Below are positions 1 through 64,000 of a DNA stretch of 64,000 bases, piece by piece (the first letter of the stretch is position 1; the number at the start of each line of letters is the position of its first letter). A model generated the notes under the pieces. It did not search any database. It saw only the letters and a program-made list of their open reading frames with translations, and was not told the DNA's origin. This stretch comes from Rhodocyclaceae bacterium. GTDB lineage: Bacteria > Pseudomonadota > Gammaproteobacteria > Burkholderiales > Rhodocyclaceae. Made by a program: the position numbers and the translations under genes. Location of the stretch: positions 1 through 64,000 of the forward strand of contig JAGRFY010000041.1 of assembly GCA_020445765.1 (NCBI GenBank), given 5' to 3'.

Positions 1-91
1 CGTTTTAGGTTGTTGATATCGGCCGCTTTTTCAGGACGTGGACGAGCCACGAGCCTGTCCATCGAATTGGCCGTGGGGCGGAGTATAGGAA

Positions 92-130
92 GGCGGATCT
101 TACTTGATGCTTACAAGCCGGCGATCCGCC
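92..130. repeat. Inverted repeat in gene-free left edge
   Basis: The first 143 bases hold no gene I can support. They contain an 8-bp inverted repeat (GGCGGATC at 92-99, GATCCGCC at 123-130) with a 23-base spacer, just past the stop codon of the minus-strand Rieske gene. No T-run follows on either strand, so a factor-independent terminator is not clear. It could still be a 3' end structure for that gene. Confidence 0.35.
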
Positions 131-143
131 GGGATCAAGCGCG

Positions 144-1244
144 TCACAGTTCCTCGGCCAGCAGGCGGCGGTAGAACTCGTGGAAGTGCTGCATGCCGTC
201 CTCCATCGGCGACTGGTAAGGGCCGGCGTCGTCGATGCCCTGCCTCATCAGCGCGAAACGACCTCGGTCCATGCGCTCGGCGATCTCGTCGTCCTCGACC
301 GCGGTCTCCATGTACGCGGCCTGTTCCGCTTCGACGAAGCCCCGCTCGAATTCGACGATCTCCTCCGGATAGTAGAATTCGACGACATTGGTGGTGCGAT
401 TGACGTCTTCGGGAATCAGCGTGCTGACCACCAGCACGTGGGGATACCACTCGACCATCACGTTGGGATAGTAGGTCAGCCAGATGGCACCCTGCCTGGG
501 CGCTTCGCCGCCGGAGTAGTCGAGGACGGCCCGGTGCCAGCGGCGATAGGCGTCCGATCCGGGTCGCGACAGCGAGGTCACGCCGACCCGCTGCACCGAA
601 AACCACTCGCCGAACTGCCATGCGAGGTCGTCGCAGGTGACGAAATTGCCGAGCCCCGGATGGAACGGGGCGACGTGGTAGTCCTCCAGGTACACCTCGA
701 TGAAGGTCTTCCAGTTGTAGTTGCAGCGATGGATCTCGACCCGGTCGAGCTTGTAGCCGTCGAAATCGAATTGCGGGGCCACCGCCATCCCGGCCAGGTC
801 TGCCGTCGCCGAACGCGGCCCGCGGAACAGCAGGCCGCGCCAGCTTTCGAGCGGCGTCCTGCGCAGGTGGAGGCAGGGATTGCGCTCGAATTGCGGCGCG
901 CCGAGCAACTGGCCACGCCGGTCATAGGTCCAGCGGTGCAGCGGGCAGACGATGTTGCTCAGCCGGCCCGAGCCTTCGAGCATGATCGCCTGGCGATGAC
1001 GGCAGACGTTGGACATCTCGTGGAAGCCGTCGTCGCCATGCACCAGCAGGCTGGCATGATCGCGCCATTCCAGAGAACGGTAGTCATGGACTTCTGGTAC
1101 CATCAGCCGATGCCCGACATAGCCGGGACCGGCATCGAAGATGAGTCGCTTCTCCAGTTCGAAGATCCGATCGTCGAAGTACCACGAAACGGGCAGTTGA
1201 GAAGTCGCTGGAGCGACCTTGAGCTGGGAAGCGATGTCGGACAT
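144..1244 (-). CDS. Rieske-type aromatic ring-hydroxylating oxygenase, alpha subunit-like
   Basis: A 366-residue protein with a Rieske [2Fe-2S] site (C81-x-H83 and C100-x2-H103) followed by a mononuclear iron site (E187-x2-H190-x4-H195), the two-domain plan of oxygenase alpha subunits. The start at 1244 was chosen because AGGAGG lies just upstream; the open frame runs 47 codons further without a better site. No ferredoxin, reductase or beta subunit is adjacent, so the electron donor must be encoded elsewhere. It is divergent from xseB. The substrate cannot be read from the sequence; quaternary-amine demethylases share this fold, so an aromatic substrate should not be assumed. Confidence 0.85.
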   Translation of the reverse strand: MSDIASQLKVAPATSQLPVSWYFDDRIFELEKRLIFDAGPGYVGHRLMVPEVHDYRSLEWRDHASLLVHGDDGFHEMSNVCRHRQAIMLEGSGRLSNIVCPLHRWTYDRRGQLLGAPQFERNPCLHLRRTPLESWRGLLFRGPRSATADLAGMAVAPQFDFDGYKLDRVEIHRCNYNWKTFIEVYLEDYHVAPFHPGLGNFVTCDDLAWQFGEWFSVQRVGVTSLSRPGSDAYRRWHRAVLDYSGGEAPRQGAIWLTYYPNVMVEWYPHVLVVSTLIPEDVNRTTNVVEFYYPEEIVEFERGFVEAEQAAYMETAVEDDEIAERMDRGRFALMRQGIDDAGPYQSPMEDGMQHFHEFYRRLLAEEL

Positions 1245-1361
1245 CCCCGAACCTCCTGAACAAGAATAGAAATCCGGAAAGAGGGACCGGCCAGTATAGC
1301 CCAAGCGCGTGCGACGGCCACGCCCACCGACCCGACAACCTCTCGTCACCGCCCCGACAGC

Positions 1362-1607
1362 ATGGCACGATCCACCCGCGCGCAACCCGACTTCGAAAAG
1401 TCCGTCGCCGAACTAGAAGACATCGTCCGCCAGATGGAACAGGGGGACGTCGGACTGGAGCAGTCGCTGAACCTCTATCAACGGGGCATCGCCCTTGTTC
1501 GCGGTTGCCGAGAAGCCCTCGACAACGCCGAACAGCGCGTCCGCGAACTGCACGACGGCGAGTTGTCGACGTTGGCGCCAACCGCTGCCGGCGACCGCCA
1601 GGAATAG
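1362..1607 (+). CDS. xseB: Exodeoxyribonuclease VII small subunit
   Basis: An 81-residue protein with the family pattern FEKSVAELEDIVRQMEQGDVGLEQSL near residues 12-36 and a helical centre, as expected for XseB, which binds XseA to form the nuclease degrading single-stranded DNA to oligonucleotides. The stop is 3 bases before the ispA start, and xseB-ispA-dxs is a common proteobacterial arrangement, so co-transcription is likely. The first codons overlap the region upstream of the divergent Rieske gene. xseA is not in the window. Confidence 0.92.
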   Translation: MARSTRAQPDFEKSVAELEDIVRQMEQGDVGLEQSLNLYQRGIALVRGCREALDNAEQRVRELHDGELSTLAPTAAGDRQE

Positions 1608-1610
1608 CCG

Positions 1611-2498
1611 ATGCCCGATTTCCAGGCCTGGACGACGCGCATCCTGAAGCGCACCGAAGCAGCGCTCGAAGACCTGCTGCCCCCGGCGACCGTCGCACCC
1701 GAACGCCTGCACGCCGCCATGCGGTACGCCGTGCTCGGGGGCGGCAAGCGGGTGCGGCCATTGCTCGTCCACGCGGCAGGCGAAGTCTGCGCTGCGTCGT
1801 CCGACACGCTCGATTCGGCGGCCTGTGCCGTCGAATTGATCCACGCCTACTCGCTGGTCCATGACGACATGCCGTGCATGGACGACGACGTGCTGCGTCG
1901 CGGCAAGCCGACGATACACGTCCAGTATGACGAGGCCACCGCCCTGCTCGCCGGCGACGCCCTGCAGACCCTGGCCTTTCACGCCTTGTCGCGGCCGGCG
2001 CTGCTGGCCGATGCCGCGGTGCAGGCGGCGATGATCCACGACCTCGCGCTGGCGGCCGGCTCCCGCGGCATGGCCGGTGGTCAGGCGATCGATCTGGCCT
2101 CGGTCGGCCGGCAACTCGATCGCAGCGAACTGGAATTCATGCACATTCACAAGACGGGCGCGCTGATCCGTTGCGCGGTGATGCTCGGCGCGCGCTGTGG
2201 CGCCCCGCTCGAACACGGCCAAGTCGAACGGCTGGATCGTTTCGGCAAGCTGGTCGGCCTGCTCTTCCAGGTCGTGGATGACATCCTCGACGCCGACGGC
2301 GACACCGCCACGCTGGGCAAGACAGCCGGCAAGGACGCGGCCCACGACAAGCCCACCTACGTCAGCCTGCTCGGTCTCGCAAGGTCGCGGGCATATGCCA
2401 GCGAATTGCTCGACGAGGCGGTCGGCGAGATCGCGCCGCTGCCGGCATCAGGGCGCCTGGCGGATCTGGCGCGCTTCGTGGTACACCGCCGATTCTGA
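1611..2498 (+). CDS. ispA: Farnesyl diphosphate synthase (short-chain polyprenyl synthase)
   Basis: A 295-residue polyprenyl synthase condensing IPP with DMAPP and GPP to give farnesyl diphosphate. The first Asp-rich motif is D85-D86-x4-D91 (the bacterial form with four residues between), followed by RRGKPT. The second is D223-D224-x2-D227, with downstream KTAGKD. The chain-length region before the first motif (HAYSLVHDD) fits a C15 product. It sits between xseB and dxs, linking precursor synthesis and elongation. Length is normal for IspA. Confidence 0.95.
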
Positions 2499-2523
2499 GC
2501 ACCGGCCAGGAAATCGACGCCAG

Positions 2524-4392
2524 ATGTCCGACCACTCCCTGCTTGAGACCATCGAATCGCCAGTCCAGTTGCGTCGCCTCGAGCGTCGGCAATTGCCTGC
2601 GCTGGCCGATCAGCTCCGGGCCTTCCTGATCGAGTCGGTGTCGAAGACCGGTGGCCACCTGTCGTCGAATCTCGGCACCGTCGAACTCTCGATCGCACTG
2701 CACTACGTATTCGACACGCCCCGCGACCGCCTGGTATGGGACGTCGGGCACCAGACCTACGGTCACAAGACGCTCACCGGACGACGCGACGCCATGTCCA
2801 CGCTGCGCAAGTTCGGCGGCATCTCCGGCTTCCCGAAGCGATCCGAGAGCGAGTACGACACCTTCGGTACGGCCCACTCGTCGACCTCGATCTCGGCCGC
2901 GCTCGGCATGGCCGTGGCCGCGCGGGCAGAAGGCAGCAGGCGCCACAACGTCGCGGTGATCGGTGACGGTGCGATGTCGGCGGGCATGGCCTTCGAGGCA
3001 CTGAACAATGCCGGCGACATGAGCGGTCTTCGCCTGCTGGTGATCCTCAACGACAACGAGATGTCGATCTCGCCGCCGGTCGGCGCGCTGACCCGCATCT
3101 TTGCGCGCCTGATGTCCGGCAGTACGGTCAGCGCCGCACGGCGGGCCGGCGGCCGGGTGCTCGGCGTCGCGCCGCCGATGCTCGAACTGGCGCGCAAGGT
3201 CGAGGAACACGTCAAGGGCATGATCGCGCCCGGCACCCTGTTCGAGGAGTTCGGCTTTCATTACTACGGGCCGATCGACGGACACGACCTCGACGCGCTG
3301 GTACCGACGCTGCAAAACCTCAGGAAACTCGAAGGCCCCCAGTTCCTGCATATCATCACGCGCAAGGGCCAGGGCTACAAGCTGGCCGAGGCGGACCCGA
3401 TCCTCTACCACGGCGTGTCGCGCTTCGATCACACCTCGGGCATCGACACCAAGCCCTCGTCCGGCCGGGCATCCCCGACCTACACCCAGATCTTCGGCGA
3501 CTGGCTGTGCGACATGGCGGCACGTGACGACAGACTGATGGCGATCACGCCGGCGATGCGCGAAGGCTCGGGCATGGTGCGCTTCGCCGAGGAATACCCG
3601 GAACGCTACTTCGACGTCGGCATTGCCGAACAGCACGCGCTGACCTTTGCCGCCGGGCTCGCCTGCGAAGGCTCGAAGCCGGTGGTGGCGATCTATTCCA
3701 CCTTCCTGCAGCGCGCATACGACCAGTTGATCCACGACATCGCGCTGCAGAATCTGCCGGTGACCTTCGCCATCGATCGCGCCGGTCTGGTCGGCGCAGA
3801 CGGCGCGACCCATCACGGCGCCTTCGATCTGTCCTACCTGCAGTGCATTCCGAACATGGTGGTGATGGCCCCGTCGGACGAAAACGAGTGCCGGCAAATG
3901 CTCTATACCGCCTACTGCCACGCCGGTCCGGCAGCGGTTCGCTACCCGCGGGGCAAGGGCATGGGCGTCCCGCCGCAGGCCGAAATGAGGGCACTGACGA
4001 TCGGCAAGGGCGAAATCCGCCGGCGCGGAAGCAGGATCGCCCTGCTCGCGGTCGGCAGCATGGTCGCCCCTGCGCTCGACGCCGGCGAGCAGCTCGACGC
4101 GACGGTCGCCAATCTGCGCTTCGCCAAACCCCTCGACCGCGAACTGATCCGCGAACTCGCGGCCGACCATGAGTGGCTGGTGACGATCGAGGAGAATTCG
4201 GTCGCCGGCGGGGTCGGCGGGGAGATCCTGCGCTGCCTCGAGGGCTGCGAAGCGCACCCTCGCACGCTGCAGCTGGGGCTGCCCGACGCCTTCGTCGATC
4301 ACGGCGAGCAGGGTCAGTTGCTGGCCTCGATCGGTCTCGATGCCGATGGCATCGTGCGCAAGGTCCGGCAATTTACCGGGGCCGGCGAATAA
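2524..4392 (+). CDS. dxs: 1-deoxy-D-xylulose-5-phosphate synthase
   Basis: A 622-residue thiamine diphosphate enzyme joining pyruvate and glyceraldehyde 3-phosphate in the first step of the MEP isoprenoid pathway. H45 in [11 protein letters not shown], the ThDP-Mg motif [18 protein letters not shown] starting at residue 148, and the second-half [16 protein letters not shown] segment containing the catalytic Glu are present. The ATG at 2524 gives the standard N-terminus; the open frame continues upstream in the shadow of ispA and was trimmed. It lies 25 bases after ispA, so the two are probably transcribed together. Confidence 0.96.
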
Positions 4393-4408
4393 TTGAGTAA
4401 ATTGGTCG

Positions 4409-4424
4409 GGAATGCTAGCATTCC
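4409..4424. promoter_or_regulatory. 16-bp perfect palindrome upstream of folE2, candidate operator
   Basis: GGAATGCTAGCATTCC is a perfect palindrome 38 bases before the folE2 start. It overlaps possible promoter elements: TTGAGT (4393-4398), then 17 bases, then TAGCAT (4416-4421). Weaker matched flanks (GGTC left, GACC right; ATTG left, CAAT right) extend the dyad. A repressor bound here would cover the -10 region. FolE2 genes in several bacteria are zinc-responsive, but this palindrome does not look like the Zur boxes I know, so the regulator is unassigned. Confidence 0.5.
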
Positions 4425-4461
4425 TAGGACCGTCAATTCGCCGAAGAACCGGGAATCACCG

Positions 4462-5265
4462 ATGAACGCCCCTGACAAAGACACCATGCCCGACGTCCAG
4501 GGCTTCGCAGACAGTCGCGCCCTGGCGATCGACAAGGTCGGCATCAAGTCGATCCGCCATCCGGTCAAGGTCGCCGACCGCGCTGGCGGTGTCCAGCACA
4601 CCGTCGCAGTATTCAATATGTATGTCGGCCTGCCCCATGATTTCAAGGGCACCCACATGTCGCGCTTTGTCGAAATCCTTAACACGCGGGAACGCGAGAT
4701 CTCGGTCGAACTGTTCGAGCCGATGCTGCGTGACATGATCGAACGTCTCGAGGCCGAGACCGGCCACATCGAGATGAGCTTCCCGTATTTCATGAACAAG
4801 GCCGCTCCGGTGACCGGTGTCGAGAGCCTGCTCGACTATGAGGTGACCTTCATCGGCGAGATTCAGCAGGGTGGCGACTACGAATTCACGCTGAAGGTCC
4901 TGGTGCCGGCCACCAGCCTGTGCCCCTGCTCGAAGAAGATCTCGGACTACGGCGCCCACAACCAGCGCTCCCACGTGACCGTGACCGCACGGCTCGAAGG
5001 ACATCTGTGGATCGAGGAACTGGTCGAAATGGTCGAGGCCCAGGCCTCCAGCCAGCTCTACGGCCTGCTCAAGCGGCCGGACGAGAAGTTCGTCACCGAG
5101 CACGCCTATGACAACCCGAAGTTCGTCGAGGATCTCGTGCGTGACGTCGCCGGCGTGCTCAACCGTGAACAGCGCATCCTCGCCTACACCGTCGAAGCCG
5201 AGAACTTCGAGTCGATCCACAACCACTCGGCCTATGCCATGATCGAGGCCATTCGGGCAGGCTAG
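4462..5265 (+). CDS. folE2: GTP cyclohydrolase FolE2 (type IB)
   Basis: A 267-residue GTP cyclohydrolase IB, which makes 7,8-dihydroneopterin triphosphate for folate and queuosine synthesis without strict zinc dependence. The signature [15 protein letters not shown] has C154 and C156 and is followed by GAHNQRSHV. The ATG at 4462 was preferred over an in-frame TTG at 4393 because the longer form starts directly behind the dxs stop and overlaps the palindrome and promoter-like elements; 267 residues also matches family length. Its 197-base separation from the next gene suggests it ends the run. Confidence 0.93.
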
Positions 5266-5483
5266 GCCGCGCACCCGCCCGAGGTGGCGGCAGCAGAACG
5301 AGCGCCCGAACCGGCGGAGCCCGAATCGAGGTTGCATGACGACGGCACCCCCGATTCCATCGACATTCGATTAAACTGCTTTCCCTGTCCGGTCCGTTAG
5401 CGTCGCGTGCCGCGCCGGAAGGCGCCGCAACCACGCTTGCTGGCCGCGCGCCGATCCACCCTGCCCACGGTGCCGCCAACTCG

Positions 5484-6680
5484 ATGCCAACCGGGAAGAG
5501 ACTGCTACTGGTCGGACATGATGTCACGCTGGCCCATCTTGCCAGGCCGTTGACCCTCGGCAAGGCGGCAGTCGAAGCCGGCTGGGAGACGCACCTGGCG
5601 AGCTCGAGGCGGATCTCGACGGTGCCGCACGATTTCGCCGGCATCACCCATGCGCTCGAAACCGTCGATGCGCCCCGCTTCGCCCGCAGACTTGCCCTGG
5701 GCTCGCCGCTGTTTCCGGCATCCGAGTTGCAGCAGCAGTTCTCCGAAGATCTCGCGCTCCTGGATCGGGTGCGACCGACCATCATCGTCGGCGACTTTCG
5801 CCCGAGCATGGCGGTCGCCGCGCGAGTGCGTTCGATACCGTTCGCCAACCTCTGCAACGCCTACTGGACGAGCTGGGCCGACGCAAGATTCGACGTCCCC
5901 GAACTGCCGGTTCTGAGTCAATTCGGAGACGGAATCGGCCAGTTGCTTTTCGACCTGGGCCGCAAACCGGTCTTCGCGATCCACGCGCGCCCCTTGCGCC
6001 GTCTGTATCGCAAGCACGGCCTGGTGCCGCCGGCACCCACGCTCGGGGATCTCTATACCGCCGGCGACTTCCGGCTGTTCTCGGACCTGCCGGAACTGTA
6101 TCCAGACAAGCCACTCCCCACCGACAGCCGCTTTCTGGGGCCGGTTCAATGGGCACCGGACCTGCCGCCGCCGGCGTGGTGGCACGAGCTCGACAGCCAT
6201 GCACCGACCGCCTACGTCTGCCTGGGCAGTTCGGGGCGGCAGGACCGACTGCCGATGATCCTCGACGCGCTGACCACCGGAACGAACCTGCAATGCATCG
6301 TGGTCGGGCCGTCTGAACTGTCGACGGCCAAGCCTGGCAGGATCTTCGCCGCGCCGATACTGGCCGGAGACCAGGCTGCCGCGCGAGCCGATCTCGTCGT
6401 CTGCAATGGCGGCAGCCCGACCGCCTACCAGGCCCTGGCCCAGGGCAAGCCGGTACTCGGCGTCGCGAGCAACCTCGACCAGAACCTGAACATGTACTTT
6501 CTTGCCCGGCAGGGGGCCGGCATCAGGCAGGCCAGTCAGTCCCTGCGGGCGCCGGACTTCCTGGGCGAGATCGAGACGCTGCGCTCGGACGGACCACGAA
6601 ATGCCGCAGCCAGGCTGGCAGAGCGGATCGCAGACGCGCCTGCAACGGAGGCATTCGTCCGTTTCCTAGAGACCCAGTAG
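5484..6680 (+). CDS. GT1-type (UDP-glycosyltransferase fold) glycosyltransferase
   Basis: A 398-residue GT-B fold protein resembling macrolide/UDP-glucuronosyl transferases. The N-terminal half begins with LLLVGHDVTLAHLARPL, an acceptor-side glycine/His-rich opening, and the C-terminal half carries a nucleotide-sugar segment (VVCNGGSPTAYQALAQGKP, then DQNLN). It has no signal peptide or membrane span and so is probably cytoplasmic or peripheral. It is followed 17 bases later by a membrane hexapeptide acyltransferase, suggesting glycosylation and acylation of one glycan or lipid. Donor and acceptor are unknown. Confidence 0.75.
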   Translation: MPTGKRLLLVGHDVTLAHLARPLTLGKAAVEAGWETHLASSRRISTVPHDFAGITHALETVDAPRFARRLALGSPLFPASELQQQFSEDLALLDRVRPTIIVGDFRPSMAVAARVRSIPFANLCNAYWTSWADARFDVPELPVLSQFGDGIGQLLFDLGRKPVFAIHARPLRRLYRKHGLVPPAPTLGDLYTAGDFRLFSDLPELYPDKPLPTDSRFLGPVQWAPDLPPPAWWHELDSHAPTAYVCLGSSGRQDRLPMILDALTTGTNLQCIVVGPSELSTAKPGRIFAAPILAGDQAAARADLVVCNGGSPTAYQALAQGKPVLGVASNLDQNLNMYFLARQGAGIRQASQSLRAPDFLGEIETLRSDGPRNAAARLAERIADAPATEAFVRFLETQ

Positions 6681-6697
6681 CACGGAGGTGAGCGCCG

Positions 6698-7378
6698 ATG
6701 AGGACCATCCCGCCGAAGCCGATAGCCCAGTTCACGATCCTGACGACGGCCGAAGCAGCAGCGTCGATTGCGCTGTCCGGGATCGTCGCGAAAGCAGTCG
6801 CCAGCGACATCTACCGCGGCGTTCTGCACGTAATCCTCGCGATCCTGCTGTTCTACGTGCTGTCGATCGCTGTGTTTCGGCTGCTTCAGCGATTCTGGCC
6901 GCTGACACCCGGCGAGATCGAACCAGGGTCGGCAGCCGAGCACCGAGCATTTCTCTACACCCTGCACTACCTGTTGATCTTCAACACGCTGATCTTCAGC
7001 CGCACCCTGCCGGTGCCGCTGATGCGGCTGGTCCTGCAGGGTCTGGGCGCCCGCTTCGGACGCAACGCCTACAGTTCCGGCATCGTCATGGACGCGCAGT
7101 TCGTCACGGTCGGGGACGACAGCATCATCGGAAACAGTGCCATGTTGATTCCGCATGTGATCGAGGGCGACCGGCTGGCCTTCCATCCGGTGCGAATCGG
7201 TCATCGCGTCACGATAGGCGCCCGCGCGGTGATCATGGCGGACGTCACCATCGGCGACGACGCCACCGTAGCCATCCAGGCAGTCGTCCGCAAGGGAACG
7301 CGCATTGAGGCGGGAGAGGTCTGGGCAGGCGCGCCCGCCAAGTGCATCCGCCGACCCCAATCAGGTCATCCCGAATGA
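6698..7378 (+). CDS. Membrane-anchored left-handed beta-helix (hexapeptide) acyltransferase
   Basis: A 226-residue protein with hydrophobic segments near residues 38-62 and 85-110, followed by hexapeptide-repeat turns (VGDDSIIGNSAML, RIGHRVTIGARAVI, VTIGDDATVAIQAVV) and ending WAGAPAKCI, the usual close of a left-handed beta-helix acyltransferase. A good site (ACGGAGGTGAG) precedes ATG 6698. The family transfers acetyl or other acyl groups from CoA to sugars or antibiotics. The paired glycosyltransferase upstream suggests an exopolysaccharide or glycolipid substrate. The N-terminal membrane part is less typical of soluble members. Confidence 0.75.
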   Translation: MRTIPPKPIAQFTILTTAEAAASIALSGIVAKAVASDIYRGVLHVILAILLFYVLSIAVFRLLQRFWPLTPGEIEPGSAAEHRAFLYTLHYLLIFNTLIFSRTLPVPLMRLVLQGLGARFGRNAYSSGIVMDAQFVTVGDDSIIGNSAMLIPHVIEGDRLAFHPVRIGHRVTIGARAVIMADVTIGDDATVAIQAVVRKGTRIEAGEVWAGAPAKCIRRPQSGHPE

Positions 7379-7665
7379 GGATTCGGTACCGAACGACGGG
7401 CTAGATCGCGAGCCGCAGATACTTCGTCGCCGTCAGCATCGACAGGAACCGGATATGCGTGCCAGATAGCCAGAACAGTGCCAGCTCGTCCGGAAACCGA
7501 ATCACACGCCCGCTCGAGTTCAATGGCGACTCCTGTGCGGGCAGGGCTGAGTCGGCTCACGGCAATGGCTCGCGCCGCGACGATCTTGGCAATCGCGACC
7601 CGAGGCGTCGCTCGGGTCTACCGATGCACTGAATTGCAGCCGTGTACCGCGCGATGCGAGCAGGC
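7379..7665. other. Gene-free stretch between convergent genes
   Basis: About 290 bases with no supported gene. It contains the palindrome TTCGGTACCGAA (7382-7393). On the minus strand a frame of about 40 codons, ending with the stop at about 7401, reads partly hydrophobic (LALFWLSG) but lacks a credible start. It could be a decayed gene end or chance. Confidence 0.4.
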
Positions 7666-7696
7666 AAAAAAAAACCGTGGGCCCGAAGGCCCACGG
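7666..7696 (-). terminator. Rho-independent terminator of the PEP-CTERM gene
   Basis: On the minus strand a 9-bp stem (CCGTGGGCC / GGCCCACGG, 7675-7696) closed by a UUCG tetraloop is followed by nine T residues (7666-7674). It lies 26 bases past the PEP-CTERM stop codon, in the right orientation. Confidence 0.9.
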
Positions 7697-7721
7697 CTCG
7701 AATCACTAACCACTCTTCCCG

Positions 7722-8525
7722 TCAGGCGGACTTGCGGCGGCGCAGGGTACCCAGGCCGGTGATGGCCAGACCAAGCAGCGCGAGCGAACTCGGCTCGGGC
7801 ACGGTCGCGATGGTGAAGTCCTGGTTACCGTCAGCCTGGAGCTGGAACGAATCCTGAGGCAGGCCGATCGTTCCGCCGCCGGCGCCCGGCAGGCCGCTGG
7901 TCGGCGCCCAACCGGTTACGTTGCCGCCGATCTGCAGCGTGGTCGCCGCGGTCGAATTGGCCAGGTCCGGAGTGATGAAGGCGTTGTTCGTGAAGGTGAT
8001 CGCCGCCTGCAGAATCGCGTTGCCGCCATCGATCACGTCGAACGCACCACCTGCCTGCGGGCCGAGCACGCCGGAGATCAGCAGCGCGCCATCGGTGATG
8101 CCGGCACCGGTCGTCTGAACCGAATCGGGGGACGTGTCGTACCAAATATCGAACGAACCCGAAGTAATCGCGAAGTCTGCCGCGTCGCAGATCGGGCCAT
8201 TGAAGTTAGTACAAGTCGAGGTCTCGTTCAGCAACAGACGAATCGTGTACTCGTATGTGTTGAAGAACATGCCCGCGGCAGGAATCGTATTGCCGAGAAC
8301 ATCCTTGAGCGCCTCAGCCTTTGCGAAGTACGTCAAAGAAAAGGAATCAACTGCGGCGGTGGCGTCGAAGCCTTCCACCACGGCGGTACCATTGGAGGCC
8401 CAGTCGAACCCGCCCCAGTTGCCAAACGATCCGTCTGCGTTAGTCAGCGTCGCCATCGCGAACGCCGGCGCACTACCGAGCAGTGCCGTAGCAACCGCCA
8501 GCGCCTTAAGTTTTCCTTTCATCAT
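7722..8525 (-). CDS. PEP-CTERM sorting-domain extracellular protein
   Basis: A 267-residue exported protein. It begins with a signal peptide (MMKGKLKALAVATALLGSAPAFA) and ends with VPEPSSLALLGLAITGLGTLRRRKSA, the PEP-CTERM signal: a Pro-Glu-Pro motif, a hydrophobic helix and a basic tail, the substrate of exosortase EpsH/XrtA. The middle is Thr/Asn/Gly/Ala-rich, low in Lys, with two Cys in a short segment, typical of these floc/biofilm-associated surface proteins. The start at 8525 (or 8522) follows GGAG. No exosortase is in the window. A consensus sigma-54 promoter precedes it and a strong terminator follows, so it is monocistronic. Confidence 0.9.
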   Translation of the reverse strand: MMKGKLKALAVATALLGSAPAFAMATLTNADGSFGNWGGFDWASNGTAVVEGFDATAAVDSFSLTYFAKAEALKDVLGNTIPAAGMFFNTYEYTIRLLLNETSTCTNFNGPICDAADFAITSGSFDIWYDTSPDSVQTTGAGITDGALLISGVLGPQAGGAFDVIDGGNAILQAAITFTNNAFITPDLANSTAATTLQIGGNVTGWAPTSGLPGAGGGTIGLPQDSFQLQADGNQDFTIATVPEPSSLALLGLAITGLGTLRRRKSA

Positions 8526-8599
8526 GGCTTGAATCTCCAAGTCTGTGGGGTTGCCCCATTTCGACCAACATGGCACCACGCCATGTCTTGCGGAGATAT

Positions 8600-8616
8600 A
8601 AGCAACCGACGTGCCA
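8600..8616 (-). promoter_or_regulatory. Sigma-54 (-24/-12) promoter of the PEP-CTERM gene
   Basis: On the minus strand TGGCACGTCGGTTGCTT matches the sigma-54 consensus (TGGCACG-N4-TTGCW) at every defined position, with the GG and GC separated by 10 bases. Transcription would begin near 8590, giving a leader of about 65 bases. An RpoN-dependent activator is expected; PrsK/PrsR is the known pair for PEP-CTERM genes. Its upstream site was not identified. Confidence 0.88.
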
Positions 8617-8717
8617 GCCATTTCTAATCTATATATATCAGTTACTTGAGACGGGCATTGGAGTGCACGATCGTATCCAGGCGGGCGGACTGTAAAATCC
8701 ACCGACAGCCCCTCGGG

Positions 8718-10673
8718 TCAGGCCTTCCCGAGCAGATCCCCCAGGTCGCGCCGGAGCGAACGGGCAGTCCTGGCGCGACCGAAACCCACTCGTCCGAGAA
8801 ACATCATCCGCCGGGTTTCCGTGGCGCCGAACCTCGATTCGAGCATCGACCCGACCTCGGCCGCAGCCGCAGATGCATGCGCCGCCGCTGAGAACGGCCT
8901 GCGCTCCCGTGCATAGCGCGCAAAGATCAGCGGCGTCATCTCCGGCTGCAGTCGAAGGCCGCGAGTCTCCGCGGTCAGCCACAGCCGCTGGACCGCCCGG
9001 CCCGCCTCGATGTAGTCGATCCGTGTCCGCGGTTCGCTTTCGGCGATCAGGGCGACATGGGCGCCGCAGAGCATGCCGGGCAGCAAGTCCAGTTCGAGTC
9101 GCGGCATGAGTGTCCCTGCCAGGTAGCGATTGAGAAAATCTGCCCGCTCCCAACGCGCCAGTCCCCAGCGCATCAGCCTGCGCAACAGCGGATCTGCACC
9201 GAGTGCCTGGTCGGGAATACGCATCTTGCTGGTCTCGGCATCCCAGTCGATGATGCTGCGGTGCACTTCCCAGGCTTCGCGGATCGTCAGCCGCAGGTGA
9301 GCACTATGGAAGGTCAGTTTCGCGACCGACCAGCGTTCCGAGAGGCTCGTGCGCAACTCGAGCCCGAAGCTGGGCCCGACTGCCGACTTCAGCGCCGCTC
9401 TGTCGTCGTCGCTCGGACTACGGGTCGACAACGGAAAGCGACACACCGCGCGATCGCGAATCGCCGGATAGAGCGGCGAGCGCACCCGCGCCTCGTCCGG
9501 CTCGAGCTCGATCGAGAGGTCGAAGCTGTCTTCGGCCCCGCCGGCGATGAGTTGCCAGTTCAGACCGAACCCGATTTCGGCGGCAGCCAGGGCGCAATTC
9601 TCGAGCAGCGCCCCTGCGCCGAGTTCGGTGGCGTGGCCGTCCAGATCGTAGACACAGTCGCTGCGGGTGTCGGTGACGCGGACACGTGCCTTTCGGGGAT
9701 CCAGCTTTTCGAATCGCCACGGCTGGGCGTTGTCGCCGCTCGGGGCCCAGCGGGCGGCGTCGAGGACGAAGTCGATCGGATCGTCAAAATCGTCGACGGC
9801 GATGCGCGTCCGCGGCTCGGGGAGCAGGCGATGAATGATCGCCCGCTTCAGGCCCATCAGCGGATTTCGGTTCCCGCCCGGGCACCAGCTCTTGTAGCTC
9901 CGTCCCTTGTATGCATCGACCTGCACGCTCCAGGGCACTGCCGCAACCGGCCCTCGGCCCAGGACCAGCTTCAATACCGCACCCGACGCGAGCCCGGCAC
10001 AGAGTTGGCAGGCGATCGGCGACGAAGGCCCGCGCTGCTCGCCCAGGTCGACCGCCTGTGGCCACACGAGGTAATCGCGATGCGGCATCCGTGGCGCCAG
10101 CCCCAGCAGGAATCGCACTGCACGATCGGTATCGTCGGTTGCATCGCTCAGGCGAAAGTATTCATCGAAGGACATGCCGTCCGGCGAGAACACCAGCAGT
10201 GCGGCCCCCATTCCCAATGGCGCAGCCGTGACCACTGGAATGCCCTTGATGCGGCAGGCATCGAAGACGCGGGTACGGATCTCGAACTGGAAAAAGTCGA
10301 GACCATCGACAAACACGTCGACGCCGGCCAGGAATCGGTCGAGGTTGTCGAGCGTCACGCCTTCCGGGAAGAGTCCGAGTTCGACCTCCGGATTGATGTC
10401 ACGCACGAGTTCTTCGGCGACGTCCAGCTTCGGGCGCGACAGCGTCGACATCGTCGCGCCTGCCTGACGGTTGAAGTTGGCGAGTTCGAATCGATCGAAG
10501 TCCGCCAGCCTGAAGCGGCCGATGCCGAGTCTGGCCAGCGTCAGGAGATGGCTGCCTCCGACGCCACCGAGCCCGCCAATTGCGACCGTTGCAGATCGCA
10601 GTCGACCTTGCTCATCGGGCGTTGTCCAGCCGATGTTGCGTGAGAACGCCTCGTCGTAGTCGAATTCTTGCAT
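8718..10673 (-). CDS. E1-like ThiF-family adenylyltransferase fused to a nitroreductase-like domain
   Basis: A 651-residue two-domain protein. Residues 1-290 are E1/ThiF/MoeB-like: nucleotide loop GGLGGVGG (33-40), then the D58-x-D60 ... N-x-R69-Q70 signature used to adenylate a C-terminal carboxylate, and one CxxC (CQLC). Residues from about 300 look nitroreductase-like (AARWAPSGDNAQPWRF), a fold that binds FMN. Fused proteins of this type occur in PEP-CTERM or N-acyl amino acid synthase neighbourhoods and as mycobacterial Rv1355c-like proteins. The substrate is unknown; no small ubiquitin-like partner is visible nearby. It is transcribed divergently from the permease/acyltransferase genes. 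Confidence 0.82.
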   Translation of the reverse strand: MQEFDYDEAFSRNIGWTTPDEQGRLRSATVAIGGLGGVGGSHLLTLARLGIGRFRLADFDRFELANFNRQAGATMSTLSRPKLDVAEELVRDINPEVELGLFPEGVTLDNLDRFLAGVDVFVDGLDFFQFEIRTRVFDACRIKGIPVVTAAPLGMGAALLVFSPDGMSFDEYFRLSDATDDTDRAVRFLLGLAPRMPHRDYLVWPQAVDLGEQRGPSSPIACQLCAGLASGAVLKLVLGRGPVAAVPWSVQVDAYKGRSYKSWCPGGNRNPLMGLKRAIIHRLLPEPRTRIAVDDFDDPIDFVLDAARWAPSGDNAQPWRFEKLDPRKARVRVTDTRSDCVYDLDGHATELGAGALLENCALAAAEIGFGLNWQLIAGGAEDSFDLSIELEPDEARVRSPLYPAIRDRAVCRFPLSTRSPSDDDRAALKSAVGPSFGLELRTSLSERWSVAKLTFHSAHLRLTIREAWEVHRSIIDWDAETSKMRIPDQALGADPLLRRLMRWGLARWERADFLNRYLAGTLMPRLELDLLPGMLCGAHVALIAESEPRTRIDYIEAGRAVQRLWLTAETRGLRLQPEMTPLIFARYARERRPFSAAAHASAAAAEVGSMLESRFGATETRRMMFLGRVGFGRARTARSLRRDLGDLLGKA

Positions 10674-10728
10674 GAGCGCTGACCGAAGAGTACCTTGGAT
10701 CGACTATACGACATTACGATAAGGATTC

Positions 10729-10771
10729 TTGCGGAACATTCTGCAGCGCTGCGCGCTGCAGGTCTCCGCAA
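10729..10771. promoter_or_regulatory. Two-part hairpin in 460-base intergenic region
   Basis: The 10674-11133 interval between divergent genes has no supported CDS. It contains a nested inverted repeat: TTGCGGA / TCCGCAA outside, CTGCAGCG / CGCTGCAG inside, with a 5-base loop. It lies about 60 bases upstream of the ThiF-nitroreductase start and could be in its leader or be a DNA operator. No clear promoter was found on either side. Confidence 0.45.
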
Positions 10772-11133
10772 GGCATGACGGAAGCCTGCCAACGGAGATG
10801 GAATGCTTCTGGTCGCGCACACCGGTGACAGGCGAGTTGCGCGCGGGGCGCCTCTGGATCGAATCATTCCGGCGCAGCCCCAAAATGTTTCGATGCCGAT
10901 CATCTCGCTCATCATCAAGTGGCCGCGCATGACTGCCGTAGTTGCATGAGAGCTTCATGTCGCTTGACCCGACATCGGCCTGTGACACGGGCCGGACCGA
11001 TCGCACAATCTCAAGCAAAGCAACGGATGACAGATTCTAGGCGTTTCAGGACACCATGCCGGCGTGTGGCCAGCCGCAGCACGATCATGCACGGCGGATG
11101 CCGTGAACCAGTCGTCGCCGGGCGAGACCGCGC

Positions 11134-12390
11134 ATGAGCGGGTCGGCAAACAGCATGGCACTGTCCAATCCAATGCAACATCTGCGCTTTTCGGCGAAAT
11201 CGCTGGCGCGGAATCGGCGCAGGACCTTGATCGCGCTGGCGACGATCATTGGTGGCCTCGTCGCCCAAATCCTGGCAAGCGGCTTCATCAACTGGGTCTT
11301 GTACGCCATGCGGGAAGCGACGATCCTGTCTCAGTTGGGCCATGTTCAGATCACACAGCCAAATTACTTCAAGGCCGGGGTCGCGAACCCGTACGGCCAT
11401 CTCTTGCCGCAGAACTCGGCCGGGCTCGACGCCGCGAAGCGTGTCGATGGCGTTGTGACGATCACGCCTCGGCTCGCGTTCTCGGGACTCGCGAGCCACG
11501 ACGACAAGACAGTTTCGTTTGTCGGTGACGGTGTCGCGCCCGAGACCGAATCGCTGGTCTCGGTCTACCTGAACGTGGCCACCGGCAGCGGGCTGGCACC
11601 CGACGACACCAATGGCGCCGTGCTTGGCAAGGGGCTGGCCGAAGCCCTGGGAGTCGGTATCGGCGACGCCGTCGTATTGCTGGCGACGACCGCGGATGGC
11701 AGGACCAACGCGGTCGAGGTCGAAGTCAGGGGCACATTCACGTCGGTCGCCAAGGAATATGACGACAACGCCATGAGAATCCCGATCAAATTGGCTCGGG
11801 AACTGGTGCAGGTGGAAGGTGCCACGACCTGGGTGGCGTTGTTCGAGGATACGGCCCGATCCGAGGCGTTGATGGGCGAACTCGCCGGGATCTTTCGACC
11901 AGAGGGTTTCGAGCTGACGCACTGGCGGACACTCGCCGACTATTACGTGCGTACGGAAGCACTGTTCAAGAGCCAGATCTCGGTGGTCAAGCTGATGATT
12001 TCCGTGATCATCGTGTTGACGATTTCGAACACACTGTTCATGACGGTGCTGGAGCGCACGCGAGAGATCGGCACCTTGCTTGCAGTCGGCTACCGGCGGC
12101 GCGACATCATGTCGATGTTCCTGCTCGAGGGCCTGGTCCTCGGAGTCGCCGGCGGGGTCCTCGGTGTGACACTCGGTGCTGCATTGGCCGAGGCGATTTC
12201 GTACGTAGGCATCCCGATGCCGCCTGCACCAGGTACCACGGAAGGCTATCTCGGAAGAATTCGCCTCGACTGGGCGACGGTGGGAGGGGCCTTTGCCATC
12301 GGCACCGCGTCGGTGCTGGCCGCGACCGTCCTGCCCGCATGGCGGGCATCGAAGATGGTCATCGTCGACGCATTGCGGCACGCGAGCTGA
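11134..12390 (+). CDS. FtsX/LolE-type ABC transporter permease (first of pair)
   Basis: A 418-residue membrane protein of the MacB/LolCE class: one N-terminal span (about 35-55), a large periplasmic domain (60-285), then three spans (about 290-315, 335-365, 385-405). The segment TVLERTREIGTLLAVGYRRRDI is the conserved cytoplasmic coupling region of FtsX permeases. The start is uncertain; ATGs at 11155 and 11173 are also possible and give a more typical N-terminus. The second permease starts 3 bases after its stop. No ATPase gene is adjacent, so the pair must borrow one. Confidence 0.82.
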   Translation: MSGSANSMALSNPMQHLRFSAKSLARNRRRTLIALATIIGGLVAQILASGFINWVLYAMREATILSQLGHVQITQPNYFKAGVANPYGHLLPQNSAGLDAAKRVDGVVTITPRLAFSGLASHDDKTVSFVGDGVAPETESLVSVYLNVATGSGLAPDDTNGAVLGKGLAEALGVGIGDAVVLLATTADGRTNAVEVEVRGTFTSVAKEYDDNAMRIPIKLARELVQVEGATTWVALFEDTARSEALMGELAGIFRPEGFELTHWRTLADYYVRTEALFKSQISVVKLMISVIIVLTISNTLFMTVLERTREIGTLLAVGYRRRDIMSMFLLEGLVLGVAGGVLGVTLGAALAEAISYVGIPMPPAPGTTEGYLGRIRLDWATVGGAFAIGTASVLAATVLPAWRASKMVIVDALRHAS

Positions 12391-12392
12391 CC

Positions 12393-13607
12393 ATGTACTT
12401 CCGCCTCGCGTTTCGCAACATCCTCCGCCAGCGTACCCGCAGTGCCGTCACGCTGATCGCGATCGCTTTCGGGATCGTCGCGCTGGTGCTGTCGGGGGGA
12501 TTCATCGCCGACATCTTCGTTCAGCTGGGCGAAGCGATCGTGCACTCGCAGACAGGGCACATCCAAGTGTCGCGCAAGGGTTACCGTACGGACGGCGCCA
12601 GAAACCCGATCGACTACATGTTCGCTCCGGAACAGCGACTGATCGATGCCATCGGCAATACGCCCGGGGTCGCGCAGGTCGGTCGTAGGGTCAGCTTCCA
12701 AGGTCTCATTGGCAACGGCAAGCGGGACCTTCCCGTCGTCGGCGAGGGAATCGAGCCGACTGTCGAGAGCGAGATCGGAAGTCAGATTCGAATCACTGCC
12801 GGCCGGGATCTTCGCGACGACGACAGCTTCGGCATTCTGCTGGGCGACGGGTTGGCGAGCACCCTGGGGCTCGAAATCGGGGACTCGGCATCGATCATGG
12901 TCAACGCGGTTGGCGGTGCGGTGAACGTCCTCGATTTCAAGGTCATCGGAAATTTTCAGAGCTTCTCCAAGGAGTTCGACGCGCGAGCGGTTCGAATCGG
13001 CCTGGGCGACGCACAGGAGCTGCTCTACGAACAGGGGATCAATACCATCGTCGTGGGCCTCGCCGACACCAAACTGACCGGCACCGCGACGGCTGCCGTG
13101 CAGGCATTGCTTGCAGGAACCGATCTGGAGGCACTCGACTGGCAGGAATTGTCCGACTTCTACGGGAAGACGGTCGCATTGTACGAGCGGCAGTTCTTTG
13201 TCCTGCAGGCCATCGTCCTGTTCATGGTGATCCTGTCGGTGGCCAACAGCGTCAACATGAGCCTGTACGAGCGGCTCGGAGAATTCGGCACGATGCTTGC
13301 CATCGGCAACCGTCGCCGTGATCTGTTCAATCTCATGCTGGCGGAGAGCGTGGTACTGGGTATCGTCGGCGCATGCCTCGGTGCCTTGCTGGGGATTTCG
13401 CTGGCATTCCTGATTTCGAGCATCGGCATTCCCATGCCGCCACCGCCCAGCGCGAACGTGGGCTACACGGCAAAGATCATCGTCACGCCAACCAACGTAC
13501 TGAGCGCGATGGGTATCGGCTTCCTCGCGACCGTTCTGGCGACGGTGCTGCCGGCCAAGCGAGTCGCAGGGACACAAGTCGTGGATGCACTCCGCCAGGC
13601 TGTTTAA
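12393..13607 (+). CDS. FtsX/LolC-type ABC transporter permease (second of pair)
   Basis: A 404-residue paralogue of the upstream permease with the same layout: an N-terminal span (LIAIAFGIVALVLSGGFI), a periplasmic domain, and three C-terminal spans with the coupling segment ERLGEFGTMLAIGNRRRDLF. ATG 12393 directly follows the preceding stop, so translation is likely coupled. Two different FtsX subunits point to a heterodimeric, Lol-like lipid or lipoprotein extractor, or a lipid exporter, rather than a homodimeric MacB. The acyltransferase gene 20 bases downstream suggests the cargo could be an N-acylated product (inference). Confidence 0.82.
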   Translation: MYFRLAFRNILRQRTRSAVTLIAIAFGIVALVLSGGFIADIFVQLGEAIVHSQTGHIQVSRKGYRTDGARNPIDYMFAPEQRLIDAIGNTPGVAQVGRRVSFQGLIGNGKRDLPVVGEGIEPTVESEIGSQIRITAGRDLRDDDSFGILLGDGLASTLGLEIGDSASIMVNAVGGAVNVLDFKVIGNFQSFSKEFDARAVRIGLGDAQELLYEQGINTIVVGLADTKLTGTATAAVQALLAGTDLEALDWQELSDFYGKTVALYERQFFVLQAIVLFMVILSVANSVNMSLYERLGEFGTMLAIGNRRRDLFNLMLAESVVLGIVGACLGALLGISLAFLISSIGIPMPPPPSANVGYTAKIIVTPTNVLSAMGIGFLATVLATVLPAKRVAGTQVVDALRQAV

Positions 13608-13627
13608 CTTTGCCAGAGAGGTGCTTC

Positions 13628-14398
13628 ATGGCATTTCTGGAACAATTCAATCTCGGTAGCGGCTTTCGAAGGTACTTTGCCATCCGTCCGGCGGTCGGCG
13701 ACGAACTCAAGGACGAGGTCTACGGAATCCGGCACGAAGTCTACTGCGAGGAACTCGGTTTCGAGCCCGTCAGGCCGGACCGTCGCGAGACCGACGAGTA
13801 CGACGCGCACAGCCTGCACTGCCTGATGAAGACTTCCGGCGAAGATTCCCGCCTGGTCGGCTGCAACCGGATCGTGCTGGCCCGGCCGGGGGATCCGCAC
13901 TACCCGCTGCCGTTCGAGCGAACCTGCGAGGCCACCCTCGACCGCAGCATCATCGATCCGGCCAAGCTGCCCCGTGACAGCATTGCCGAGGTATCGCGGC
14001 TGGCGGTGCGCGCAGCATTCCGTCGTCGTGCCAGCGACAGCAGGACGGCAGTATCGATCAATCGCGAGGACTTCGGCACCAAGGACCAGCCCCGCTTTCC
14101 GTACATTCCGGTCGGCCTCTATCTGGGCGCGGTCCACATGGCGGAACGCAGCGGCATCGAGACCATGTTCGTGCTGACCGAGCCACGACTCGCGGCCCAT
14201 TTCGGCAAGCTCGGCGTCAAGATCCGTCAGATCGGGGGCCCCGTCGAACATCGCGGCCTGCGCATACCGTCGATGCTCGACGTCAAGTCGATCATCAAGG
14301 GCTTGCGCTGGCTGGTGCGGCCGATCTGGAATACCATCGTCGAGGACATGGAAGCCGGCTACCGGCGCGAGCCGACGGACACCGAACGCGACGCCTGA
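13628..14398 (+). CDS. PEP-CTERM/exosortase-associated acyltransferase (N-acyl amino acid synthase-like)
   Basis: A 256-residue GNAT-like protein resembling the FeeM/autoinducer-synthase fold. Its opening (YFAIRPAVGDELKDEVYGIRHEVYCEELGF) is characteristic of the acyltransferase family that co-occurs with exosortase/PEP-CTERM systems; such enzymes transfer fatty acyl groups from acyl-ACP to an amino acid. Arg/Glu positions in IAEVSRLAVRAAFRRR fit the substrate pocket of the family. A site (AGAGAGGTG) precedes ATG 13628, and the gene ends at a strong terminator, so it closes the permease operon. The true product is not known. Confidence 0.8.
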   Translation: MAFLEQFNLGSGFRRYFAIRPAVGDELKDEVYGIRHEVYCEELGFEPVRPDRRETDEYDAHSLHCLMKTSGEDSRLVGCNRIVLARPGDPHYPLPFERTCEATLDRSIIDPAKLPRDSIAEVSRLAVRAAFRRRASDSRTAVSINREDFGTKDQPRFPYIPVGLYLGAVHMAERSGIETMFVLTEPRLAAHFGKLGVKIRQIGGPVEHRGLRIPSMLDVKSIIKGLRWLVRPIWNTIVEDMEAGYRREPTDTERDA

Positions 14399-14420
14399 CG
14401 ACCGGCACCCCTCGAAAGAA

Positions 14421-14445
14421 AAACGGCCCGCAATGCGGGCCGTTT
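14421..14445. terminator. Bidirectional terminator between acyltransferase gene and prpE
   Basis: A perfect 11-bp stem (AAACGGCCCGC / GCGGGCCGTTT) with a 3-base loop lies between convergent genes. Short A and T tracts on both sides allow termination in either direction. Confidence 0.85.
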
Positions 14446-14468
14446 CCGTCTGCGATCCGCGCGAGCGA

Positions 14469-16361
14469 TTACTTCGCCAGGGCGGCGCGGATCTGCTCCA
14501 GGGTACTCGGATCGTCGATCGTCGTGAGGTCGCCCGGATCGCGCCCCTCGGCCAGCGCCTGGATCGAGCGCCGCAACATCTTGCCGGAGCGGGTCTTCGG
14601 CAGGCCGGAGATGAAATGCACGCGGCCGGGACGCGCGATGGCGCCGAGGATGCTGTCGACCTTCTTCATCACTTCCTTCTCGAGGGCGGCGACCTTTTCC
14701 GGGGTGTCCACCGAGTCGGCACTCTTGACCACTGCGAAGGCCATCGGCATCTGGCCCTTGAGTTGGTCGGCGACACCGACCACCGCGACTTCGGCGATCG
14801 CCGGATGGGCCTGCACCGCTTCCTCGATCTCGCGGGTGCCAAGTCGGTGGCCGGCGACGTTGATGACGTCGTCCATGCGCCCGAGGATGGTGTAGTAGCC
14901 CTTGTCGTCGTGGATGCCCCAGTCCGACGAGGAGTAGATGACCGGATCCTTGAAGGTGCTGAAGTAGGTCGACACGAAGCGCTCGTCCTGGCCCCACACC
15001 GTCGACAGGCAACCCGGCGGCAGCGGCGGCACGATGCCGACGATGCCCTTCTCGTTGGCGCCGGCTTCAGAGCCGTCCTCACGGAACAGCCGCAGGTCAT
15101 AGCCGTACACCGGGAAGGCCGGCGAGCCGAGCTTGATCTCGCTTTGCTCGACGCCACGGCAGATCGCCAGGATCGGCCAGCCGGTCTCGGTCTGCCAGTA
15201 GTTGTCGATGACCGGGATGCCGAGCTCGCTCATGATCCACTCGTGCGAGGTTTCGTCGAGCGGCTCGCCCGCCAGGAACAGATGCTTGAGCGTGGACAGG
15301 TCGTACTTCTTCAGGAAGGCCGGGTCCTGCTTCTTCAGCACGCGCACGGCGGTCGGCGCCGAGAACATCACGCTGACCTTGTACTTCTCGACGATCTGCC
15401 ACCAGATGCCGGCATCGGGACGCAGCGGCGTGCCCTCGTACATGATCGTCGCCATGCCGGCCAGCAACGGGCCGTAGATGATGTACGAATGGCCAACGAC
15501 CCAGCCGATGTCCGAGGTCGCGAACATCGTCTCGCCGGCCTCGCCGGTGAAGATGTGCTTCATCGAGGACGCCAGGGCGACTGCGTAGCCCCCGGTATCC
15601 CGCTGCACGCCCTTGGGCTTGCCGGTGGTGCCCGAGGTGTAGAGGATGTAACTGGGGTCGGACGACTCGACCCAGGTCACCGGCACCTGCGCATCCATGT
15701 GCTTGGCGCGCAGCGTGGCGTAGTCGACGTCGCGACCCTCGACCGTCGGGAAGCCCTTGTCGAGGCCGCGGTCCACCAGCAGGACCTTGGCCGGCGGGAA
15801 CTCCGCGATGTTGCAGGCCTCGTCCACCAGGTGCTTGTAGGGCACCGGCTTGCCATTGCGCATGCCGGCGTCGGAGCTGACCATCAGCACCGGCTTGGCG
15901 TCGTCGATGCGGGTGGCGAGCGAGCCGGACGCGAAGCCGCCGAAGACCACCGAATGGATCGCGCCGATGCGTGCGCAGGCCAGCATCGCAAAGCAGGCCT
16001 CGGCGATCATCGGCATGTAGATCAAAACCCGATCGCCCTTGTTGACGCCGAGTTCCTGGTAGATCGCCGCCATGCGCTCGACTTCGCGCTGCAGTTCGGC
16101 AAAGGAGTAGACGACTTCTTCGTTGGTCTCGGTCGAGATATAGACCAGCGCTTTGTCGTTCGGGCGCTCGGCGGCGTGGCGGTCGACGGCGTTGTAGCAG
16201 AGGTTGGTTTCGCCCCCCTTGAACCACTTGACGAAGGGCGGGTTCGAGTAATCGCAGATCTGCTGCGGGGGCTTGTTCCAGTGGATCAGCTGCGCCTGCT
16301 CGCCCCAGAACTCGTCACGGTTCTCGATGGAGCGACGGTGAAATTCCTTGTAATTTCCCAT
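14469..16361 (-). CDS. prpE: Propionyl-CoA synthetase (propionate-CoA ligase)
   Basis: A 630-residue AMP-forming acyl-CoA synthetase of the Acs/PrpE group. It has the P-loop-like YTSGTTGKPKG, the adenylate region YWQTETGWP, and the C-terminal LPKTRSGKMLRR whose K594 is the acetylation-controlled lysine. The N-terminus (YKEFHRRSIENRDEFWGEQA) and overall sequence look like PrpE rather than acetyl-CoA synthetase. GGGAGAGG precedes the start. It is last in an apparent minus-strand run acuI - response regulator - prpE, consistent with propionate, 3-hydroxypropionate or acrylate assimilation. Confidence 0.92.
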   Translation of the reverse strand: MGNYKEFHRRSIENRDEFWGEQAQLIHWNKPPQQICDYSNPPFVKWFKGGETNLCYNAVDRHAAERPNDKALVYISTETNEEVVYSFAELQREVERMAAIYQELGVNKGDRVLIYMPMIAEACFAMLACARIGAIHSVVFGGFASGSLATRIDDAKPVLMVSSDAGMRNGKPVPYKHLVDEACNIAEFPPAKVLLVDRGLDKGFPTVEGRDVDYATLRAKHMDAQVPVTWVESSDPSYILYTSGTTGKPKGVQRDTGGYAVALASSMKHIFTGEAGETMFATSDIGWVVGHSYIIYGPLLAGMATIMYEGTPLRPDAGIWWQIVEKYKVSVMFSAPTAVRVLKKQDPAFLKKYDLSTLKHLFLAGEPLDETSHEWIMSELGIPVIDNYWQTETGWPILAICRGVEQSEIKLGSPAFPVYGYDLRLFREDGSEAGANEKGIVGIVPPLPPGCLSTVWGQDERFVSTYFSTFKDPVIYSSSDWGIHDDKGYYTILGRMDDVINVAGHRLGTREIEEAVQAHPAIAEVAVVGVADQLKGQMPMAFAVVKSADSVDTPEKVAALEKEVMKKVDSILGAIARPGRVHFISGLPKTRSGKMLRRSIQALAEGRDPGDLTTIDDPSTLEQIRAALAK

Positions 16362-16393
16362 TGACTACCTCTCCCAGATTATTCCCAGCAAAT

Positions 16394-16413
16394 CGAAGCC
16401 GTTACCGGCTTCG
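16394..16413 (-). promoter_or_regulatory. Hairpin over the response regulator stop codon
   Basis: CGAAGCCG / CGGCTTCG form a perfect 8-bp stem with a 4-base loop, and the response regulator stop codon (TAA, 16402-16404) falls in the loop region. No T-run follows on the minus strand, so it is more likely an mRNA processing or stability element between this gene and prpE than a terminator. Confidence 0.5.
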
Positions 16414-17601
16414 TTCGGATTCGTCCGGTCTTGGCGCCGGATCGCGGTCTGGATGTGTTTCCGCATGCTGCCGCAGGGCGTCGAGCGGCATGCCACAACC
16501 TAGACGTGATTCTAACAATTCGAACAGCGGCATCAGGGTGGCGATGATGTCGCCCGATCTCGCCAGTGTATCGGCCGCCGCGCCAGCCCGAATCTGCATC
16601 AGCAGATGGTCGACGCTGATCGGCAGACGCGCATAGCGGCTCAGCGATTCGACGCTGACCTGACCCGAACGCGTCATCACCCGTCCGCCCCCTTGCTCGC
16701 GACCGAGGGCAATGCGCTGGACCGCGAGCCCGATCAACTGGCTCAAGGTGTCGGCATCGTCCTGATGCGAACCTGCGACACCGACCGTGATGGTCATCTG
16801 GATCCGGCTCTCGCGGTAGGTCATCACCAGCTTTTCGATGGTGCGCTGCAAGCGTAGTGCGAACGCGTAGCAACCTTCCAGGTCGGTGCTTGGCGACAGC
16901 ACGGCGAACTGCGCGTCGGCCAGTTGGGCGACGGTGTCCTCGCGCCGCACCTTGGTACTGAGGATCTTGGACAACTTGCGCGCCACCAGCTGGGCGACGT
17001 GGCGGCCGTAGTCGGTGACGAGTTCGCCGTAACGGTCGATCTCGATCGCCATCACCGCCATCTCGCCGCGCTGGCGCCGGGCCAGCGACAGTTCCTGGGC
17101 ACCGTGCCATTCCAGGTAGGCCTTGGTCGCCAGTCCGGTGGTCGGGTCCACCGGGCTCTGGCTGGCCAGCGCCTCGCGGCTCTCCTCGAGTTCGCGGCGC
17201 GCCTGGGTCAGCGTCGTCAGCGATTCGAGTCGGGCCAGCAGTTCGGACGAGCCGATACCCTTGGTGATGAAGTCGTTGGCACCAAGCTTGCGCGCCTTTT
17301 CCCGTGAGCCGTCATCCTCCTCGCCGGAGATGATGATCACCGGCAGGTGGTGGATGCGGGAGACCTTCGATTCACGGATTCTGCTCAGCAGCCCGTAACC
17401 GTCCAGGCCCGGCATGCCGATGTCGCTGACCACGACACTGATCGTCGGGTCCACCAGCAATGCCTGCCAGCCGGCCTCGCCGTCCGCCTCCTCACGCACA
17501 TCGAAGCTGCCGCGGATCTGCTTGGCGATGGTGGCTCGCACCATCCGCGAATCGTCGACGATCAGCACCCGCGGCGATTGCTGCTCGGTTTCCTCGCTCA
17601 T
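16402..17601 (-). CDS. Response regulator with degenerate GGDEF domain
   Basis: A 399-residue protein: an N-terminal receiver (D16-D17, phosphoacceptor D60 in VVVSDIGMPGLDGYG, and K114), a short coiled linker (residues 130-150), then a GGDEF-fold domain (about 150-315) and a C-terminal extension. The signature is ADAQF (228-232) where active cyclases have GGDEF, so c-di-GMP synthesis is unlikely; it may bind nucleotide or act as a scaffold. It lies 7 bases after the acuI stop and 40 bases before prpE, so it is probably co-transcribed with both. No sensor kinase is nearby. Confidence 0.85.
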   Translation of the reverse strand: MSEETEQQSPRVLIVDDSRMVRATIAKQIRGSFDVREEADGEAGWQALLVDPTISVVVSDIGMPGLDGYGLLSRIRESKVSRIHHLPVIIISGEEDDGSREKARKLGANDFITKGIGSSELLARLESLTTLTQARRELEESREALASQSPVDPTTGLATKAYLEWHGAQELSLARRQRGEMAVMAIEIDRYGELVTDYGRHVAQLVARKLSKILSTKVRREDTVAQLADAQFAVLSPSTDLEGCYAFALRLQRTIEKLVMTYRESRIQMTITVGVAGSHQDDADTLSQLIGLAVQRIALGREQGGGRVMTRSGQVSVESLSRYARLPISVDHLLMQIRAGAAADTLARSGDIIATLMPLFELLESRLGCGMPLDALRQHAETHPDRDPAPRPDESERSR

Positions 17602-17608
17602 GCGCGGG

Positions 17609-18607
17609 TCAGGCCTTGATTCTCACGACGGTTCGACCACGCGCTTCGCCGCGAATGAACGCGTCGAATGCCGACGGCAGATCCTCGAAGTCGATGACCC
17701 GGGCCATCGAGGCCATGTGGCGCGGCCTGAGATCGCCGGCCAACCGCTGCCAGACCTGTTCCCGGACCGGGAAGCCGATGTAGCCGGAATCGACGCCGAG
17801 CAGGCTGACGCCGCGCAGAATGAACGGAAAAACCGTGGTCTTCAGTTCGATACTGGCGGCATTGCCGATGCTGGCGACGGTGCCGGCCTGCTTCATCGTC
17901 GCCAGCATCCAGTGCAGGATCGCACCGCCGACATTGTCGACCGCGCCGGCCCAGCGCCCCGCCTCGAGCGGGCGCACGGCGTCGAGGTCGATGTCCTGCC
18001 GCAGCAGGATGTCGGCCGCGCCCAGCTCGGTCAGGCGCTCACGCTCCTCGTCCTTGCCGGTCAGTGCGGTGACCGAATAGCCGAGCCCGGCGAGCATGTC
18101 GATCGCCAGTGCGCCAACGCCGCCGGTGGCCCCCGACACCACCACCGGCCCGTTGTCGGGCGTCAGGCCGTTGGCCTCCATGCGCACGATGCCGAGCGCC
18201 GCGGTGAAGCCGGCAGTACCGAGAATCATCGATTCGTACAGATCGAGCCCGCTCGGCAGGGGCAGCACCCACTTGGCCGGAATGCGCGCGTACTCGGCGT
18301 AGCCGCCATGGTGGGACACACCGATGTCGAAGCTGGTGGCGATCACCGGATCGCCTGGCGAGAAGCGCGGGTCGGCACTGTCGACGACTTCGCCGCAGAG
18401 GTCGATGCCGCCGATGCAAGGGTAGCGACGGATGATCTTGCCGGCGCCGGTCGCGGCCAGCGCATCCTTGTAGTTGATGCTCGAGTAATGGACCTGGATC
18501 AGCACCTCACCGGCATCGAGATCCGTCATCGCCCAGCGACCGAGTCGGCCTGCACCTCTGCCGCCGGCACCCTCTTCGATCAGGTAGGCCCTGAAGTCTG
18601 GCGCCAC
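17609..18607 (-). CDS. acuI: Acrylyl-CoA reductase / YhdH-AcuI family quinone-type oxidoreductase
   Basis: A 332-residue zinc-free MDR dehydrogenase. The N-terminal region has SSINYKDALAATG, typical of YhdH/AcuI; the Rossmann motif is GATGGVGALAIDML; the C-terminus (AFIRGEARGRTVVRI) matches the family. GTG 18607 was chosen because GGGGGAGG lies just upstream and the length is right; the frame extends 34 codons further without support. AcuI reduces the toxic intermediate acryloyl-CoA to propionyl-CoA with NADPH. Linkage to prpE supports that role here. Confidence 0.85.
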   Translation of the reverse strand: MAPDFRAYLIEEGAGGRGAGRLGRWAMTDLDAGEVLIQVHYSSINYKDALAATGAGKIIRRYPCIGGIDLCGEVVDSADPRFSPGDPVIATSFDIGVSHHGGYAEYARIPAKWVLPLPSGLDLYESMILGTAGFTAALGIVRMEANGLTPDNGPVVVSGATGGVGALAIDMLAGLGYSVTALTGKDEERERLTELGAADILLRQDIDLDAVRPLEAGRWAGAVDNVGGAILHWMLATMKQAGTVASIGNAASIELKTTVFPFILRGVSLLGVDSGYIGFPVREQVWQRLAGDLRPRHMASMARVIDFEDLPSAFDAFIRGEARGRTVVRIKA

Positions 18608-18762
18608 GCCACCTCCCCCGTCGGTTGTCGCGAAGCCCGCATACCGGGCCGCCAATATGTGATTATAACCAAAGCCGCGCGGCCTTTTCGACGCCGTCCG
18701 GGCGCTCAAGTCGGCGCCCGGTCGGCCGATAGCCAGAGCATGATGACGCCCCGGCCGGTCCC

Positions 18763-19656
18763 ATGGACCTGATCGAATCCCGACTCGACGACATCGACGC
18801 CTACGTCGCCTATTTTTCGGCGCGTCCGTTGCCGGTTCTCAAGCACACCGTACGCGAACTCGAGCAGTTGCGCAGCGAAGAAGACTCGGTCAGCGCGCGC
18901 CGGCTCGCCGGCGTCGTGCTCGGCGATCCGCTGATGGCGATGCGGGTCATCACCTTTCTCGAGGAACGGCGTCGGCAATCCCAGAACCATGACATCACCA
19001 CCATCGACCGCGCGATCATGATGATGGGCGTGTCACCGTTCTTCCAGGCCTTCTCCGACCTGCCGTTGGTCGAAGACCAGCTTGCTCGCCACCCGCGCGC
19101 GCTGCTGGGGCTGCTCAAGGTGATCAACCGTGCACGTCGCGCCGCCCACTTCGCACGCGACTGGGCGATCGTCCGCCACGACCTCGACGTCGAGGAGATC
19201 ACCCTCGGCGCATTGCTGCGGGAAGCCGCCGAGATCCTGTGCTGGAGCTTCGCGCCGGACCTCGCCCTCGACGTCCAGGCCGCCCAGCGCGACGACCGCA
19301 GCCTGCGCAGCAGCGTCGCCCAGGAGGCCGTGTTCGGCTGCTCAGCAGAGGATATCCAGCAACGCCTGATCCACACCTGGCGCCTGCCGGAACTGCTGCT
19401 CAACCTGATCGACGCATCGCACGCCGACAACCCGCGCGTGCGCAACATCGCACTGGCTGGTGCGCTCGCGCGCCATTCCGAGCGCGGCTGGGATGATCCG
19501 GCGCTGCCCGACGATCTCGACGCGATCTGCCGTTTGCTGCATATCGGCATCGAGTCGCTGCTCAAGCGACTCGGCGTGCCGCAGGAGCACGCAACCCGCT
19601 ACCTGCCCGACCCGGACGGGCCCGAATCCGCCGCAACACCCACTGGAATTCCCTGA
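18763..19656 (+). CDS. HDOD-domain protein
   Basis: A 297-residue soluble protein whose central region (about 20-230) resembles the HDOD fold, an HD-phosphodiesterase relative usually lacking catalytic metal ligands and found in signalling proteins. Recognisable parts are LAGVVLGDPLMAMRVITFLE near residues 48-67, the middle segment DRAIMMMGVSPFF, and a C-terminal helical part. There is no attached output or receiver domain. It overlaps lemA by one base (TGATG), indicating translational coupling. Its role cannot be stated beyond signalling. Confidence 0.72.
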   Translation: MDLIESRLDDIDAYVAYFSARPLPVLKHTVRELEQLRSEEDSVSARRLAGVVLGDPLMAMRVITFLEERRRQSQNHDITTIDRAIMMMGVSPFFQAFSDLPLVEDQLARHPRALLGLLKVINRARRAAHFARDWAIVRHDLDVEEITLGALLREAAEILCWSFAPDLALDVQAAQRDDRSLRSSVAQEAVFGCSAEDIQQRLIHTWRLPELLLNLIDASHADNPRVRNIALAGALARHSERGWDDPALPDDLDAICRLLHIGIESLLKRLGVPQEHATRYLPDPDGPESAATPTGIP

Positions 19657-20231
19657 TGCCGCTTTCATCGATCGTCTTTCTCACGACCCTCGCCGCGGCG
19701 ATCCTCTACGCGATCGTCATCTACAACAACCTCGTGCGACTGAAGCACAACATCGCCAAGGCCTGGGCCAACATCGACGTGCTGCTCAAGCAGCGTCACG
19801 ACGAATTGCCGAAGCTGGTCGAAGTCTGCCGGCAATACAAGCAGTTCGAGGAAAGCACCCTGACTCGCGTGATCGAGGCGCGGGCTCGGGTATCGGATGC
19901 GCGCGCCCAGCACGACGTCCCCGCCCTCGGCGCAGCCGAGGGCTTGCTGCGTTCGGGCCTGGGCCAGATCTTCGCGGTCGCGGAAGCCTATCCCGAACTC
20001 AGGGCCAACGAGCACTTCATGCAGCTTCAGACCCGGATCACCTCGCTCGAGAACGGCATCGCGGATCGCCGCGAGTGGTACAACGAGAGCGTCAATGTCC
20101 ATAACGTGCGGATCGAGCAATTCCCGGATCTCCTGATCGCCCGCGTGTTCGGCTTCTCCGGCCAGCCGCTGCTCGAATTCGCCTCCGTCGAAAAGGCCGA
20201 CGTCGACCTCAAGGCGCTGTTCAGCAGCTGA
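19656..20231 (+). CDS. lemA: LemA family membrane protein
   Basis: A 191-residue protein with one N-terminal membrane helix (residues 5-22, SIVFLTTLAAAILYAIVIY), followed by the LemA core (YNNLVRLKHNIAKAWANIDV, then LPKLVEVC) forming a helical bundle on the far side of the membrane. The molecular function of LemA proteins is unsettled. Overlap with the HDOD gene and a gap of 41 bases to a GIDE-domain gene repeat a common LemA-GIDE pairing. Confidence 0.92.
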   Translation: MPLSSIVFLTTLAAAILYAIVIYNNLVRLKHNIAKAWANIDVLLKQRHDELPKLVEVCRQYKQFEESTLTRVIEARARVSDARAQHDVPALGAAEGLLRSGLGQIFAVAEAYPELRANEHFMQLQTRITSLENGIADRREWYNESVNVHNVRIEQFPDLLIARVFGFSGQPLLEFASVEKADVDLKALFSS

Positions 20232-20272
20232 GCCCAGGGACGGCCACGACGGCGCGCTGAAGCCGATACGCC

Positions 20273-21160
20273 ATGCTGGTCTCCCTGCGACCCGATCGCA
20301 CGGCCGGCGCGACCGCAGCCGCGATCGCCGTTGCCGGGGTATCGCTGCTGCGGGCGCCGGCCGACTTCCACCTCTGGCTGTTCACTGCCATCCTCGCCGC
20401 GGCGGCCTTCGGCTGGCTGCGTTGCGTCCACCACAGCCGCCTGATCCTCGACACGCCGACCTCGCGCATCGCCAGCGCAGCCCAGGGCTACACCGAGCTG
20501 TTCGGCCGCGGCATGCCGCTTGCCGGCGCACCGCTGCTGTCGCCGCTGAACGGATATCCGGTACTGTGGTACCGGATTCGCATCGAGGAACGTCAAGATT
20601 CCAATTGGGTCAGCCGCAGCGAAGACGAAAGTGACGCCTCGTTCCTGCTCGAAGACGACAGCGGCGTCTGCGCAGTCGATCCGGTCGGCGCCGAGATGAT
20701 GATCGGGCGCCGCGACGTGCTGGTGCAGGGCGACCGCCGAACCACCCAGTGGTGCCTGATCAGAAACGATCCGATCTACGTGCTCGGTGATTTCGCGACC
20801 ATCGGCAGCATCGATCCCGATCGCGACACGGCGCGCCAGGTACGCGATCTGCTCGCCGCATGGAAGGACGACCACGAGGATCTGTTGCGACGCTTCGACG
20901 CCAACGGTGACGGCCAGATCGATCTGGTCGAATGGGAAGCAGCCCGGGTCGAGGCCAAGCGCGAGGTCGCGCGCCAACAGCGGGAGATCGACGCCGCCCC
21001 CGAGGCGCATCTGGTCCGTCGTCCCGAGGGACGCCGACTGTACCTGATCTCGGACATGGATCCATCGGCCATCGGCCGTCGCTACCAGCTCTGGGGCTGG
21101 GTCTTCTTCGCATCGATGGCGGCCGCACTGGGTGGGCTCGCGTGGCGCCTGTCCGGCTGA
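20273..21160 (+). CDS. GIDE-domain membrane protein with embedded EF-hand
   Basis: A 295-residue protein with membrane segments near residues 12-50 and 275-292. Its central part (GYTELFGRGMPLAGAPLLSP, then VLWYRIRIEE) matches bacterial GIDE/BAM-type proteins related to the membrane part of mitochondrial MUL1; no RING finger is present, so it is not a ubiquitin ligase. Residues 209-220 (DANGDGQIDLVE) form a complete EF-hand calcium loop, with ligands at positions 1, 3, 5, 9 and 12. Calcium binding is therefore predicted. It lies downstream of lemA and probably in its operon. Confidence 0.78.
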   Translation: MLVSLRPDRTAGATAAAIAVAGVSLLRAPADFHLWLFTAILAAAAFGWLRCVHHSRLILDTPTSRIASAAQGYTELFGRGMPLAGAPLLSPLNGYPVLWYRIRIEERQDSNWVSRSEDESDASFLLEDDSGVCAVDPVGAEMMIGRRDVLVQGDRRTTQWCLIRNDPIYVLGDFATIGSIDPDRDTARQVRDLLAAWKDDHEDLLRRFDANGDGQIDLVEWEAARVEAKREVARQQREIDAAPEAHLVRRPEGRRLYLISDMDPSAIGRRYQLWGWVFFASMAAALGGLAWRLSG

Positions 21161-21181
21161 GCCGGCCGCCGCAACGCCCTC

Positions 21182-23077
21182 TCAACCGGCGCGCGACTCC
21201 AGCGCTTCCCAGCGCACCAGCGCTTCATCGAGTTCCTGCTCGATCGCATCGGCGCGCGCCTTCAGGCTCGCGACCTCGTGCGCCGCCTGCTGATACAGCG
21301 CCGGGTCGGCGAGCCGCTGGTGAATCGCAGCCTGCTCTGCCTCGAGCCCCGAGATGCGGTCTGGAAGCGCCTCGAGTTCGCGCTTCTCGTTGAACGACAA
21401 GCGGGCATCGCGCCTGGGTGCCTCGCGGCGCGACGGCGGAGCCTCCGGCGTCGAAGCCGGAGTCGCCGCGGCTGCCACGATCCGTTCCTGCACCCGCTGC
21501 CAGTCGGCATAGCCGCCGGCATACTCGCGCCAGCGACCGTCGCCTTCTGCGGCAATCACCTGGGTCACGACATTGTCGAGAAAGGCGCGATCGTGGCTGA
21601 CCAGGAACAGGGTTCCGTCGAAGTCCTGCAGCAAATCCTCGAGCAGATCCAGGGTCTCGATGTCGAGGTCATTGGTCGGCTCGTCGAGCACCAGCACGTT
21701 GGCGGGACGGGCGAACAGGCGAGCCAGCAACAGGCGATTACGCTCGCCGCCGGACAACGAGCGCACCGGGGATCGGGCACGCGCCGGCGAGAACAGGAAA
21801 TCGCCCAGGTAGCCGATGACATGCTTGCGCTCACCGGCGATCTCGACGAACTCCGAGCCCGGGCTGATCACTTCGGTGAGCGGCAGTTCCGGGTCGAGCT
21901 GCGTGCGCAACTGGTCGAAATAGGCGACGTTCTGCCGCGAGCCCCGGCGCACACGGCCCTCGTCCGGTTCGAGTTCACCGAGGATGAGCTTCAATAACGT
22001 GGTCTTGCCGGCACCGTTTGGGCCGATCAGTCCGATACGGTCGCCGCGCAGGATACGGGTCGAAAAATCCCGGACCACGACCTTGTCGCCGAAGGCAAGG
22101 CTGACGCCATCGAGCTCGGCCACCATGCGCCCGCTCTGATCGCCCCGGTCGACGTCGAGGCTGACGCGGCCCAGTCGATCGCGCCTTGCCGCCCGCTCGC
22201 GGCGCAGCGACTCGAGCCTGCGTACCCGTCCCTCGTTGCGCGTCCGCCGGGCCTCGATGCCCTTGCGGATCCAGATCTCCTCCTGCGCCAACAGCTTGTC
22301 GAAGCGGGCATTGGCCTTCTCCTCGGCTTCGAGCTGCTCGGCCTTCTTGCGGCGGTAGTCCGAAAAATTGCCCGGGAAGCTGCGCAGACTGCCGCGGTCC
22401 AGTTCGACGATGCGGCTCGCGACCTGGTCGAGGAAAGCCCGGTCGTGGGTGATCACGACCACCGTGCCGGCAAAGTCACGGATCAGCGACTCGAGCCACA
22501 GGATTCCGTCCAGATCGAGGTGATTGGTGGGTTCGTCGAGCAACAGCAGCTCCGGCTCGGATACCAGCGCACGCGCCAGCGCCACGCGCTTCAGGCCGCC
22601 GCCCGACAGGGCATCGACCCGGGCCTGGGGATCGAGTCCGAGCCGGCTGAGGACCTGCTCGACGCGCTGGTTCAATCGCCAGCCGTCCACCGCCTCGAGT
22701 TCGTGCTGCAGCGATTCCATCCGGGCGATCGCGTCGGCCGAGCCGTGCTCGGACACCTCGATCACCGCCCGGTGGAAGTCACCGATCAGGCGGGACAACT
22801 CGCCGAGGCCTTCGGCCACGCACGCGAAGACGTCGCGTTCGAGTTCGAAATCCGCCTCCTGCGGTACATACGCGACCCGCAGTCCCGGCTGCCGCCACAG
22901 CAGTCCGTCGTCGAGTTGCCCGGCGCCCGCGCAGACCTTCAGCAGGCTCGACTTGCCGCTGCCATTGCGCCCGATCAGCGCAACCCGCTCGCCGGCGTCG
23001 AGCTGCAACGACGCGTGATCGAGCAGAGCGACATCACCGAAGGCCAGCGAGGCCTTGTCCAGGGTCAACAGCGGCAT
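21182..23077 (-). CDS. uup: ABC-F family ATPase (Uup-like)
   Basis: A 631-residue protein with two ABC modules and no membrane span: Walker A GRNGSGKSS and GPNGAGKTT, signature segments LSGGGLKR and LSGGERNR, Walker B LLLLDEPTNHLD and VLVLDEPTNDLD. The linker and C-terminal coiled coil after residue 560 fit Uup, which acts on ribosomes and suppresses transposon precise excision. ATG 23077 begins the usual MPLLTLDKASLAFGD. Other ABC-F members (EttA) lack the long C-terminal coil. Confidence 0.9.
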   Translation of the reverse strand: MPLLTLDKASLAFGDVALLDHASLQLDAGERVALIGRNGSGKSSLLKVCAGAGQLDDGLLWRQPGLRVAYVPQEADFELERDVFACVAEGLGELSRLIGDFHRAVIEVSEHGSADAIARMESLQHELEAVDGWRLNQRVEQVLSRLGLDPQARVDALSGGGLKRVALARALVSEPELLLLDEPTNHLDLDGILWLESLIRDFAGTVVVITHDRAFLDQVASRIVELDRGSLRSFPGNFSDYRRKKAEQLEAEEKANARFDKLLAQEEIWIRKGIEARRTRNEGRVRRLESLRRERAARRDRLGRVSLDVDRGDQSGRMVAELDGVSLAFGDKVVVRDFSTRILRGDRIGLIGPNGAGKTTLLKLILGELEPDEGRVRRGSRQNVAYFDQLRTQLDPELPLTEVISPGSEFVEIAGERKHVIGYLGDFLFSPARARSPVRSLSGGERNRLLLARLFARPANVLVLDEPTNDLDIETLDLLEDLLQDFDGTLFLVSHDRAFLDNVVTQVIAAEGDGRWREYAGGYADWQRVQERIVAAAATPASTPEAPPSRREAPRRDARLSFNEKRELEALPDRISGLEAEQAAIHQRLADPALYQQAAHEVASLKARADAIEQELDEALVRWEALESRAG

Positions 23078-23165
23078 GGAAGGGTGCAGGCAGCGCAATC
23101 GAAGGCACCGATTCTAGCGTGCATCGGCAAGTCAGCGCTGACGCGAAGCCGGTCCCGCCAGGAAG

Positions 23166-23194
23166 TTGGCCCCCTGTGGGCAAGCCGCTACAAT
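23166..23194 (+). promoter_or_regulatory. Promoter of tRNA-Arg
   Basis: TTGGCC (23166-23171), a 17-base spacer and TACAAT (23189-23194) place a start close to 23201, just before the tRNA at 23203. Confidence 0.7.
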
Positions 23195-23202
23195 GTGCGC
23201 CC

Positions 23203-23277
23203 CTCTCCGTAGTTCAATGGATAGAACGAGCGCCTCCTAAGCGCTAGATGCAGGTTCGATTCCTGCCGGGGGGACCA
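23203..23277 (+). tRNA. tRNA-Arg (anticodon CCT)
   Basis: Folds as a full cloverleaf: acceptor CTCTCCG / CGGGGGG with two G-U pairs, D stem GTTC/GAAC, anticodon stem AGCGC/GCGCT with loop CTCCTAA (anticodon CCT), T stem GCAGG/CCTGC with loop TTCGATT, discriminator A and encoded CCA. It reads AGG codons. Its 3' end is the integration site of the element to the right. Confidence 0.95.
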
Positions 23278-23278
23278 A
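23255..23278. repeat. attL: attL: tRNA 3' end copy (intact)
   Basis: The T-loop to CCA part of tRNA-Arg, starting TTCGATTCCTGCC, then six G and ACCAA. It matches 33785-33807 except for one extra G here. With six G the tRNA acceptor stem is complete. Confidence 0.9.
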
Positions 23279-23321
23279 ACAGGGATCTGCAGGCCCTACA
23301 AACACTGCCCGGAATGACCTC

Positions 23322-23346
23322 AAAGCCCGCCAACTGCGGGCTTTTT
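23322..23346 (+). terminator. Rho-independent terminator after tRNA-Arg
   Basis: AAAGCCCGC / GCGGGCTTT stem with a 5-base loop (CAACT) and T-run. It lies inside the element's left end and would now terminate the tRNA transcript. Confidence 0.85.
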
Positions 23347-23377
23347 CGTTTCCCCCGTTGCCTCACTAGGTCGCATG

Positions 23378-23464
23378 GTGTACCGTCACATCGCACACAT
23401 TTTGACGGTACACGTGACGGTACACGGAGGCCCTAAAGCCCACCATCGGACCGTGTACCGTCAA
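23378..23464. repeat. Four copies of an 11-bp site upstream of the integrase gene
   Basis: GTGTACCGTCA occurs at 23378-23388 and 23454-23464, and as its complement TGACGGTACAC at 23404-23414 and 23416-23426. Related copies lie at the far end (33711-33733). Placement at both ends of the element suits integrase arm-type or excisionase binding sites; the cluster may also control int expression. Confidence 0.75.
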
Positions 23465-23477
23465 CCAAGGGCAAAAG

Positions 23478-24722
23478 ATGCTGAGCGACCCCGAATGCAG
23501 GCAGGTGCGCTTCGACGGCAAGGCGCGAAAGCTCGCCGATGAGAAGGGCTTGTACCTTCTGATTGCCGCGAACGGCTCGAAGTACTGGCGGATGGATTAC
23601 CGCTACCTCGGCCGCCGCAAGACCATCGCCTTCGGCACCTACCCCGAGACGGGCTTGAAGGATGCCCGGCGCAAGCGCGACGCTGCCCGGCGCATGCTCG
23701 ATGATGGCGTCGACCCCGGTGACGCTCGGCGCACCGAGAAGATCGCCCGGAAGATTGCGGCTGCGACATCGTTCGAGGCGGTTGCACGCGAGTGGCACGA
23801 GAAGAAGGCTCACGAGTGGGTGCCGAAGTACGCGGCAACGGTCCTCACTTCGATGGAGCAGGATCTCTTCCCGACGATCGGCCGCCGACCCATCGCCGAG
23901 ATCACAGCGTCAGAGATGCTTGCCGTGCTCAGGAAGGTCGAAGCGCGGGGCGCGCTCGAAACCCTCAAGCGCATTCGCCAGCGCGCCAACGACGTCTTCC
24001 TCTATGGCATCGCGACCGGGCGCGCCGAAAACAACCCGGTCAACGGGCTGCACAAGGCCCTGAAGAGCGCGCCAGCGAAACACCGCCCTGCCCTGCACCC
24101 GTCCGACCTGCGGGATTTCTTCCTTCGCCTGGACGTCGTGCGGGTGTCGCAGTTGGTCAAGTCAGCGATCAAGCTGCAGATTCTCACCTTCCTCCGACCG
24201 GGCGAGCTGCGGGGCGCCCGATGGTGCGAGATCGATCTGGACAGCGCGACATGGATCGTCCCCGGCGAGCGTGACCGCAGCCGCGGCCTGACAGGCATGA
24301 AGATGGGCGAATCGCACGTCGTCCCACTATCCAGCCAAGCGGTCGACTTGCTGCGGGAGCTGCACAAGCTCACCGGTAGGCGGGATCTCGTGTTTCCGAA
24401 CCGAAACGACCTGACGCGCCCGATATCGGACGGCACCGTGAACAGCGCCCTTCGCGCGATGGGGTATGCCCCCAACGAAGCGACCGGTCACGGGTTCCGG
24501 TCGACGGCAACCGGCGCGCTGCTTGAGATGGGCTACCGGCCCGAAGTGATCGATCGCCAGTTGGCCCACCGTGAGCGAAAGCAGGTTTTCGGCGCGTACA
24601 GCCATCAGGCCGAGTACATGGCCGAGCGGCGCAAGATGATGCAGCAATGGGCAGACCACCTTGACGCGGTTAGAACCGGCGCGACGGTGATCCCGTTCAG
24701 GCAGGGCGGCACTGCTGCCTGA
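23478..24722 (+). CDS. int: P4-type tyrosine site-specific integrase
   Basis: A 414-residue integrase with the DUF4102-like arm-binding N-terminus (residues 8-90), a SAM-like core-binding domain (95-195) and a catalytic domain with R240 (LRPGELR), H338-x2-R341 (HGFR), H364 (LAHRE) and nucleophile Y374 (GAYSH). The ending AEYMAERRKMMQQWADHL is typical of tRNA-targeting P4 integrases. It is oriented away from the tRNA, with the arm-site cluster immediately upstream, and should catalyse both integration and, with an excisionase, excision. Confidence 0.95.
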   Translation: MLSDPECRQVRFDGKARKLADEKGLYLLIAANGSKYWRMDYRYLGRRKTIAFGTYPETGLKDARRKRDAARRMLDDGVDPGDARRTEKIARKIAAATSFEAVAREWHEKKAHEWVPKYAATVLTSMEQDLFPTIGRRPIAEITASEMLAVLRKVEARGALETLKRIRQRANDVFLYGIATGRAENNPVNGLHKALKSAPAKHRPALHPSDLRDFFLRLDVVRVSQLVKSAIKLQILTFLRPGELRGARWCEIDLDSATWIVPGERDRSRGLTGMKMGESHVVPLSSQAVDLLRELHKLTGRRDLVFPNRNDLTRPISDGTVNSALRAMGYAPNEATGHGFRSTATGALLEMGYRPEVIDRQLAHRERKQVFGAYSHQAEYMAERRKMMQQWADHLDAVRTGATVIPFRQGGTAA

Positions 24723-24833
24723 CCGCAAATTGAGAGATGCGTGAGGGCGTGGGGTAATACACCACACCGGGAAGCCTCGCAGCGCAACCGCGCCGGCCGG
24801 ATGCCGGTCAATCGACGAAGTGGAGATTCACAA

Positions 24834-25043
24834 ATGGCAACCACCAACATCCAACAAGCCGAAGCATCGGGCGCGGCGGCACTATTCGACATCTGCCCCG
24901 CCGATTTCAAGCTGCTCAACGAAAGACTTCATCGGCTTGCCGAGATCGCGGCAGAAGCCGGGACGGGTGACGCCGCAGACTGGACACCGGTCTACCAACT
25001 GATCGATGAAGTCCACGGGATGGTCGCCGAAGTCGCGAGCTGA
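24834..25043 (+). CDS. Small unrecognised acidic protein
   Basis: A 69-residue acidic, largely helical protein (FKLLNERLHRLAEIAAEAG) with no domain I recognise. ATG 24834 has GGAG upstream; the frame could extend to 24741 but without support. It is followed directly by a terminator, so it is either monocistronic or ends a short int transcript. Similar small genes next to integrases in islands are usually uncharacterised. Confidence 0.55.
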   Translation: MATTNIQQAEASGAAALFDICPADFKLLNERLHRLAEIAAEAGTGDAADWTPVYQLIDEVHGMVAEVAS

Positions 25044-25069
25044 GCGGCTGACGCAATTCATTGACCTCG

Positions 25070-25090
25070 AACCGCCGAAAGGCGGTTTTT
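25070..25090 (+). terminator. Rho-independent terminator
   Basis: AACCGCC / GGCGGTT stem with GAAA tetraloop and T-run, separating the integrase/small gene transcript from downstream genes. Confidence 0.88.
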
Positions 25091-25139
25091 GCCTTCTTTG
25101 GCAAATGCAGACCAATCAACCCCAACGGACGCAGCAGAG

Positions 25140-25592
25140 ATGATTTCCCGAGAGCTAAACTTGCTTTTCAGTCACTTCGAATCAGATCACTACGCTGCCG
25201 ACGATCGAACCCCGTCACAGAAACGTGAATTGCGCGGCATCGCAGAGCACTACTTGAAACTCATCGCAAGCGGTGACGAAGGCTACGAAGCGAGATTCTT
25301 CGCGCAGGAACTAGCAAAAGTAATTTTGCGCGTAGGCTCGGCCAGAACGAGGGGGGCACGGGCACACGCGCTACTTCGCGCGGTTGGGCTCTCAGGGCAC
25401 CATCCGACTGACCGAGACCGCCTCGCGTACGAGGTCGAGATGGCCAGTGTTTTCGAAATTCCTGAAGACCAAGTCATCGAAGAAGCGAAAACGTACCTGG
25501 ATACCGAAACGTACGTCCCCAACGAAGGAAAGTCGACAATCGCGAAGGCGAGTCTTAAGCGCGCAATTCGCAGGCGCAGCAAGCGCCCATAA
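25140..25592 (+). CDS. Unrecognised island protein
   Basis: A 150-residue basic-ended protein (the last residues are RRRSKRP) with a helical N-terminal half and FEIPEDQVIEEAKTYLDTE near the middle. I recognise no family. The start is uncertain: a TTG at 25089 would add 17 residues but overlaps the terminator just upstream. It precedes the palindrome and the AlpA-like gene, and its job in the element is unknown. Confidence 0.5.
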   Translation: MISRELNLLFSHFESDHYAADDRTPSQKRELRGIAEHYLKLIASGDEGYEARFFAQELAKVILRVGSARTRGARAHALLRAVGLSGHHPTDRDRLAYEVEMASVFEIPEDQVIEEAKTYLDTETYVPNEGKSTIAKASLKRAIRRRSKRP

Positions 25593-25619
25593 CTACTGTT
25601 TTCAAGTTTGTGACTGACG

Positions 25620-25641
25620 GACAACTGTATAGACAGTTGTC
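25620..25641. promoter_or_regulatory. 22-bp near-palindrome, candidate operator
   Basis: GACAACTGT and ACAGTTGTC are 9-bp inverted arms separated by four bases (ATAG); TATAGA sits at the centre. It lies 75 bases upstream of the AlpA-like gene and has no T-run, so a repressor operator is more likely than a terminator. The CTGTATAGACAG core recalls GntR/HutC-type operators, but no such regulator is in the element. Confidence 0.55.
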
Positions 25642-25715
25642 ACTTTGGCGTGGCAATCCAAACCTGATGATTCGCGGCGATACGCCTCGATGCGGATTTT
25701 CTGGAGCCCTACGCC

Positions 25716-25928
25716 ATGCAGAAATTCATTCCTGCAGTCAAAGAAGCACCCCTATTCCACAGAATTAACCCAACACTCGCGCGTCTTGGCATTTCACGCG
25801 CCATGTTCTACAGGCTGGTCAAGGCTGGCGAGATCGAACTCGTCAAGCTCGGCCCTAGCGCGAGCGGTATTCCGCATCACTCCCTCGTCAGCTTCTGCAA
25901 AGCACGCGGAGTGGAGATCGAGGGATGA
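25716..25928 (+). CDS. AlpA/excisionase-like helix-turn-helix protein
   Basis: A 70-residue protein with an N-terminal extension and a compact winged helix-turn-helix (LARLGISRAMFYRLVKAGEIE ... VSFCKARGVEIEG), the plan of AlpA, Xis and Torf-type DNA-binding proteins. In P4-like elements such proteins turn on the integrase or direct excision. It overlaps the next gene by 4 bases (ATGA). Binding at the 22-bp palindrome or the GTGTACCGTCA sites is plausible but untested. Confidence 0.72.
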   Translation: MQKFIPAVKEAPLFHRINPTLARLGISRAMFYRLVKAGEIELVKLGPSASGIPHHSLVSFCKARGVEIEG

Positions 25929-26197
25929 TCCACTACACCAGCAACATCCGCCCCGTTCTGCCAAGTGAGCGAGATCGGGTGAAGTTCAAACTGTTTTCGG
26001 TCTTCCCGGATCTCTCAGTCTGTACGGTCGCCGAATTCATCCGCCACCGGTCGGGCAGGAGCGAAGGCGAGATGGTGGAGGTTGTTGCCGCCATCGGACT
26101 CGCCGCGGCAGGACAGCTCATCGAAATCGACCGGAGTGTATTTCTCCGACCCGCGGGCAATGGGCTGGTTACGCTCATCACGAGACATCGGCCATGA
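25925..26197 (+). CDS. Unrecognised 90-residue island protein
   Basis: It overlaps the AlpA-like gene by 4 bases at its start and the primase gene by 4 bases at its end, so the three appear translationally coupled. It has no recognised domain; the segment LSVCTVAEFIRHRSGRSEGEMVEVVAA could be a small helix-turn-helix. A role with replication is suggested only by position. Confidence 0.55.
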   Translation: MIHYTSNIRPVLPSERDRVKFKLFSVFPDLSVCTVAEFIRHRSGRSEGEMVEVVAAIGLAAAGQLIEIDRSVFLRPAGNGLVTLITRHRP

Positions 26198-28305
26198 GCA
26201 ACCGCAATACTGACGACGCGGACGACCTGAAGTCCGACCACGATCGCGAGCCATCTTCAGCGACCGTCCTGCAACCGCCTCTGCTTGCCGCGCTCGCCTA
26301 CGGGCGGGCCGGATTTCCCGTCTTTCCGCTAATTCCAAACGCGAAAACGCCGGCAATTTCGGAATGGCAGAAGAGGGCTAGCGCCGACGAGGACGAGATT
26401 CGACAACTCTTCAAGGATCGGCCGAACGCAAATATCGCCATTCACTGCGGCGAGTCCCGACTTGCCGTGATTGACGTAGATCCTCGCAATGGTGGCCTGA
26501 AAACCCTCGAAAAATTGCAGCGGAAGAATGGCTACCTATGGGACTACGACCCGGCGACTGCCCGCACTGGCGGCGGAGGAAATCACTACGTATTCCGTGC
26601 TCCGCGGAAGGGGCGCTTGCCCTCCAGTCTCGGAACGGGTGTGGACCTGCTGTGGGGCAATCATTACTTCGTCGTCTCGCCCTCGATTCATCCGAACGGC
26701 AAGTGCTACGAATGGGAAGAAGGCGCGGACCCTCGCACGCTGGGGGAGATTCCCGAATTGCCGCCCGAGTGGTGCATACCGCTCGACTCGGGGGCTTCCG
26801 ACCCCCTGCCACTGTCCCCGCAAGGACTCGACGTCATGGCCCAGGATGGCGACCTGTCGCGTCTTGCGGATACACCCGACGAAGAGGCGCGTCTTCGGTC
26901 GGCGTTGGAGCACATCTCGGCGGACTGCCCCTATGCGGAATGGCGGGATGTCGTCTTCGGCATTCAGGCGTCCGGACTGAGCAACGCCGAGACAATTGCC
27001 CGTGAATGGTCCGAGTCGGTGCCTGAGAGGTACGACGAAAGGGACTTTGACCGGCTGGTGCGCAGCTTCCGCGAAGATCGACGGAACGGCGGCAAACTGA
27101 TCGGCGTCGGAACAGTTTTCCATCGTGCGAAGGGGAACGGTTGGGTCGACCCCCGAATGCCAATCGACCTATGGGATTCTCCCATCGATCTTGAGAGCGC
27201 ACTGAGGGACGGCCCGAAGCCGATCGCGTGGGCTGTCGAGGATAGGATTCAACGCGGCAGAGCCATCCTTCTTAGCGGGCTTGGCGGGACATCAAAAACG
27301 CGGCTTCTCTATCACCTCGCAATTGGATTCGCGGTTGGAAGGCTTCCTTGGAACTGGCAGATCACCGCGACCGGAAAATCCGTCCTCGTGCTCACGGAAG
27401 ATTCTGCCGAAGATGTAGCTCGCACGATGTGGGGCATGTTTGAGTGCATCGGCCTTGACGCCGACGAGCGTGCCCGTGTCGTGGAAAGCCTGGCCGTTTT
27501 TCCGCTTGCTGGGCGCGATTCACGCCTCCTGAGCTTCAAGTCTCTCCGCGAATTGGTAACGAACTCGAACTTCGCGTCCCTCAAGAAGAAGATTCGTCAA
27601 CTGGGCGATGTCGTTTTCGTCGGCCTAGACCCCGCACTGAGTTTGACCCCCGGCGATGAGAACGACCAAGGGCACCAGCGAGCCCTTGGGAAGATGGCGG
27701 ACGATCTGGCTATCCATACGGGCGCTGCGGTTTGCCTTGTCGCTCATGCAGCCAAGGGCAGCCTGCAAAAGGACGAACTGGAATCACACAACTCGCGCGG
27801 CGGCGGCGCGATCACCGATGCTGTTCGAGGGGAATTCTCCTTGCGCGGCATGACCGCTAAAGAAGCCCGTAGCTTTGGCATCGCCGACATGGAGGAGCGC
27901 AAGCGCCTAGTTCAGTTGGTGGCAACGAAGGGCAACCATCTGCCCCCGCTCGCATTCGTGTCGATATGGCTTCGTCGCGAAGAAGGGGGCGTACTGACCG
28001 CCGCCAACATCGCACCAAGTTCGAACAACGAACGCCAAATTACGCAGACCGAAATGCGTGCCTACGAAATTCTTGTCGACCTATCCCGTACCTGCCCTCC
28101 CAAAATCGGCGAATGGCGGAAGGAGTGTATTGCACGAGGGGTGATTGCGAAGGGTACGCAGGGCGCCGAGGAAAAGGCGATGCAACGGATTGTCGACCAT
28201 CTGATGGAAGGCTGGTTTGTTGTTCGAGGGGAGGGGCGCGGTGTTTATCTCCCCCTCGATCCAGACACCGGCTTACAGCTTCCAGACGGACAGACACCCA
28301 CATAG
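26194..28305 (+). CDS. Bifunctional primase-polymerase / RepA-like helicase
   Basis: A 703-residue replication protein. Residues 25-200 are a prim-pol domain with D94-x-D96 (VIDVDPRNGG) and H131 in TGGGGNHYVF. Residues 225-300 resemble a primase C-terminal helical domain. Residues 340-560 are a RecA/RepA-like ATPase with Walker A GLGGTSKT (362-369) and Walker B VVFVGLDPAL, followed by CLVAHAAKG. Such proteins (P4 alpha and relatives) prime and unwind the element's own origin. The stop codon lies inside the inverted repeat of the putative origin. Confidence 0.88.
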   Translation: MSNRNTDDADDLKSDHDREPSSATVLQPPLLAALAYGRAGFPVFPLIPNAKTPAISEWQKRASADEDEIRQLFKDRPNANIAIHCGESRLAVIDVDPRNGGLKTLEKLQRKNGYLWDYDPATARTGGGGNHYVFRAPRKGRLPSSLGTGVDLLWGNHYFVVSPSIHPNGKCYEWEEGADPRTLGEIPELPPEWCIPLDSGASDPLPLSPQGLDVMAQDGDLSRLADTPDEEARLRSALEHISADCPYAEWRDVVFGIQASGLSNAETIAREWSESVPERYDERDFDRLVRSFREDRRNGGKLIGVGTVFHRAKGNGWVDPRMPIDLWDSPIDLESALRDGPKPIAWAVEDRIQRGRAILLSGLGGTSKTRLLYHLAIGFAVGRLPWNWQITATGKSVLVLTEDSAEDVARTMWGMFECIGLDADERARVVESLAVFPLAGRDSRLLSFKSLRELVTNSNFASLKKKIRQLGDVVFVGLDPALSLTPGDENDQGHQRALGKMADDLAIHTGAAVCLVAHAAKGSLQKDELESHNSRGGGAITDAVRGEFSLRGMTAKEARSFGIADMEERKRLVQLVATKGNHLPPLAFVSIWLRREEGGVLTAANIAPSSNNERQITQTEMRAYEILVDLSRTCPPKIGEWRKECIARGVIAKGTQGAEEKAMQRIVDHLMEGWFVVRGEGRGVYLPLDPDTGLQLPDGQTPT

Positions 28306-28520
28306 GGTGGGTGTCCTGTCTGTCTGGAAGAAAGCTGTCCGGAATGTCCGTGAAATGTCCGGAATTTGTCCGTCTGATGTCCGTTGCGCAAATGTGCCCC
28401 GAATTCGTACTCGAAGAGCGGAACGAACCTTCCCGCAAGGCAATGGGTGAATTGATGGGGCATGTAACCCCCTTCGAACAGAGCATCAGCTTGTTCACTA
28501 CATAAGCAATTACTAATAAA
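28275..28520. other. Putative replication origin of the element (inverted repeat, iterons, AT-rich)
   Basis: This covers most of the 399-base interval between primase and the next gene. A long imperfect inverted repeat (arms 28275-28300 and 28308-28338) spans the primase stop. It is followed by five direct copies of TGTCCG at 28336, 28345, 28356, 28367 and 28378 (spacing 9, 11, 11, 11), about one helical turn apart, and then an AT-rich stretch (28490-28520). Hairpin plus iterons plus AT-rich DNA beside a primase/helicase gene is the layout of a replication origin. The remaining interval to 28704 shows no gene. Confidence 0.72.
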
Positions 28521-28704
28521 CGGTGCCATGAGCAGATCCGCAAATTCTTTTGCATCGGGGCTCGGCGCACCCCCGACGAACCGAAACACCCCAGGAGGGA
28601 CCCATCGGACACACCTATGCAATGTGACATCGCAGTCGACGAAGCAGAACGAGCGAATCAATCAATGCCGGCAACACGCAACACATCACCGGAGTAACCC
28701 GAAC

Positions 28705-29748
28705 ATGGGAAAGATGAGCAAGGCCGAAATGGCAAAAGTCAGGTACGAAGAAAATCTGGCCAAGATCGAAGCAACCAAGGCGTCAATGAGGGAGCTGCGA
28801 TCAAAATTCGATGAGGAGAGCGCCAAGAAGGCACGCAAGGACAAGGAATGCTGGGACGTACTGGAGCCCCTCGACGAAAAGCTGCGCCAGGGTCGTGAAC
28901 TGACCGAATCGGAGCGAACAACGCGACGTGAGCTGATGGCGCAACTGTCTCGGATTCAATCCGAGTGGAGCAAATGGGAATGGGACCACGCCGACATCAA
29001 GCGAGGCCGGCAGGAGAACCTGAACCAACTGGAGGCCCGCACGAGGGTGTTAGCGTTGGCAGCGAAGACCGACACCGAAATGCATGAGGCGATCGAGCGC
29101 GCGCGAAAGAGTGTCATCTGGCAACGCGACAGTCTCGCCCACAGCTACGAAATCATCGAAGCGATCAAGGCAAAGCTCGCGGAGGCCCACGAGATGGATG
29201 CCGCGCAGGCGAACCTTGAAGCGATGATCGCCACGGCACGCAAAGAATGCGAGGACTTGAAGGCCAACGCATTCATCCAGGGCACCCAGCCTGATCCGAA
29301 GAGGCTCCCGATCGCCCAAAAGGAACTTGCCGCGCTCGAAGCGGAACTTGCCCGAGGGATTGGAGATGGTGCTCGCGCGGCGATCCCGAAGCTTGAAGCC
29401 CAACTTGCGGATTCCGAAGGGAGCATCGAAGCGGAGAAGGCGAAGATCGAATCAGCCAAGGATGACCTCCTACGGCTGCATCGAAACCAAGCCATCCGGG
29501 AGCTAGAGGACAGGGTCGACGCCCTCTGCGACCCCCTGCTGACTCTGGCAGCGACAGACCGCACGTTCGAATACGTCATCCATGACGCGCTCTGGAATCG
29601 CGGGCTGCGCATCCTGGACATCAACCAGAAGCTCTGGAAACCGGGATGGCTGATGCACCCCCGCGAACGGTCCGCGGATGAAGAGGAAGCCATCGCGGAA
29701 CGGCGTCGGCAGATTCTCGACGTCGACGGCGACGCCAACGAACTGTGA
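28705..29748 (+). CDS. Coiled-coil protein of unknown function
   Basis: A 347-residue highly charged protein, with heptad-like Leu/Ala spacing over most of residues 1-290, so long coiled coils are predicted. There is no signal peptide or known catalytic motif. The start at 28705 (GGAG upstream) was preferred over one 59 codons earlier. The C-terminal part (residues 275-345) is less coiled and contains WKPGWLMHPRERS. It lies between the putative origin and the restriction enzyme gene; structural or replication-linked roles are both possible. Confidence 0.6.
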   Translation: MGKMSKAEMAKVRYEENLAKIEATKASMRELRSKFDEESAKKARKDKECWDVLEPLDEKLRQGRELTESERTTRRELMAQLSRIQSEWSKWEWDHADIKRGRQENLNQLEARTRVLALAAKTDTEMHEAIERARKSVIWQRDSLAHSYEIIEAIKAKLAEAHEMDAAQANLEAMIATARKECEDLKANAFIQGTQPDPKRLPIAQKELAALEAELARGIGDGARAAIPKLEAQLADSEGSIEAEKAKIESAKDDLLRLHRNQAIRELEDRVDALCDPLLTLAATDRTFEYVIHDALWNRGLRILDINQKLWKPGWLMHPRERSADEEEAIAERRRQILDVDGDANEL

Positions 29749-29759
29749 TCTATCCCAAT

Positions 29760-29840
29760 TTCGGCCCCTCCCGCCCCCTCGCACAGATCGCGGGGCACAC
29801 CACCCCATCGGCCCTTCGGTCGTGGGTGGGAGGGGCCGAA
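29760..29840. repeat. 13-bp inverted repeat between two island genes
   Basis: TTCGGCCCCTCCC (29760-29772) and GGGAGGGGCCGAA (29828-29840) are exact inverted copies with 55 bases between. If transcribed they could pair to form an attenuator or stability element ahead of the next gene. No T-run follows. Confidence 0.55.
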
Positions 29841-29861
29841 TTCAACACGGAATCCACCGCA

Positions 29862-30218
29862 ATGCGCCCATCCCGCACCCCCTCGATCCTCGAACAACTC
29901 GAAGCCTGTCGTGCCGCGCCCGTTCGGACGGTAAGCGACGGTCCACTCCGATCAACTGCCGACAGGATTTCGGACTTGGCGCGCTCAATGGGCATCACGG
30001 CGCGCCGTCTTGAATCGTTCGCCGCCAAGGGCGCAGTTCGCGTCTACCTGAGTGACGGACTCGGGGCAAGAATCTTGCTCGGCCGCGAGGATTGCCCGCA
30101 AGCCGTCAAGCGGCGACCATCACCACGCCGAACCAGCGTCGCCCAGCTCGGCAAAATTCACGGAAGCTATCCCGCAAGCATCGTGAAGGCGCCCCAGCGC
30201 GCTACCATCTCACCCTGA
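29862..30218 (+). CDS. Small basic island protein, helix-turn-helix-like
   Basis: A 118-residue basic protein; the segment ADRISDLARSMGITARRLESFAAKGAVRVYL could form a helix-turn-helix. A GTG at 29745 overlapping the preceding stop would give 157 residues, but that extension crosses the 13-bp inverted repeat and looks non-coding. It ends 24 bases before the restriction-methylation gene and could be its regulator, as controller proteins often precede restriction enzymes (inference). Confidence 0.45.
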   Translation: MRPSRTPSILEQLEACRAAPVRTVSDGPLRSTADRISDLARSMGITARRLESFAAKGAVRVYLSDGLGARILLGREDCPQAVKRRPSPRRTSVAQLGKIHGSYPASIVKAPQRATISP

Positions 30219-30242
30219 GAACAAGACCAATCAGGGGAGCAC

Positions 30243-33200
30243 GTGCCCGGTCCAGACGTCGACGCATTCATTGCCCGCTGGCGCGCTGCGACCGGAAGCG
30301 AGCGCGCCAACTATCAACTGTTCCTTGCCGAACTGTGCGTGCTGCTCGACCTGCCTGCGCCGGAACCGGCCAGCAACGACACGCGGGATAACGCCTACGT
30401 GTTCGAGCGTCGGGTTGTCATCAGGCAGCCGGACGGCTCGGAAAGCCACGGATTCATTGACCTGTACCGGCGAGGCGCCTTCGTTTGCGAGGCGAAGCAA
30501 ACGGGAAAGGCGCTGGATTCGTCCGGCTGGGACAAGGCGATGATGCGTGCCCACAATCAGGCGGACCAATACGCGCGCGCCCTACCCGCGGAAGAAGGAC
30601 GGCCGCCGTTCATTGTGGTTACGGACGTCGGGCGGAGCCTGGAACTGTACGCGGAGTTCAGCCGGTCCGGTGCGACGTATACGCCCTACCCCGATCCGCG
30701 TAGCCACCGCGTCCGCCTGGAGGATCTGCACCGCGAAGATGTGCAGGAGCGCATTCGTGCCGTATGGCTGGACCCGATGTCGCTCGATCCGGCGCGGCGC
30801 TCTGCCCGAGTCACGCGAGAGATCGCGGACCAACTTGCACGCCTCGCACGCTCCCTGGAGGCTGCCGGGCATGGAGCCCAAACGGTTGCCGGCTTCCTGA
30901 TGCGGGCGCTGTTCACGATGTTCGCCGAGGACGTCGGACTGCTTCCGGCGCGGAGCTTCACGAACCTGCTGACAGAACTTGCGGGCACGCCGCAGACCTT
31001 CGCCCCGATGCTCGAAAGTCTGTGGCAGACGATGAATTCGGGGGGATTCTCGCCCGCGCTGCGTTCTGACGTCCTTCGCTTCAACGGTGGGCTTTTCTCG
31101 GAAGCGACCGCACTCCCCCTCGATCGGGATCAATTGGCGCTCCTGTTGAGAGCATCCGAGGCGGATTGGCGCTACGTCGAGCCGGCAATCTTCGGCACCT
31201 TACTGGAGCGCGCCCTGGACCCGAGGGAACGCCACAAGCTCGGGGCTCACTACACGCCCCGCGCCTACGTCGAGCGTTTGGTACTTCCCACGGTGATCGA
31301 GCCACTGCGGGGCGAGTGGAGGGAAGTACAGGCCGCCGCACTCGCATATGAGCAGCAGGGTAAGCACAAGGAGGCCGTTCGAGAGATCCAGGCATTCCAC
31401 CGCCACCTCTGCGAAGTCCGCGTGCTCGATCCCGCGTGCGGCAGCGGAAACTTCCTTTACGTCACGCTGGAGCACATGAAGCGGCTCGAAGGGGAAGTGT
31501 TGAACCTGTTGCACGACCTAGGGGAATCACAAGGACTGCTCCAGCTTGAAGGCATCACCGTCGACCCGCATCAATTCCTCGGGCTGGAGATCAATCCGCG
31601 AGCCGCTCGAATTGCCGAGATGGTTCTATGGATTGGCTACCTCCAGTGGCACTTCCGGACGCATGGTTCAGTGACACCACCGCAACCGGTGCTGCGCGAC
31701 TTCCGAAACATCGAGAACCGGGACGCGCTCATCGATTACGACAGCGAGGAATACCTTACCGATGATGCCGGTCGCCCGATCACGCGATGGGACGGCATCA
31801 CCACGAAGCCGAGCCCGATCACTGGCGAGGCAATCCCCGATGAGGCGGCGCAGGTCGTCCAAATGCGATATGTGAACCCGCGCAAGGCGGAATGGCCGCG
31901 TGCCAATTACGTCGTGGGCAATCCGCCCTTCATCGGCAACAAGCGGATGCGCATGGCGCTAGGCGACGGGTACGTTGAAGCGGTCCGCGCCACTTGGCCC
32001 GAAGTGCCTGAGACCTCCGATTTCGTCATGTACTGGTGGGACAAGGCAGCGGAACTCGTGCGGGCCAATCAGCTTGTCCGATTCGGCTTCATCACGACAA
32101 ACAGTCTCAAACAGGTCTTCAATCGGAAGGTTCTAGAACGCCACCTGTCCGCAAAGCACCCGGCCTCCCTGCTCTTCGCAGTACCCGATCACCCGTGGGT
32201 CGATTCTTCGGATGGGGCAGATGTGCGGATTGCAATGACCGTCGCAGGCAGCGCAGGACAGGTCGGAACGCTTGCCATCGTGCTAAAGGAAGAAGTCAAA
32301 GGCGACAGCGAAGTCGACGTCACCCTTGCGATGCGTACCGGGGAGATTCACGCCGATCTCACAGTCGGAACCGGGGTAAGTCGCTCTAGGCCCCTCCGTT
32401 CGAACGGAAGCATCTGCTTCCAGGGCATGAACCTCGTTGGGAAGGGCTTTCGGCTGGCCGAAGACGACGTCCGCGATCTCGGGTATGACATTCACCGTTT
32501 GCCAGACGCGATCAAGCGGCACTTCAACGCACGCGACTTGATGCAGCTCGGCGAACCCTGTTGGGTGATCGACCTATTCGGTCTGACGGCCGAGGAAGCA
32601 CGCAACCGCCACCCTGCGCTCTATAACTGGCTCATGACACGCGTAAAGCCCGAGCGGGATCACAACAACCGCGCCGCATACCGGACCAAGTGGTGGCAAT
32701 TCGGGGAAGCACGCGGAGGGCTACGCGCTGCGTGGTCAGGTCTCAACCGCATCATTCTTACACCCGAGACGGCAAAGCACAGAGTCTTCGCCTTCGAAGC
32801 GTTGCCATTCTGTCCGGATCACAAGTTGTACGCGATCACGCTACCTGATGCGTTTGCGCTCGGTCTCCTTTCAAGCCGCATAAATGCAGCGTGGTCCTTG
32901 GCGGCAGGCGGCCGGATGGGAGTGGGTAACGACCCCGTCTTCAACAATACTCGATGCTTTCTGACCTTCCCTTTCCCGATCGCGACGCCGGAGCAGCAAA
33001 CGCGTATTCGCGACATCAGCGAACGGCTCGACGCACACAGGAAGCGCCAACAAGCACTTCACGACGGGCTGACACTGACCGGCATGTACAACGTCCTCGA
33101 AAAGTTGCGTTGCGGTGACGTTCTGACCGCGAAGGAACGAGTGATTCATGAAGAAGGACTCGTGTCCGTCTTGCGCGAGTTGCATGACGCACTAGACGTC

Positions 33201-33689
33201 ACCGTGTTCGACGCCTACGGATGGTCCGACTTGGGCAAGATCCTCGTTGGGCGACCCGGCGCAACGACTCCGGTCGCGAACAAGCCGGCAGAGCAGTCGG
33301 ACGCCGAAGAAGAACTGCTTCGACGGCTGGCATCGCTGAACGCCGAGCGCGTCACTGAAGAAGCTCGCGGCCTAGTGCGCTGGCTTCGGCCCGAATTTCA
33401 GAATCCTGCCGGTACAGCATCGGCAGCCGGCAAGACCAGCAATCAAGCCGAACTCGACGTCGAGCCGACAATCGCACCCACCCCATCGAGCAAGCGGGTT
33501 TGGCCCAAGCAGATGCGCGAGCAGGTTGCCGCGGTCAAGGGGGCACTGGCAACCGGGGCGCAATCTGTCGACTCGCTGGCGAGTCAATTCAAGCGGAAGC
33601 CGGCCGCCGCGGTTTCAGCCGTGCTTGGGGCGCTGCAGGAGTTGGGCATGGTCGAAGCCGAGGGCGATTTGTACCGTCTTGCCCCCTGA
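30243..33689 (+). CDS. MmeI-like type IIL restriction-modification enzyme
   Basis: A 1148-residue single-chain enzyme. The N-terminus has a PD-(D/E)xK-type nuclease site, D73-x9-E83-A-K85 (GFIDLYRRGAFVCEAK), followed by a helical spacer. The amino-methyltransferase has motif I LDPACGSGNF (395-404) and motif IV NPPF (560-563), indicating N6-adenine methylation. Residues about 700-930 should hold the target recognition domain. A C-terminal winged-helix-like tail (1085-1148) is extra. GTG 30243 has GGGGAGC upstream. MmeI relatives cut about 20 bases from their site and need no separate methylase, so this is a compact defence module. Confidence 0.88.
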   Translation: MPGPDVDAFIARWRAATGSERANYQLFLAELCVLLDLPAPEPASNDTRDNAYVFERRVVIRQPDGSESHGFIDLYRRGAFVCEAKQTGKALDSSGWDKAMMRAHNQADQYARALPAEEGRPPFIVVTDVGRSLELYAEFSRSGATYTPYPDPRSHRVRLEDLHREDVQERIRAVWLDPMSLDPARRSARVTREIADQLARLARSLEAAGHGAQTVAGFLMRALFTMFAEDVGLLPARSFTNLLTELAGTPQTFAPMLESLWQTMNSGGFSPALRSDVLRFNGGLFSEATALPLDRDQLALLLRASEADWRYVEPAIFGTLLERALDPRERHKLGAHYTPRAYVERLVLPTVIEPLRGEWREVQAAALAYEQQGKHKEAVREIQAFHRHLCEVRVLDPACGSGNFLYVTLEHMKRLEGEVLNLLHDLGESQGLLQLEGITVDPHQFLGLEINPRAARIAEMVLWIGYLQWHFRTHGSVTPPQPVLRDFRNIENRDALIDYDSEEYLTDDAGRPITRWDGITTKPSPITGEAIPDEAAQVVQMRYVNPRKAEWPRANYVVGNPPFIGNKRMRMALGDGYVEAVRATWPEVPETSDFVMYWWDKAAELVRANQLVRFGFITTNSLKQVFNRKVLERHLSAKHPASLLFAVPDHPWVDSSDGADVRIAMTVAGSAGQVGTLAIVLKEEVKGDSEVDVTLAMRTGEIHADLTVGTGVSRSRPLRSNGSICFQGMNLVGKGFRLAEDDVRDLGYDIHRLPDAIKRHFNARDLMQLGEPCWVIDLFGLTAEEARNRHPALYNWLMTRVKPERDHNNRAAYRTKWWQFGEARGGLRAAWSGLNRIILTPETAKHRVFAFEALPFCPDHKLYAITLPDAFALGLLSSRINAAWSLAAGGRMGVGNDPVFNNTRCFLTFPFPIATPEQQTRIRDISERLDAHRKRQQALHDGLTLTGMYNVLEKLRCGDVLTAKERVIHEEGLVSVLRELHDALDVTVFDAYGWSDLGKILVGRPGATTPVANKPAEQSDAEEELLRRLASLNAERVTEEARGLVRWLRPEFQNPAGTASAAGKTSNQAELDVEPTIAPTPSSKRVWPKQMREQVAAVKGALATGAQSVDSLASQFKRKPAAAVSAVLGALQELGMVEAEGDLYRLAP

Positions 33690-33710
33690 GTGGCGGCAAG
33701 GGCCTGAAGT

Positions 33711-33733
33711 TGACGGTACAAATGGCGGTACAC
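33711..33733. repeat. Right-end copies of the 11-bp site
   Basis: TGACGGTACA at 33711-33720 and TGGCGGTACAC at 33723-33733 match the cluster beside the integrase gene, one with a single mismatch. They lie 50-75 bases inside attR and may be right-arm integrase sites. Confidence 0.65.
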
Positions 33734-33784
33734 GCCCGCACCGCTCATGGAAAATCATTGGCAGGAGCGGGACAAAGTGAGTTT

Positions 33785-33807
33785 TTCGATTCCTGCCGGG
33801 GGACCAA
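33785..33807. repeat. attR: attR: duplicated tRNA 3' end
   Basis: Repeats the T-loop to CCA part of tRNA-Arg and then AA, but with five G where attL has six. It marks the right end of the element. No tRNA 5' part is present here. Confidence 0.9.
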
Positions 33808-33846
33808 TCACCCCGTCCTCGGCATTGCGCGAGAGCCCACGACCGA

Positions 33847-34686
33847 TCAATAGGCGGGACGATGCAGCCGTAGCGCGTGCAATAGACGAACAGCCAGCAG
33901 CACGATCAGCATGCCCAGCGCCACAGGATGGCTGATCATCTTCCAGGCAAGCCAAAGCAATCGCACGAATTCCTCGCGGGGCTCGGCAATCGTCGACGAA
34001 TCATGGGCTGCCGCCGGAACTCCCCGCTCGGGCCCTGCAGCGGGCCGTTCGGCCGCCTCGTATTCGCCAAGCAACGCCGCCAGCGAACGGGACCCGCCGG
34101 ATGCGCCGAATCTTGCCAGCGCGGATCGGACTTCGCCCTCAAACCCGAGCACCGGGGTCAGCACGGTCACCAGGGCGTTGGCCAGGCCATCCCGCAGTTC
34201 TGTGATTTCGACCGGCAGGACAGGGTCGTCGGCCAGCACCTGGCTGGCTTCTTCACCCTGAGCAAACTGCGCGCCGAGAGACGCTACGCCGGAGCTCTTA
34301 CGATCCGCGTGCCCGCCGCCACGCGACGACATCTTCTCGAGGGCGAGCGCCAGCGGGTCCAACTCTGCCGCGGGCGCACGTGCGCCCGGGACGCGACTGC
34401 GCGGCGACTTTCCGGCGGAATCCTCGACTGGATCGTCTCGATCGTCCGGATCGGCCAGCCGGCGGGTACGCGTCTCGGAAACCAGCAGGGCATCGAACGC
34501 CTGCTCTGAAATCAGCGCCGCGCCGAGTTCATGGGCAGGCATGGCATCGGTCGGAACGGCGAGATCGGCCACGTCCCGCTTCAAATCGAGCTCGACGGGC
34601 ACGAATTCGAGCGGCACCGCGTGCAGGCCGAAGTTGGCCGTCAGACAAGTCACCGCCACAAGCGAGTGTAGGAGACGCGAAACCAT
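33847..34686 (-). CDS. Unrecognised exported or membrane-anchored protein
   Basis: About 279 residues. It has an N-terminal signal-like helix (MVSRLLHSLVAVTCLTANF), a charged, Asp/Glu/Ala-rich, low-complexity middle, and a C-terminal membrane helix near residues 255-275 (ISHPVALGMLIVLLAVRLLHAL). I recognise no family. Starts at 34695 or 34725 are also possible. It is the first host gene right of the element, before pstB, on the same strand as the pst genes. An envelope role is inferred from topology only. Confidence 0.6.
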   Translation of the reverse strand: MVSRLLHSLVAVTCLTANFGLHAVPLEFVPVELDLKRDVADLAVPTDAMPAHELGAALISEQAFDALLVSETRTRRLADPDDRDDPVEDSAGKSPRSRVPGARAPAAELDPLALALEKMSSRGGGHADRKSSGVASLGAQFAQGEEASQVLADDPVLPVEITELRDGLANALVTVLTPVLGFEGEVRSALARFGASGGSRSLAALLGEYEAAERPAAGPERGVPAAAHDSSTIAEPREEFVRLLWLAWKMISHPVALGMLIVLLAVRLLHALRLHRPAY

Positions 34687-34804
34687 GGCCCACATCGCGA
34701 AGCAATCGCCAAGCCAGTCACGCAACTCTATGTTTATTTTCTATTTAATCGACCTTTCCGGTCTCCGGACTGGGGTCATGTAAAACTTTTCGACAATTTG
34801 AGCG

Positions 34805-35719
34805 TCAGCCGAAGCGGCCGGTGATGTAGTCCTCGGTCAGTTGGTGCTGCGGCTTGACGAAGATCCGGTCAGTGTCGCCGACTTCAATCAGATCGCCGAG
34901 ATGGAAATAGGCCGTACGCTGCGACACCCGGGCTGCCTGTTGCATCGAGTGGGTGACGATGCAGATCGAATAGTTCCGGCGTAGCTCGTCGATCAATTGC
35001 TCGATCTTCGCCGTCGAGATCGGGTCGAGCGCGGAACAGGGCTCGTCCATCAGGATCACTTCGGGCTGGATCGCGATCGCCCGGGCGATGCACAGGCGCT
35101 GCTGCTGGCCGCCCGACAGACCGGTGCCGGGGTGGGCCAGGCGATCCTTGACCTCGTCCCAGAGGTTGGCCTTCTGCAGACTCGACACGACGATCTCCTC
35201 GAGTTCGGCGTGGGACTGCGCGAGGCCATGGATGCGCGGGCCGAACGCGACATTTTCGAAGATCGACTTCGGAAACGGATTGGGCTTCTGGAACACCATG
35301 CCGACCCGGGCGCGCAAGGGCACGACGTCGACGTCCGGCGCCATGATGTCCTTGCCGTCGAGCAGGATCTCCCCGGTCACGCGACAACCGGCGACGGTGT
35401 CGTTCATACGATTGAGACAGCGCAGGAAGGTGCTCTTGCCGCAACCGGACGGGCCGATCATCGCCAGCACTTCGTTCTTGCCGACGTCGAGGCTGACGTC
35501 GCGGATTGCGTGCTTGTCGCCGTAACGCACGTTCACCCGGGTGCAGCGCATGCGCGGCACCTCGGACCGCAGCTCGCCGACGGTGCCCCGGTGCTCGCGG
35601 TCATAGGTCGCCGCGTCGGCCTCGGTCGGCCGTCGCCGCGCCGATGTGCGTTCCGGATTTTCGGCCATGAACTGGCTCGCCTGCGCTTCCATGTCGGACT
35701 CCGATGCTCTTTCGTTCAT
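34805..35719 (-). CDS. pstB: Phosphate ABC transporter ATP-binding protein
   Basis: A 304-residue ATPase with Walker [11 protein letters not shown]-loop FQKPNPFP, signature LSGGQQQR and Walker [14 protein letters not shown], plus the PstB ending DYITGRFG. It drives PstCA for high-affinity phosphate import and signals to PhoR. Residues 1-57 are a charged extension beyond the usual 250-260 residue length; the true start may be later. It is last of pstSCAB on this strand. phoU, often next, is missing here. Confidence 0.95.
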
Positions 35720-35729
35720 TTCCCGTGCC

Positions 35730-37028
35730 TCACCAGCGACGTTCGAAGCGCCTGCGCAGCAGCACGGCCAGCGCGTTCATGGCCGCCAGGAACAGCAGCA
35801 GCACGATGATCGCAGCCGAGGTCTTCTCGACGTAGGCGCGTTCGGGGCTGTCGGCCCACAGGTAGATCTGTACCGGCAGCGCGGTGGACGGGTCGAAGAC
35901 GCCGGCGGGCACGTCGGCGATGAACGCGACCATGCCGATCATCAACAGCGGCGCGGTTTCGCCGAGGGCCTGGGCCATGCCGATGATGGTGCCGGTCAGC
36001 ATGCCCGGCAACGCCAGCGGCAGGACGTGGTACATCACTGCCTGCATCGGCGAGGCGCCGACACCGAGCGCACCTTCGCGGATCGACGGCGGCACCGACT
36101 TCAGTGCGGCCCGACTGGCGATGATGATGGTCGGCAGTGTCATCAGCGTCAGCACGAGGCCACCGACGATCGGCGCCGAGCGCGGCAGCGTGAAAAAATT
36201 GATGAACACGGCCAGACCGAGCAGGCCGAAGACGATCGACGGCACCGCTGCCAGGTTGTTGATGTTCACTTCGATCAGATCGGTCCAGCGGTTCTTCGGC
36301 GCGAATTCCTCGAGATAGACCGCGGCAGCCACCGCCAGCGGGAACGACAGGCCGAGGGTCACGAACAGCGTAAAGATCGAGCCCATCAGCGCGCCGCGAA
36401 TGCCGGCCAGTTCAGGATCGCGCGAATCGCCGTTACTGAAGAAGTCGAGGTTGAAGGCCGACCGGATGCGGCCGTCGGCTTCGAGCGCATCGATCCAGGC
36501 GAGCTGGTTGTCCTTGACCCGGCGGTCCGCCTCCGGTGCTCCGCGATCGATGTGCCCCTTCATCAGCATGTCCACGTCGTCGTCGGCCGCCACCGACAGC
36601 GCCACCTTGCTGCCGATCAGCGACGGGTCGGCGAGCACGCGGTCGCGCAGGTCGAAATTGGCGCCATTGCTGACCAGACCGTACAGCGCGAATCGATTGC
36701 GGCGCCCGCTGACGTCCGGGAACATCTCGCGCAGCGACTGCTTGATCAGGGCGCCGTAGTCCGCCGCCCGCAGCAGCGCCGGATCGCGCGTGCCGGCCGG
36801 ATCGACGATCGCCTCGTCGATCGTCACGTCGAGCGTGATGCGGGTCTGCCAGAAGGCACTGTAGCCGTTGCCGACGATGCTGGCGAACAGGATCACCAGA
36901 AAGCCGAGGCCCAGGCCGACGGCGCACTTGCCGAAGAAGCGGAAGCGCCGCTCGGCGGCGCGCCGGCGCTTCATGCCGGCTTCGACGCGGGCGAAGCTGT
37001 CGCGCTCGGTCTGGGCTGGCTCACTCAT
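35730..37028 (-). CDS. pstA: Phosphate ABC transporter permease PstA (long form)
   Basis: A 432-residue inner-membrane permease, longer than the 290-300 residue form because of an N-terminal span plus periplasmic region (DUF3333 type, residues 40-200: [25 protein letters not shown]). The C-terminal half carries the six-span permease domain with the EAA loop near [17 protein letters not shown]. It overlaps pstC by 8 bases, so translation is coupled. It pairs with PstC to form the phosphate channel. Confidence 0.93.
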
Positions 37029-38406
37029 ATTGTTCCCGGTACTTGCGCACGATGTAGAGGGCCAGCACGTTGAGCGCCAGCGTGACGAAGAACAGCACCA
37101 GACCGAGCGCGAACGCTGCCAGCGTCTTCGGACTGTCGAATTCCTGGTCGCCGACCAGCAGCGTGACGATCTGGACGGTCACGGTCGTCACCGCCTCGAA
37201 CGGATTGGCGGTGAGCTTGGCGGCCAGGCCGGCCGCCATCACGACGATCATGGTCTCGCCGATCGCGCGCGATACCGCCAGCAGCACGGCACCGACAATG
37301 CCCGGCAGCGCCGCCGGGAATATCACACGACGGATCGTCTCGGACTGGGTCGCACCCATGCCGTAGGCGCCGTCGCGCAGCGACTGGGGCACTGCGTTGA
37401 TGACGTCGTCGGACAGCGAAGAGACGAAGGGGATGATCATCACACCCATCACCAGCCCTGCCGCCAGCGCGCTCTCGGATGCAATGTCGAGGCCGAAGAG
37501 TCCGCCCGAATTGCGAATGAAGGGTGCCACCGTCAGCGCCGCGAAGAAGCCGTAGACGACGGTCGGAATGCCCGCCAGCACCTCGAGCAGCGGCTTGGCG
37601 GTGGCGCGGACACGGCTGCTGGCGTATTCGGCGAGATAGATCGCCGACATCAGGCCGATCGGCACGGCCACCGACATCGCGATCAACGTGATCAGCATCG
37701 TGCCGGCGAACAGTGGCACCGCGCCGAAGGCTCCGGACGAACCGGCCTGATCCGCGCGGATCGCGATCTGGGGGCTCCAGTCGAGGCCGAACAGGAATTC
37801 GGTGACCGGCACCGCCTGGAAGAAGCGGATCGACTCGAACAACACCGACAGCACGATGCCGACCGTGGTCAGGATCGCGATCGTCGAGCACGCGATCAGG
37901 ATGCCCATGACGATGCGCTCGACGGCATTGCGCGATCGGTGCTCGGGACGGATACGACCATAAGCGAGCCAGCCGCCGATCGTCGCCAGCCCCAGCGTGA
38001 CCGCGAACAGCGCGACCGTACTGACGCCGCGCAGTTCGCGATAGCGATCGGCCGCAGCGACGATCAAAGCATCCGGCTCGCTCGACACGATATTGCCGAC
38101 CACCAGGTTGCGAATGTCGTTGAGCACCAGATTCAGGCGGCTGGGCGCCAGCGACGCGATCTCGGGCGGCAGCGAGCCGACCACCAGCCGCGTGATCACG
38201 GTGTCCTCGCAGGCGAGCCACAGGCCCAGCACCAGCAGCGCCGGAATCACCGCCCACAGCGCGGCGTACAGGCCGTAGTACGCCGGCAGCGAATGCAGCG
38301 TTCGAGTGTGCCCGGCGGAGACGGCGAAAGCGCGCTTGCGACCGAAATGGTAGGCAAGCGAACTCAGCGTCAGCAGCAGGACGATGAGCAGAGGCGTCTG
38401 GGTCAC
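37021..38406 (-). CDS. pstC: Phosphate ABC transporter permease PstC (long form)
   Basis: A 461-residue permease with extra N-terminal spans and a periplasmic insert compared with the 319-residue E. coli form. The C-terminal core has the permease loop LRDGAYGMGATQSETIRRVIFPAALPGI. Its overlap with pstA and the hairpin before it, after pstS, give the usual order pstS-C-A-B. Long PstC and PstA forms occur together in several proteobacteria. Confidence 0.93.
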   Translation of the reverse strand: MTQTPLLIVLLLTLSSLAYHFGRKRAFAVSAGHTRTLHSLPAYYGLYAALWAVIPALLVLGLWLACEDTVITRLVVGSLPPEIASLAPSRLNLVLNDIRNLVVGNIVSSEPDALIVAAADRYRELRGVSTVALFAVTLGLATIGGWLAYGRIRPEHRSRNAVERIVMGILIACSTIAILTTVGIVLSVLFESIRFFQAVPVTEFLFGLDWSPQIAIRADQAGSSGAFGAVPLFAGTMLITLIAMSVAVPIGLMSAIYLAEYASSRVRATAKPLLEVLAGIPTVVYGFFAALTVAPFIRNSGGLFGLDIASESALAAGLVMGVMIIPFVSSLSDDVINAVPQSLRDGAYGMGATQSETIRRVIFPAALPGIVGAVLLAVSRAIGETMIVVMAAGLAAKLTANPFEAVTTVTVQIVTLLVGDQEFDSPKTLAAFALGLVLFFVTLALNVLALYIVRKYREQYE

Positions 38407-38432
38407 GGAATCGGTTCCACGCGAACGGGACG

Positions 38433-38473
38433 ACGCTGCGGGGGGTGGCGTCGACCGCCACCCCCCGCAGCGT
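38433..38473 (-). promoter_or_regulatory. 18-bp perfect hairpin between pstS and pstC
   Basis: CGCTGCGGGGGGTGGCG and its exact complement flank a 5-base loop, with one more A-T pair outside (38433/38473). No T-run follows on the minus strand. In transport operons such structures protect the upstream mRNA end, so more binding protein is made than permease. This is the likely function here. Confidence 0.8.
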
Positions 38474-38487
38474 TCGGCCGCGGACGA

Positions 38488-39528
38488 TTACTTCATCGCG
38501 GTCAGGGTCTTGGCGTTGCCGACCACCTTGGCGTATTCGTCCTTCGGCAGCGGAATCAGGCCGCGCTCGGAAAGATAGCCTTCCTCACCCATCGCCTTGG
38601 CACTGGTGAACTCCGCTAGATATTCCTTGATGCCCGGGATGACGCCGACGTGGGCCTTCTTGACGTAGAAGAACAGCGGGCGCGAAACCGGGTAGGAACC
38701 GTCGGCAATGGTCTCGAACTCGGGCGTCACGCCTTCGATCTTCGAGCCCTTGATCTTGTCGCGATTCTGGTCGAGGAAGCTGAACCCGAAGATGCCGAAG
38801 GCGTCGGGGTTGGCCTCGAGCTTCTGCACGATCAGGTTGTCGTTCTCACCGGCCTCGACATAGGCGCCGTCTTCACGCACGGTGTGACAGGCGGCCTTGA
38901 ACGCACCCTTGTCCGACTTCTTCATCGCATTGATGAACGGGAACTCGCTGCAGCCCTCCTCCATCACCAGTTCGACGAACGCATCGCGCGTGCCGGAGGT
39001 CGGCGGCGGACCAAGCACCTCGATCTTGATCGCAGGCAGCGAGGCATCGATGTCCTTCCAGGTGTTGTAGGGGTTGTCGACCAGCGCGTCGCCTCCCTTC
39101 GGATCCGGGACCTGCTTGGCCAGCGCCATGTACAGTTGCTTGCGGGTCAGGTCGACGTCGGGGGCGGACTTGGCGTGGCCCACCGAGATGCCGTCGTAGC
39201 CGATCTTGACCTCGATCACATCCTTGACGCCGTTGGCCGCGCACTGTTCGAGTTCCGACGCCTTGATCGCACGCGACGCGTTGGTGATGTCCGGATGCTC
39301 GACACCGACCCCGGCACAGAACAGCTTGATGCCGCCGCCGGAACCGGTCGACTCGATCTTCGGCGTCTTGAACTGGGTGCTCTTGCCGAACTGCTCGGCG
39401 ACGACGGTGGCGAAAGGATAGACCGTCGAAGAGCCGACGATGCTGATGTAGTCGCGGGCGGATTGCGCGTAGGCACTGCCGATGGTCGCCGCGGACAGCA
39501 CCGCGATGGCGAATTTCGCCTTGTTCAT
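38488..39528 (-). CDS. pstS: Periplasmic phosphate-binding protein
   Basis: A 346-residue secreted protein: signal peptide MNKAKFAIAVLSAATIGSAYAQ, then DYISIVGSSTVYPFATVVAEQFGK containing the phosphate-binding Ser/Thr loop, and GSGGGIKLFCAGVG. This is the longer PstS form found with long PstC/PstA. ATG 39528 has AGGAGG upstream. No clear PhoB box was seen in the 170 bases upstream, although phosphate control is expected for this operon. Confidence 0.93.
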   Translation of the reverse strand: MNKAKFAIAVLSAATIGSAYAQSARDYISIVGSSTVYPFATVVAEQFGKSTQFKTPKIESTGSGGGIKLFCAGVGVEHPDITNASRAIKASELEQCAANGVKDVIEVKIGYDGISVGHAKSAPDVDLTRKQLYMALAKQVPDPKGGDALVDNPYNTWKDIDASLPAIKIEVLGPPPTSGTRDAFVELVMEEGCSEFPFINAMKKSDKGAFKAACHTVREDGAYVEAGENDNLIVQKLEANPDAFGIFGFSFLDQNRDKIKGSKIEGVTPEFETIADGSYPVSRPLFFYVKKAHVGVIPGIKEYLAEFTSAKAMGEEGYLSERGLIPLPKDEYAKVVGNAKTLTAMK

Positions 39529-39698
39529 CAATGACCTCCTGTAGAGATTACGTGCCGGTGCCGATGTGCTCGGCAGTGCCGGCGCTTTATCCGGCGGCAT
39601 CCGGCCACGCCGCAAGGCGGGCCGTCACCGACGTCAGGAGTGCATTGTTGGGCAGGAAGATTGCAGAAATATGAATGTCCGCAATGGCGGACCCGGCA

Positions 39699-39944
39699 TC
39701 ACTTCTGCTTCATCTTCGTATACACCGCCAGCAGGATGATCGCGCCAACCACCGCGCCGATGAATCCGGCGCCTTGTCCGGCCCGATAGATGCCGAGAAA
39801 CTGCCCGCCGAAGCTGGCGACCATCGAACCGGCGATGCCGAGCAGGGCCGTCATGATCAGCCCGATGTCGTCCTTGCCGGGATGGAGAAATCGTGCCACG
39901 ACACCGACCACCAGGCCGATGAGGATCGTGTAAATCAGAGACAT
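39699..39944 (-). CDS. GlsB/YeaQ/YmgE family small membrane protein
   Basis: An 81-residue protein of three predicted membrane helices with glycine-rich faces (GLVVGVVARFLHPGKDD, GIAGSMVASFGGQFLG, GFIGAVVGAIILLAVY). This is the transglycosylase-associated/GlsB family, often stress-induced, function unknown. A GGAGG-type site precedes the start. It is transcribed alone between the exonuclease gene and pstS. Confidence 0.9.
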   Translation of the reverse strand: MSLIYTILIGLVVGVVARFLHPGKDDIGLIMTALLGIAGSMVASFGGQFLGIYRAGQGAGFIGAVVGAIILLAVYTKMKQK

Positions 39945-39996
39945 CTGTGACCTCCGGGTCTGCTACGTTTCGATCGTCGCCGGAAGCGTTGCCCGC

Positions 39997-40782
39997 TCAG
40001 GTCCACGCTTCGAGGAAGCGCCGCCAGTGTTCGCCATCGATGGCGGAAAGCGTGTCACGCAAGTCGCCGATGGCGGCCTGGTAGGTCGCCTCGTCAAGAT
40101 GCCCGCGCATTCGCTCGAAGCGCAAGAAGACGAGGTAAGTGTTTGCAACATCGGTCTCGCAATAATCCCGGATCTCGGCGACGCGCCCGTCCCGGTAGGC
40201 CTGCCAGACCGCCGAGCCGTCCATGCCGAGCTTGCCGGGAAAGCCGATCAGCTTGGCCAGTTCATCGAGCGGCGCATTGGCCCGGGGTTGGTACATCGCC
40301 AGTAGGTCCATCAGATCCAGATGGCGTGCGTGATAGCGACCGATGTAGCTGTTCCACTTGAAGTCACGGGAATCCATGTAGTCGCCATCGCCCTGGTCCC
40401 AATAGCGCGCCGCGACGATGCCGTGAATCAGCCCGCGGTAGTGCAGTACCGGCAGATCGAAACCGCCACCGTTCCACGACACCAGTTGCGGCGTGAATTT
40501 TTCGATGCCGTCGAAGAAGCGCTGGATCAGCGTGGCCTCGTCGCAATCGGGTTCTGACAGCGAGAACACCCGGTGGCTGCGTCCATCCCAGAGCAGGCAC
40601 GAGATCGTCACGATGCGCTGCAGGTGATGGGGCAGAAAATCGCTGCCGCGCGTTTCACGCATGCGCTCGAACGCGTGTTCGGCAACCTGGGCGTCGTCGA
40701 GCTCGTCAGTCAAGCCGTGCAGCACGCGGATGCCGCGCACGTCGGGGATGGTCTCGATATCGAATACCAGCGTGGCGCTCAC
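39997..40782 (-). CDS. 3'-5' exonuclease (DNA polymerase B-like exonuclease domain)
   Basis: A 261-residue DnaQ-like nuclease. FDIETIPDV (residues 6-14) carries the first acidic pair, LVSWNGGGFDLPVLHYRG is the second motif and EIRDYCETDVANTYLVFLR the third, with YxxxD-type ending. This matches predicted 3'-5' exonucleases related to PolB (PF10108 type). GTG 40782 overlaps the ydbL stop (GTGA), so they are translationally coupled. Its DNA repair or RNA role is not known. Confidence 0.85.
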   Translation of the reverse strand: MSATLVFDIETIPDVRGIRVLHGLTDELDDAQVAEHAFERMRETRGSDFLPHHLQRIVTISCLLWDGRSHRVFSLSEPDCDEATLIQRFFDGIEKFTPQLVSWNGGGFDLPVLHYRGLIHGIVAARYWDQGDGDYMDSRDFKWNSYIGRYHARHLDLMDLLAMYQPRANAPLDELAKLIGFPGKLGMDGSAVWQAYRDGRVAEIRDYCETDVANTYLVFLRFERMRGHLDEATYQAAIGDLRDTLSAIDGEHWRRFLEAWT

Positions 40783-41204
40783 CGCTGCGCCCACCCCTTG
40801 TCCGCCTGTTGCACCCACCAGCCCGGCCTGGCCTTGTCGATCCAGCGCTGGGCGAAGGTCGCCTGCACCTGCTCGCGCCATTCGGCGTGGCCGTTGGCGC
40901 GCGCGATTTCCCGGTACAGCGCTTCCCGGTCGCGATTCTCGGCGGCCACCAGGGCGCTCAGGCGTCCGCGCTGCGGCAGCGGAACCTGATTGGCATCGCG
41001 CACGGTCACCAATCCGTCTCGGGTCAGACCGATCGCGCCGGATTCGTAATGGCTCGCGATCTGCTGATGGCGCTGCTGCATCGACGCCCGCAGCGAGGAA
41101 ATGGCCGGCGTGTCGATCTCGAGGTTGCCCTGGGCCTGCAATTGGCCGGCGCCGCCGGCCAGCAACGCCCAGGTCACGACGAGTCGAAGGGCTGATCGCG
41201 TCAT
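40779..41204 (-). CDS. ydbL: YdbL family (DUF1318) periplasmic protein
   Basis: A 141-residue secreted protein with a signal peptide (ALRLVVTWALLAGGAGQLQAQ) and the DUF1318 pattern (SLRASMQQRHQQIASHYESGAIGLTRDGLVTVRD). Its gene order with ynbE and ydbH matches E. coli ydbH-ynbE-ydbL, recently linked to phospholipid transport to the outer membrane. It overlaps ynbE by 4 bases and the exonuclease gene by 4 bases. Confidence 0.9.
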   Translation of the reverse strand: MTRSALRLVVTWALLAGGAGQLQAQGNLEIDTPAISSLRASMQQRHQQIASHYESGAIGLTRDGLVTVRDANQVPLPQRGRLSALVAAENRDREALYREIARANGHAEWREQVQATFAQRWIDKARPGWWVQQADKGWAQR

Positions 41205-41407
41205 TGCCTGTCTCCGTCAGCCGGTGCCGTCTTGCCCTGCCCGTTCGGCAATTGCCAGACGCCGTCGATGATCCGGTCCGCCGCCTTTTCCGCCGCCGCG
41301 GCCGGAAAGTAGATGTTGATGGTCACGCAGCCGGCAGTCATCAGGATCGCGCCGAGCAGCAGGGCCGCCCGCCCTCCCAGCGACTTGACGCGAGCAGTCG
41401 GCACCAT
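41201..41407 (-). CDS. ynbE: YnbE-like lipoprotein
   Basis: A 68-residue lipoprotein: N-terminal helix ending in the lipobox LMTAGC, then VTINIYFPAAAAEKAADRIID, strongly typical of YnbE. It is proposed to sit in the outer membrane and complex with YdbH. ATG 41407 overlaps the last base of the ydbH stop; a longer frame starting at 41473 lies inside ydbH and was rejected. Confidence 0.9.
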   Translation of the reverse strand: MVPTARVKSLGGRAALLLGAILMTAGCVTINIYFPAAAAEKAADRIIDGVWQLPNGQGKTAPADGDRQ

Positions 41408-43407
41408 CAGCGGACCTCCGGTTGGGCATTGGATTCGATCACCGCCGCCACCCGGTCGAGCAGTTCGCGCCAATCGACGCGACGATTGTAGCCGATGACA
41501 TTGAGCGCCGGCAGGCCACCGCCTTCGACGATCAGATAGCCGTCGCGGCCACGCACCTCGCCCAGCCCGCGCATCGCGCAGACGCCGGACTGCAGCCGGC
41601 AGCCGAGCCCCAGGCGCTTGTAGCCGAAGCTCTCGAACAGCCCCAGGAAACTTCTCTGCAGCGCGGCGGTGGCGCCCGCGCCGCCGAGCGCACTGATGTT
41701 CTCGACCGCACGCTGGCTGATGCGCCGGGGGTAATCACCGGGACTGCTGCGCAGCCAGGCATCGAAGGCCTGCGGCTGCCATCCGCTCAGTTCGAGACCG
41801 GCGACGTCGACATCCATTTGCCCGGTGATGTGCCCGAACGAGAAGGTATCGGTCAGCAGGCCCAGATCGAGATGACGGGCGCGGATCTCCGCCTGCAGGC
41901 GCGGCACCGACCCGAGGGGCTCCACTACGGTCAATCCGTCCGCCTCGACATAGCCGCCGAACACGCCGACCACCAGCTTGCCGTCCATGCCCAGCTGCCG
42001 ATTCCGGTAGTGCAGGCCCGGCAGCGATGCGCTCAGCCGACCGTTCATCCGCGGCCAGTCGAGGGCGCCGGTCAGGGACTCCATCGACACCGGCTCGAGA
42101 TAGGCCGAGGCATCGAAGGCTGCAACGCCGTCGTCGTCGCGCCAGCGCAGATGCTCGACCACCAGCGCACCATCGAGAACCGGGACCCTGAGCGTGTCCA
42201 CGACGACCGAGCCGGCAGCGCCGGCGAAGCTCAGCTCGAACTCGCCGAAGCCGAGCTTGCGCCAGCGCAGCCCGGCAACCGCGAGACGACCGTCGGAGCG
42301 GCCGTCGCGGCGCCAGCGCAGGCGACCGTCGACCGGGCCGACCGCGAGACCGCGCGGCGGATTGCCTAGGCCGAGTTGCTGCAGGGCGAGCCCGACACCG
42401 CCGAGCCCATCCGCGTCCCATTCGGCGGTCCCCGATACCGCACCGGCAAACTGCCAGCTCTCCGGCGCCGCGGCGTCCAGCCACGGCGCGACCAGCGTCG
42501 GACCGAGCGCGGCCAGATCGGCATCGCGCCATTGGAGCCGCCATCGTCGCGGCATCGCGCCGTCGCCGCCGTCGCCGTCGAGCGACAGCGCCTGCCAGCC
42601 TTCTCCGGCGACCTCGAGGTCGAGCCGGGTGGCCTCGCCCCGTCTGCGCCGCCATTGGCCTGACGCCGACAGCGGTGCCTGGCGGTATAGCGGCGCCCAA
42701 TAGATCCCCCCTTGGCGCCATTCGCCGCGCGCGTCGAGCGATGCGCCATCTGCGTCGAAGCGGCCCTGCCCGGTCAGCGCCAGCGACAAACCTTCGGCCG
42801 CTCGGGTGCCGTCGGGGTTCGAGAACTGCCCGTCTGCCAGCGCGAAATCGAAGTCGAAGGTGGCGTCTTGCGCGCGCAGGCTGGCGTCGAGGCGTCCACC
42901 GATGCGCCAGCCCGCTGGCAGTACCGGCAACGGCAGATTAGCCAGCGACAAGCCCTCGGCGACGACGCGCCAGCCGCCGGCACGGTCGTGGCTGATCCGC
43001 GCGTCACCGCCCTCACCGTCCGACAGGCGAGCCGCTCCGGCCAAGGTCGTGGCGTCGATGTCAAAGGCCAGGGCAAATGGTCGGGGCAGGCCGTCGACCG
43101 CGAACCGGCCGTCACGGCAGCTCACGGTCGTGCCCTGGGTACCCAGCCGCCGACAGGCGAGGTCGACCGCGCCAGTCTGATGATCGCCACGACTCAGCCG
43201 GGCTGCCCGCAGGCGCGCCCCGCTTGCGCCGCCGAGGCCGATCGACACCTCTTCTGCCGAGATCTCACCATGGCGAATCCGCGCGGCGGAGAATTCGATC
43301 CGCGGCAGTACCGCGACCGCGCTGCCACTCGTCGCGAGCAGCGCAGCCGCGCTCCAGGCCCGCCAGTCAGGCCGGGAACACACCCGTCGACAGATAGCGG
43401 TCGCCAC
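41407..43407 (-). CDS. ydbH: YdbH-family AsmA-like intermembrane lipid transport protein
   Basis: A 666-residue protein with one N-terminal membrane helix (about 16-35) and a long beta-rich periplasmic body with repeated amphipathic strands, ending IVEGGGLPALNVIGYNRRVDW, the conserved C-terminal region of YdbH. With TamB and YhdP it forms the set of bridge-like phospholipid carriers in E. coli. The start is uncertain: ATG 43407 overlaps the cysM end by 41 bases; a GTG at 43383 would shorten the overlap. Confidence 0.85.
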   Translation of the reverse strand: MATAICRRVCSRPDWRAWSAAALLATSGSAVAVLPRIEFSAARIRHGEISAEEVSIGLGGASGARLRAARLSRGDHQTGAVDLACRRLGTQGTTVSCRDGRFAVDGLPRPFALAFDIDATTLAGAARLSDGEGGDARISHDRAGGWRVVAEGLSLANLPLPVLPAGWRIGGRLDASLRAQDATFDFDFALADGQFSNPDGTRAAEGLSLALTGQGRFDADGASLDARGEWRQGGIYWAPLYRQAPLSASGQWRRRRGEATRLDLEVAGEGWQALSLDGDGGDGAMPRRWRLQWRDADLAALGPTLVAPWLDAAAPESWQFAGAVSGTAEWDADGLGGVGLALQQLGLGNPPRGLAVGPVDGRLRWRRDGRSDGRLAVAGLRWRKLGFGEFELSFAGAAGSVVVDTLRVPVLDGALVVEHLRWRDDDGVAAFDASAYLEPVSMESLTGALDWPRMNGRLSASLPGLHYRNRQLGMDGKLVVGVFGGYVEADGLTVVEPLGSVPRLQAEIRARHLDLGLLTDTFSFGHITGQMDVDVAGLELSGWQPQAFDAWLRSSPGDYPRRISQRAVENISALGGAGATAALQRSFLGLFESFGYKRLGLGCRLQSGVCAMRGLGEVRGRDGYLIVEGGGLPALNVIGYNRRVDWRELLDRVAAVIESNAQPEVR

Positions 43408-44257
43408 GGTCGCAGATCACCGACACGATCACCGCGTTTTCGAGGTCGGCAGCCAGCCGCAGCGCCACGTGCATCGCGCCGCCGGACGAGATGCCGGCGA
43501 AGATGCCCTCTTCACGGGCGAGGCGCCGGGTCATCTCCTCGGCCTCGGCCTGTGAAACCGACTCGATCCGATCCACCTTCGATCGGTCGTAGATCTTCGG
43601 CAGGTAGGCTTCCGGCCACTTGCGGATGCCTGGAATCTGCGAGCCTTCGGACGGCTGGCAGCCGACGATGGAGATCGCCGGATTCTGCTGCTTGAGAAAG
43701 GTCGATACGCCCATGATGGTGCCGGTCGTGCCCATGCTGCTGACGAAATGGGTAATCGTACCTTCGGTCTGGCGCCAGATCTCGGGGCCCGTGCCCTCGA
43801 TGTGGGCCTGCGGATTGTCTGGATTGGCGAACTGGTCGAGGATCACGCCGCGACCCTCGTCACGCATCGATTCGGCCACGTCGCGCGCCATCTCCATGCC
43901 GCCCTCGCGCGGCGTCAGCACCAGTTCGGCACCGAACGCGCGCATCGTCTGCCGGCGTTCGACACTCTGGTTCTCCGGCATCACCAGCACCATGCGGTAG
44001 CCGCGCATCGCCGCCGCCATCGCCAGGGCGATGCCGGTGTTGCCGCTGGTGGCCTCGATCAGGCTGTCACCCGGCGTGATCACGCCGCGTGCTTCGGCGC
44101 GCATGATCATCGACAGGGCAGGCCGGTCCTTGACCGAGCCCGCCGGATTGTTGCCTTCGAGCTTGGCGAGGATCACGTTGCCGTGTCCCGCGGTGATGCG
44201 CTTCATGCGCACCAGCGGTGTCTCGCCGACGTAGTCTTCCAGGGTCTTGTACTGCAT
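43367..44257 (-). CDS. cysM: Cysteine synthase B
   Basis: A 296-residue PLP enzyme making cysteine from O-acetylserine and sulfide or thiosulfate. The PLP lysine lies in NPAGSVKDRPAL, the substrate loop is EATSGNTG, and the phosphate loop is SSMGTTGTIMG. The form is CysM-like (no C-terminal CysE-binding tail). It overlaps ydbH by up to 41 bases and follows the heptose kinase gene by 69 bases. Confidence 0.94.
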   Translation of the reverse strand: MQYKTLEDYVGETPLVRMKRITAGHGNVILAKLEGNNPAGSVKDRPALSMIMRAEARGVITPGDSLIEATSGNTGIALAMAAAMRGYRMVLVMPENQSVERRQTMRAFGAELVLTPREGGMEMARDVAESMRDEGRGVILDQFANPDNPQAHIEGTGPEIWRQTEGTITHFVSSMGTTGTIMGVSTFLKQQNPAISIVGCQPSEGSQIPGIRKWPEAYLPKIYDRSKVDRIESVSQAEAEEMTRRLAREEGIFAGISSGGAMHVALRLAADLENAVIVSVICDRGDRYLSTGVFPA

Positions 44258-44326
44258 CTCGAACGGATTCCATCAAGGCCGCTCGTCGAGCGGCGATTTC
44301 GTCTGCAGCGTCCCGCCACGCGGCGC

Positions 44327-45265
44327 TCAGACCGCTGCCCGAAGTTCCTCGAGGCTGACCGTCGCGGTCCCGAGTTTGCCAACCACGATGCCGGCAGCGT
44401 GGTTGGCCAGGCGCATCGCCTCGACCTGGTCGCAGCCGGCCGCCAGCATCACCGCCAGCGTCGCGATCACCGTATCGCCGGCACCGGAAACATCGTACAC
44501 CTCTCGCGCCCGGGCGGCTTCGTGGGTGACTTGGCCACCGTGGTAGAGGCTCATGCCTTCCTCGGAACGGGTCAGCAACAGGGCGCCGATGTCGCAACGC
44601 TCGCACAGGGCCTCGATCCGGCCGCGCAGGTCCTCCTCGTCGCGCCAGCGGCCGATCGCGCCCCGCAATTCACCACGATTCGGCGTCACCAGGGCGGCGC
44701 CGGCATAGCGCGCGAAATCGTCGCCCTTGGGGTCCACCAGCACCGGCTTGCCGGCCTCGCGGGCAATCCTGACCATGTCACCGACATCGGTGAGGCCGCC
44801 CTTGTCGTAGTCGGACAGCACCACCAGGTCGTGGCCACGCACCAGTTCGCGATATTCGTCGAGCTTGGCCTGCAGCACCTCGCGGGTCGGGCGGGTCTCG
44901 AAGTCGATTCTCAGCAACTGCTGCTGACGACCGATCACCCGCAGCTTGATCGTGGTATGCAGGGACGCATCCGGGTGCAGGCTCGCACACACCTCGTCCT
45001 GCTCGAGCAGCCGCGCCAGCGAACCGGCCGCCTCGTCCTGGCCGACCACCGCCAGCAGCGAGACATGGGCGCCGAGCGCGCGGGCATTGCGCGCCACGTT
45101 GGCCGCACCGCCGGGCCGGTCCTCGCTGCGCTCCATCAATACCACCGGCACCGGCGCCTCCGGCGAGATGCGCGAGACGTCGCCGAACCAGTAGCGGTCG
45201 AGCATCACGTCACCGACCACCAGCACCCGGGCGCCGGCTGTCTCCGGCACTGCCGGCAGGCTCAC
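44327..45265 (-). CDS. rfaE1: D-glycero-beta-D-manno-heptose-7-phosphate kinase (RfaE domain I)
   Basis: A 312-residue PfkB-family kinase corresponding to the first half of HldE: LVVGDVMLDRYWFGDVSRISPEAPVPVV at the start and the ATP/anion motif YDVSGAGDTVIATLAVMLAAG. It phosphorylates heptose 7-phosphate for LPS inner core synthesis. The second (adenylyltransferase) domain is missing, so a separate hldC/rfaE2 is expected elsewhere. It is 40 bases after ugd, another envelope sugar gene. Confidence 0.93.
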   Translation of the reverse strand: MSLPAVPETAGARVLVVGDVMLDRYWFGDVSRISPEAPVPVVLMERSEDRPGGAANVARNARALGAHVSLLAVVGQDEAAGSLARLLEQDEVCASLHPDASLHTTIKLRVIGRQQQLLRIDFETRPTREVLQAKLDEYRELVRGHDLVVLSDYDKGGLTDVGDMVRIAREAGKPVLVDPKGDDFARYAGAALVTPNRGELRGAIGRWRDEEDLRGRIEALCERCDIGALLLTRSEEGMSLYHGGQVTHEAARAREVYDVSGAGDTVIATLAVMLAAGCDQVEAMRLANHAAGIVVGKLGTATVSLEELRAAV

Positions 45266-45305
45266 CGCTCGGCCCTCGGCTGGCCGCGCGGCCGGGCGCG
45301 GGCGC

Positions 45306-46628
45306 TCATGGCCGCCCGATTCCGTGGTATTCGATGCCGGCGGCTCGGGGCACCTCGGGATCGAACATGTTGCGACCGTCGAAGATCACCGGCTGCTTCA
45401 GGCGGTCCTTGATGGCGTCGAAGTCCGGACTGCGGAACTCCTTCCATTCGGTGACGATCACCAGCGCGTCGGCGTCGTCGAGGGCGCTCTTCGGCCGTCC
45501 GGCGTAGGAGAGGCCGCGGGTGTCGCCGAAGATCCGCTCGGCTTCCCGCATCGCCACCGGATCGTAGGCGGTCACGGTGGCGCCGCGTTCGAGCAGGTCG
45601 GCGATCAGCACCCGGCTCGGTGCCTCGCGCATGTCGTCGGTGTTGGGCTTGAAGGCAAGCCCCCACATCGCGAAGCGCCGCCCGGAAAGGTCATCGCCGA
45701 AGCGCTTGACGATCTTGTCGACCAGCACGTGCTTCTGCGACTCGTTGGCTTCCTCGACCGCGGTCAGCACCTTGAGTTGGTGGCCGAACTCTCGCCCGGT
45801 GCGGATCAGCGCCTTGACGTCCTTCGGAAAGCACGAGCCGCCGTAACCGCAACCGGAATACAGGAAATGGTAGCCGATGCGTGGATCCGAGCCGATGCCC
45901 TGGCGCACCCATTCGATGTCCGCCCCCATCGTCTCGGCGAGATTGGCCAGTTCGTTCATGAAGCTGATGCGGGTGGCCAGCATTGCATTGGCCGCATACT
46001 TGGTCAGTTCGGCGCTCTTGACGTCCATCACCAGCAGCCGTTCACGATTGCGCTGGAACGGCGCGTAGAGCTGACGCATCAGCGAGATCGCGCGCTCGTC
46101 GTCGGCACCGACGACGATCCGGTCCGGGCGCATGAAATCCTCGAGGGCGGCCCCCTCCTTGAGGAATTCCGGGTTCGAGACCACGCTGTAGCCGATGTCC
46201 GCGCCACGCTCGGCCAGAACCTCGGCGATCGCCCTGGACACCTTCTCACCGGTGCCGACCGGCACCGTCGATTTGTCCACGACGACCCGATAGTCGTCCA
46301 TGTGGCGGGCAATGTTGCGCGCCGCTGCCAGCACATACTGGAGGTCTGCCGAGCCGTCTTCGTCCGGCGGCGTACCGACCGCGATGAACTGGATCACGCC
46401 GAAGCGGGCAGCCTCGGCGACATCGGTCGTGAACGACAGCCGTCCAGCCTGGACATTGCGTCGCACGACCTCCTCGAGACCGGGTTCGTGGATCGGGATG
46501 CCACCGCCTTCGAGGATCCTGATCTTTTCCGGATCGAGATCGAGGCACAGGACATCGTTGCCCACATCGGCCAGACAGGCACCGGAAACCAGCCCCACAT
46601 AGCCCGTACCCACTACCGTGATCTTCAT
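45306..46628 (-). CDS. ugd: UDP-glucose 6-dehydrogenase
   Basis: A 440-residue NAD-dependent dehydrogenase making UDP-glucuronate for capsule or LPS. It has an N-terminal [17 protein letters not shown] Rossmann motif, the active-site Cys in [13 protein letters not shown], and a C-terminal UDP-binding domain. Four genes (lapB, ugd, rfaE1, cysM) appear to run as a unit, tying LPS quality control to envelope sugar supply. Confidence 0.95.
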
Positions 46629-46673
46629 GTTCGCTTACCGTGTTGTCAGACTTGGATTCGATTCGGACCGGAC

Positions 46674-47849
46674 TCAGGGGGTCAGGTCGAATTCTTCGGT
46701 TCGCCGCGGCGGGTAGGTTTCCCAGCCGCCGCATGCCGGGCACCGCCAGTAGAACTGTCGGGCCTTGAAGCCGCATGCGTCGCAACGATACCGTGCCACG
46801 CGGCGGGTGTGGCCGTGGATCAGTTGCTTGACCAGTTCGATGTCGTTGCGTTGTTCGACGGACGCGGTCAGCAGCGCCGCCTCGAGCAGCTTGTCGAGGC
46901 CGAGTAGGGTCGGATTTCGGCGCAACTCGTCGCGCACCAGTTCGTACGCGGCGCGTGGCCCGGCCTTTTCCAGTTCCCACTGGAAGACCTCGTCGAGCAG
47001 GTCGAGCGACGGATGCTGCTCGAGCCAGGCCTGCAGCAGTTGCAGTCCCTGCTCGACCGCACCGCGGCGCCGATAGGCTTCCATGATGCGCTCCGCGACC
47101 AGCGCCAGATATACCGGGTTCTGCTTCTCGATGCGCTTCCAGTGCTCCAGTGCCGCGGCGTCGTCACCGCCCTCGGCGGCGAGGTCGCCGGACAGGATCG
47201 AGGCCCGCACGCACTGGCGATTCTGCGCCACGGCGTGGTCCAGTTCGACACGGGCCTCGTCGAAGCGCGAGTCGGCGATCATGCCGGCCGCCAGTTCGCA
47301 ATGGAAATTGGCCACTTCCTTGCGCCACTGCAACTGGTCGTTCTCGGACAGACCGGCAATGATTTCGATCGCCCGTCGCCAGTCCTTCTCCTGCTGGTAG
47401 ATCTCGATCAGGTACTTGAACGCGACGTCCGCCAGCCGGGAGTCGCGAAGCCGCAGAAACGCCGCCTCGGCACGGTCGAGCAACCCGGCCTTGAGGTAAT
47501 CCTGGCCAAGCTCGCCCAGCGCCTGCAGGCGCTGCTCCTCGCTGAGGTCCTCGCGATCGACCAGATTCTGGTGCATCCGGATGGCGCGATCGATCTCGCC
47601 TCGGCGACGGAACATGTTGCCGAGGGCGAAGTGCAGCTCGATCGTCTGCGGATCGATCTTGACGGCCTCGATGAAGGCGTCGATCGCTTTGTCCTGCTGC
47701 TCGTTGAGCAGAAAGTTCAGACCGGACAGATACGAGCGCGGCAGGCTGCGGGATTCATTCACCACCTGCCGGATGTCGATGCGTGCCGCCATCCAGCCGA
47801 GAGCGAAGAACAATGGGAATGCGAGCAGCCACCAAAGCTCAAAATCCAT
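46674..47849 (-). CDS. lapB: LPS assembly protein LapB (tetratricopeptide/rubredoxin)
   Basis: A 391-residue protein with one N-terminal membrane anchor (LLAFPLFFALGWMAARID), tandem TPR helices (about 50-340) and a C-terminal rubredoxin-type zinc site (CDACGF ... CPACGGW). In E. coli LapB steers LpxC to FtsH proteolysis and so sets LPS level. It starts 3 bases after lapA. Confidence 0.95.
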   Translation of the reverse strand: MDFELWWLLAFPLFFALGWMAARIDIRQVVNESRSLPRSYLSGLNFLLNEQQDKAIDAFIEAVKIDPQTIELHFALGNMFRRRGEIDRAIRMHQNLVDREDLSEEQRLQALGELGQDYLKAGLLDRAEAAFLRLRDSRLADVAFKYLIEIYQQEKDWRRAIEIIAGLSENDQLQWRKEVANFHCELAAGMIADSRFDEARVELDHAVAQNRQCVRASILSGDLAAEGGDDAAALEHWKRIEKQNPVYLALVAERIMEAYRRRGAVEQGLQLLQAWLEQHPSLDLLDEVFQWELEKAGPRAAYELVRDELRRNPTLLGLDKLLEAALLTASVEQRNDIELVKQLIHGHTRRVARYRCDACGFKARQFYWRCPACGGWETYPPRRTEEFDLTP

Positions 47850-47852
47850 GCG

Positions 47853-48161
47853 TCAGTGGGCTTCGGGCGCATGCGCGCCGTCGTGCACCACCAGCGCCCG
47901 GTCGGCAGCCAGATCTTCGGCGTGCTTCAGCCGCTTCCTGAGCTTCGAGATCTCACGCCGTCTTGCCAGCGTCGAGACACTCGTGATGCTCGCCCCGATC
48001 AGCGCGCCGCCCGCGAAGAACGCAAGCATCACGAAGATCAGCGGAAACTGCCGCACTTCTCCGAAGAAGAACTGCACATTGACCAACTCGTCGTTCTTGA
48101 TCGCAAAACCGAACAGGAAGACGAACAGGACGATTCGAAAAATCCAGATCAGGAGTCGCAT
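47853..48161 (-). CDS. lapA: LapA (DUF1049) membrane protein
   Basis: A 102-residue protein with two membrane helices (LLIWIFRIVLFVFLFGFAI and LIFVMLAFFAGGALIGAS), a motif IKNDELVNVQFFFG typical of the family, and a basic coiled tail. It partners LapB in the same operon. Confidence 0.92.
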   Translation of the reverse strand: MRLLIWIFRIVLFVFLFGFAIKNDELVNVQFFFGEVRQFPLIFVMLAFFAGGALIGASITSVSTLARRREISKLRKRLKHAEDLAADRALVVHDGAHAPEAH

Positions 48162-48188
48162 GGTTTGCGATTATGGCCGAGCTCGAAC

Positions 48189-48217
48189 AAAAAAAGAAAG
48201 GCGGCTGTCGCCGCCCA
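48189..48217 (-). terminator. Rho-independent terminator after ihfB
   Basis: On the minus strand GGCGGC-GACA-GCCGCC is followed by a T-rich run. It sits between ihfB and lapA, so lapAB probably has its own promoter or relies on read-through. Confidence 0.85.
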
Positions 48218-48293
48218 CCCGATTTCGCATGACTCGACCCCTGCCGCCGCTGCGACGCCCACCTGCGAACGGGTGGCGAAGGGCCGTGCCATG

Positions 48294-48581
48294 TCAGGAA
48301 TTGATGTCCACCCGCTCGCGCAATTCCTTGCCGGCCTTGAAGTGCGGCACGAATTTCTCGGGCACCGACACCTTTTCTCCGGACTTGGGATTGCGGCCGA
48401 TGCGCGGCGGCCTGTAATTGAGCGCAAAACTGCCGAACCCGCGGATCTCGATGCGATCACCTTTGGACAGCGCCTCGGTCATCGCATCGATGATCACCTT
48501 GACCGCGTAATCGGCGTCCTTTGCGACCAGCTGAGGCGCGAAGCGCTCGGCCAGCCGCGCAATGAGTTCCGATTTGGTCAT
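48294..48581 (-). CDS. ihfB: Integration host factor, beta subunit
   Basis: A 95-residue HU/IHF-fold protein. The arm segment [24 protein letters not shown] contains the intercalating Pro of NP, and the N-terminus [14 protein letters not shown] is typical of IhfB. It lies 10 bases after rpsA, the standard gammaproteobacterial/betaproteobacterial order. IHF often helps sigma-54 promoters and P4-type integration, both present in this window. Confidence 0.95.
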
Positions 48582-48591
48582 GGCTGCGGAA

Positions 48592-50292
48592 CTATTGCTT
48601 CTGCTCGTTCAGCTTGGCCTTCAGCAGGGCGCCCAGATTGGTGGTCCCGGTCGCGGCTTCGGAGGCCAGCTTCTGCATCGCCTCGCTCTGCTCGACCTGG
48701 TCCTTGGCCCGGATCGACAGGTTGATCGAACGGGACTTGCGATCCACGTTGATGATCAGCGCCTCGACTTCCTCGCCTTCCTTCAGGACGGCGGAAAGGT
48801 CGTCCACACGGTGGGTGGCGAACTCGGACGCACGCAGGTAACCCTCGACCTCTTCGGACAGCGACACCACCGCGCCGCGGGCGTCGACCGACTTGACGGT
48901 GCCGCGCACCAGACTGTTCTTCTCGTGGGTCGCGATGAAGTTGGTGAAGGGGTCGCCCTCCATCTGCTTCACGCCCAGCGAAATGCGCTCGCGCTCGACG
49001 TCGATCGACAGCACCACGGCCTCGACCTCGTCGCCCTTCTTGAAGCGGCGCACGGCGTCTTCGCCGGATTCGCTCCAGGACAGGTCGGACAGGTGAACCA
49101 GACCGTCGATGCCGCCTTCCAGACCGATGAACACGCCGAAGTCGGTGATCGACTTGATCTGGCCGCGCACCTTGTCGCCCTTCTTGTGGTTGATCGCGAA
49201 ATCGTCCCACGGGTTGGACATGCACTGCTTCATGCCGAGCGAGATGCGGCGACGATCCTCGTCGATCTCGAGGATCATGACCTCGACCTCGTCGCCGAGC
49301 TGAACGACCTTGGTCGGGTGGATGTTCTTGTTGGTCCAGTCCATTTCCGAGACGTGCACCAGGCCTTCGATGCCCTGCTCGACTTCGACGAAGGCGCCAT
49401 AGTCGGTAATGTTGGTGACCTTGCCGAACAGACGCGTGCCGTTGGGGTAGCGGCGCGAAATGCCGATCCACGGATCTTCGCCGAGCTGCTTGAGGCCCAG
49501 CGAGACACGATTCTTCTCCTGGTCGAACTTCAGCACCTTGGACTCGATCTCGTCGCCGACCGCCAGCACTTCGCTGGGGTGACGGACGCGGCGCCAGGCC
49601 AGGTCGGTGATGTGCAGCAGGCCGTCGATGCCACCGAGGTCGACGAAGGCGCCGTAGTCGGTGATGTTCTTGACGATGCCCTTGATGACCTTGCCTTCCT
49701 GCAGCGTGGACAAGAGCTTCTCGCGCTCTTCGCCCATGGTCTCCTCGAGCACGGCGCGGCGGGAGACGACGACGTTGTTGCGCTTGCGATCGAGCTTGAT
49801 GACCTTGAACTCGAACTCCTTGCCTTCGTAGGGAGCCGTGTCCTTGACCGGTCGCATGTCCACCAGCGAACCGGGCAGGAAGGCGCGGATGCCGTTGGTC
49901 ATGACGGTCAGGCCGCCCTTGACCCGCCCGGAAATCACGCCTGTGACCAGCGAGCCTTCGTTGAGCGCCTTCTCCAGATCGTTCCAGGCCGCGATGCGCT
50001 TCGCCTTGTCGCGCGACAGGCGGGTCTCGCCGTAGCCGTCCTCGAGCGCGTCGATGGCGACCTGGACGTAGTCGCCCGAATTGACCTCGACGTCACCGCG
50101 GTCGTTGCGGAACTCGTCGATCGGGATGTAGCTTTCGGACTTGAGGCCGGCATTGACGATCACGAAGTTCTGATCGATGCGAACGACCTCGGCGGTGATG
50201 ACCTCACCGGCGCGCATCTCCTGGCGGGAGAGACTCTCTTCGAAAAGCTCGGCAAAGCTTTCCTGGCTGGATACAGCAGTTGCAGTGGACAT
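48592..50292 (-). CDS. rpsA: 30S ribosomal protein S1
   Basis: A 566-residue protein with six S1 repeats (two N-terminal ribosome-binding, four RNA-binding; for example [22 protein letters not shown] and [23 protein letters not shown]). It delivers mRNA to the 30S subunit. ATG 50292 begins [21 protein letters not shown]; the upstream 15 codons were left out. Two hairpins in the leader suggest autoregulation. Confidence 0.96.
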
Positions 50293-50307
50293 AGAAAAAC
50301 TCGGATT

Positions 50308-50365
50308 TCCGCCGCGCGGCGGAGCTTGGTTGAACACCCGTCCGCGGCCATTGCGGCCGTCGGAC
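50308..50365 (-). promoter_or_regulatory. rpsA leader hairpins
   Basis: Two stems lie in the 89 bases between aroA-cmk and rpsA: the perfect palindrome TCCGCCGCGCGGCGGA (50308-50323) and a longer stem with arms GTCCG-A-CGGCC and GGCCG-CGGAC (50340-50365). In E. coli the rpsA leader folds into hairpins bound by S1 itself to limit its own translation; this may be the equivalent. Confidence 0.55.
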
Positions 50366-50381
50366 GACTCATCATCGATCT

Positions 50382-52322
50382 TCAGGGCACCGCACCGGCG
50401 GCATCGAGCACGAAATCGACAGCCTGTTCGATGTCCATGGCGGAGGTATCGAGCAGAAGGGCGTCGTCCTGTTGCCTGAGCGGGGCCACGCTGCGCGCCG
50501 CATCTCTCGCATCGCGATCGCGCATGTCCTGAATAAGACCCGGCATGTTAGCAGCCATTCCTTTTTCCAACAACTGCTTATAGCGACGTTCCGCGCGGAT
50601 CTCGGCACTCGCGGTGAGGAAGATCTTGACCTCCGCGTCGGGAAAGATCGTCGACGCCATGTCGCGCCCTTCGGCCACCAGGCCCGGGGCCTGACGGTAC
50701 GCTCTCTGCCGAAGCACCAGCGCCTCGCGCACCGCGGGCAGCGCGGCCACCTGCGAGGCCCCCACCGAGCACGCCTCGGCACGGATCGCATCGCCGACAT
50801 CGTCGCCGTCGAGCATCACCCGCCCGCCTTCGAAGCGGGCCGGCAGCGCCCGGGCCAGCGCCGCCACCGCGGGCTCGTCGTCGAGCGGCAGGCCGGCACG
50901 GGTGGCCGCCAGCGCCACCAGCCGGTACAGGGCGCCGCTGTCGAGATGATGGTAGCCAAGCCGCTCGGCGACCCGCGCAGCGACGGTGCCCTTGCCCGAG
51001 GCCGAGGGGCCGTCGATTGCGATCACCGGCACCGGGCTGCCGACCGAAGCGAAGGTGGCGAAATAGTCCGGGAAGGTCTTGTTGACGCACTTGGGATCGT
51101 TGATGCGCACGCCCGTGCCGGCGAGCGTCGCCAGCGAAAAGCACATCGCCATGCGGTGATCGTCGTAGGTGTCGATCGTCGCAGGGCGGATCGCCGGCGG
51201 CGGCACCACGACGAGCTGGTCCTCGCCCTCGTCCACCTGGGCACCGAGCTTGCGAAGCTCCGTCGCCATCGCCGCGATGCGGTCGGTTTCCTTGACCCGC
51301 CACGACGCGATGTTGCGCAACCGGCAGGCGCCATCGGTGAACAATGCGACCACCGCCAGCGTCATGGCCGCATCGGGAATGTGGTTCAGATCAAGATCGA
51401 AGGCCCGCAGGCCACCGGCTTCCGGTGCCCGGCATTCGATCCAGTTGTCGCCGATCTCGATCCGGGCGCCGATCGAGGCCAGCGCGTCGGCAAAGCGCAC
51501 GTCGCCCTGGATGCTGTCGCGGCCGACGCCCTCCACCCGCACCGGACCGCCGCCGACGGCACCGGCAGCCAGGAAATAGGAAGCCGACGATGCATCCCCT
51601 TCGACGTGGATGTCGCCGGGGCTGCGGTAGCGCGCACCGGCCGGCACGACGAAGGCCTGCCAGCCCTCGCGGGCGACGACCACGCCGAAGCGGGCCATCA
51701 GCGCGAGCGTGATCGCGACGTAGGGCTTGGAGATCAGCTCGCCGACCACTTCGATGCGGGTCTCGACGCCGGTCAGCGGCATCGCCATCAGCAGGGCGGT
51801 CAGGAACTGGCTGGAAACCTCGCCGCGCACGCGCACGACACCACCCGGCCGGATCTTGGCAGGCTCGATCACCAACGGCGGATAGCCGTCGACGCCCTGG
51901 TAGCCGATGTTCGCGCCCAGCTGGCGCAGTCCGTCCACCAGATCGCCGATCGGTCGCTCGTGCATGCGCGCGACGCCGGACAGGCGATAGTGGCCGCCGG
52001 ACAAGGCCAGTGCCGCGGTCAGCGGCCGGAACGCGGTACCCGCATTGCCGAGGAACAGGTCACCGTGCTTGACCGGCATGGGGCCGCCCGCGCCATGGAC
52101 ACGAAAGCGGCCCGCCTCGTCGAGCGACTCCCAGCGCACGCCGAGGGCGTCGAGGGCATCGAGCATGCGTTCGACGTCGTCCGAGGCCAGCAGGTCATGG
52201 ATCTCGGTCACGCCTTCGGCCAGCGCGGCAAGCAGCAACACCCGGTTCGAGATGCTCTTCGAGCCCGGCAGCCGGACCGTTCCGGCGGCACCCGAGAGCG
52301 GCGGGAGATCGAGATGGTCCAT
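50382..52322 (-). CDS. aroA-cmk: Fused EPSP synthase - cytidylate kinase
   Basis: A 646-residue in-frame fusion. Residues 1-428 are 3-phosphoshikimate 1-carboxyvinyltransferase ([34 protein letters not shown]). Residues about 429-646 are CMP kinase (P-loop GPSASGKGT at 438-446, [29 protein letters not shown]). The short link is SVGSPVPV, with no stop or frameshift. Both reactions should be carried out by one chain: shikimate 3-phosphate plus PEP, and CMP/dCMP phosphorylation. aroA-cmk-rpsA are neighbours in many bacteria, so fusion by loss of a stop is plausible. Confidence 0.93.
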
Positions 52323-52329
52323 GTCGGCT

Positions 52330-53205
52330 TCAGTCCTCCTTGCGGTTGGCCCACGCGTTGCGCGCCGTCCGTGCCTCGTCGAAGATCGCCTCCAGCGAAC
52401 CTCCGTCACCCGACAGCAGGTAGGCACGCAACAAGGCCAGCTCGGCGAGATAGGCATCGAGTTCGCCGATCAGCGCCTGCCGGTTGGCGATGCAGATGTC
52501 CCGCCACATTTCCGGATGGCTGCCGGCGATCCGCGTGAAGTCGCGGAATCCGCCTGCGGCGTAGCCGAAGAGCTGTTCGGCATTGGCCCGCTGGGCCAGA
52601 TCGTGAACCAGGCCGAAGGCCAGCAGGTGCGGCAGATGGCTGACCGCGGCGAATACCCGGTCATGTTCCTGTGGTGTCATTTCGAACAGTTGGGCTCCGC
52701 AGGCCTGCCAGGCCTGCCGCACCAGTGCGACGGCGCCGTCGTCGTTTTCCGGCAGTGGCGTGACCACCACCTTGCGGTCCCGGTAGAGTTCGGCGTAAGC
52801 CGCCTCGGCGCCGCTGTTCTCGGAGCCGGCGATCGGATGTGACGGCACCACCTGACCGAGCTGGCGGTCCAGGTTGCGGTAGATCGCCTCGATGACGTCG
52901 CTCTTGGTACTGCCGGCATCGGTGACCGCGGTACCGGGCGCCAGATGAGGCGCCATCGCCGCCATCACGCCGTCCATCTGGCCCACCGGGGTCGCGATCA
53001 GCACCAATCCTGCCCCGGCCAGCGCGTCGGCCCAGTCGTCGGTGGCGCGATCGACGATGCCGAGCGCCGTCGCCTTCGCCAGCGAGGCCGGCGTGCGGCC
53101 GACGCCGACCACCTCGCCGACCAGACCCGCCGCCCGCAACGCCAGGGCGAAAGAGCCGCCGATCAGGCCGACGCCGCACACCACCAGCTTGTCGATCCGG
53201 GTCAT
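52330..53205 (-). CDS. tyrA: Prephenate dehydrogenase
   Basis: A 291-residue NAD(P)-dependent enzyme giving 4-hydroxyphenylpyruvate for tyrosine. N-terminal Rossmann loop [14 protein letters not shown]; catalytic His in [12 protein letters not shown]; ending in a helical dimer domain. The chain lacks an ACT domain. It is 7 bases upstream of aroA-cmk, so coupled. Confidence 0.94.
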
Positions 53206-53217
53206 GCCGTATCCCGT

Positions 53218-54315
53218 TCAGGCCAGCGTGGCCTTCAGCGCGCCGATGAAGATCTCGTTCTCCTCCGGCAGTCCGATCGACACCCGCAGCCAGTCGGCAA
53301 GGCCGTAGCCCGCGATCGGCCGCACGATCACGCCGCGCTCGAGCAGGCGTCGATTGACGTCGGCGGCACCGCGCAGCCTTACCGTGACGAAGTTGCCGGC
53401 CGACGGAATCCAGTCGAGACCGAGCGCATCGAACGCCGACAGCACCTGCGTCATGCCGCGCCGGTTGAGATCGGCGCTGCGCAGGATGAATTCGTCGTCG
53501 GCCAGCGCCGCAGTCGCCGCCGCCAGCCCGACCAGACTGACGTTGAAGGGCTGGCGCACGCGGTTCATCAGATCGATCACGTCCGGGCTGCCGATGCCGT
53601 AGCCGACGCGCAGGCCGGCCAGCCCATAGGCCTTCGAGAAGGTGCGCGTGACCAGCAGATTGGGGAAGCGATCGAGCCAGGACAGGCTGTCGTAGCGCTG
53701 GTCCTCGTCGAGGTATTCGGTGTAGGCCTCGTCGAGCACCACCAGCACCTCGGGGGGCACGTCGGCGAGGAAGGCCAGCAGCCGATCGCCCTCGATGAAG
53801 GTGCCGGTGGGATTGTTCGGATTGGCGATGAACACCACCCGCGTACGCTCGCCGATGGCGTCACGCATGCGTGCCAGGTCGTGACCGAACTCGGTGGCCG
53901 GCACGGCGATGCCGGTAGCGCCGACCGCCTGGGTCGACAGCGGGTACACCGCGAATCCGTATTGTGAAAAGACCGCCTCGGTGGCAGGGCCGAGAAACGC
54001 CCGGGCGGCGAGATCGAGCACGTCGTTGGAGCCGTTGCCGAGCACGATGCGCTCGGGTGCCATGCCGGTGCGCGCGGACAGCGCCGCCTTCAGCTCGAAG
54101 CCGTTGCCGTCCGGATAGCGTCCGATCTCGTTGCAGCAGCCGACCATCGCCTCGCGGGCGCGGGGGCTCATGCCGAGCGGGTTTTCGTTGGACGCCAGCT
54201 TGACGATGCCGGACGGCGTCAGCCCCAGTTCCCGGGCCAGTTCGGTGATCGGCTTGCCCGGTTGGTAGGGCGAGATCGAGCGTATGTGACTTGGTGCGCC
54301 GTGGCTGGGATCCAT
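53218..54315 (-). CDS. hisC: Histidinol-phosphate aminotransferase (aromatic aminotransferase role possible)
   Basis: A 365-residue class I/II PLP aminotransferase. It has LASNENPLGMSPRA, ANPNNPTG, and the PLP lysine in TRTFSKAYGLAGLRVGYG. In this locus (pheA-hisC-tyrA-aroA) the enzyme is usually called HisC2, and may transaminate phenylpyruvate and hydroxyphenylpyruvate besides its histidine role. The open frame reaches 55173, but the part before 54315 is antisense-like and was removed. Confidence 0.9.
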   Translation of the reverse strand: MDPSHGAPSHIRSISPYQPGKPITELARELGLTPSGIVKLASNENPLGMSPRAREAMVGCCNEIGRYPDGNGFELKAALSARTGMAPERIVLGNGSNDVLDLAARAFLGPATEAVFSQYGFAVYPLSTQAVGATGIAVPATEFGHDLARMRDAIGERTRVVFIANPNNPTGTFIEGDRLLAFLADVPPEVLVVLDEAYTEYLDEDQRYDSLSWLDRFPNLLVTRTFSKAYGLAGLRVGYGIGSPDVIDLMNRVRQPFNVSLVGLAAATAALADDEFILRSADLNRRGMTQVLSAFDALGLDWIPSAGNFVTVRLRGAADVNRRLLERGVIVRPIAGYGLADWLRVSIGLPEENEIFIGALKATLA

Positions 54316-54338
54316 GCTTCCTCCTGGGCTCTCGGGAT

Positions 54339-55406
54339 TCACAGGGCGGCGACCGGATAGGAGCCGAGAATCTTGACGAAGGCGGCCCGTTCGTTCAATT
54401 CGGCCAGGGCGGCCGCCACCTGCGGATCGTCGCGATGACCGAGGAAGTCGACATAGAAGACATACTCCCACAGGCCACCCCGGGCCGGGCGCGACTGCAG
54501 CTTGGTCATGTCCACACCGTGCCGCGCGAGGGGCTCGAGCAGGTCGTGCATCGCACCGGGACGGTTGCGCGCCGACAGCACCAGCGAGGTCTTGTCCTTG
54601 CCCGACGGCCCAGCGTCGTGGCGAGCGATCACGAGGAAACGGGTGGTATTGTTGGGGTCGTCCTCGATGTTCGAGGCGAGGGCATTGAGCCCGTACAGTT
54701 CGCCTGCGGCATCGCCGGCGATGGCGCAGGATTCGCTGTCTTCGGCCGCCAGTCGCGCCGCTTCGGCGTTGCTCGCGACCGGTATCCGCGGCAGATGCGC
54801 GAGGTTGCGATTGAGCCACTCGTGGCACTGGGCCAGCGATTGCGCATGCGAGTAGAGCCGCTTGGCCGCGCCGATGCCGTCGGACTTCGACAGCAGGTGC
54901 TGGTGGATGCGCAGCTTGACCTCGCCGCAGACGTGCACGGGATTGGCCAGCAGCAGGTCGAGCGTGCCGCCGACCGCACCTTCGGTGGTGTTCTCGACCG
55001 GCACGACGCCGTAATCGGCGTTGCCGCACTCGACCAGACGAAACACTTCGTCGATCGTGCCGACCGGCGTGAAGCTCGGCGCCGAACCGAAATGCTTGCG
55101 TGAAGCACTCTCCGAAAAGGTGCCGGCGGGGCCGAGATAGGCGACCGTCAGCGGCTGCTCGAGCGCCAGGCAATAGGACATGATTTCGCGAAATACGCGC
55201 TGCACGGCATCGCCCGCGAGCGGGCCGGGATTGACCTCGGCGAGCCGTCGCAGCACCTGCGCCTCGCGCTCGGGGCGGTAGATGTTGCCGTGCTTGATCT
55301 CGCCGATACGCTGGGCACAGCGCGCCCGCTCGGAGAGGCGGGCGAGCATTTCCTCGTCCAGTTCGTCGATTCGCTTGCGCAGTTTCAGCAATTCGTCGTC
55401 ACTCAT
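54339..55406 (-). CDS. pheA: Bifunctional chorismate mutase / prephenate dehydratase (P-protein)
   Basis: A 355-residue three-domain enzyme. Residues 1-85 are an AroQ chorismate mutase (LLKLRKRIDELDEEMLARLSERARCAQRIG), 90-270 prephenate dehydratase (YLGPAGTFSESASRKHFG, VPVENTTEGAVG), and 275-355 an ACT domain (LVLSARNRPGAMHDLLEPLARHGV) for phenylalanine feedback. It is 164 bases from gyrA with no serC between. Confidence 0.94.
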   Translation of the reverse strand: MSDDELLKLRKRIDELDEEMLARLSERARCAQRIGEIKHGNIYRPEREAQVLRRLAEVNPGPLAGDAVQRVFREIMSYCLALEQPLTVAYLGPAGTFSESASRKHFGSAPSFTPVGTIDEVFRLVECGNADYGVVPVENTTEGAVGGTLDLLLANPVHVCGEVKLRIHQHLLSKSDGIGAAKRLYSHAQSLAQCHEWLNRNLAHLPRIPVASNAEAARLAAEDSESCAIAGDAAGELYGLNALASNIEDDPNNTTRFLVIARHDAGPSGKDKTSLVLSARNRPGAMHDLLEPLARHGVDMTKLQSRPARGGLWEYVFYVDFLGHRDDPQVAAALAELNERAAFVKILGSYPVAAL

Positions 55407-55569
55407 CCCTGGATCTCCGTGCCGCCGACCGACCGCTGGCGCCCGGCTTCGGCGTCGCGCCACGCCGCCGGTGCCCGCAGCCGGCATGCGAACGTCGTCG
55501 CCCGGCTTCGAATTGTAGATCGCGCCCGCAGCCGGACGGGCGGGACATTGCAGGCAACCCGCCTTCGGA

Positions 55570-58194
<2,625 letters not shown>

Positions 58195-58326
58195 GGGCTC
58201 CGGAACTGGCGCGAACTGGTTGGGACAAAACGACAAATAATATCACGGCACTTGACAACGAAACGCCCAGTGCAGCGTTGGCACCACGCAACACCAATGG
58301 CGCCAGTGCAACACTTTGTACAATCG

Positions 58327-58355
58327 TTGTTGCGCCGCTTGGCGTATGCTTAAAT
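58327..58355 (+). promoter_or_regulatory. Predicted promoter of ompA-like gene
   Basis: TTGTTG (58327-58332), a 17-base spacer and TTAAAT (58350-58355), about 70 bases before the start codon. This 200-base interval between gyrA and the gene is AT-richer than its surroundings. Short inverted GGCGTA/TACGCC repeats lie around it. Confidence 0.55.
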
Positions 58356-58425
58356 CGTGATACGACACAACGTACGCCATATAAGGCGTTTTCAAGAAAG
58401 TAACTCGCTCTGAGGAGGATTCGTC

Positions 58426-59157
58426 GTGAATCTGAAGCGTCTGGCAGTTTTTGCTGCTGTTGCTGGTACTTCCGTACTTTCCATCTCCACTGCCCAGGCC
58501 GCCGATGTGATGGTTGATGGCAAGGGTGAAATTCCCTATGTCATCGATGGCCGCAAGGTCGTCGCTCGTAGCGGCTCGGGTCTGTGCTGGCGCACCGGCT
58601 ACTGGAGCCCGGCTGCAGCCTCGACCGCGATGGCCGGTGAGTTCCCCGCGGGTTGCGCCTGCGACGGCGACATCGTGCCGAAGGACAAGTGCGAGGCGCC
58701 CAAGCCGATGGCAGCCGCCCCGGCCCCGATGCCGGCACCGGCTCCTGCGCCCGCTCCGGCCCCGGCCCCGGCCCCGAAGGCGGTCAGCCTTGGCGCCACC
58801 GCGCAATTCGATTTCGACAAGTCGGTGCTCAAGCCGGAAGGCAAGGCAGCGATCGACGCCGAGGTGATCAACCGCCTGGGCGGCCTGTCCAGCATCAAGT
58901 CGGTCACTGTTTCCGGCCATGCCGACCGCATCGGCAACGCCCAGTACAACCAGAAGCTCTCCGAGAAGCGGGCCGAGGTGGTCAAGTCCTACCTGATCGG
59001 CCAGGGCGTCGATGCCAGCCTGATCGAGACCTTCGGCTACGGCAAGACCCAGCCGGTGCCCGGCGTTTCCTGCGGCAAGATGTCGCGCAAGAAGCTGATC
59101 GAGTGCCTCGGCCCGAACCGCCGTGCCGTCGTCGATGTCAAGGGCATGAGCAACTGA
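58426..59157 (+). CDS. OmpA-family outer membrane protein with Pro-Ala linker
   Basis: A 243-residue protein starting at GTG 58426, after a strong site (GAGGAGG). It has a signal peptide ending AQA, a short N-terminal region (PYVIDGRKVVARSGSGLCWRTG) of the betaproteobacterial OmpA type, a (PA)n linker (about 93-117), and a C-terminal OmpA peptidoglycan domain (FDFDKSVLKPEGKAAID, then VSGHADRIGNAQYNQKLSEKRA). It probably tethers the outer membrane to peptidoglycan. A strong terminator follows. Confidence 0.9.
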   Translation: MNLKRLAVFAAVAGTSVLSISTAQAADVMVDGKGEIPYVIDGRKVVARSGSGLCWRTGYWSPAAASTAMAGEFPAGCACDGDIVPKDKCEAPKPMAAAPAPMPAPAPAPAPAPAPAPKAVSLGATAQFDFDKSVLKPEGKAAIDAEVINRLGGLSSIKSVTVSGHADRIGNAQYNQKLSEKRAEVVKSYLIGQGVDASLIETFGYGKTQPVPGVSCGKMSRKKLIECLGPNRRAVVDVKGMSN

Positions 59158-59179
59158 GTCGTCCCTCTTCGGCATGTCG

Positions 59180-59213
59180 CGAAACCCCGCCCTGTGCGGG
59201 GTTTCGTTTTTTT
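59180..59213 (+). terminator. Rho-independent terminator of ompA-like gene
   Basis: CGAAACCCCGC / GCGGGGTTTCG 11-bp stem with a 5-base loop followed by seven T. Confidence 0.93.
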
Positions 59214-59265
59214 GGCGCTACCATTCGCCGATCGTCGCAACGATCGAACGCCGAGGAGGCCACCG

Positions 59266-60591
59266 ATGACCGAACGTATCGACCTGTTGTTGCGCCCACG
59301 CTGGCTGATCCGGGTCGAGCCCGACTGCACCCCCCTCGCCGGCCATGCGCTGGCGGTCCGCAACGGACGGATCGTCGCCGTGCTTCCGGCCGACGAGGCC
59401 CGCGAGCGATTCGTCGCGGATCGCGTCGAGGACCTGCCCGAGCATGTGCTGATGCCCGGCATGGTCAATGCACACTGTCATGCCGCGATGAACCTGCTGC
59501 GCGGACTCGGCGACGATCTGGCACTGATGGACTGGCTCAATCAGGCGATCTGGCCGGCAGAAGGCAGGCATGTCTCGGCCGATTTCGTGCGCGACGGCAC
59601 GACCCTGGCAGCGGCCGAGATGTTGCGTGGCGGCATCACCACCTTCAATGACATGTATTTCTTTCCCGAGGCGGCCGCGACCGCGGTCGACCGGATCGGC
59701 ATCCGCGCGCTGCTCGGCGTCGTCGTCATCGAATTCGCGTCCGCCTATGCCAGCGGCCCCGACGACTACCTGGCAAAGGGACTGGCGGCCCGCGACAGCT
59801 GGAAGGACCATCCGCGCATCGCCTTTGCGCTCGCGCCGCACGCGCCCTATACCGTCTCGGACCAGAGCTTCGAACGAGTCCGCAACCTGGCCGACGAACT
59901 CGATCTGACCGTCCATCTGCACGTCCACGAGACCCGGCACGAGGTCGAGAAATCGCTGGCCGAGCACGGCGAACGCCCGCTCGCGCGTCTCGCGCGCCTC
60001 GGCCTGATGTCATCGAATCTGCTGGCCGTGCACTCGGTCCATCTGGACCCGGGCGAAATCGAGGCGATGGCGCGCCACGGCGTGCGGGTCGCCCACTGTC
60101 CGTCGTCGAACATGAAGCTCGCCAGCGGCGCCGCGCCGATCGTACCCTTGCTCGCGGCGGGGGTGGCGGTCGGACTCGGTACCGACGGCGCCGCCAGCAA
60201 CAACCGGCTCGACCTGTTCATGGAAATGCGCGAGGCGGCCCTGCTGGCCAAGCTCGGTTGCCTCGACGCCACGGCAGTGGGCGCCCATCAGGCGCTGACG
60301 ATGGCGACGCTGGGCGGCGCCCGGGCGATCGGGCTGGACCACGAAATCGGCTCGTTGACACCCGGCAAATGGGCCGACCTGTGCGCCGTGGACTTCGATT
60401 CGGTCGACCTCGCGCCGTGCTTCGATCCGGTCTCCCACCTGGTCTATGTCGCCGGCCGCGAACACGTCAGCCACGTCTGGGTCGGCGGCCGCCTGGTGGC
60501 CCGCGAGCGCCGGCTGGTGGACGTCGAAGATGGCGAATTGATGGCGATTTCCGCGCTATGGCAGAATAGGATCGAGCAGCAGGCGCAATAG
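59266..60591 (+). CDS. mtaD: TRZ/ATZ family amidohydrolase (5-methylthioadenosine/S-adenosylhomocysteine deaminase-like)
   Basis: A 441-residue metal-dependent hydrolase of the chlorohydrolase/cytosine deaminase type. Metal ligands are in NAHCHAAMN, HVHETRHE, and HCPSSNMKLASG, with D in GTDGAASNNRLDL. Family members deaminate S-adenosylhomocysteine or methylthioadenosine, and others hydrolyse triazines, so the exact substrate is uncertain. A strong site precedes ATG 59266. It is followed by an OmpA-family gene and ubiG. Confidence 0.85.
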   Translation: MTERIDLLLRPRWLIRVEPDCTPLAGHALAVRNGRIVAVLPADEARERFVADRVEDLPEHVLMPGMVNAHCHAAMNLLRGLGDDLALMDWLNQAIWPAEGRHVSADFVRDGTTLAAAEMLRGGITTFNDMYFFPEAAATAVDRIGIRALLGVVVIEFASAYASGPDDYLAKGLAARDSWKDHPRIAFALAPHAPYTVSDQSFERVRNLADELDLTVHLHVHETRHEVEKSLAEHGERPLARLARLGLMSSNLLAVHSVHLDPGEIEAMARHGVRVAHCPSSNMKLASGAAPIVPLLAAGVAVGLGTDGAASNNRLDLFMEMREAALLAKLGCLDATAVGAHQALTMATLGGARAIGLDHEIGSLTPGKWADLCAVDFDSVDLAPCFDPVSHLVYVAGREHVSHVWVGGRLVARERRLVDVEDGELMAISALWQNRIEQQAQ

Positions 60592-60647
60592 CCTCGCGCC
60601 CGTCTCCCCTGCTCCCCGAAGTCCTCCCGGCGCGAACGAGTTCCGAC

Positions 60648-61388
60648 ATGCCTCTTCCCATTACGCGTGGCCGCCAGTTCCTGCAGTTTGCTCTGGGCCT
60701 GGTTCTGGCAGGCGTTGCGGCGGCGGCCGGCGCCGCCGACGAAGCCCTGCCCTACGTCGTCGACGGCGCCGGCCAGCCGACCCGCAGCGCGGCCGGGCTG
60801 TGCTGGCGGACCGGTCACTGGAGCCCGGCGGCGGCCCGCGGATTCCCGCTCGACGGCAAGCCGGTGGCCTGCACCTGCGAGCCGGAACTGGTCGCGAAGT
60901 CGGACTGCGACACGCCGCCCGAACCCGCGCCGTCGCCGCCGCCGTTGCCAGCGCCCGAACAGACCACCGCGCCGCCCGAGGTGCGCGAGATCGTCGGCCC
61001 GACCAAGGTCAAGCTGTCGGCGGAAGCCCGCTTCCGTTTCGGCACCTCGGTGCTCGAGGACGAGTCGCGGGCGCGGCTCGACCAGCTCGCGAGGGAACTC
61101 GAGGGCATCGATCTCGAAGTCGTGCTCGCAGTCGGCCACGCCGATCGGATCGGAGGCGAGCGCTACAACCAGGATATCTCCGAGAAGCGGGCGGCCGAGA
61201 TCAAGGCCTACCTGATCGGCCGCGGAGTCCCGGCCAACCGCATCTACACCGAAGGCAAGGGTGAAAAGCAGCCGACCCATCTCGGCGATTGCGAAGGCAT
61301 GGGGCGCGAGCATCGTCGCAACCACCGCCTGATCGAATGCCTGGCGGCCGACCGACGGGTCGAAATCGAAGTGATCGGCGTGCGCTGA
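60648..61388 (+). CDS. Second OmpA-family protein
   Basis: A 246-residue paralogue of the gene at 58426: the same N-terminal pattern (LPYVVDGAGQPTRSAAGLCWRTGHWSPAAA), a Pro-rich linker, and an OmpA domain (VLAVGHADRIGGERYNQDISEKRA). The shared CWRTG/YWSPAAA and HADRIG segments point to duplication, with the amidohydrolase gene between. It is exported through its N-terminal signal, ending AAGAA. Confidence 0.88.
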   Translation: MPLPITRGRQFLQFALGLVLAGVAAAAGAADEALPYVVDGAGQPTRSAAGLCWRTGHWSPAAARGFPLDGKPVACTCEPELVAKSDCDTPPEPAPSPPPLPAPEQTTAPPEVREIVGPTKVKLSAEARFRFGTSVLEDESRARLDQLARELEGIDLEVVLAVGHADRIGGERYNQDISEKRAAEIKAYLIGRGVPANRIYTEGKGEKQPTHLGDCEGMGREHRRNHRLIECLAADRRVEIEVIGVR

Positions 61389-61415
61389 GCAGCCGCCATG
61401 AATCAGGAGAGCACG

Positions 61416-62111
61416 ATGAACGCCGACCCGGTCGAGCTGCAGAAATTCAGTGATCTGGCCCACCGCTGGTGGGATCCGACCTCGGAATTCCGCCCGCTCC
61501 ACGAGATCAATCCGCTGCGCGTCGACTGGATCGACGGCCTCGCGCCGCTGGCCGGCAAGGCGGTCATCGACGTCGGCTGTGGCGGCGGCATCCTGGCCGA
61601 GGCGATGGCCGCGAAGGGTGCCCGGGTGACCGGCATCGACCTGTCCGAGAAGGCCTTGTCGGTCGCCCGGCTGCACCTGTTCGAAAGTGGCCTGGAAGTC
61701 GCGTACGAACACCAGAGCGCCGAGCAGATGGCCGAGACCCATCCCGCCGGGTTCGACGTCGTCACCTGCCTCGAGATGCTCGAACACGTCCCCGATCCGG
61801 CCAGCATCGTCGCTGCCTGTGCAACGCTCGTGAAGCCCGGCGGGCAGGTATTCTTTTCGACGCTGAACCGCAATCCAAAGGCCTATCTGCTCGCGATCAT
61901 CGGCGCCGAATACGTGCTCGGCATGCTGCCGCGGGGCACCCACGACTACGCCAAATTCATCAAGCCGTCCGAACTGGCGCGCTTCTGTCGCCAGGCCGGT
62001 CTCGACGTGGCCGGCTACCGGGGTCTCGAATACAACCCGCTGAGCAAGACCTACGCCCTCAGCGACAATGTGGACGTCAATTATCTGGTCCACGCGCGGC
62101 GCGACGCCTGA
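61416..62111 (+). CDS. ubiG: Ubiquinone biosynthesis O-methyltransferase
   Basis: A 231-residue SAM methyltransferase acting on two hydroxyls in ubiquinone synthesis. N-terminus [18 protein letters not shown], motif [15 protein letters not shown] and [22 protein letters not shown] end match UbiG. ATG 61416 has AGGAG upstream; a start at 61398 would add six residues. gph follows 8 bases later, a frequent pairing. Confidence 0.95.
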
Positions 62112-62119
62112 GGCCCGGG

Positions 62120-62785
62120 ATGACCCTCCGCGAAGGGGTCTTGTTCGACCTCGACGGCACCCTGGCGGACACGGCGCCTGATCTCGCCGACGCCCTCAAC
62201 CGGCTGCGCGCCGAGCATGACCTGCCGCCACTGCCCGAGCAGCGACTGCGGCGATGGACCTCCAACGGCACTCGCGGCATGTTGCGCGCCGGCTTCGAGA
62301 TCGCACCGGACGACCCCCGCTTCCCACGGCTGGCGAAGCGCTACCTGCAGATCTACGCCGACGCGCCGTGCGTCAGGACGCGCCTGTTCCCCGGTCTCGC
62401 CGAATCGCTCGACTCGCTCGAAGCCTCGGGCATCGGCTGGGGCGTGGTTACCAACAAGCCCCGCGAACTGGCCGAGCCGATCCTCGAAGGCCTCGGCCTC
62501 GCGCGGCGCAGCGCCTGCCTGATCGGCGGCACCTGCGCGGCGGCACCGAAGCCGTCGCCGGAGCCACTGCTGCTGGCCTGCCGGCGGACCGGATGGTCTG
62601 CCGAGGCGTGCGTCTATGTCGGCGACGACGCCCGCGACATCGTCGCCGGCCGGGCCGCCGGCATGGCCACGCTGGCGGCCGCGTGGGGCTATCTCGGCGA
62701 CCGGCCCGACGTCGGCGAGTGGCAGGCCGATGCGATCGTCGAGCATCCCGCCCAACTCGCCGAGGCGATACTCGGCGACCACTGA
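62120..62785 (+). CDS. gph: Phosphoglycolate phosphatase (HAD family)
   Basis: A 221-residue HAD phosphatase with FDLDGTLADTAPDL (motif I), VVTNKPRELAEPIL (motif II), the Lys in APKPSPEPLL and VYVGDDARDIVAGRAAG (motif IV). It removes phosphoglycolate formed during DNA repair and oxygenase side reactions. ubiG-gph order is typical of proteobacteria. Confidence 0.92.
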   Translation: MTLREGVLFDLDGTLADTAPDLADALNRLRAEHDLPPLPEQRLRRWTSNGTRGMLRAGFEIAPDDPRFPRLAKRYLQIYADAPCVRTRLFPGLAESLDSLEASGIGWGVVTNKPRELAEPILEGLGLARRSACLIGGTCAAAPKPSPEPLLLACRRTGWSAEACVYVGDDARDIVAGRAAGMATLAAAWGYLGDRPDVGEWQADAIVEHPAQLAEAILGDH

Positions 62786-62831
62786 GCGGGGCCGCGCGGC
62801 CGATTCGACCGCCGTCGAAGGCCGAAGGCAC

Positions 62832-62860
62832 TTGAGATGCCGAGCCCTCGCCCCCATAAT
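62832..62860 (+). promoter_or_regulatory. Promoter of permuted ssrA
   Basis: TTGAGA (62832-62837), 17-base spacer, CATAAT (62855-62860). The start would fall near 62867, immediately before the tmRNA acceptor piece. Confidence 0.75.
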
Positions 62861-62866
62861 CGAAGC

Positions 62867-63117
62867 ATGGTTGTAATTCCGGCGAGCCGGAGACGTTCTG
62901 GACAGGGGTTCGACTCCCCTCACCTCCACCCAAGCGCATCGCAAGGTGTCTTTGGGTGGGGGTGTACCGGTTTCGACAGGGCGGGCGAACGCAAGCAGGC
63001 AACCCGAAAGGCGACGGACGTAATCCGCGCAAATCCATAAACGCCAACGATGAGCGTTTCGCACTGGCCGCTTAAGGTCGGAGCCGGGGCCGCTGAAGCC
63101 TTGTAACCCAAGACAGC
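62867..63117 (+). ncRNA. ssrA: Circularly permuted two-piece tmRNA
   Basis: The acceptor piece comes first (about 62867-62930): T arm CAGGGG-TTCGACT-CCCCT, acceptor strand CACCTCC, discriminator A; CCA is not encoded in place. A 27-base intervening segment follows (62931-62957), with ACCCAA/TTGGGT extending the acceptor helix. The coding piece begins at GGGGGTG (62958), which pairs with CACCTCC (one G-U), then the tRNA-like GGTTTCGACAG, and a reading frame giving the degradation tag ANDERFALAA before TAA (63072-63074 region). The 3' boundary is approximate. Two-piece tmRNA is known in alpha- and some betaproteobacteria. Confidence 0.9.
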
Positions 63118-63141
63118 CGGTGGGGGCCTCGGCCCCCACCG
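63118..63141 (+). terminator. Hairpin ending the ssrA gene
   Basis: CGGTGGGGGC / GCCCCCACCG 10-bp stem with CTCG loop. There is no T-run, so it may mark RNA processing rather than pure intrinsic termination. Confidence 0.65.
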
Positions 63142-63234
63142 TCACGTTCGAGGGCCACCGGACGAATCCATTTGTCCGAATGCTTCCCCACTGGTCATAA
63201 TGCTTCGCGCCCGGCACCTTGCCGGCCAGCGTCC

Positions 63235-64000
63235 ATGATGGCCTCCCAGCTCTTCTCGACCTCCGAACTCAGCCCCCGCGCGATCCTCACCGGCGTCCTG
63301 ATCGGCGCCGTGCTGACCCCGTGCAACATCTACTCCGGCCTCAAGATCGGCTGGTCGTTCAACATGTCGATCCTGGCCCTGCTGCTCGGCTACGCTGCAT
63401 GGACGCCAGCCGGGCGCTTGCTGGGCTGCCGCGCCTGGCAGCAGAAGGAAAGCAACATCAGCCAGACCTGCGCGTCGGCGGCGGCGTCGATCATCTCGGG
63501 CGGCCTGGTTGCACCGATTCCGGCCCATGCACTTCTGACCGGTGAGCGCCTGCCGCTGGCGCCGATGATCGCCTGGGTGTTCTCGGTCAGCTTTCTCGGC
63601 ATCTGGGTGGCCTGGTACCTGCGGCCGCTGCTGATCGAGCGCGGGCATCTGCGCTTTCCGGCGGGCGTGGCGACGCTCGAGACGCTGCAGGACATCTTCG
63701 CCCACGGCCGCGAGGCAGTGCGGCGGATCGCGGTGCTGGGCGCCGCCGCGGCGCTCGCCGCCGGACTGAAAGTCGCCGACCTCTTGTTCACGCTGACGCG
63801 CTGGTCGCCGAGCGCCACGGCCAGTCAGTACACCTTCGCGCTGGAGCCGTCGCTGCTGCTGCTCGGATTCGGCGGCATCATCGGCCTGCGGGTCGGCTGC
63901 TCACTGCTGCTCGGTGCGCTGATCGCATTCGGCCTGATCGCACCGCGGCTGGTTACCTCCACGGCGGTGCTGGTCCCCACCGATGGCGGCTGGTTCGGCC
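63235..64000 (+). CDS. OPT-family oligopeptide transporter (partial)
   Basis: The frame from ATG 63235 (or 63238) is open to the window edge and gives about 255 residues of a very hydrophobic protein: MASQLFSTSELSPRAILTGVLIGAV, then CNIYSGLKIGWSFNMSILALLLGY, QKESNISQTCASAAASIISGG and FPAGVATLETLQ. These segments, especially the N-x-Y-x-GLK and ISQTCASAAAS blocks, match bacterial OPT transporters. A possible promoter is TTGTCC-18-CATAAT (63172-63201). The remaining C-terminal half lies outside the window. Confidence 0.85.
   Translation, partial: MMASQLFSTSELSPRAILTGVLIGAVLTPCNIYSGLKIGWSFNMSILALLLGYAAWTPAGRLLGCRAWQQKESNISQTCASAAASIISGGLVAPIPAHALLTGERLPLAPMIAWVFSVSFLGIWVAWYLRPLLIERGHLRFPAGVATLETLQDIFAHGREAVRRIAVLGAAAALAAGLKVADLLFTLTRWSPSATASQYTFALEPSLLLLGFGGIIGLRVGCSLLLGALIAFGLIAPRLVTSTAVLVPTDGGWFG

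Follow-up and report, generated by a model that had tools for sequence, protein, structure and literature searches.

Gram-negative PICIs, as described in PMC6092414, are transcribed in one direction and carry their origin 3' of the replication gene. PICMIs are described as six-gene satellites with int, alpA, and prim that have no capsid genes and are known to spread (PMC10803314). Here, we compared with these systems an element of ~10.5 kb (positions 23278 to 33806) that is bounded by a tRNA-Arg(CCT) gene and a repeat of the tRNA 3' end within a 64,000-nucleotide stretch of Rhodocyclaceae DNA, the whole of which is referred to as the window. We lean toward reading it as a minimal PICI/PICMI-like phage satellite that is compact, site specific, and self-replicating and that combines a distinct replicon with defense cargo.

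The tRNA-Arg(CCT) gene (23203 to 23277, plus strand; 64.1 bits with the Rfam tRNA model) is the integration target, with its 3' end forming attL. An exact 18-nt direct repeat of the 3' part of the tRNA occurs at 23255 to 23272 and at 33785 to 33802, and both copies run on to ACCA. The attL core (23255 to 23277, plus strand) consists of TTCGATTCCTGCC, six G residues, and ACCA, whereas the attR core (33785 to 33806, plus strand) consists of TTCGATTCCTGCC, five G residues, and ACCA. Since attR is one G short of the tRNA, strand exchange can be placed at the extreme 3' end of the tRNA. attR lacks the same G in three further elements with a comparable G run at the tRNA end (two of these attR assignments are uncertain), and this recurrence makes the missing G probably a feature of attP rather than a sign of decay.

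Comparison with five other members of the genus (G001 to G005) indicated that the site is not always occupied. Both flanks are directly contiguous in G002, as expected of an empty site; in G001, similarity downstream (from 34779) resumes 967 nt past the tRNA versus 973 nt in the window, with the intervening stretch unaligned, which also fits an empty site. The tRNA is present in G004, where the match is limited to the upstream flank; G003 is represented by a short contig, and similarity to G005 ends at 23216, short of the tRNA 3' end. None of the element proteins had a match in the five sibling loci at an E value of ≤1e-3, and none of the five genomes contained an integrase match at ≤1e-110. 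The insertion site therefore looks empty in two sibling species (G001 and G002), and the flanking direct repeats of the tRNA 3' end together with these empty sites mark a tRNA-integrating element. These results agree with the original prediction, made from the window alone, that an island lies between two copies of the tRNA 3' end, and they go against the condition named as refuting it, a gene set fixed here in all close relatives. The GC content of the element is also lower than that of the rest of the window (60.6% versus 65.6%). Past the tRNA and immediately within the element, a 9-pair hairpin followed by a T run (23322 to 23344, plus strand) is terminator-like by virtue of its position; the element holds no excess of terminator-like matches (9 versus 11.2 expected from shuffles). 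By eye, similar sequences follow the tRNA in integrase relatives.

All of the element genes run one way from int, on the plus strand. About nine genes had been predicted; eight are convincing by codon-position GC or family matches, but the open reading frame (ORF) at 29862 is doubtful. Packaging and transfer genes had been predicted to be absent, and profile searches of the nine ORFs indeed returned zero matches to relaxase, portal, capsid, tail, and terminase families.

The first gene (23478 to 24722) encodes a 414-amino-acid (aa) P4-type tyrosine integrase by profile matches, with relatives that are 49 to 72% identical. Upstream of it, between 23379 and 23463, are four exact TGTACCGTCA sites, two per strand, and related sites recur at the right end (33670 to 33732), where the copy at 33711 is exact and those at 33670 and 33723 have one mismatch. 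With up to one mismatch allowed, the motif occurs 10 times in the 64-kb window versus 1.5 times expected; 8 of the 10 sites are inside the element, and 7 of these 8 are at its two ends. They are probably integrase arm-type sites, although the motif was absent from the first 2.5 kb of eight loci carrying integrase relatives. In seven of nine other genomes with integrase matches at an E value of ≤1e-110, the integrase gene adjoins a complete tRNA-Arg(CCT) gene, which places the enzyme in a group specific for this tRNA whose cargo differs elsewhere. One such relative, G008, also carries a tape measure gene (E = 1.7e-127) plus AlpA and primase genes. Eleven viral loci encode integrases 35 to 45% identical to that of the element. 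An integrase and an AlpA/Xis-like protein had been predicted. The integrase family was matched, but the second label is weak: the 70-aa helix-turn-helix protein at 25716 to 25928 matched HTH_17 (E = 0.006) and the "excise" model TIGR01764 (E = 0.001) below the cutoff and did not match PF05930 (Phage_AlpA).

The codon-position GC of this gene is gene-like, as is that of four others (24834, 25140, 25925, and 28705). The first of these is a 69-aa ORF with no family match (24834 to 25043). The next encodes a 150-aa orphan protein (25140 to 25592, with a possible start at 25089) that is predicted with low confidence to be helical (AlphaFold mean pLDDT, 62) and is without a match among plasmid, phage, and viral-contig sequences. 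The third encodes a 90-aa protein (25925 to 26197) whose start overlaps the end of the gene at 25716 and whose stop overlaps the start of the prim-pol gene. The fourth encodes an all-helical coiled-coil orphan protein of 347 aa (28705 to 29748); an alternative start at 28528 was dropped, as the codon-position GC of the extension is not gene-like. Among 399 genomes of the order, searches with the coiled-coil protein recovered its own gene and two matches of 30 to 33% identity (E about 6e-4), which we read as coiled-coil noise rather than relatives; plasmid, phage, and viral-contig searches with it gave no match, nor did a viral fold search at an E value of ≤0.001. The coiled-coil protein and the 25140 protein thus appear to have no convincing relatives. 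The doubtful 118-aa ORF (29862 to 30218) has codon-position GC that is not clearly gene-like and no plasmid match. The idea that related elements would share the order int, AlpA, prim-pol, and coiled-coil gene around different cargo failed: the coiled-coil protein was found in no relative, and relatives combine the integrase and replicon modules differently.

The cargo identified by the original prediction, an MmeI-like defense gene of 1,148 residues, was upheld by domain matches and a whole-length model. The gene (30243 to 33689) encodes a full-length type IIG/IIL restriction-methylation enzyme that scores 1,515 bits with the type IIG model over residues 5 to 1142. MmeI_N, MmeI_hel, and MmeI_Mtase exceed their cutoffs, and MmeI_TRD reaches 24.4 bits versus a 27-bit cutoff, giving the single-chain layout of this class: N-terminal nuclease, helical spacer, methylase, and target-recognition domains. 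The protein has the MmeI motifs D-X9-E-A-K at residue 73, DPACGSGN at 396, and NPPF at 560. Neither the coiled-coil gene nor the 29745/29862 ORF seems to be part of this system: neither had a homologue at an E value of ≤0.1 in 11 loci of MmeI relatives (L055 to L065, with about 1.5 kb of flanks, some of them cut), and two annotated plasmid contexts name no such neighbor. Weak int and alpA matches were seen in L059 and L061 (E = 0.017 and 0.025).

The 703-aa replication protein (26194 to 28305) comprises Prim-Pol, PriCT-2, a RepA-type helicase, and a C-terminal segment, as judged by profile, PDB, and tblastn matches. The families recognized in the profile search were Prim-Pol, PriCT_2, and AAA_25, and the PDB matches were RSF1010 RepA (1g8y; E = 6e-14) and pRN1 ORF904 (1rni; E = 0.003). 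A prim-pol origin of its own had been supposed, and an origin-like array was found in that place. The end of the gene overlaps a hairpin (28279 to 28330) that folds better than 200 of 200 shuffles (z = -7.0, or -7.7 for the other strand). It is followed by five iteron-like TGTCCG repeats on the plus strand (28336, 28345, 28356, 28367, and 28378, ending at 28383), which are spaced by 11 bp in three of the four steps and form the sole place in the window where one 6-mer occurs three times at 10- to 12-bp steps. Farther downstream, the AT-richest 40 nt of the element (67.5%; 28485 to 28524) may be a melting site, beyond which a single inverted CGGACA is found at 28606. The strong hairpin and the repeats at the helicase gene end therefore make a putative origin.

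We examined where else this helicase occurs. In a tree that also took in rows for the weaker relatives L077 to L079, the helicase half fell into a four-element clade with L027, L053, and L069 (support, 100/99), apart from IncQ RepA. Alignment queries with the helicase half gave two loci in genome contigs and one in viral contigs; an earlier alignment scan of viral contigs with it had found none, and peptide-pattern scans with prim-pol alone gave nothing in either set. The three other members have a different primase part or none, and two of them share the C-terminal segment (residues about 607 to 690) by tblastn. Repeats occur at or just past the helicase gene end in all four members, with varying strength. 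The L027 repeats miss a strict rule of three in a row at 10- to 12-bp steps. Under the same rule, all places flagged in L053 are away from the gene end; when the test is confined to its intergenic part, the 6-mer count is reached by 199 of 200 shuffles, whereas with the gene end included only 1 of 200 reaches it (0 of 200 for the 7-mer). The L069 fold is equaled by 26 of 200 shuffles. The Thiobacillus element L027 carries a tape measure gene (phrog_13338; E = 6e-57) and a TerS-like match (E = 4e-6). L069 (IMG/VR; 15.2 kb) encodes a major capsid protein (E = 1e-79), portal, TerL, head morphogenesis protein, and head-tail adaptor, with no tail match among the ten ORFs scanned, and no phage structural gene was recognized among the L053 ORFs scanned. 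The arguments are about evenly balanced on whether the window element is the tip of a satellite lineage that is undescribed in the limited literature that we searched. Such a lineage would be defined by a cassette of IncQ-RepA-type helicase, phased repeats, and usually a hairpin; different primase parts could be swapped into the cassette (Prim-Pol, Toprim, a further primase, or none fused), the integrases of three of its four members, only distantly related, would each target a different tRNA-Arg gene (CCT, ACG, or TCG), and the lineage would include minimal, tape-measure, and capsid-coding members. The expectation of related elements at other tRNA loci was borne out at other tRNA-Arg genes.

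The original prediction had left the choice between a phage satellite and a mobilizable island. The satellite is favored by helicase kin with a tape measure gene and TerS-like match or a head and packaging set (L027 and L069) and by an integrase relative with a tape measure gene (G008), but the mobilizable island gained no positive support, no relaxase having been recognized. In its specific form, the latter would be a self-replicating island that a conjugative element mobilizes through an oriT in cis, with IncQ-like replication serving only survival after transfer. We consider this unlikely. The helicase half does match RSF1010 RepA, most of the 20 plasmid matches listed are RepA helicases, the three examined belong to IncQ1 mobilizable plasmids, and the element has no capsid gene; however, its nine ORFs include no relaxase or mobilization family, and its helicase clade is separate from IncQ RepA, with two of the three other members carrying phage head or tail genes. 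Equally improbable is passive carriage by large phages, in which the element would be an integrating, replicating defense island moved by generalized transduction, like the AlpA/intY islands at tmRNA in Pseudomonas. Islands with int and AlpA, restriction-modification, and no transfer genes are described there, one of them moved by jumbo phages (PMC12595487), but they measure 23 to 55 kb, section 5 of that paper mentions no replication module, and a dedicated replicon whose kin carry packaging genes points to a more specific relation with phages. That the element no longer moves and is what is left, in decay, of a larger satellite or prophage after the loss of its phage genes is very doubtful: the one-G difference between attR and attL, the minimal gene content, and the two proteins without convincing relatives would fit, but none of the main ORFs is truncated, both ends have arm-type sites, the MmeI motifs are present, and the missing G is shared with other elements.

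For the favored phage satellite, integration and its own replication are well supported: integration, the identity of the modules, the origin-like array, and the kinship with elements bearing phage structural genes can all be read from the DNA. The kin with bacterial-virus genes suggest that the element may hitchhike in virus particles. This kinship is modular, the helicase kin and integrase kin being different elements, so a satellite life is pieced together from parts; we infer helper packaging from the kin, as we do excision, replication, and restriction activity from the genes present. The integrase would bind the TGTACCGTCA arm sites at both ends of the element and exchange strands at the extreme 3' end of tRNA-Arg(CCT), GGGGGACCA, with excision triggered by the AlpA/Xis-like protein. 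For replication, the Prim-Pol/RepA-helicase fusion would recognize the iterons that directly follow its gene and melt the AT-rich DNA close by; it would then load the helicase and prime synthesis, possibly at the hairpin, to yield circles or concatemers. A helper phage would then package these, most simply without capsid remodeling, as in PICMIs, and the MmeI-type enzyme would pay for carriage by restricting other phages. No packaging or capsid-redirecting gene was recognized in the element, nor was any cos or pac site identified. A prophage region in the same genome (G000:C40) carries TerL and portal genes; we looked for a long stretch shared with it as a packaging site and found no exact stretch of >16 nt, with host controls sharing 16 to 17 nt.

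The element bears on the minimum size of a phage satellite and on how such satellites acquire or shed packaging genes. Together, the four elements on one replicon, ranging from no recognized phage genes to a head module, offer a natural series for testing both, and if the lineage is real, it could be traced how packaging genes came and went around a shared replicon. A defense enzyme on a replicating vehicle would tie restriction cargo to phage parasitism, and the one-G difference in attR provides an easy way to recognize the excised circle by sequence.

Compared with described systems, the element shares with IncQ (RSF1010) a RepA-type helicase, iterons, and a hairpin that could serve as a primase site, presumably ssi-like by analogy; it differs in the fusion of Prim-Pol to the helicase, the absence of a recognized RepC, its separate clade, and its chromosomal integration. 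With cfPICIs and other capsid-coding satellites, the link is the helicase-origin module common to the element and L069, which we take to be cfPICI-like; L069 has its own capsid, portal, and terminase genes, whereas the element does not. P4-like satellites resemble it in their P4-type integrase and int-AlpA-primase/helicase logic, but psu, sid, delta, epsilon, and a P4-type alpha (components as listed in PMC8628076) were not recognized among the nine ORFs with Pfam or PHROG. The IntY/AlpA tmRNA islands, as PMC12595487 presents them, have in common with it an integrase and AlpA (a weak match in the element), flanking repeats, restriction cargo, and no transfer genes; target gene, size, and the dedicated replicon set the element apart. 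Gram-negative PICIs such as EcCICFT073 come closer, with int at the left end, one gene direction, an AlpA-type regulator, accessory genes, and a Pri-Rep protein with an iteron origin and AT-rich stretch directly 3' (PMC6092414), features that the element matches by sequence, the AlpA-type regulator by weak hits below the cutoff. It differs from them in its tRNA target, IncQ-RepA-type helicase, and origin hairpin and in having no recognized capsid-morphogenesis or terS gene; in addition, the PICI account describes two iteron sets flanking the AT-rich region, whereas the element has one set of five and the single inverted copy. PICMIs of the Vibrionaceae are described beside fis, at 6.1 kb and in different hosts, as opposed to 10.5 kb at tRNA-Arg(CCT), yet their minimal architecture of int, alpA, primase, and genes of unknown function, without capsid remodeling (PMC10803314), fits the gene content of the element, with its weak AlpA match, and the protection from other phages reported for PICMIs has its likely counterpart in the restriction enzyme of the element.

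The tRNA-Arg(CCT) gene (23203-23277) stands directly upstream of ~10.5 kb of foreign DNA (23278-33806), and 18-nt exact copies of the tRNA 3' end, at 23255 and 33785, bound this element. All of its genes are oriented rightward, in the order P4-type integrase, small open reading frame (ORF) at 24834, orphan at 25140, Xis/AlpA-like HTH protein and 90-amino-acid ORF, followed by a Prim-Pol/PriCT-2/RepA-type helicase, an origin-like array, a coiled-coil protein, a doubtful ORF at 29862 and an MmeI-type enzyme. The flanks of the element are contiguous in the sibling genome G002, while in the sibling G001 the downstream similarity restarts at 967 nt (973 in the window), as an empty site would predict, with the intervening stretch unaligned; a third sibling, G004, has the tRNA, and its match is limited to the upstream flank. 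Of the other two siblings compared, G003 offers only a short contig, and the match in G005 ends at 23216, ahead of the tRNA 3' end. An inverted repeat at 29760-29840, whose 17-nt arms are 94% complementary and 47 nt apart, opens the gap between the coiled-coil and MmeI-type genes, directly ahead of the doubtful ORF.

A terminator-like hairpin (23322-23344) was also observed inside the element directly after the tRNA. Matches of this kind were not enriched over shuffles; by eye, the integrase relatives inspected carry similar hairpins and T runs after their tRNAs. It is as if the element restored transcription termination to the tRNA through this hairpin.

At the left end of the element, an 85-bp stretch contains four exact copies of the motif TGTACCGTCA; the final 140 bp at its right end contain three more, of which one is exact and two differ at one position. 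Given 10 matches in 64 kb versus 1.5 expected, these copies are most simply read as candidate arm-type integrase sites. Since the exact motif was absent from the first 2.5 kb of eight loci encoding related integrases, it is not common to the integrase group.

Six G residues precede ACCA in the empty or unoccupied tRNA copies of G001, G002 and G004 and in attL, the left tRNA 3'-end copy, whereas five do so in attR, the right copy. This one-G deficit was seen in four of the six elements with a placed attR (the window element and those of G008, G963 and G036), although the attR assignments in G963 and G036, where the best ungapped alignment matches at just 17/26 positions, are less certain; in G963, a second site tied at 17, and the choice was made by the CCTGTCGGGGGACCA stretch. 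The acceptor sequences of the remaining two, G811 and G965, differ. Because a crossover to the left of the G run would give attR six chromosomal G residues, attP would carry five, and we infer that strand exchange falls in GGGGGACCA or later.

Of 219 genomes from the bacterial family, 10, the window's own among them, had an integrase match at E ≤ 1e-110; identity to the nine others is 49 to 72%. Their context was compared at eight loci plus the ninth genome, G035. A complete tRNA-Arg(CCT) lies just upstream of the integrase gene in 7/9 genomes, a 3' half of that tRNA adjoins the gene in G943, and the 16 kb examined in G035 showed no tRNA; tRNA-Arg(CCT) is thus a hotspot for integrases of this group. 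The window's prim-pol, coiled-coil, 25089/25140 and MmeI-type proteins had no homologue at E ≤ 0.01 in the eight loci, two of which are <4 kb. A minimal insert (G811:C1, 595-2990; ~2.3 kb) holds an integrase and one 92-amino-acid ORF, RelE-like by eye, between att repeats. A tail tape measure (E = 1.7e-127) was identified in another element of this integrase group at tRNA-Arg(CCT) (G008:C34, 622-14290; ~13.6 kb), together with AlpA (PF05930) and a Toprim primase plus DUF927 protein.

The N-terminal half of the replication protein is a Prim-Pol domain (PDB match to pRN1 ORF904, E = 0.003), and its C-terminal half is an RSF1010 RepA-type helicase (PDB match 1g8y, E = 6e-14). A hairpin (28279-28330) that overlaps the end of this gene folded better than 200/200 shuffles on each strand (z = -7.0 and -7.7). 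Five TGTCCG copies come next, at steps of 9, 11, 11 and 11, and 0/200 shuffles reached that number of copies; this is the sole array in the 64-kb window with three copies of one 6-mer at 10- to 12-bp steps. Another ~100 bp beyond the repeats is the element's AT-richest 40-nt stretch.

Prim-pol matches at E ≤ 1e-15 were found in 19 of 399 genomes of the order, own included, the sole close one being in a Thiobacillus MAG (G202, 48%; locus L027). Further helicase kin were found in a Desulfovibrionales MAG contig (L053) and an IMG/VR contig (L069), and a three-row profile run against 398 genomes of the phylum recovered the own genome and three weaker matches. In a tree of 18 rows (19 sought; L067 had no match), in which three long branches elsewhere are unsure, the four helicases form one clade (support 100/99) apart from IncQ RepA. 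In L067, a circular 22.7-kb plasmid (Shewanella sp. KX20019 p1), a Prim-Pol protein is accompanied by two genes with the annotation "tape-measure C-terminal domain".

The end of the helicase gene or the sequence just beyond it carries, in L027, five TGACCC copies and an inverted repeat of 19 bp that is perfect; in L069, nine AGTACC repeats (3/8 steps of 11 bp); and in L053, a hairpin and CGGGACA repeats, three inside the gene end and one beyond. Hairpin z-scores were -7.0 (window), -3.9 (L027), -6.2 (L053) and only -1.2 (L069); the L069 fold and the strictly intergenic stretch of L053 failed the shuffle test. The primase part is Prim-Pol plus PriCT-2 in the window, PriCT-2 plus Toprim in L053 and a segment with PHROG DNA-primase matches in L069, with none fused in L027.

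L027, which has a repeat of at least 30 nt of tRNA-Arg(ACG), encodes a tail tape measure and a collagen-like protein that matches tail fibres, and it also gave a TerS-like match. Among ten ORFs scanned, L069 (IMGVR_UViG_3300038974_000388; 15,204 bp, 55-bp terminal repeat) has major capsid, portal, TerL, head morphogenesis and head-tail adaptor families, no tail family, and an integrase/invertase-type recombinase, ParA and a primase-helicase. Its full length (1-15204) appears as a capsid-coding, satellite-like element with phased AGTACCTTCAG repeats. L053 is located at tRNA-Arg(TCG), whose 3' end is nearly repeated ~7.2 kb away, and no phage structural family was found among its ORFs scanned. 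The presence of tape-measure genes is not new, since the Extended Data Fig. 10 legend of PMC12987554 already reports them for satellites.

The full-length MmeI-type protein contains nuclease, methylase and NPPF motifs. Its relatives are common, occurring in 17 of 300 genomes of the order (E ≤ 1e-60, own included) and 65 plasmid records (E ≤ 1e-30, best 68.5%). The gene appears to be defence cargo of an ordinary, exchangeable kind.

That the element would integrate and replicate autonomously is well supported by its anatomy, and the kin of two different modules suggest that it may be packaged by a helper phage. A possible prophage on contig C40 of the same genome (50.3 to 64 kb) has TerL and portal matches and, by eye, integrase-, protease- and tape-measure-like ORFs; because its sequence sharing with the element does not exceed chance, no helper is proposed. 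The window also holds an ordinary permuted betaproteobacterial tmRNA (62818-63166, tag ANDERFALAA). Together with the Thiobacillus MAG of the same order, this tmRNA suggests a host in the Burkholderiales as defined by GTDB.

The phage satellite PICMI115, as described in PMC10803314, consists of an integrase, alpA, a primase and three unknown genes and travelled in concatemeric form inside helper particles of full size, so an int/alpA/primase-type gene set can suffice for transfer. Gram-negative PICIs, per PMC6092414, are transcribed in one direction, and their replication gene is directly followed, on its 3' side, by an iteron origin; the element resembles them in its one-direction genes and in the repeats directly 3' of its replication gene.
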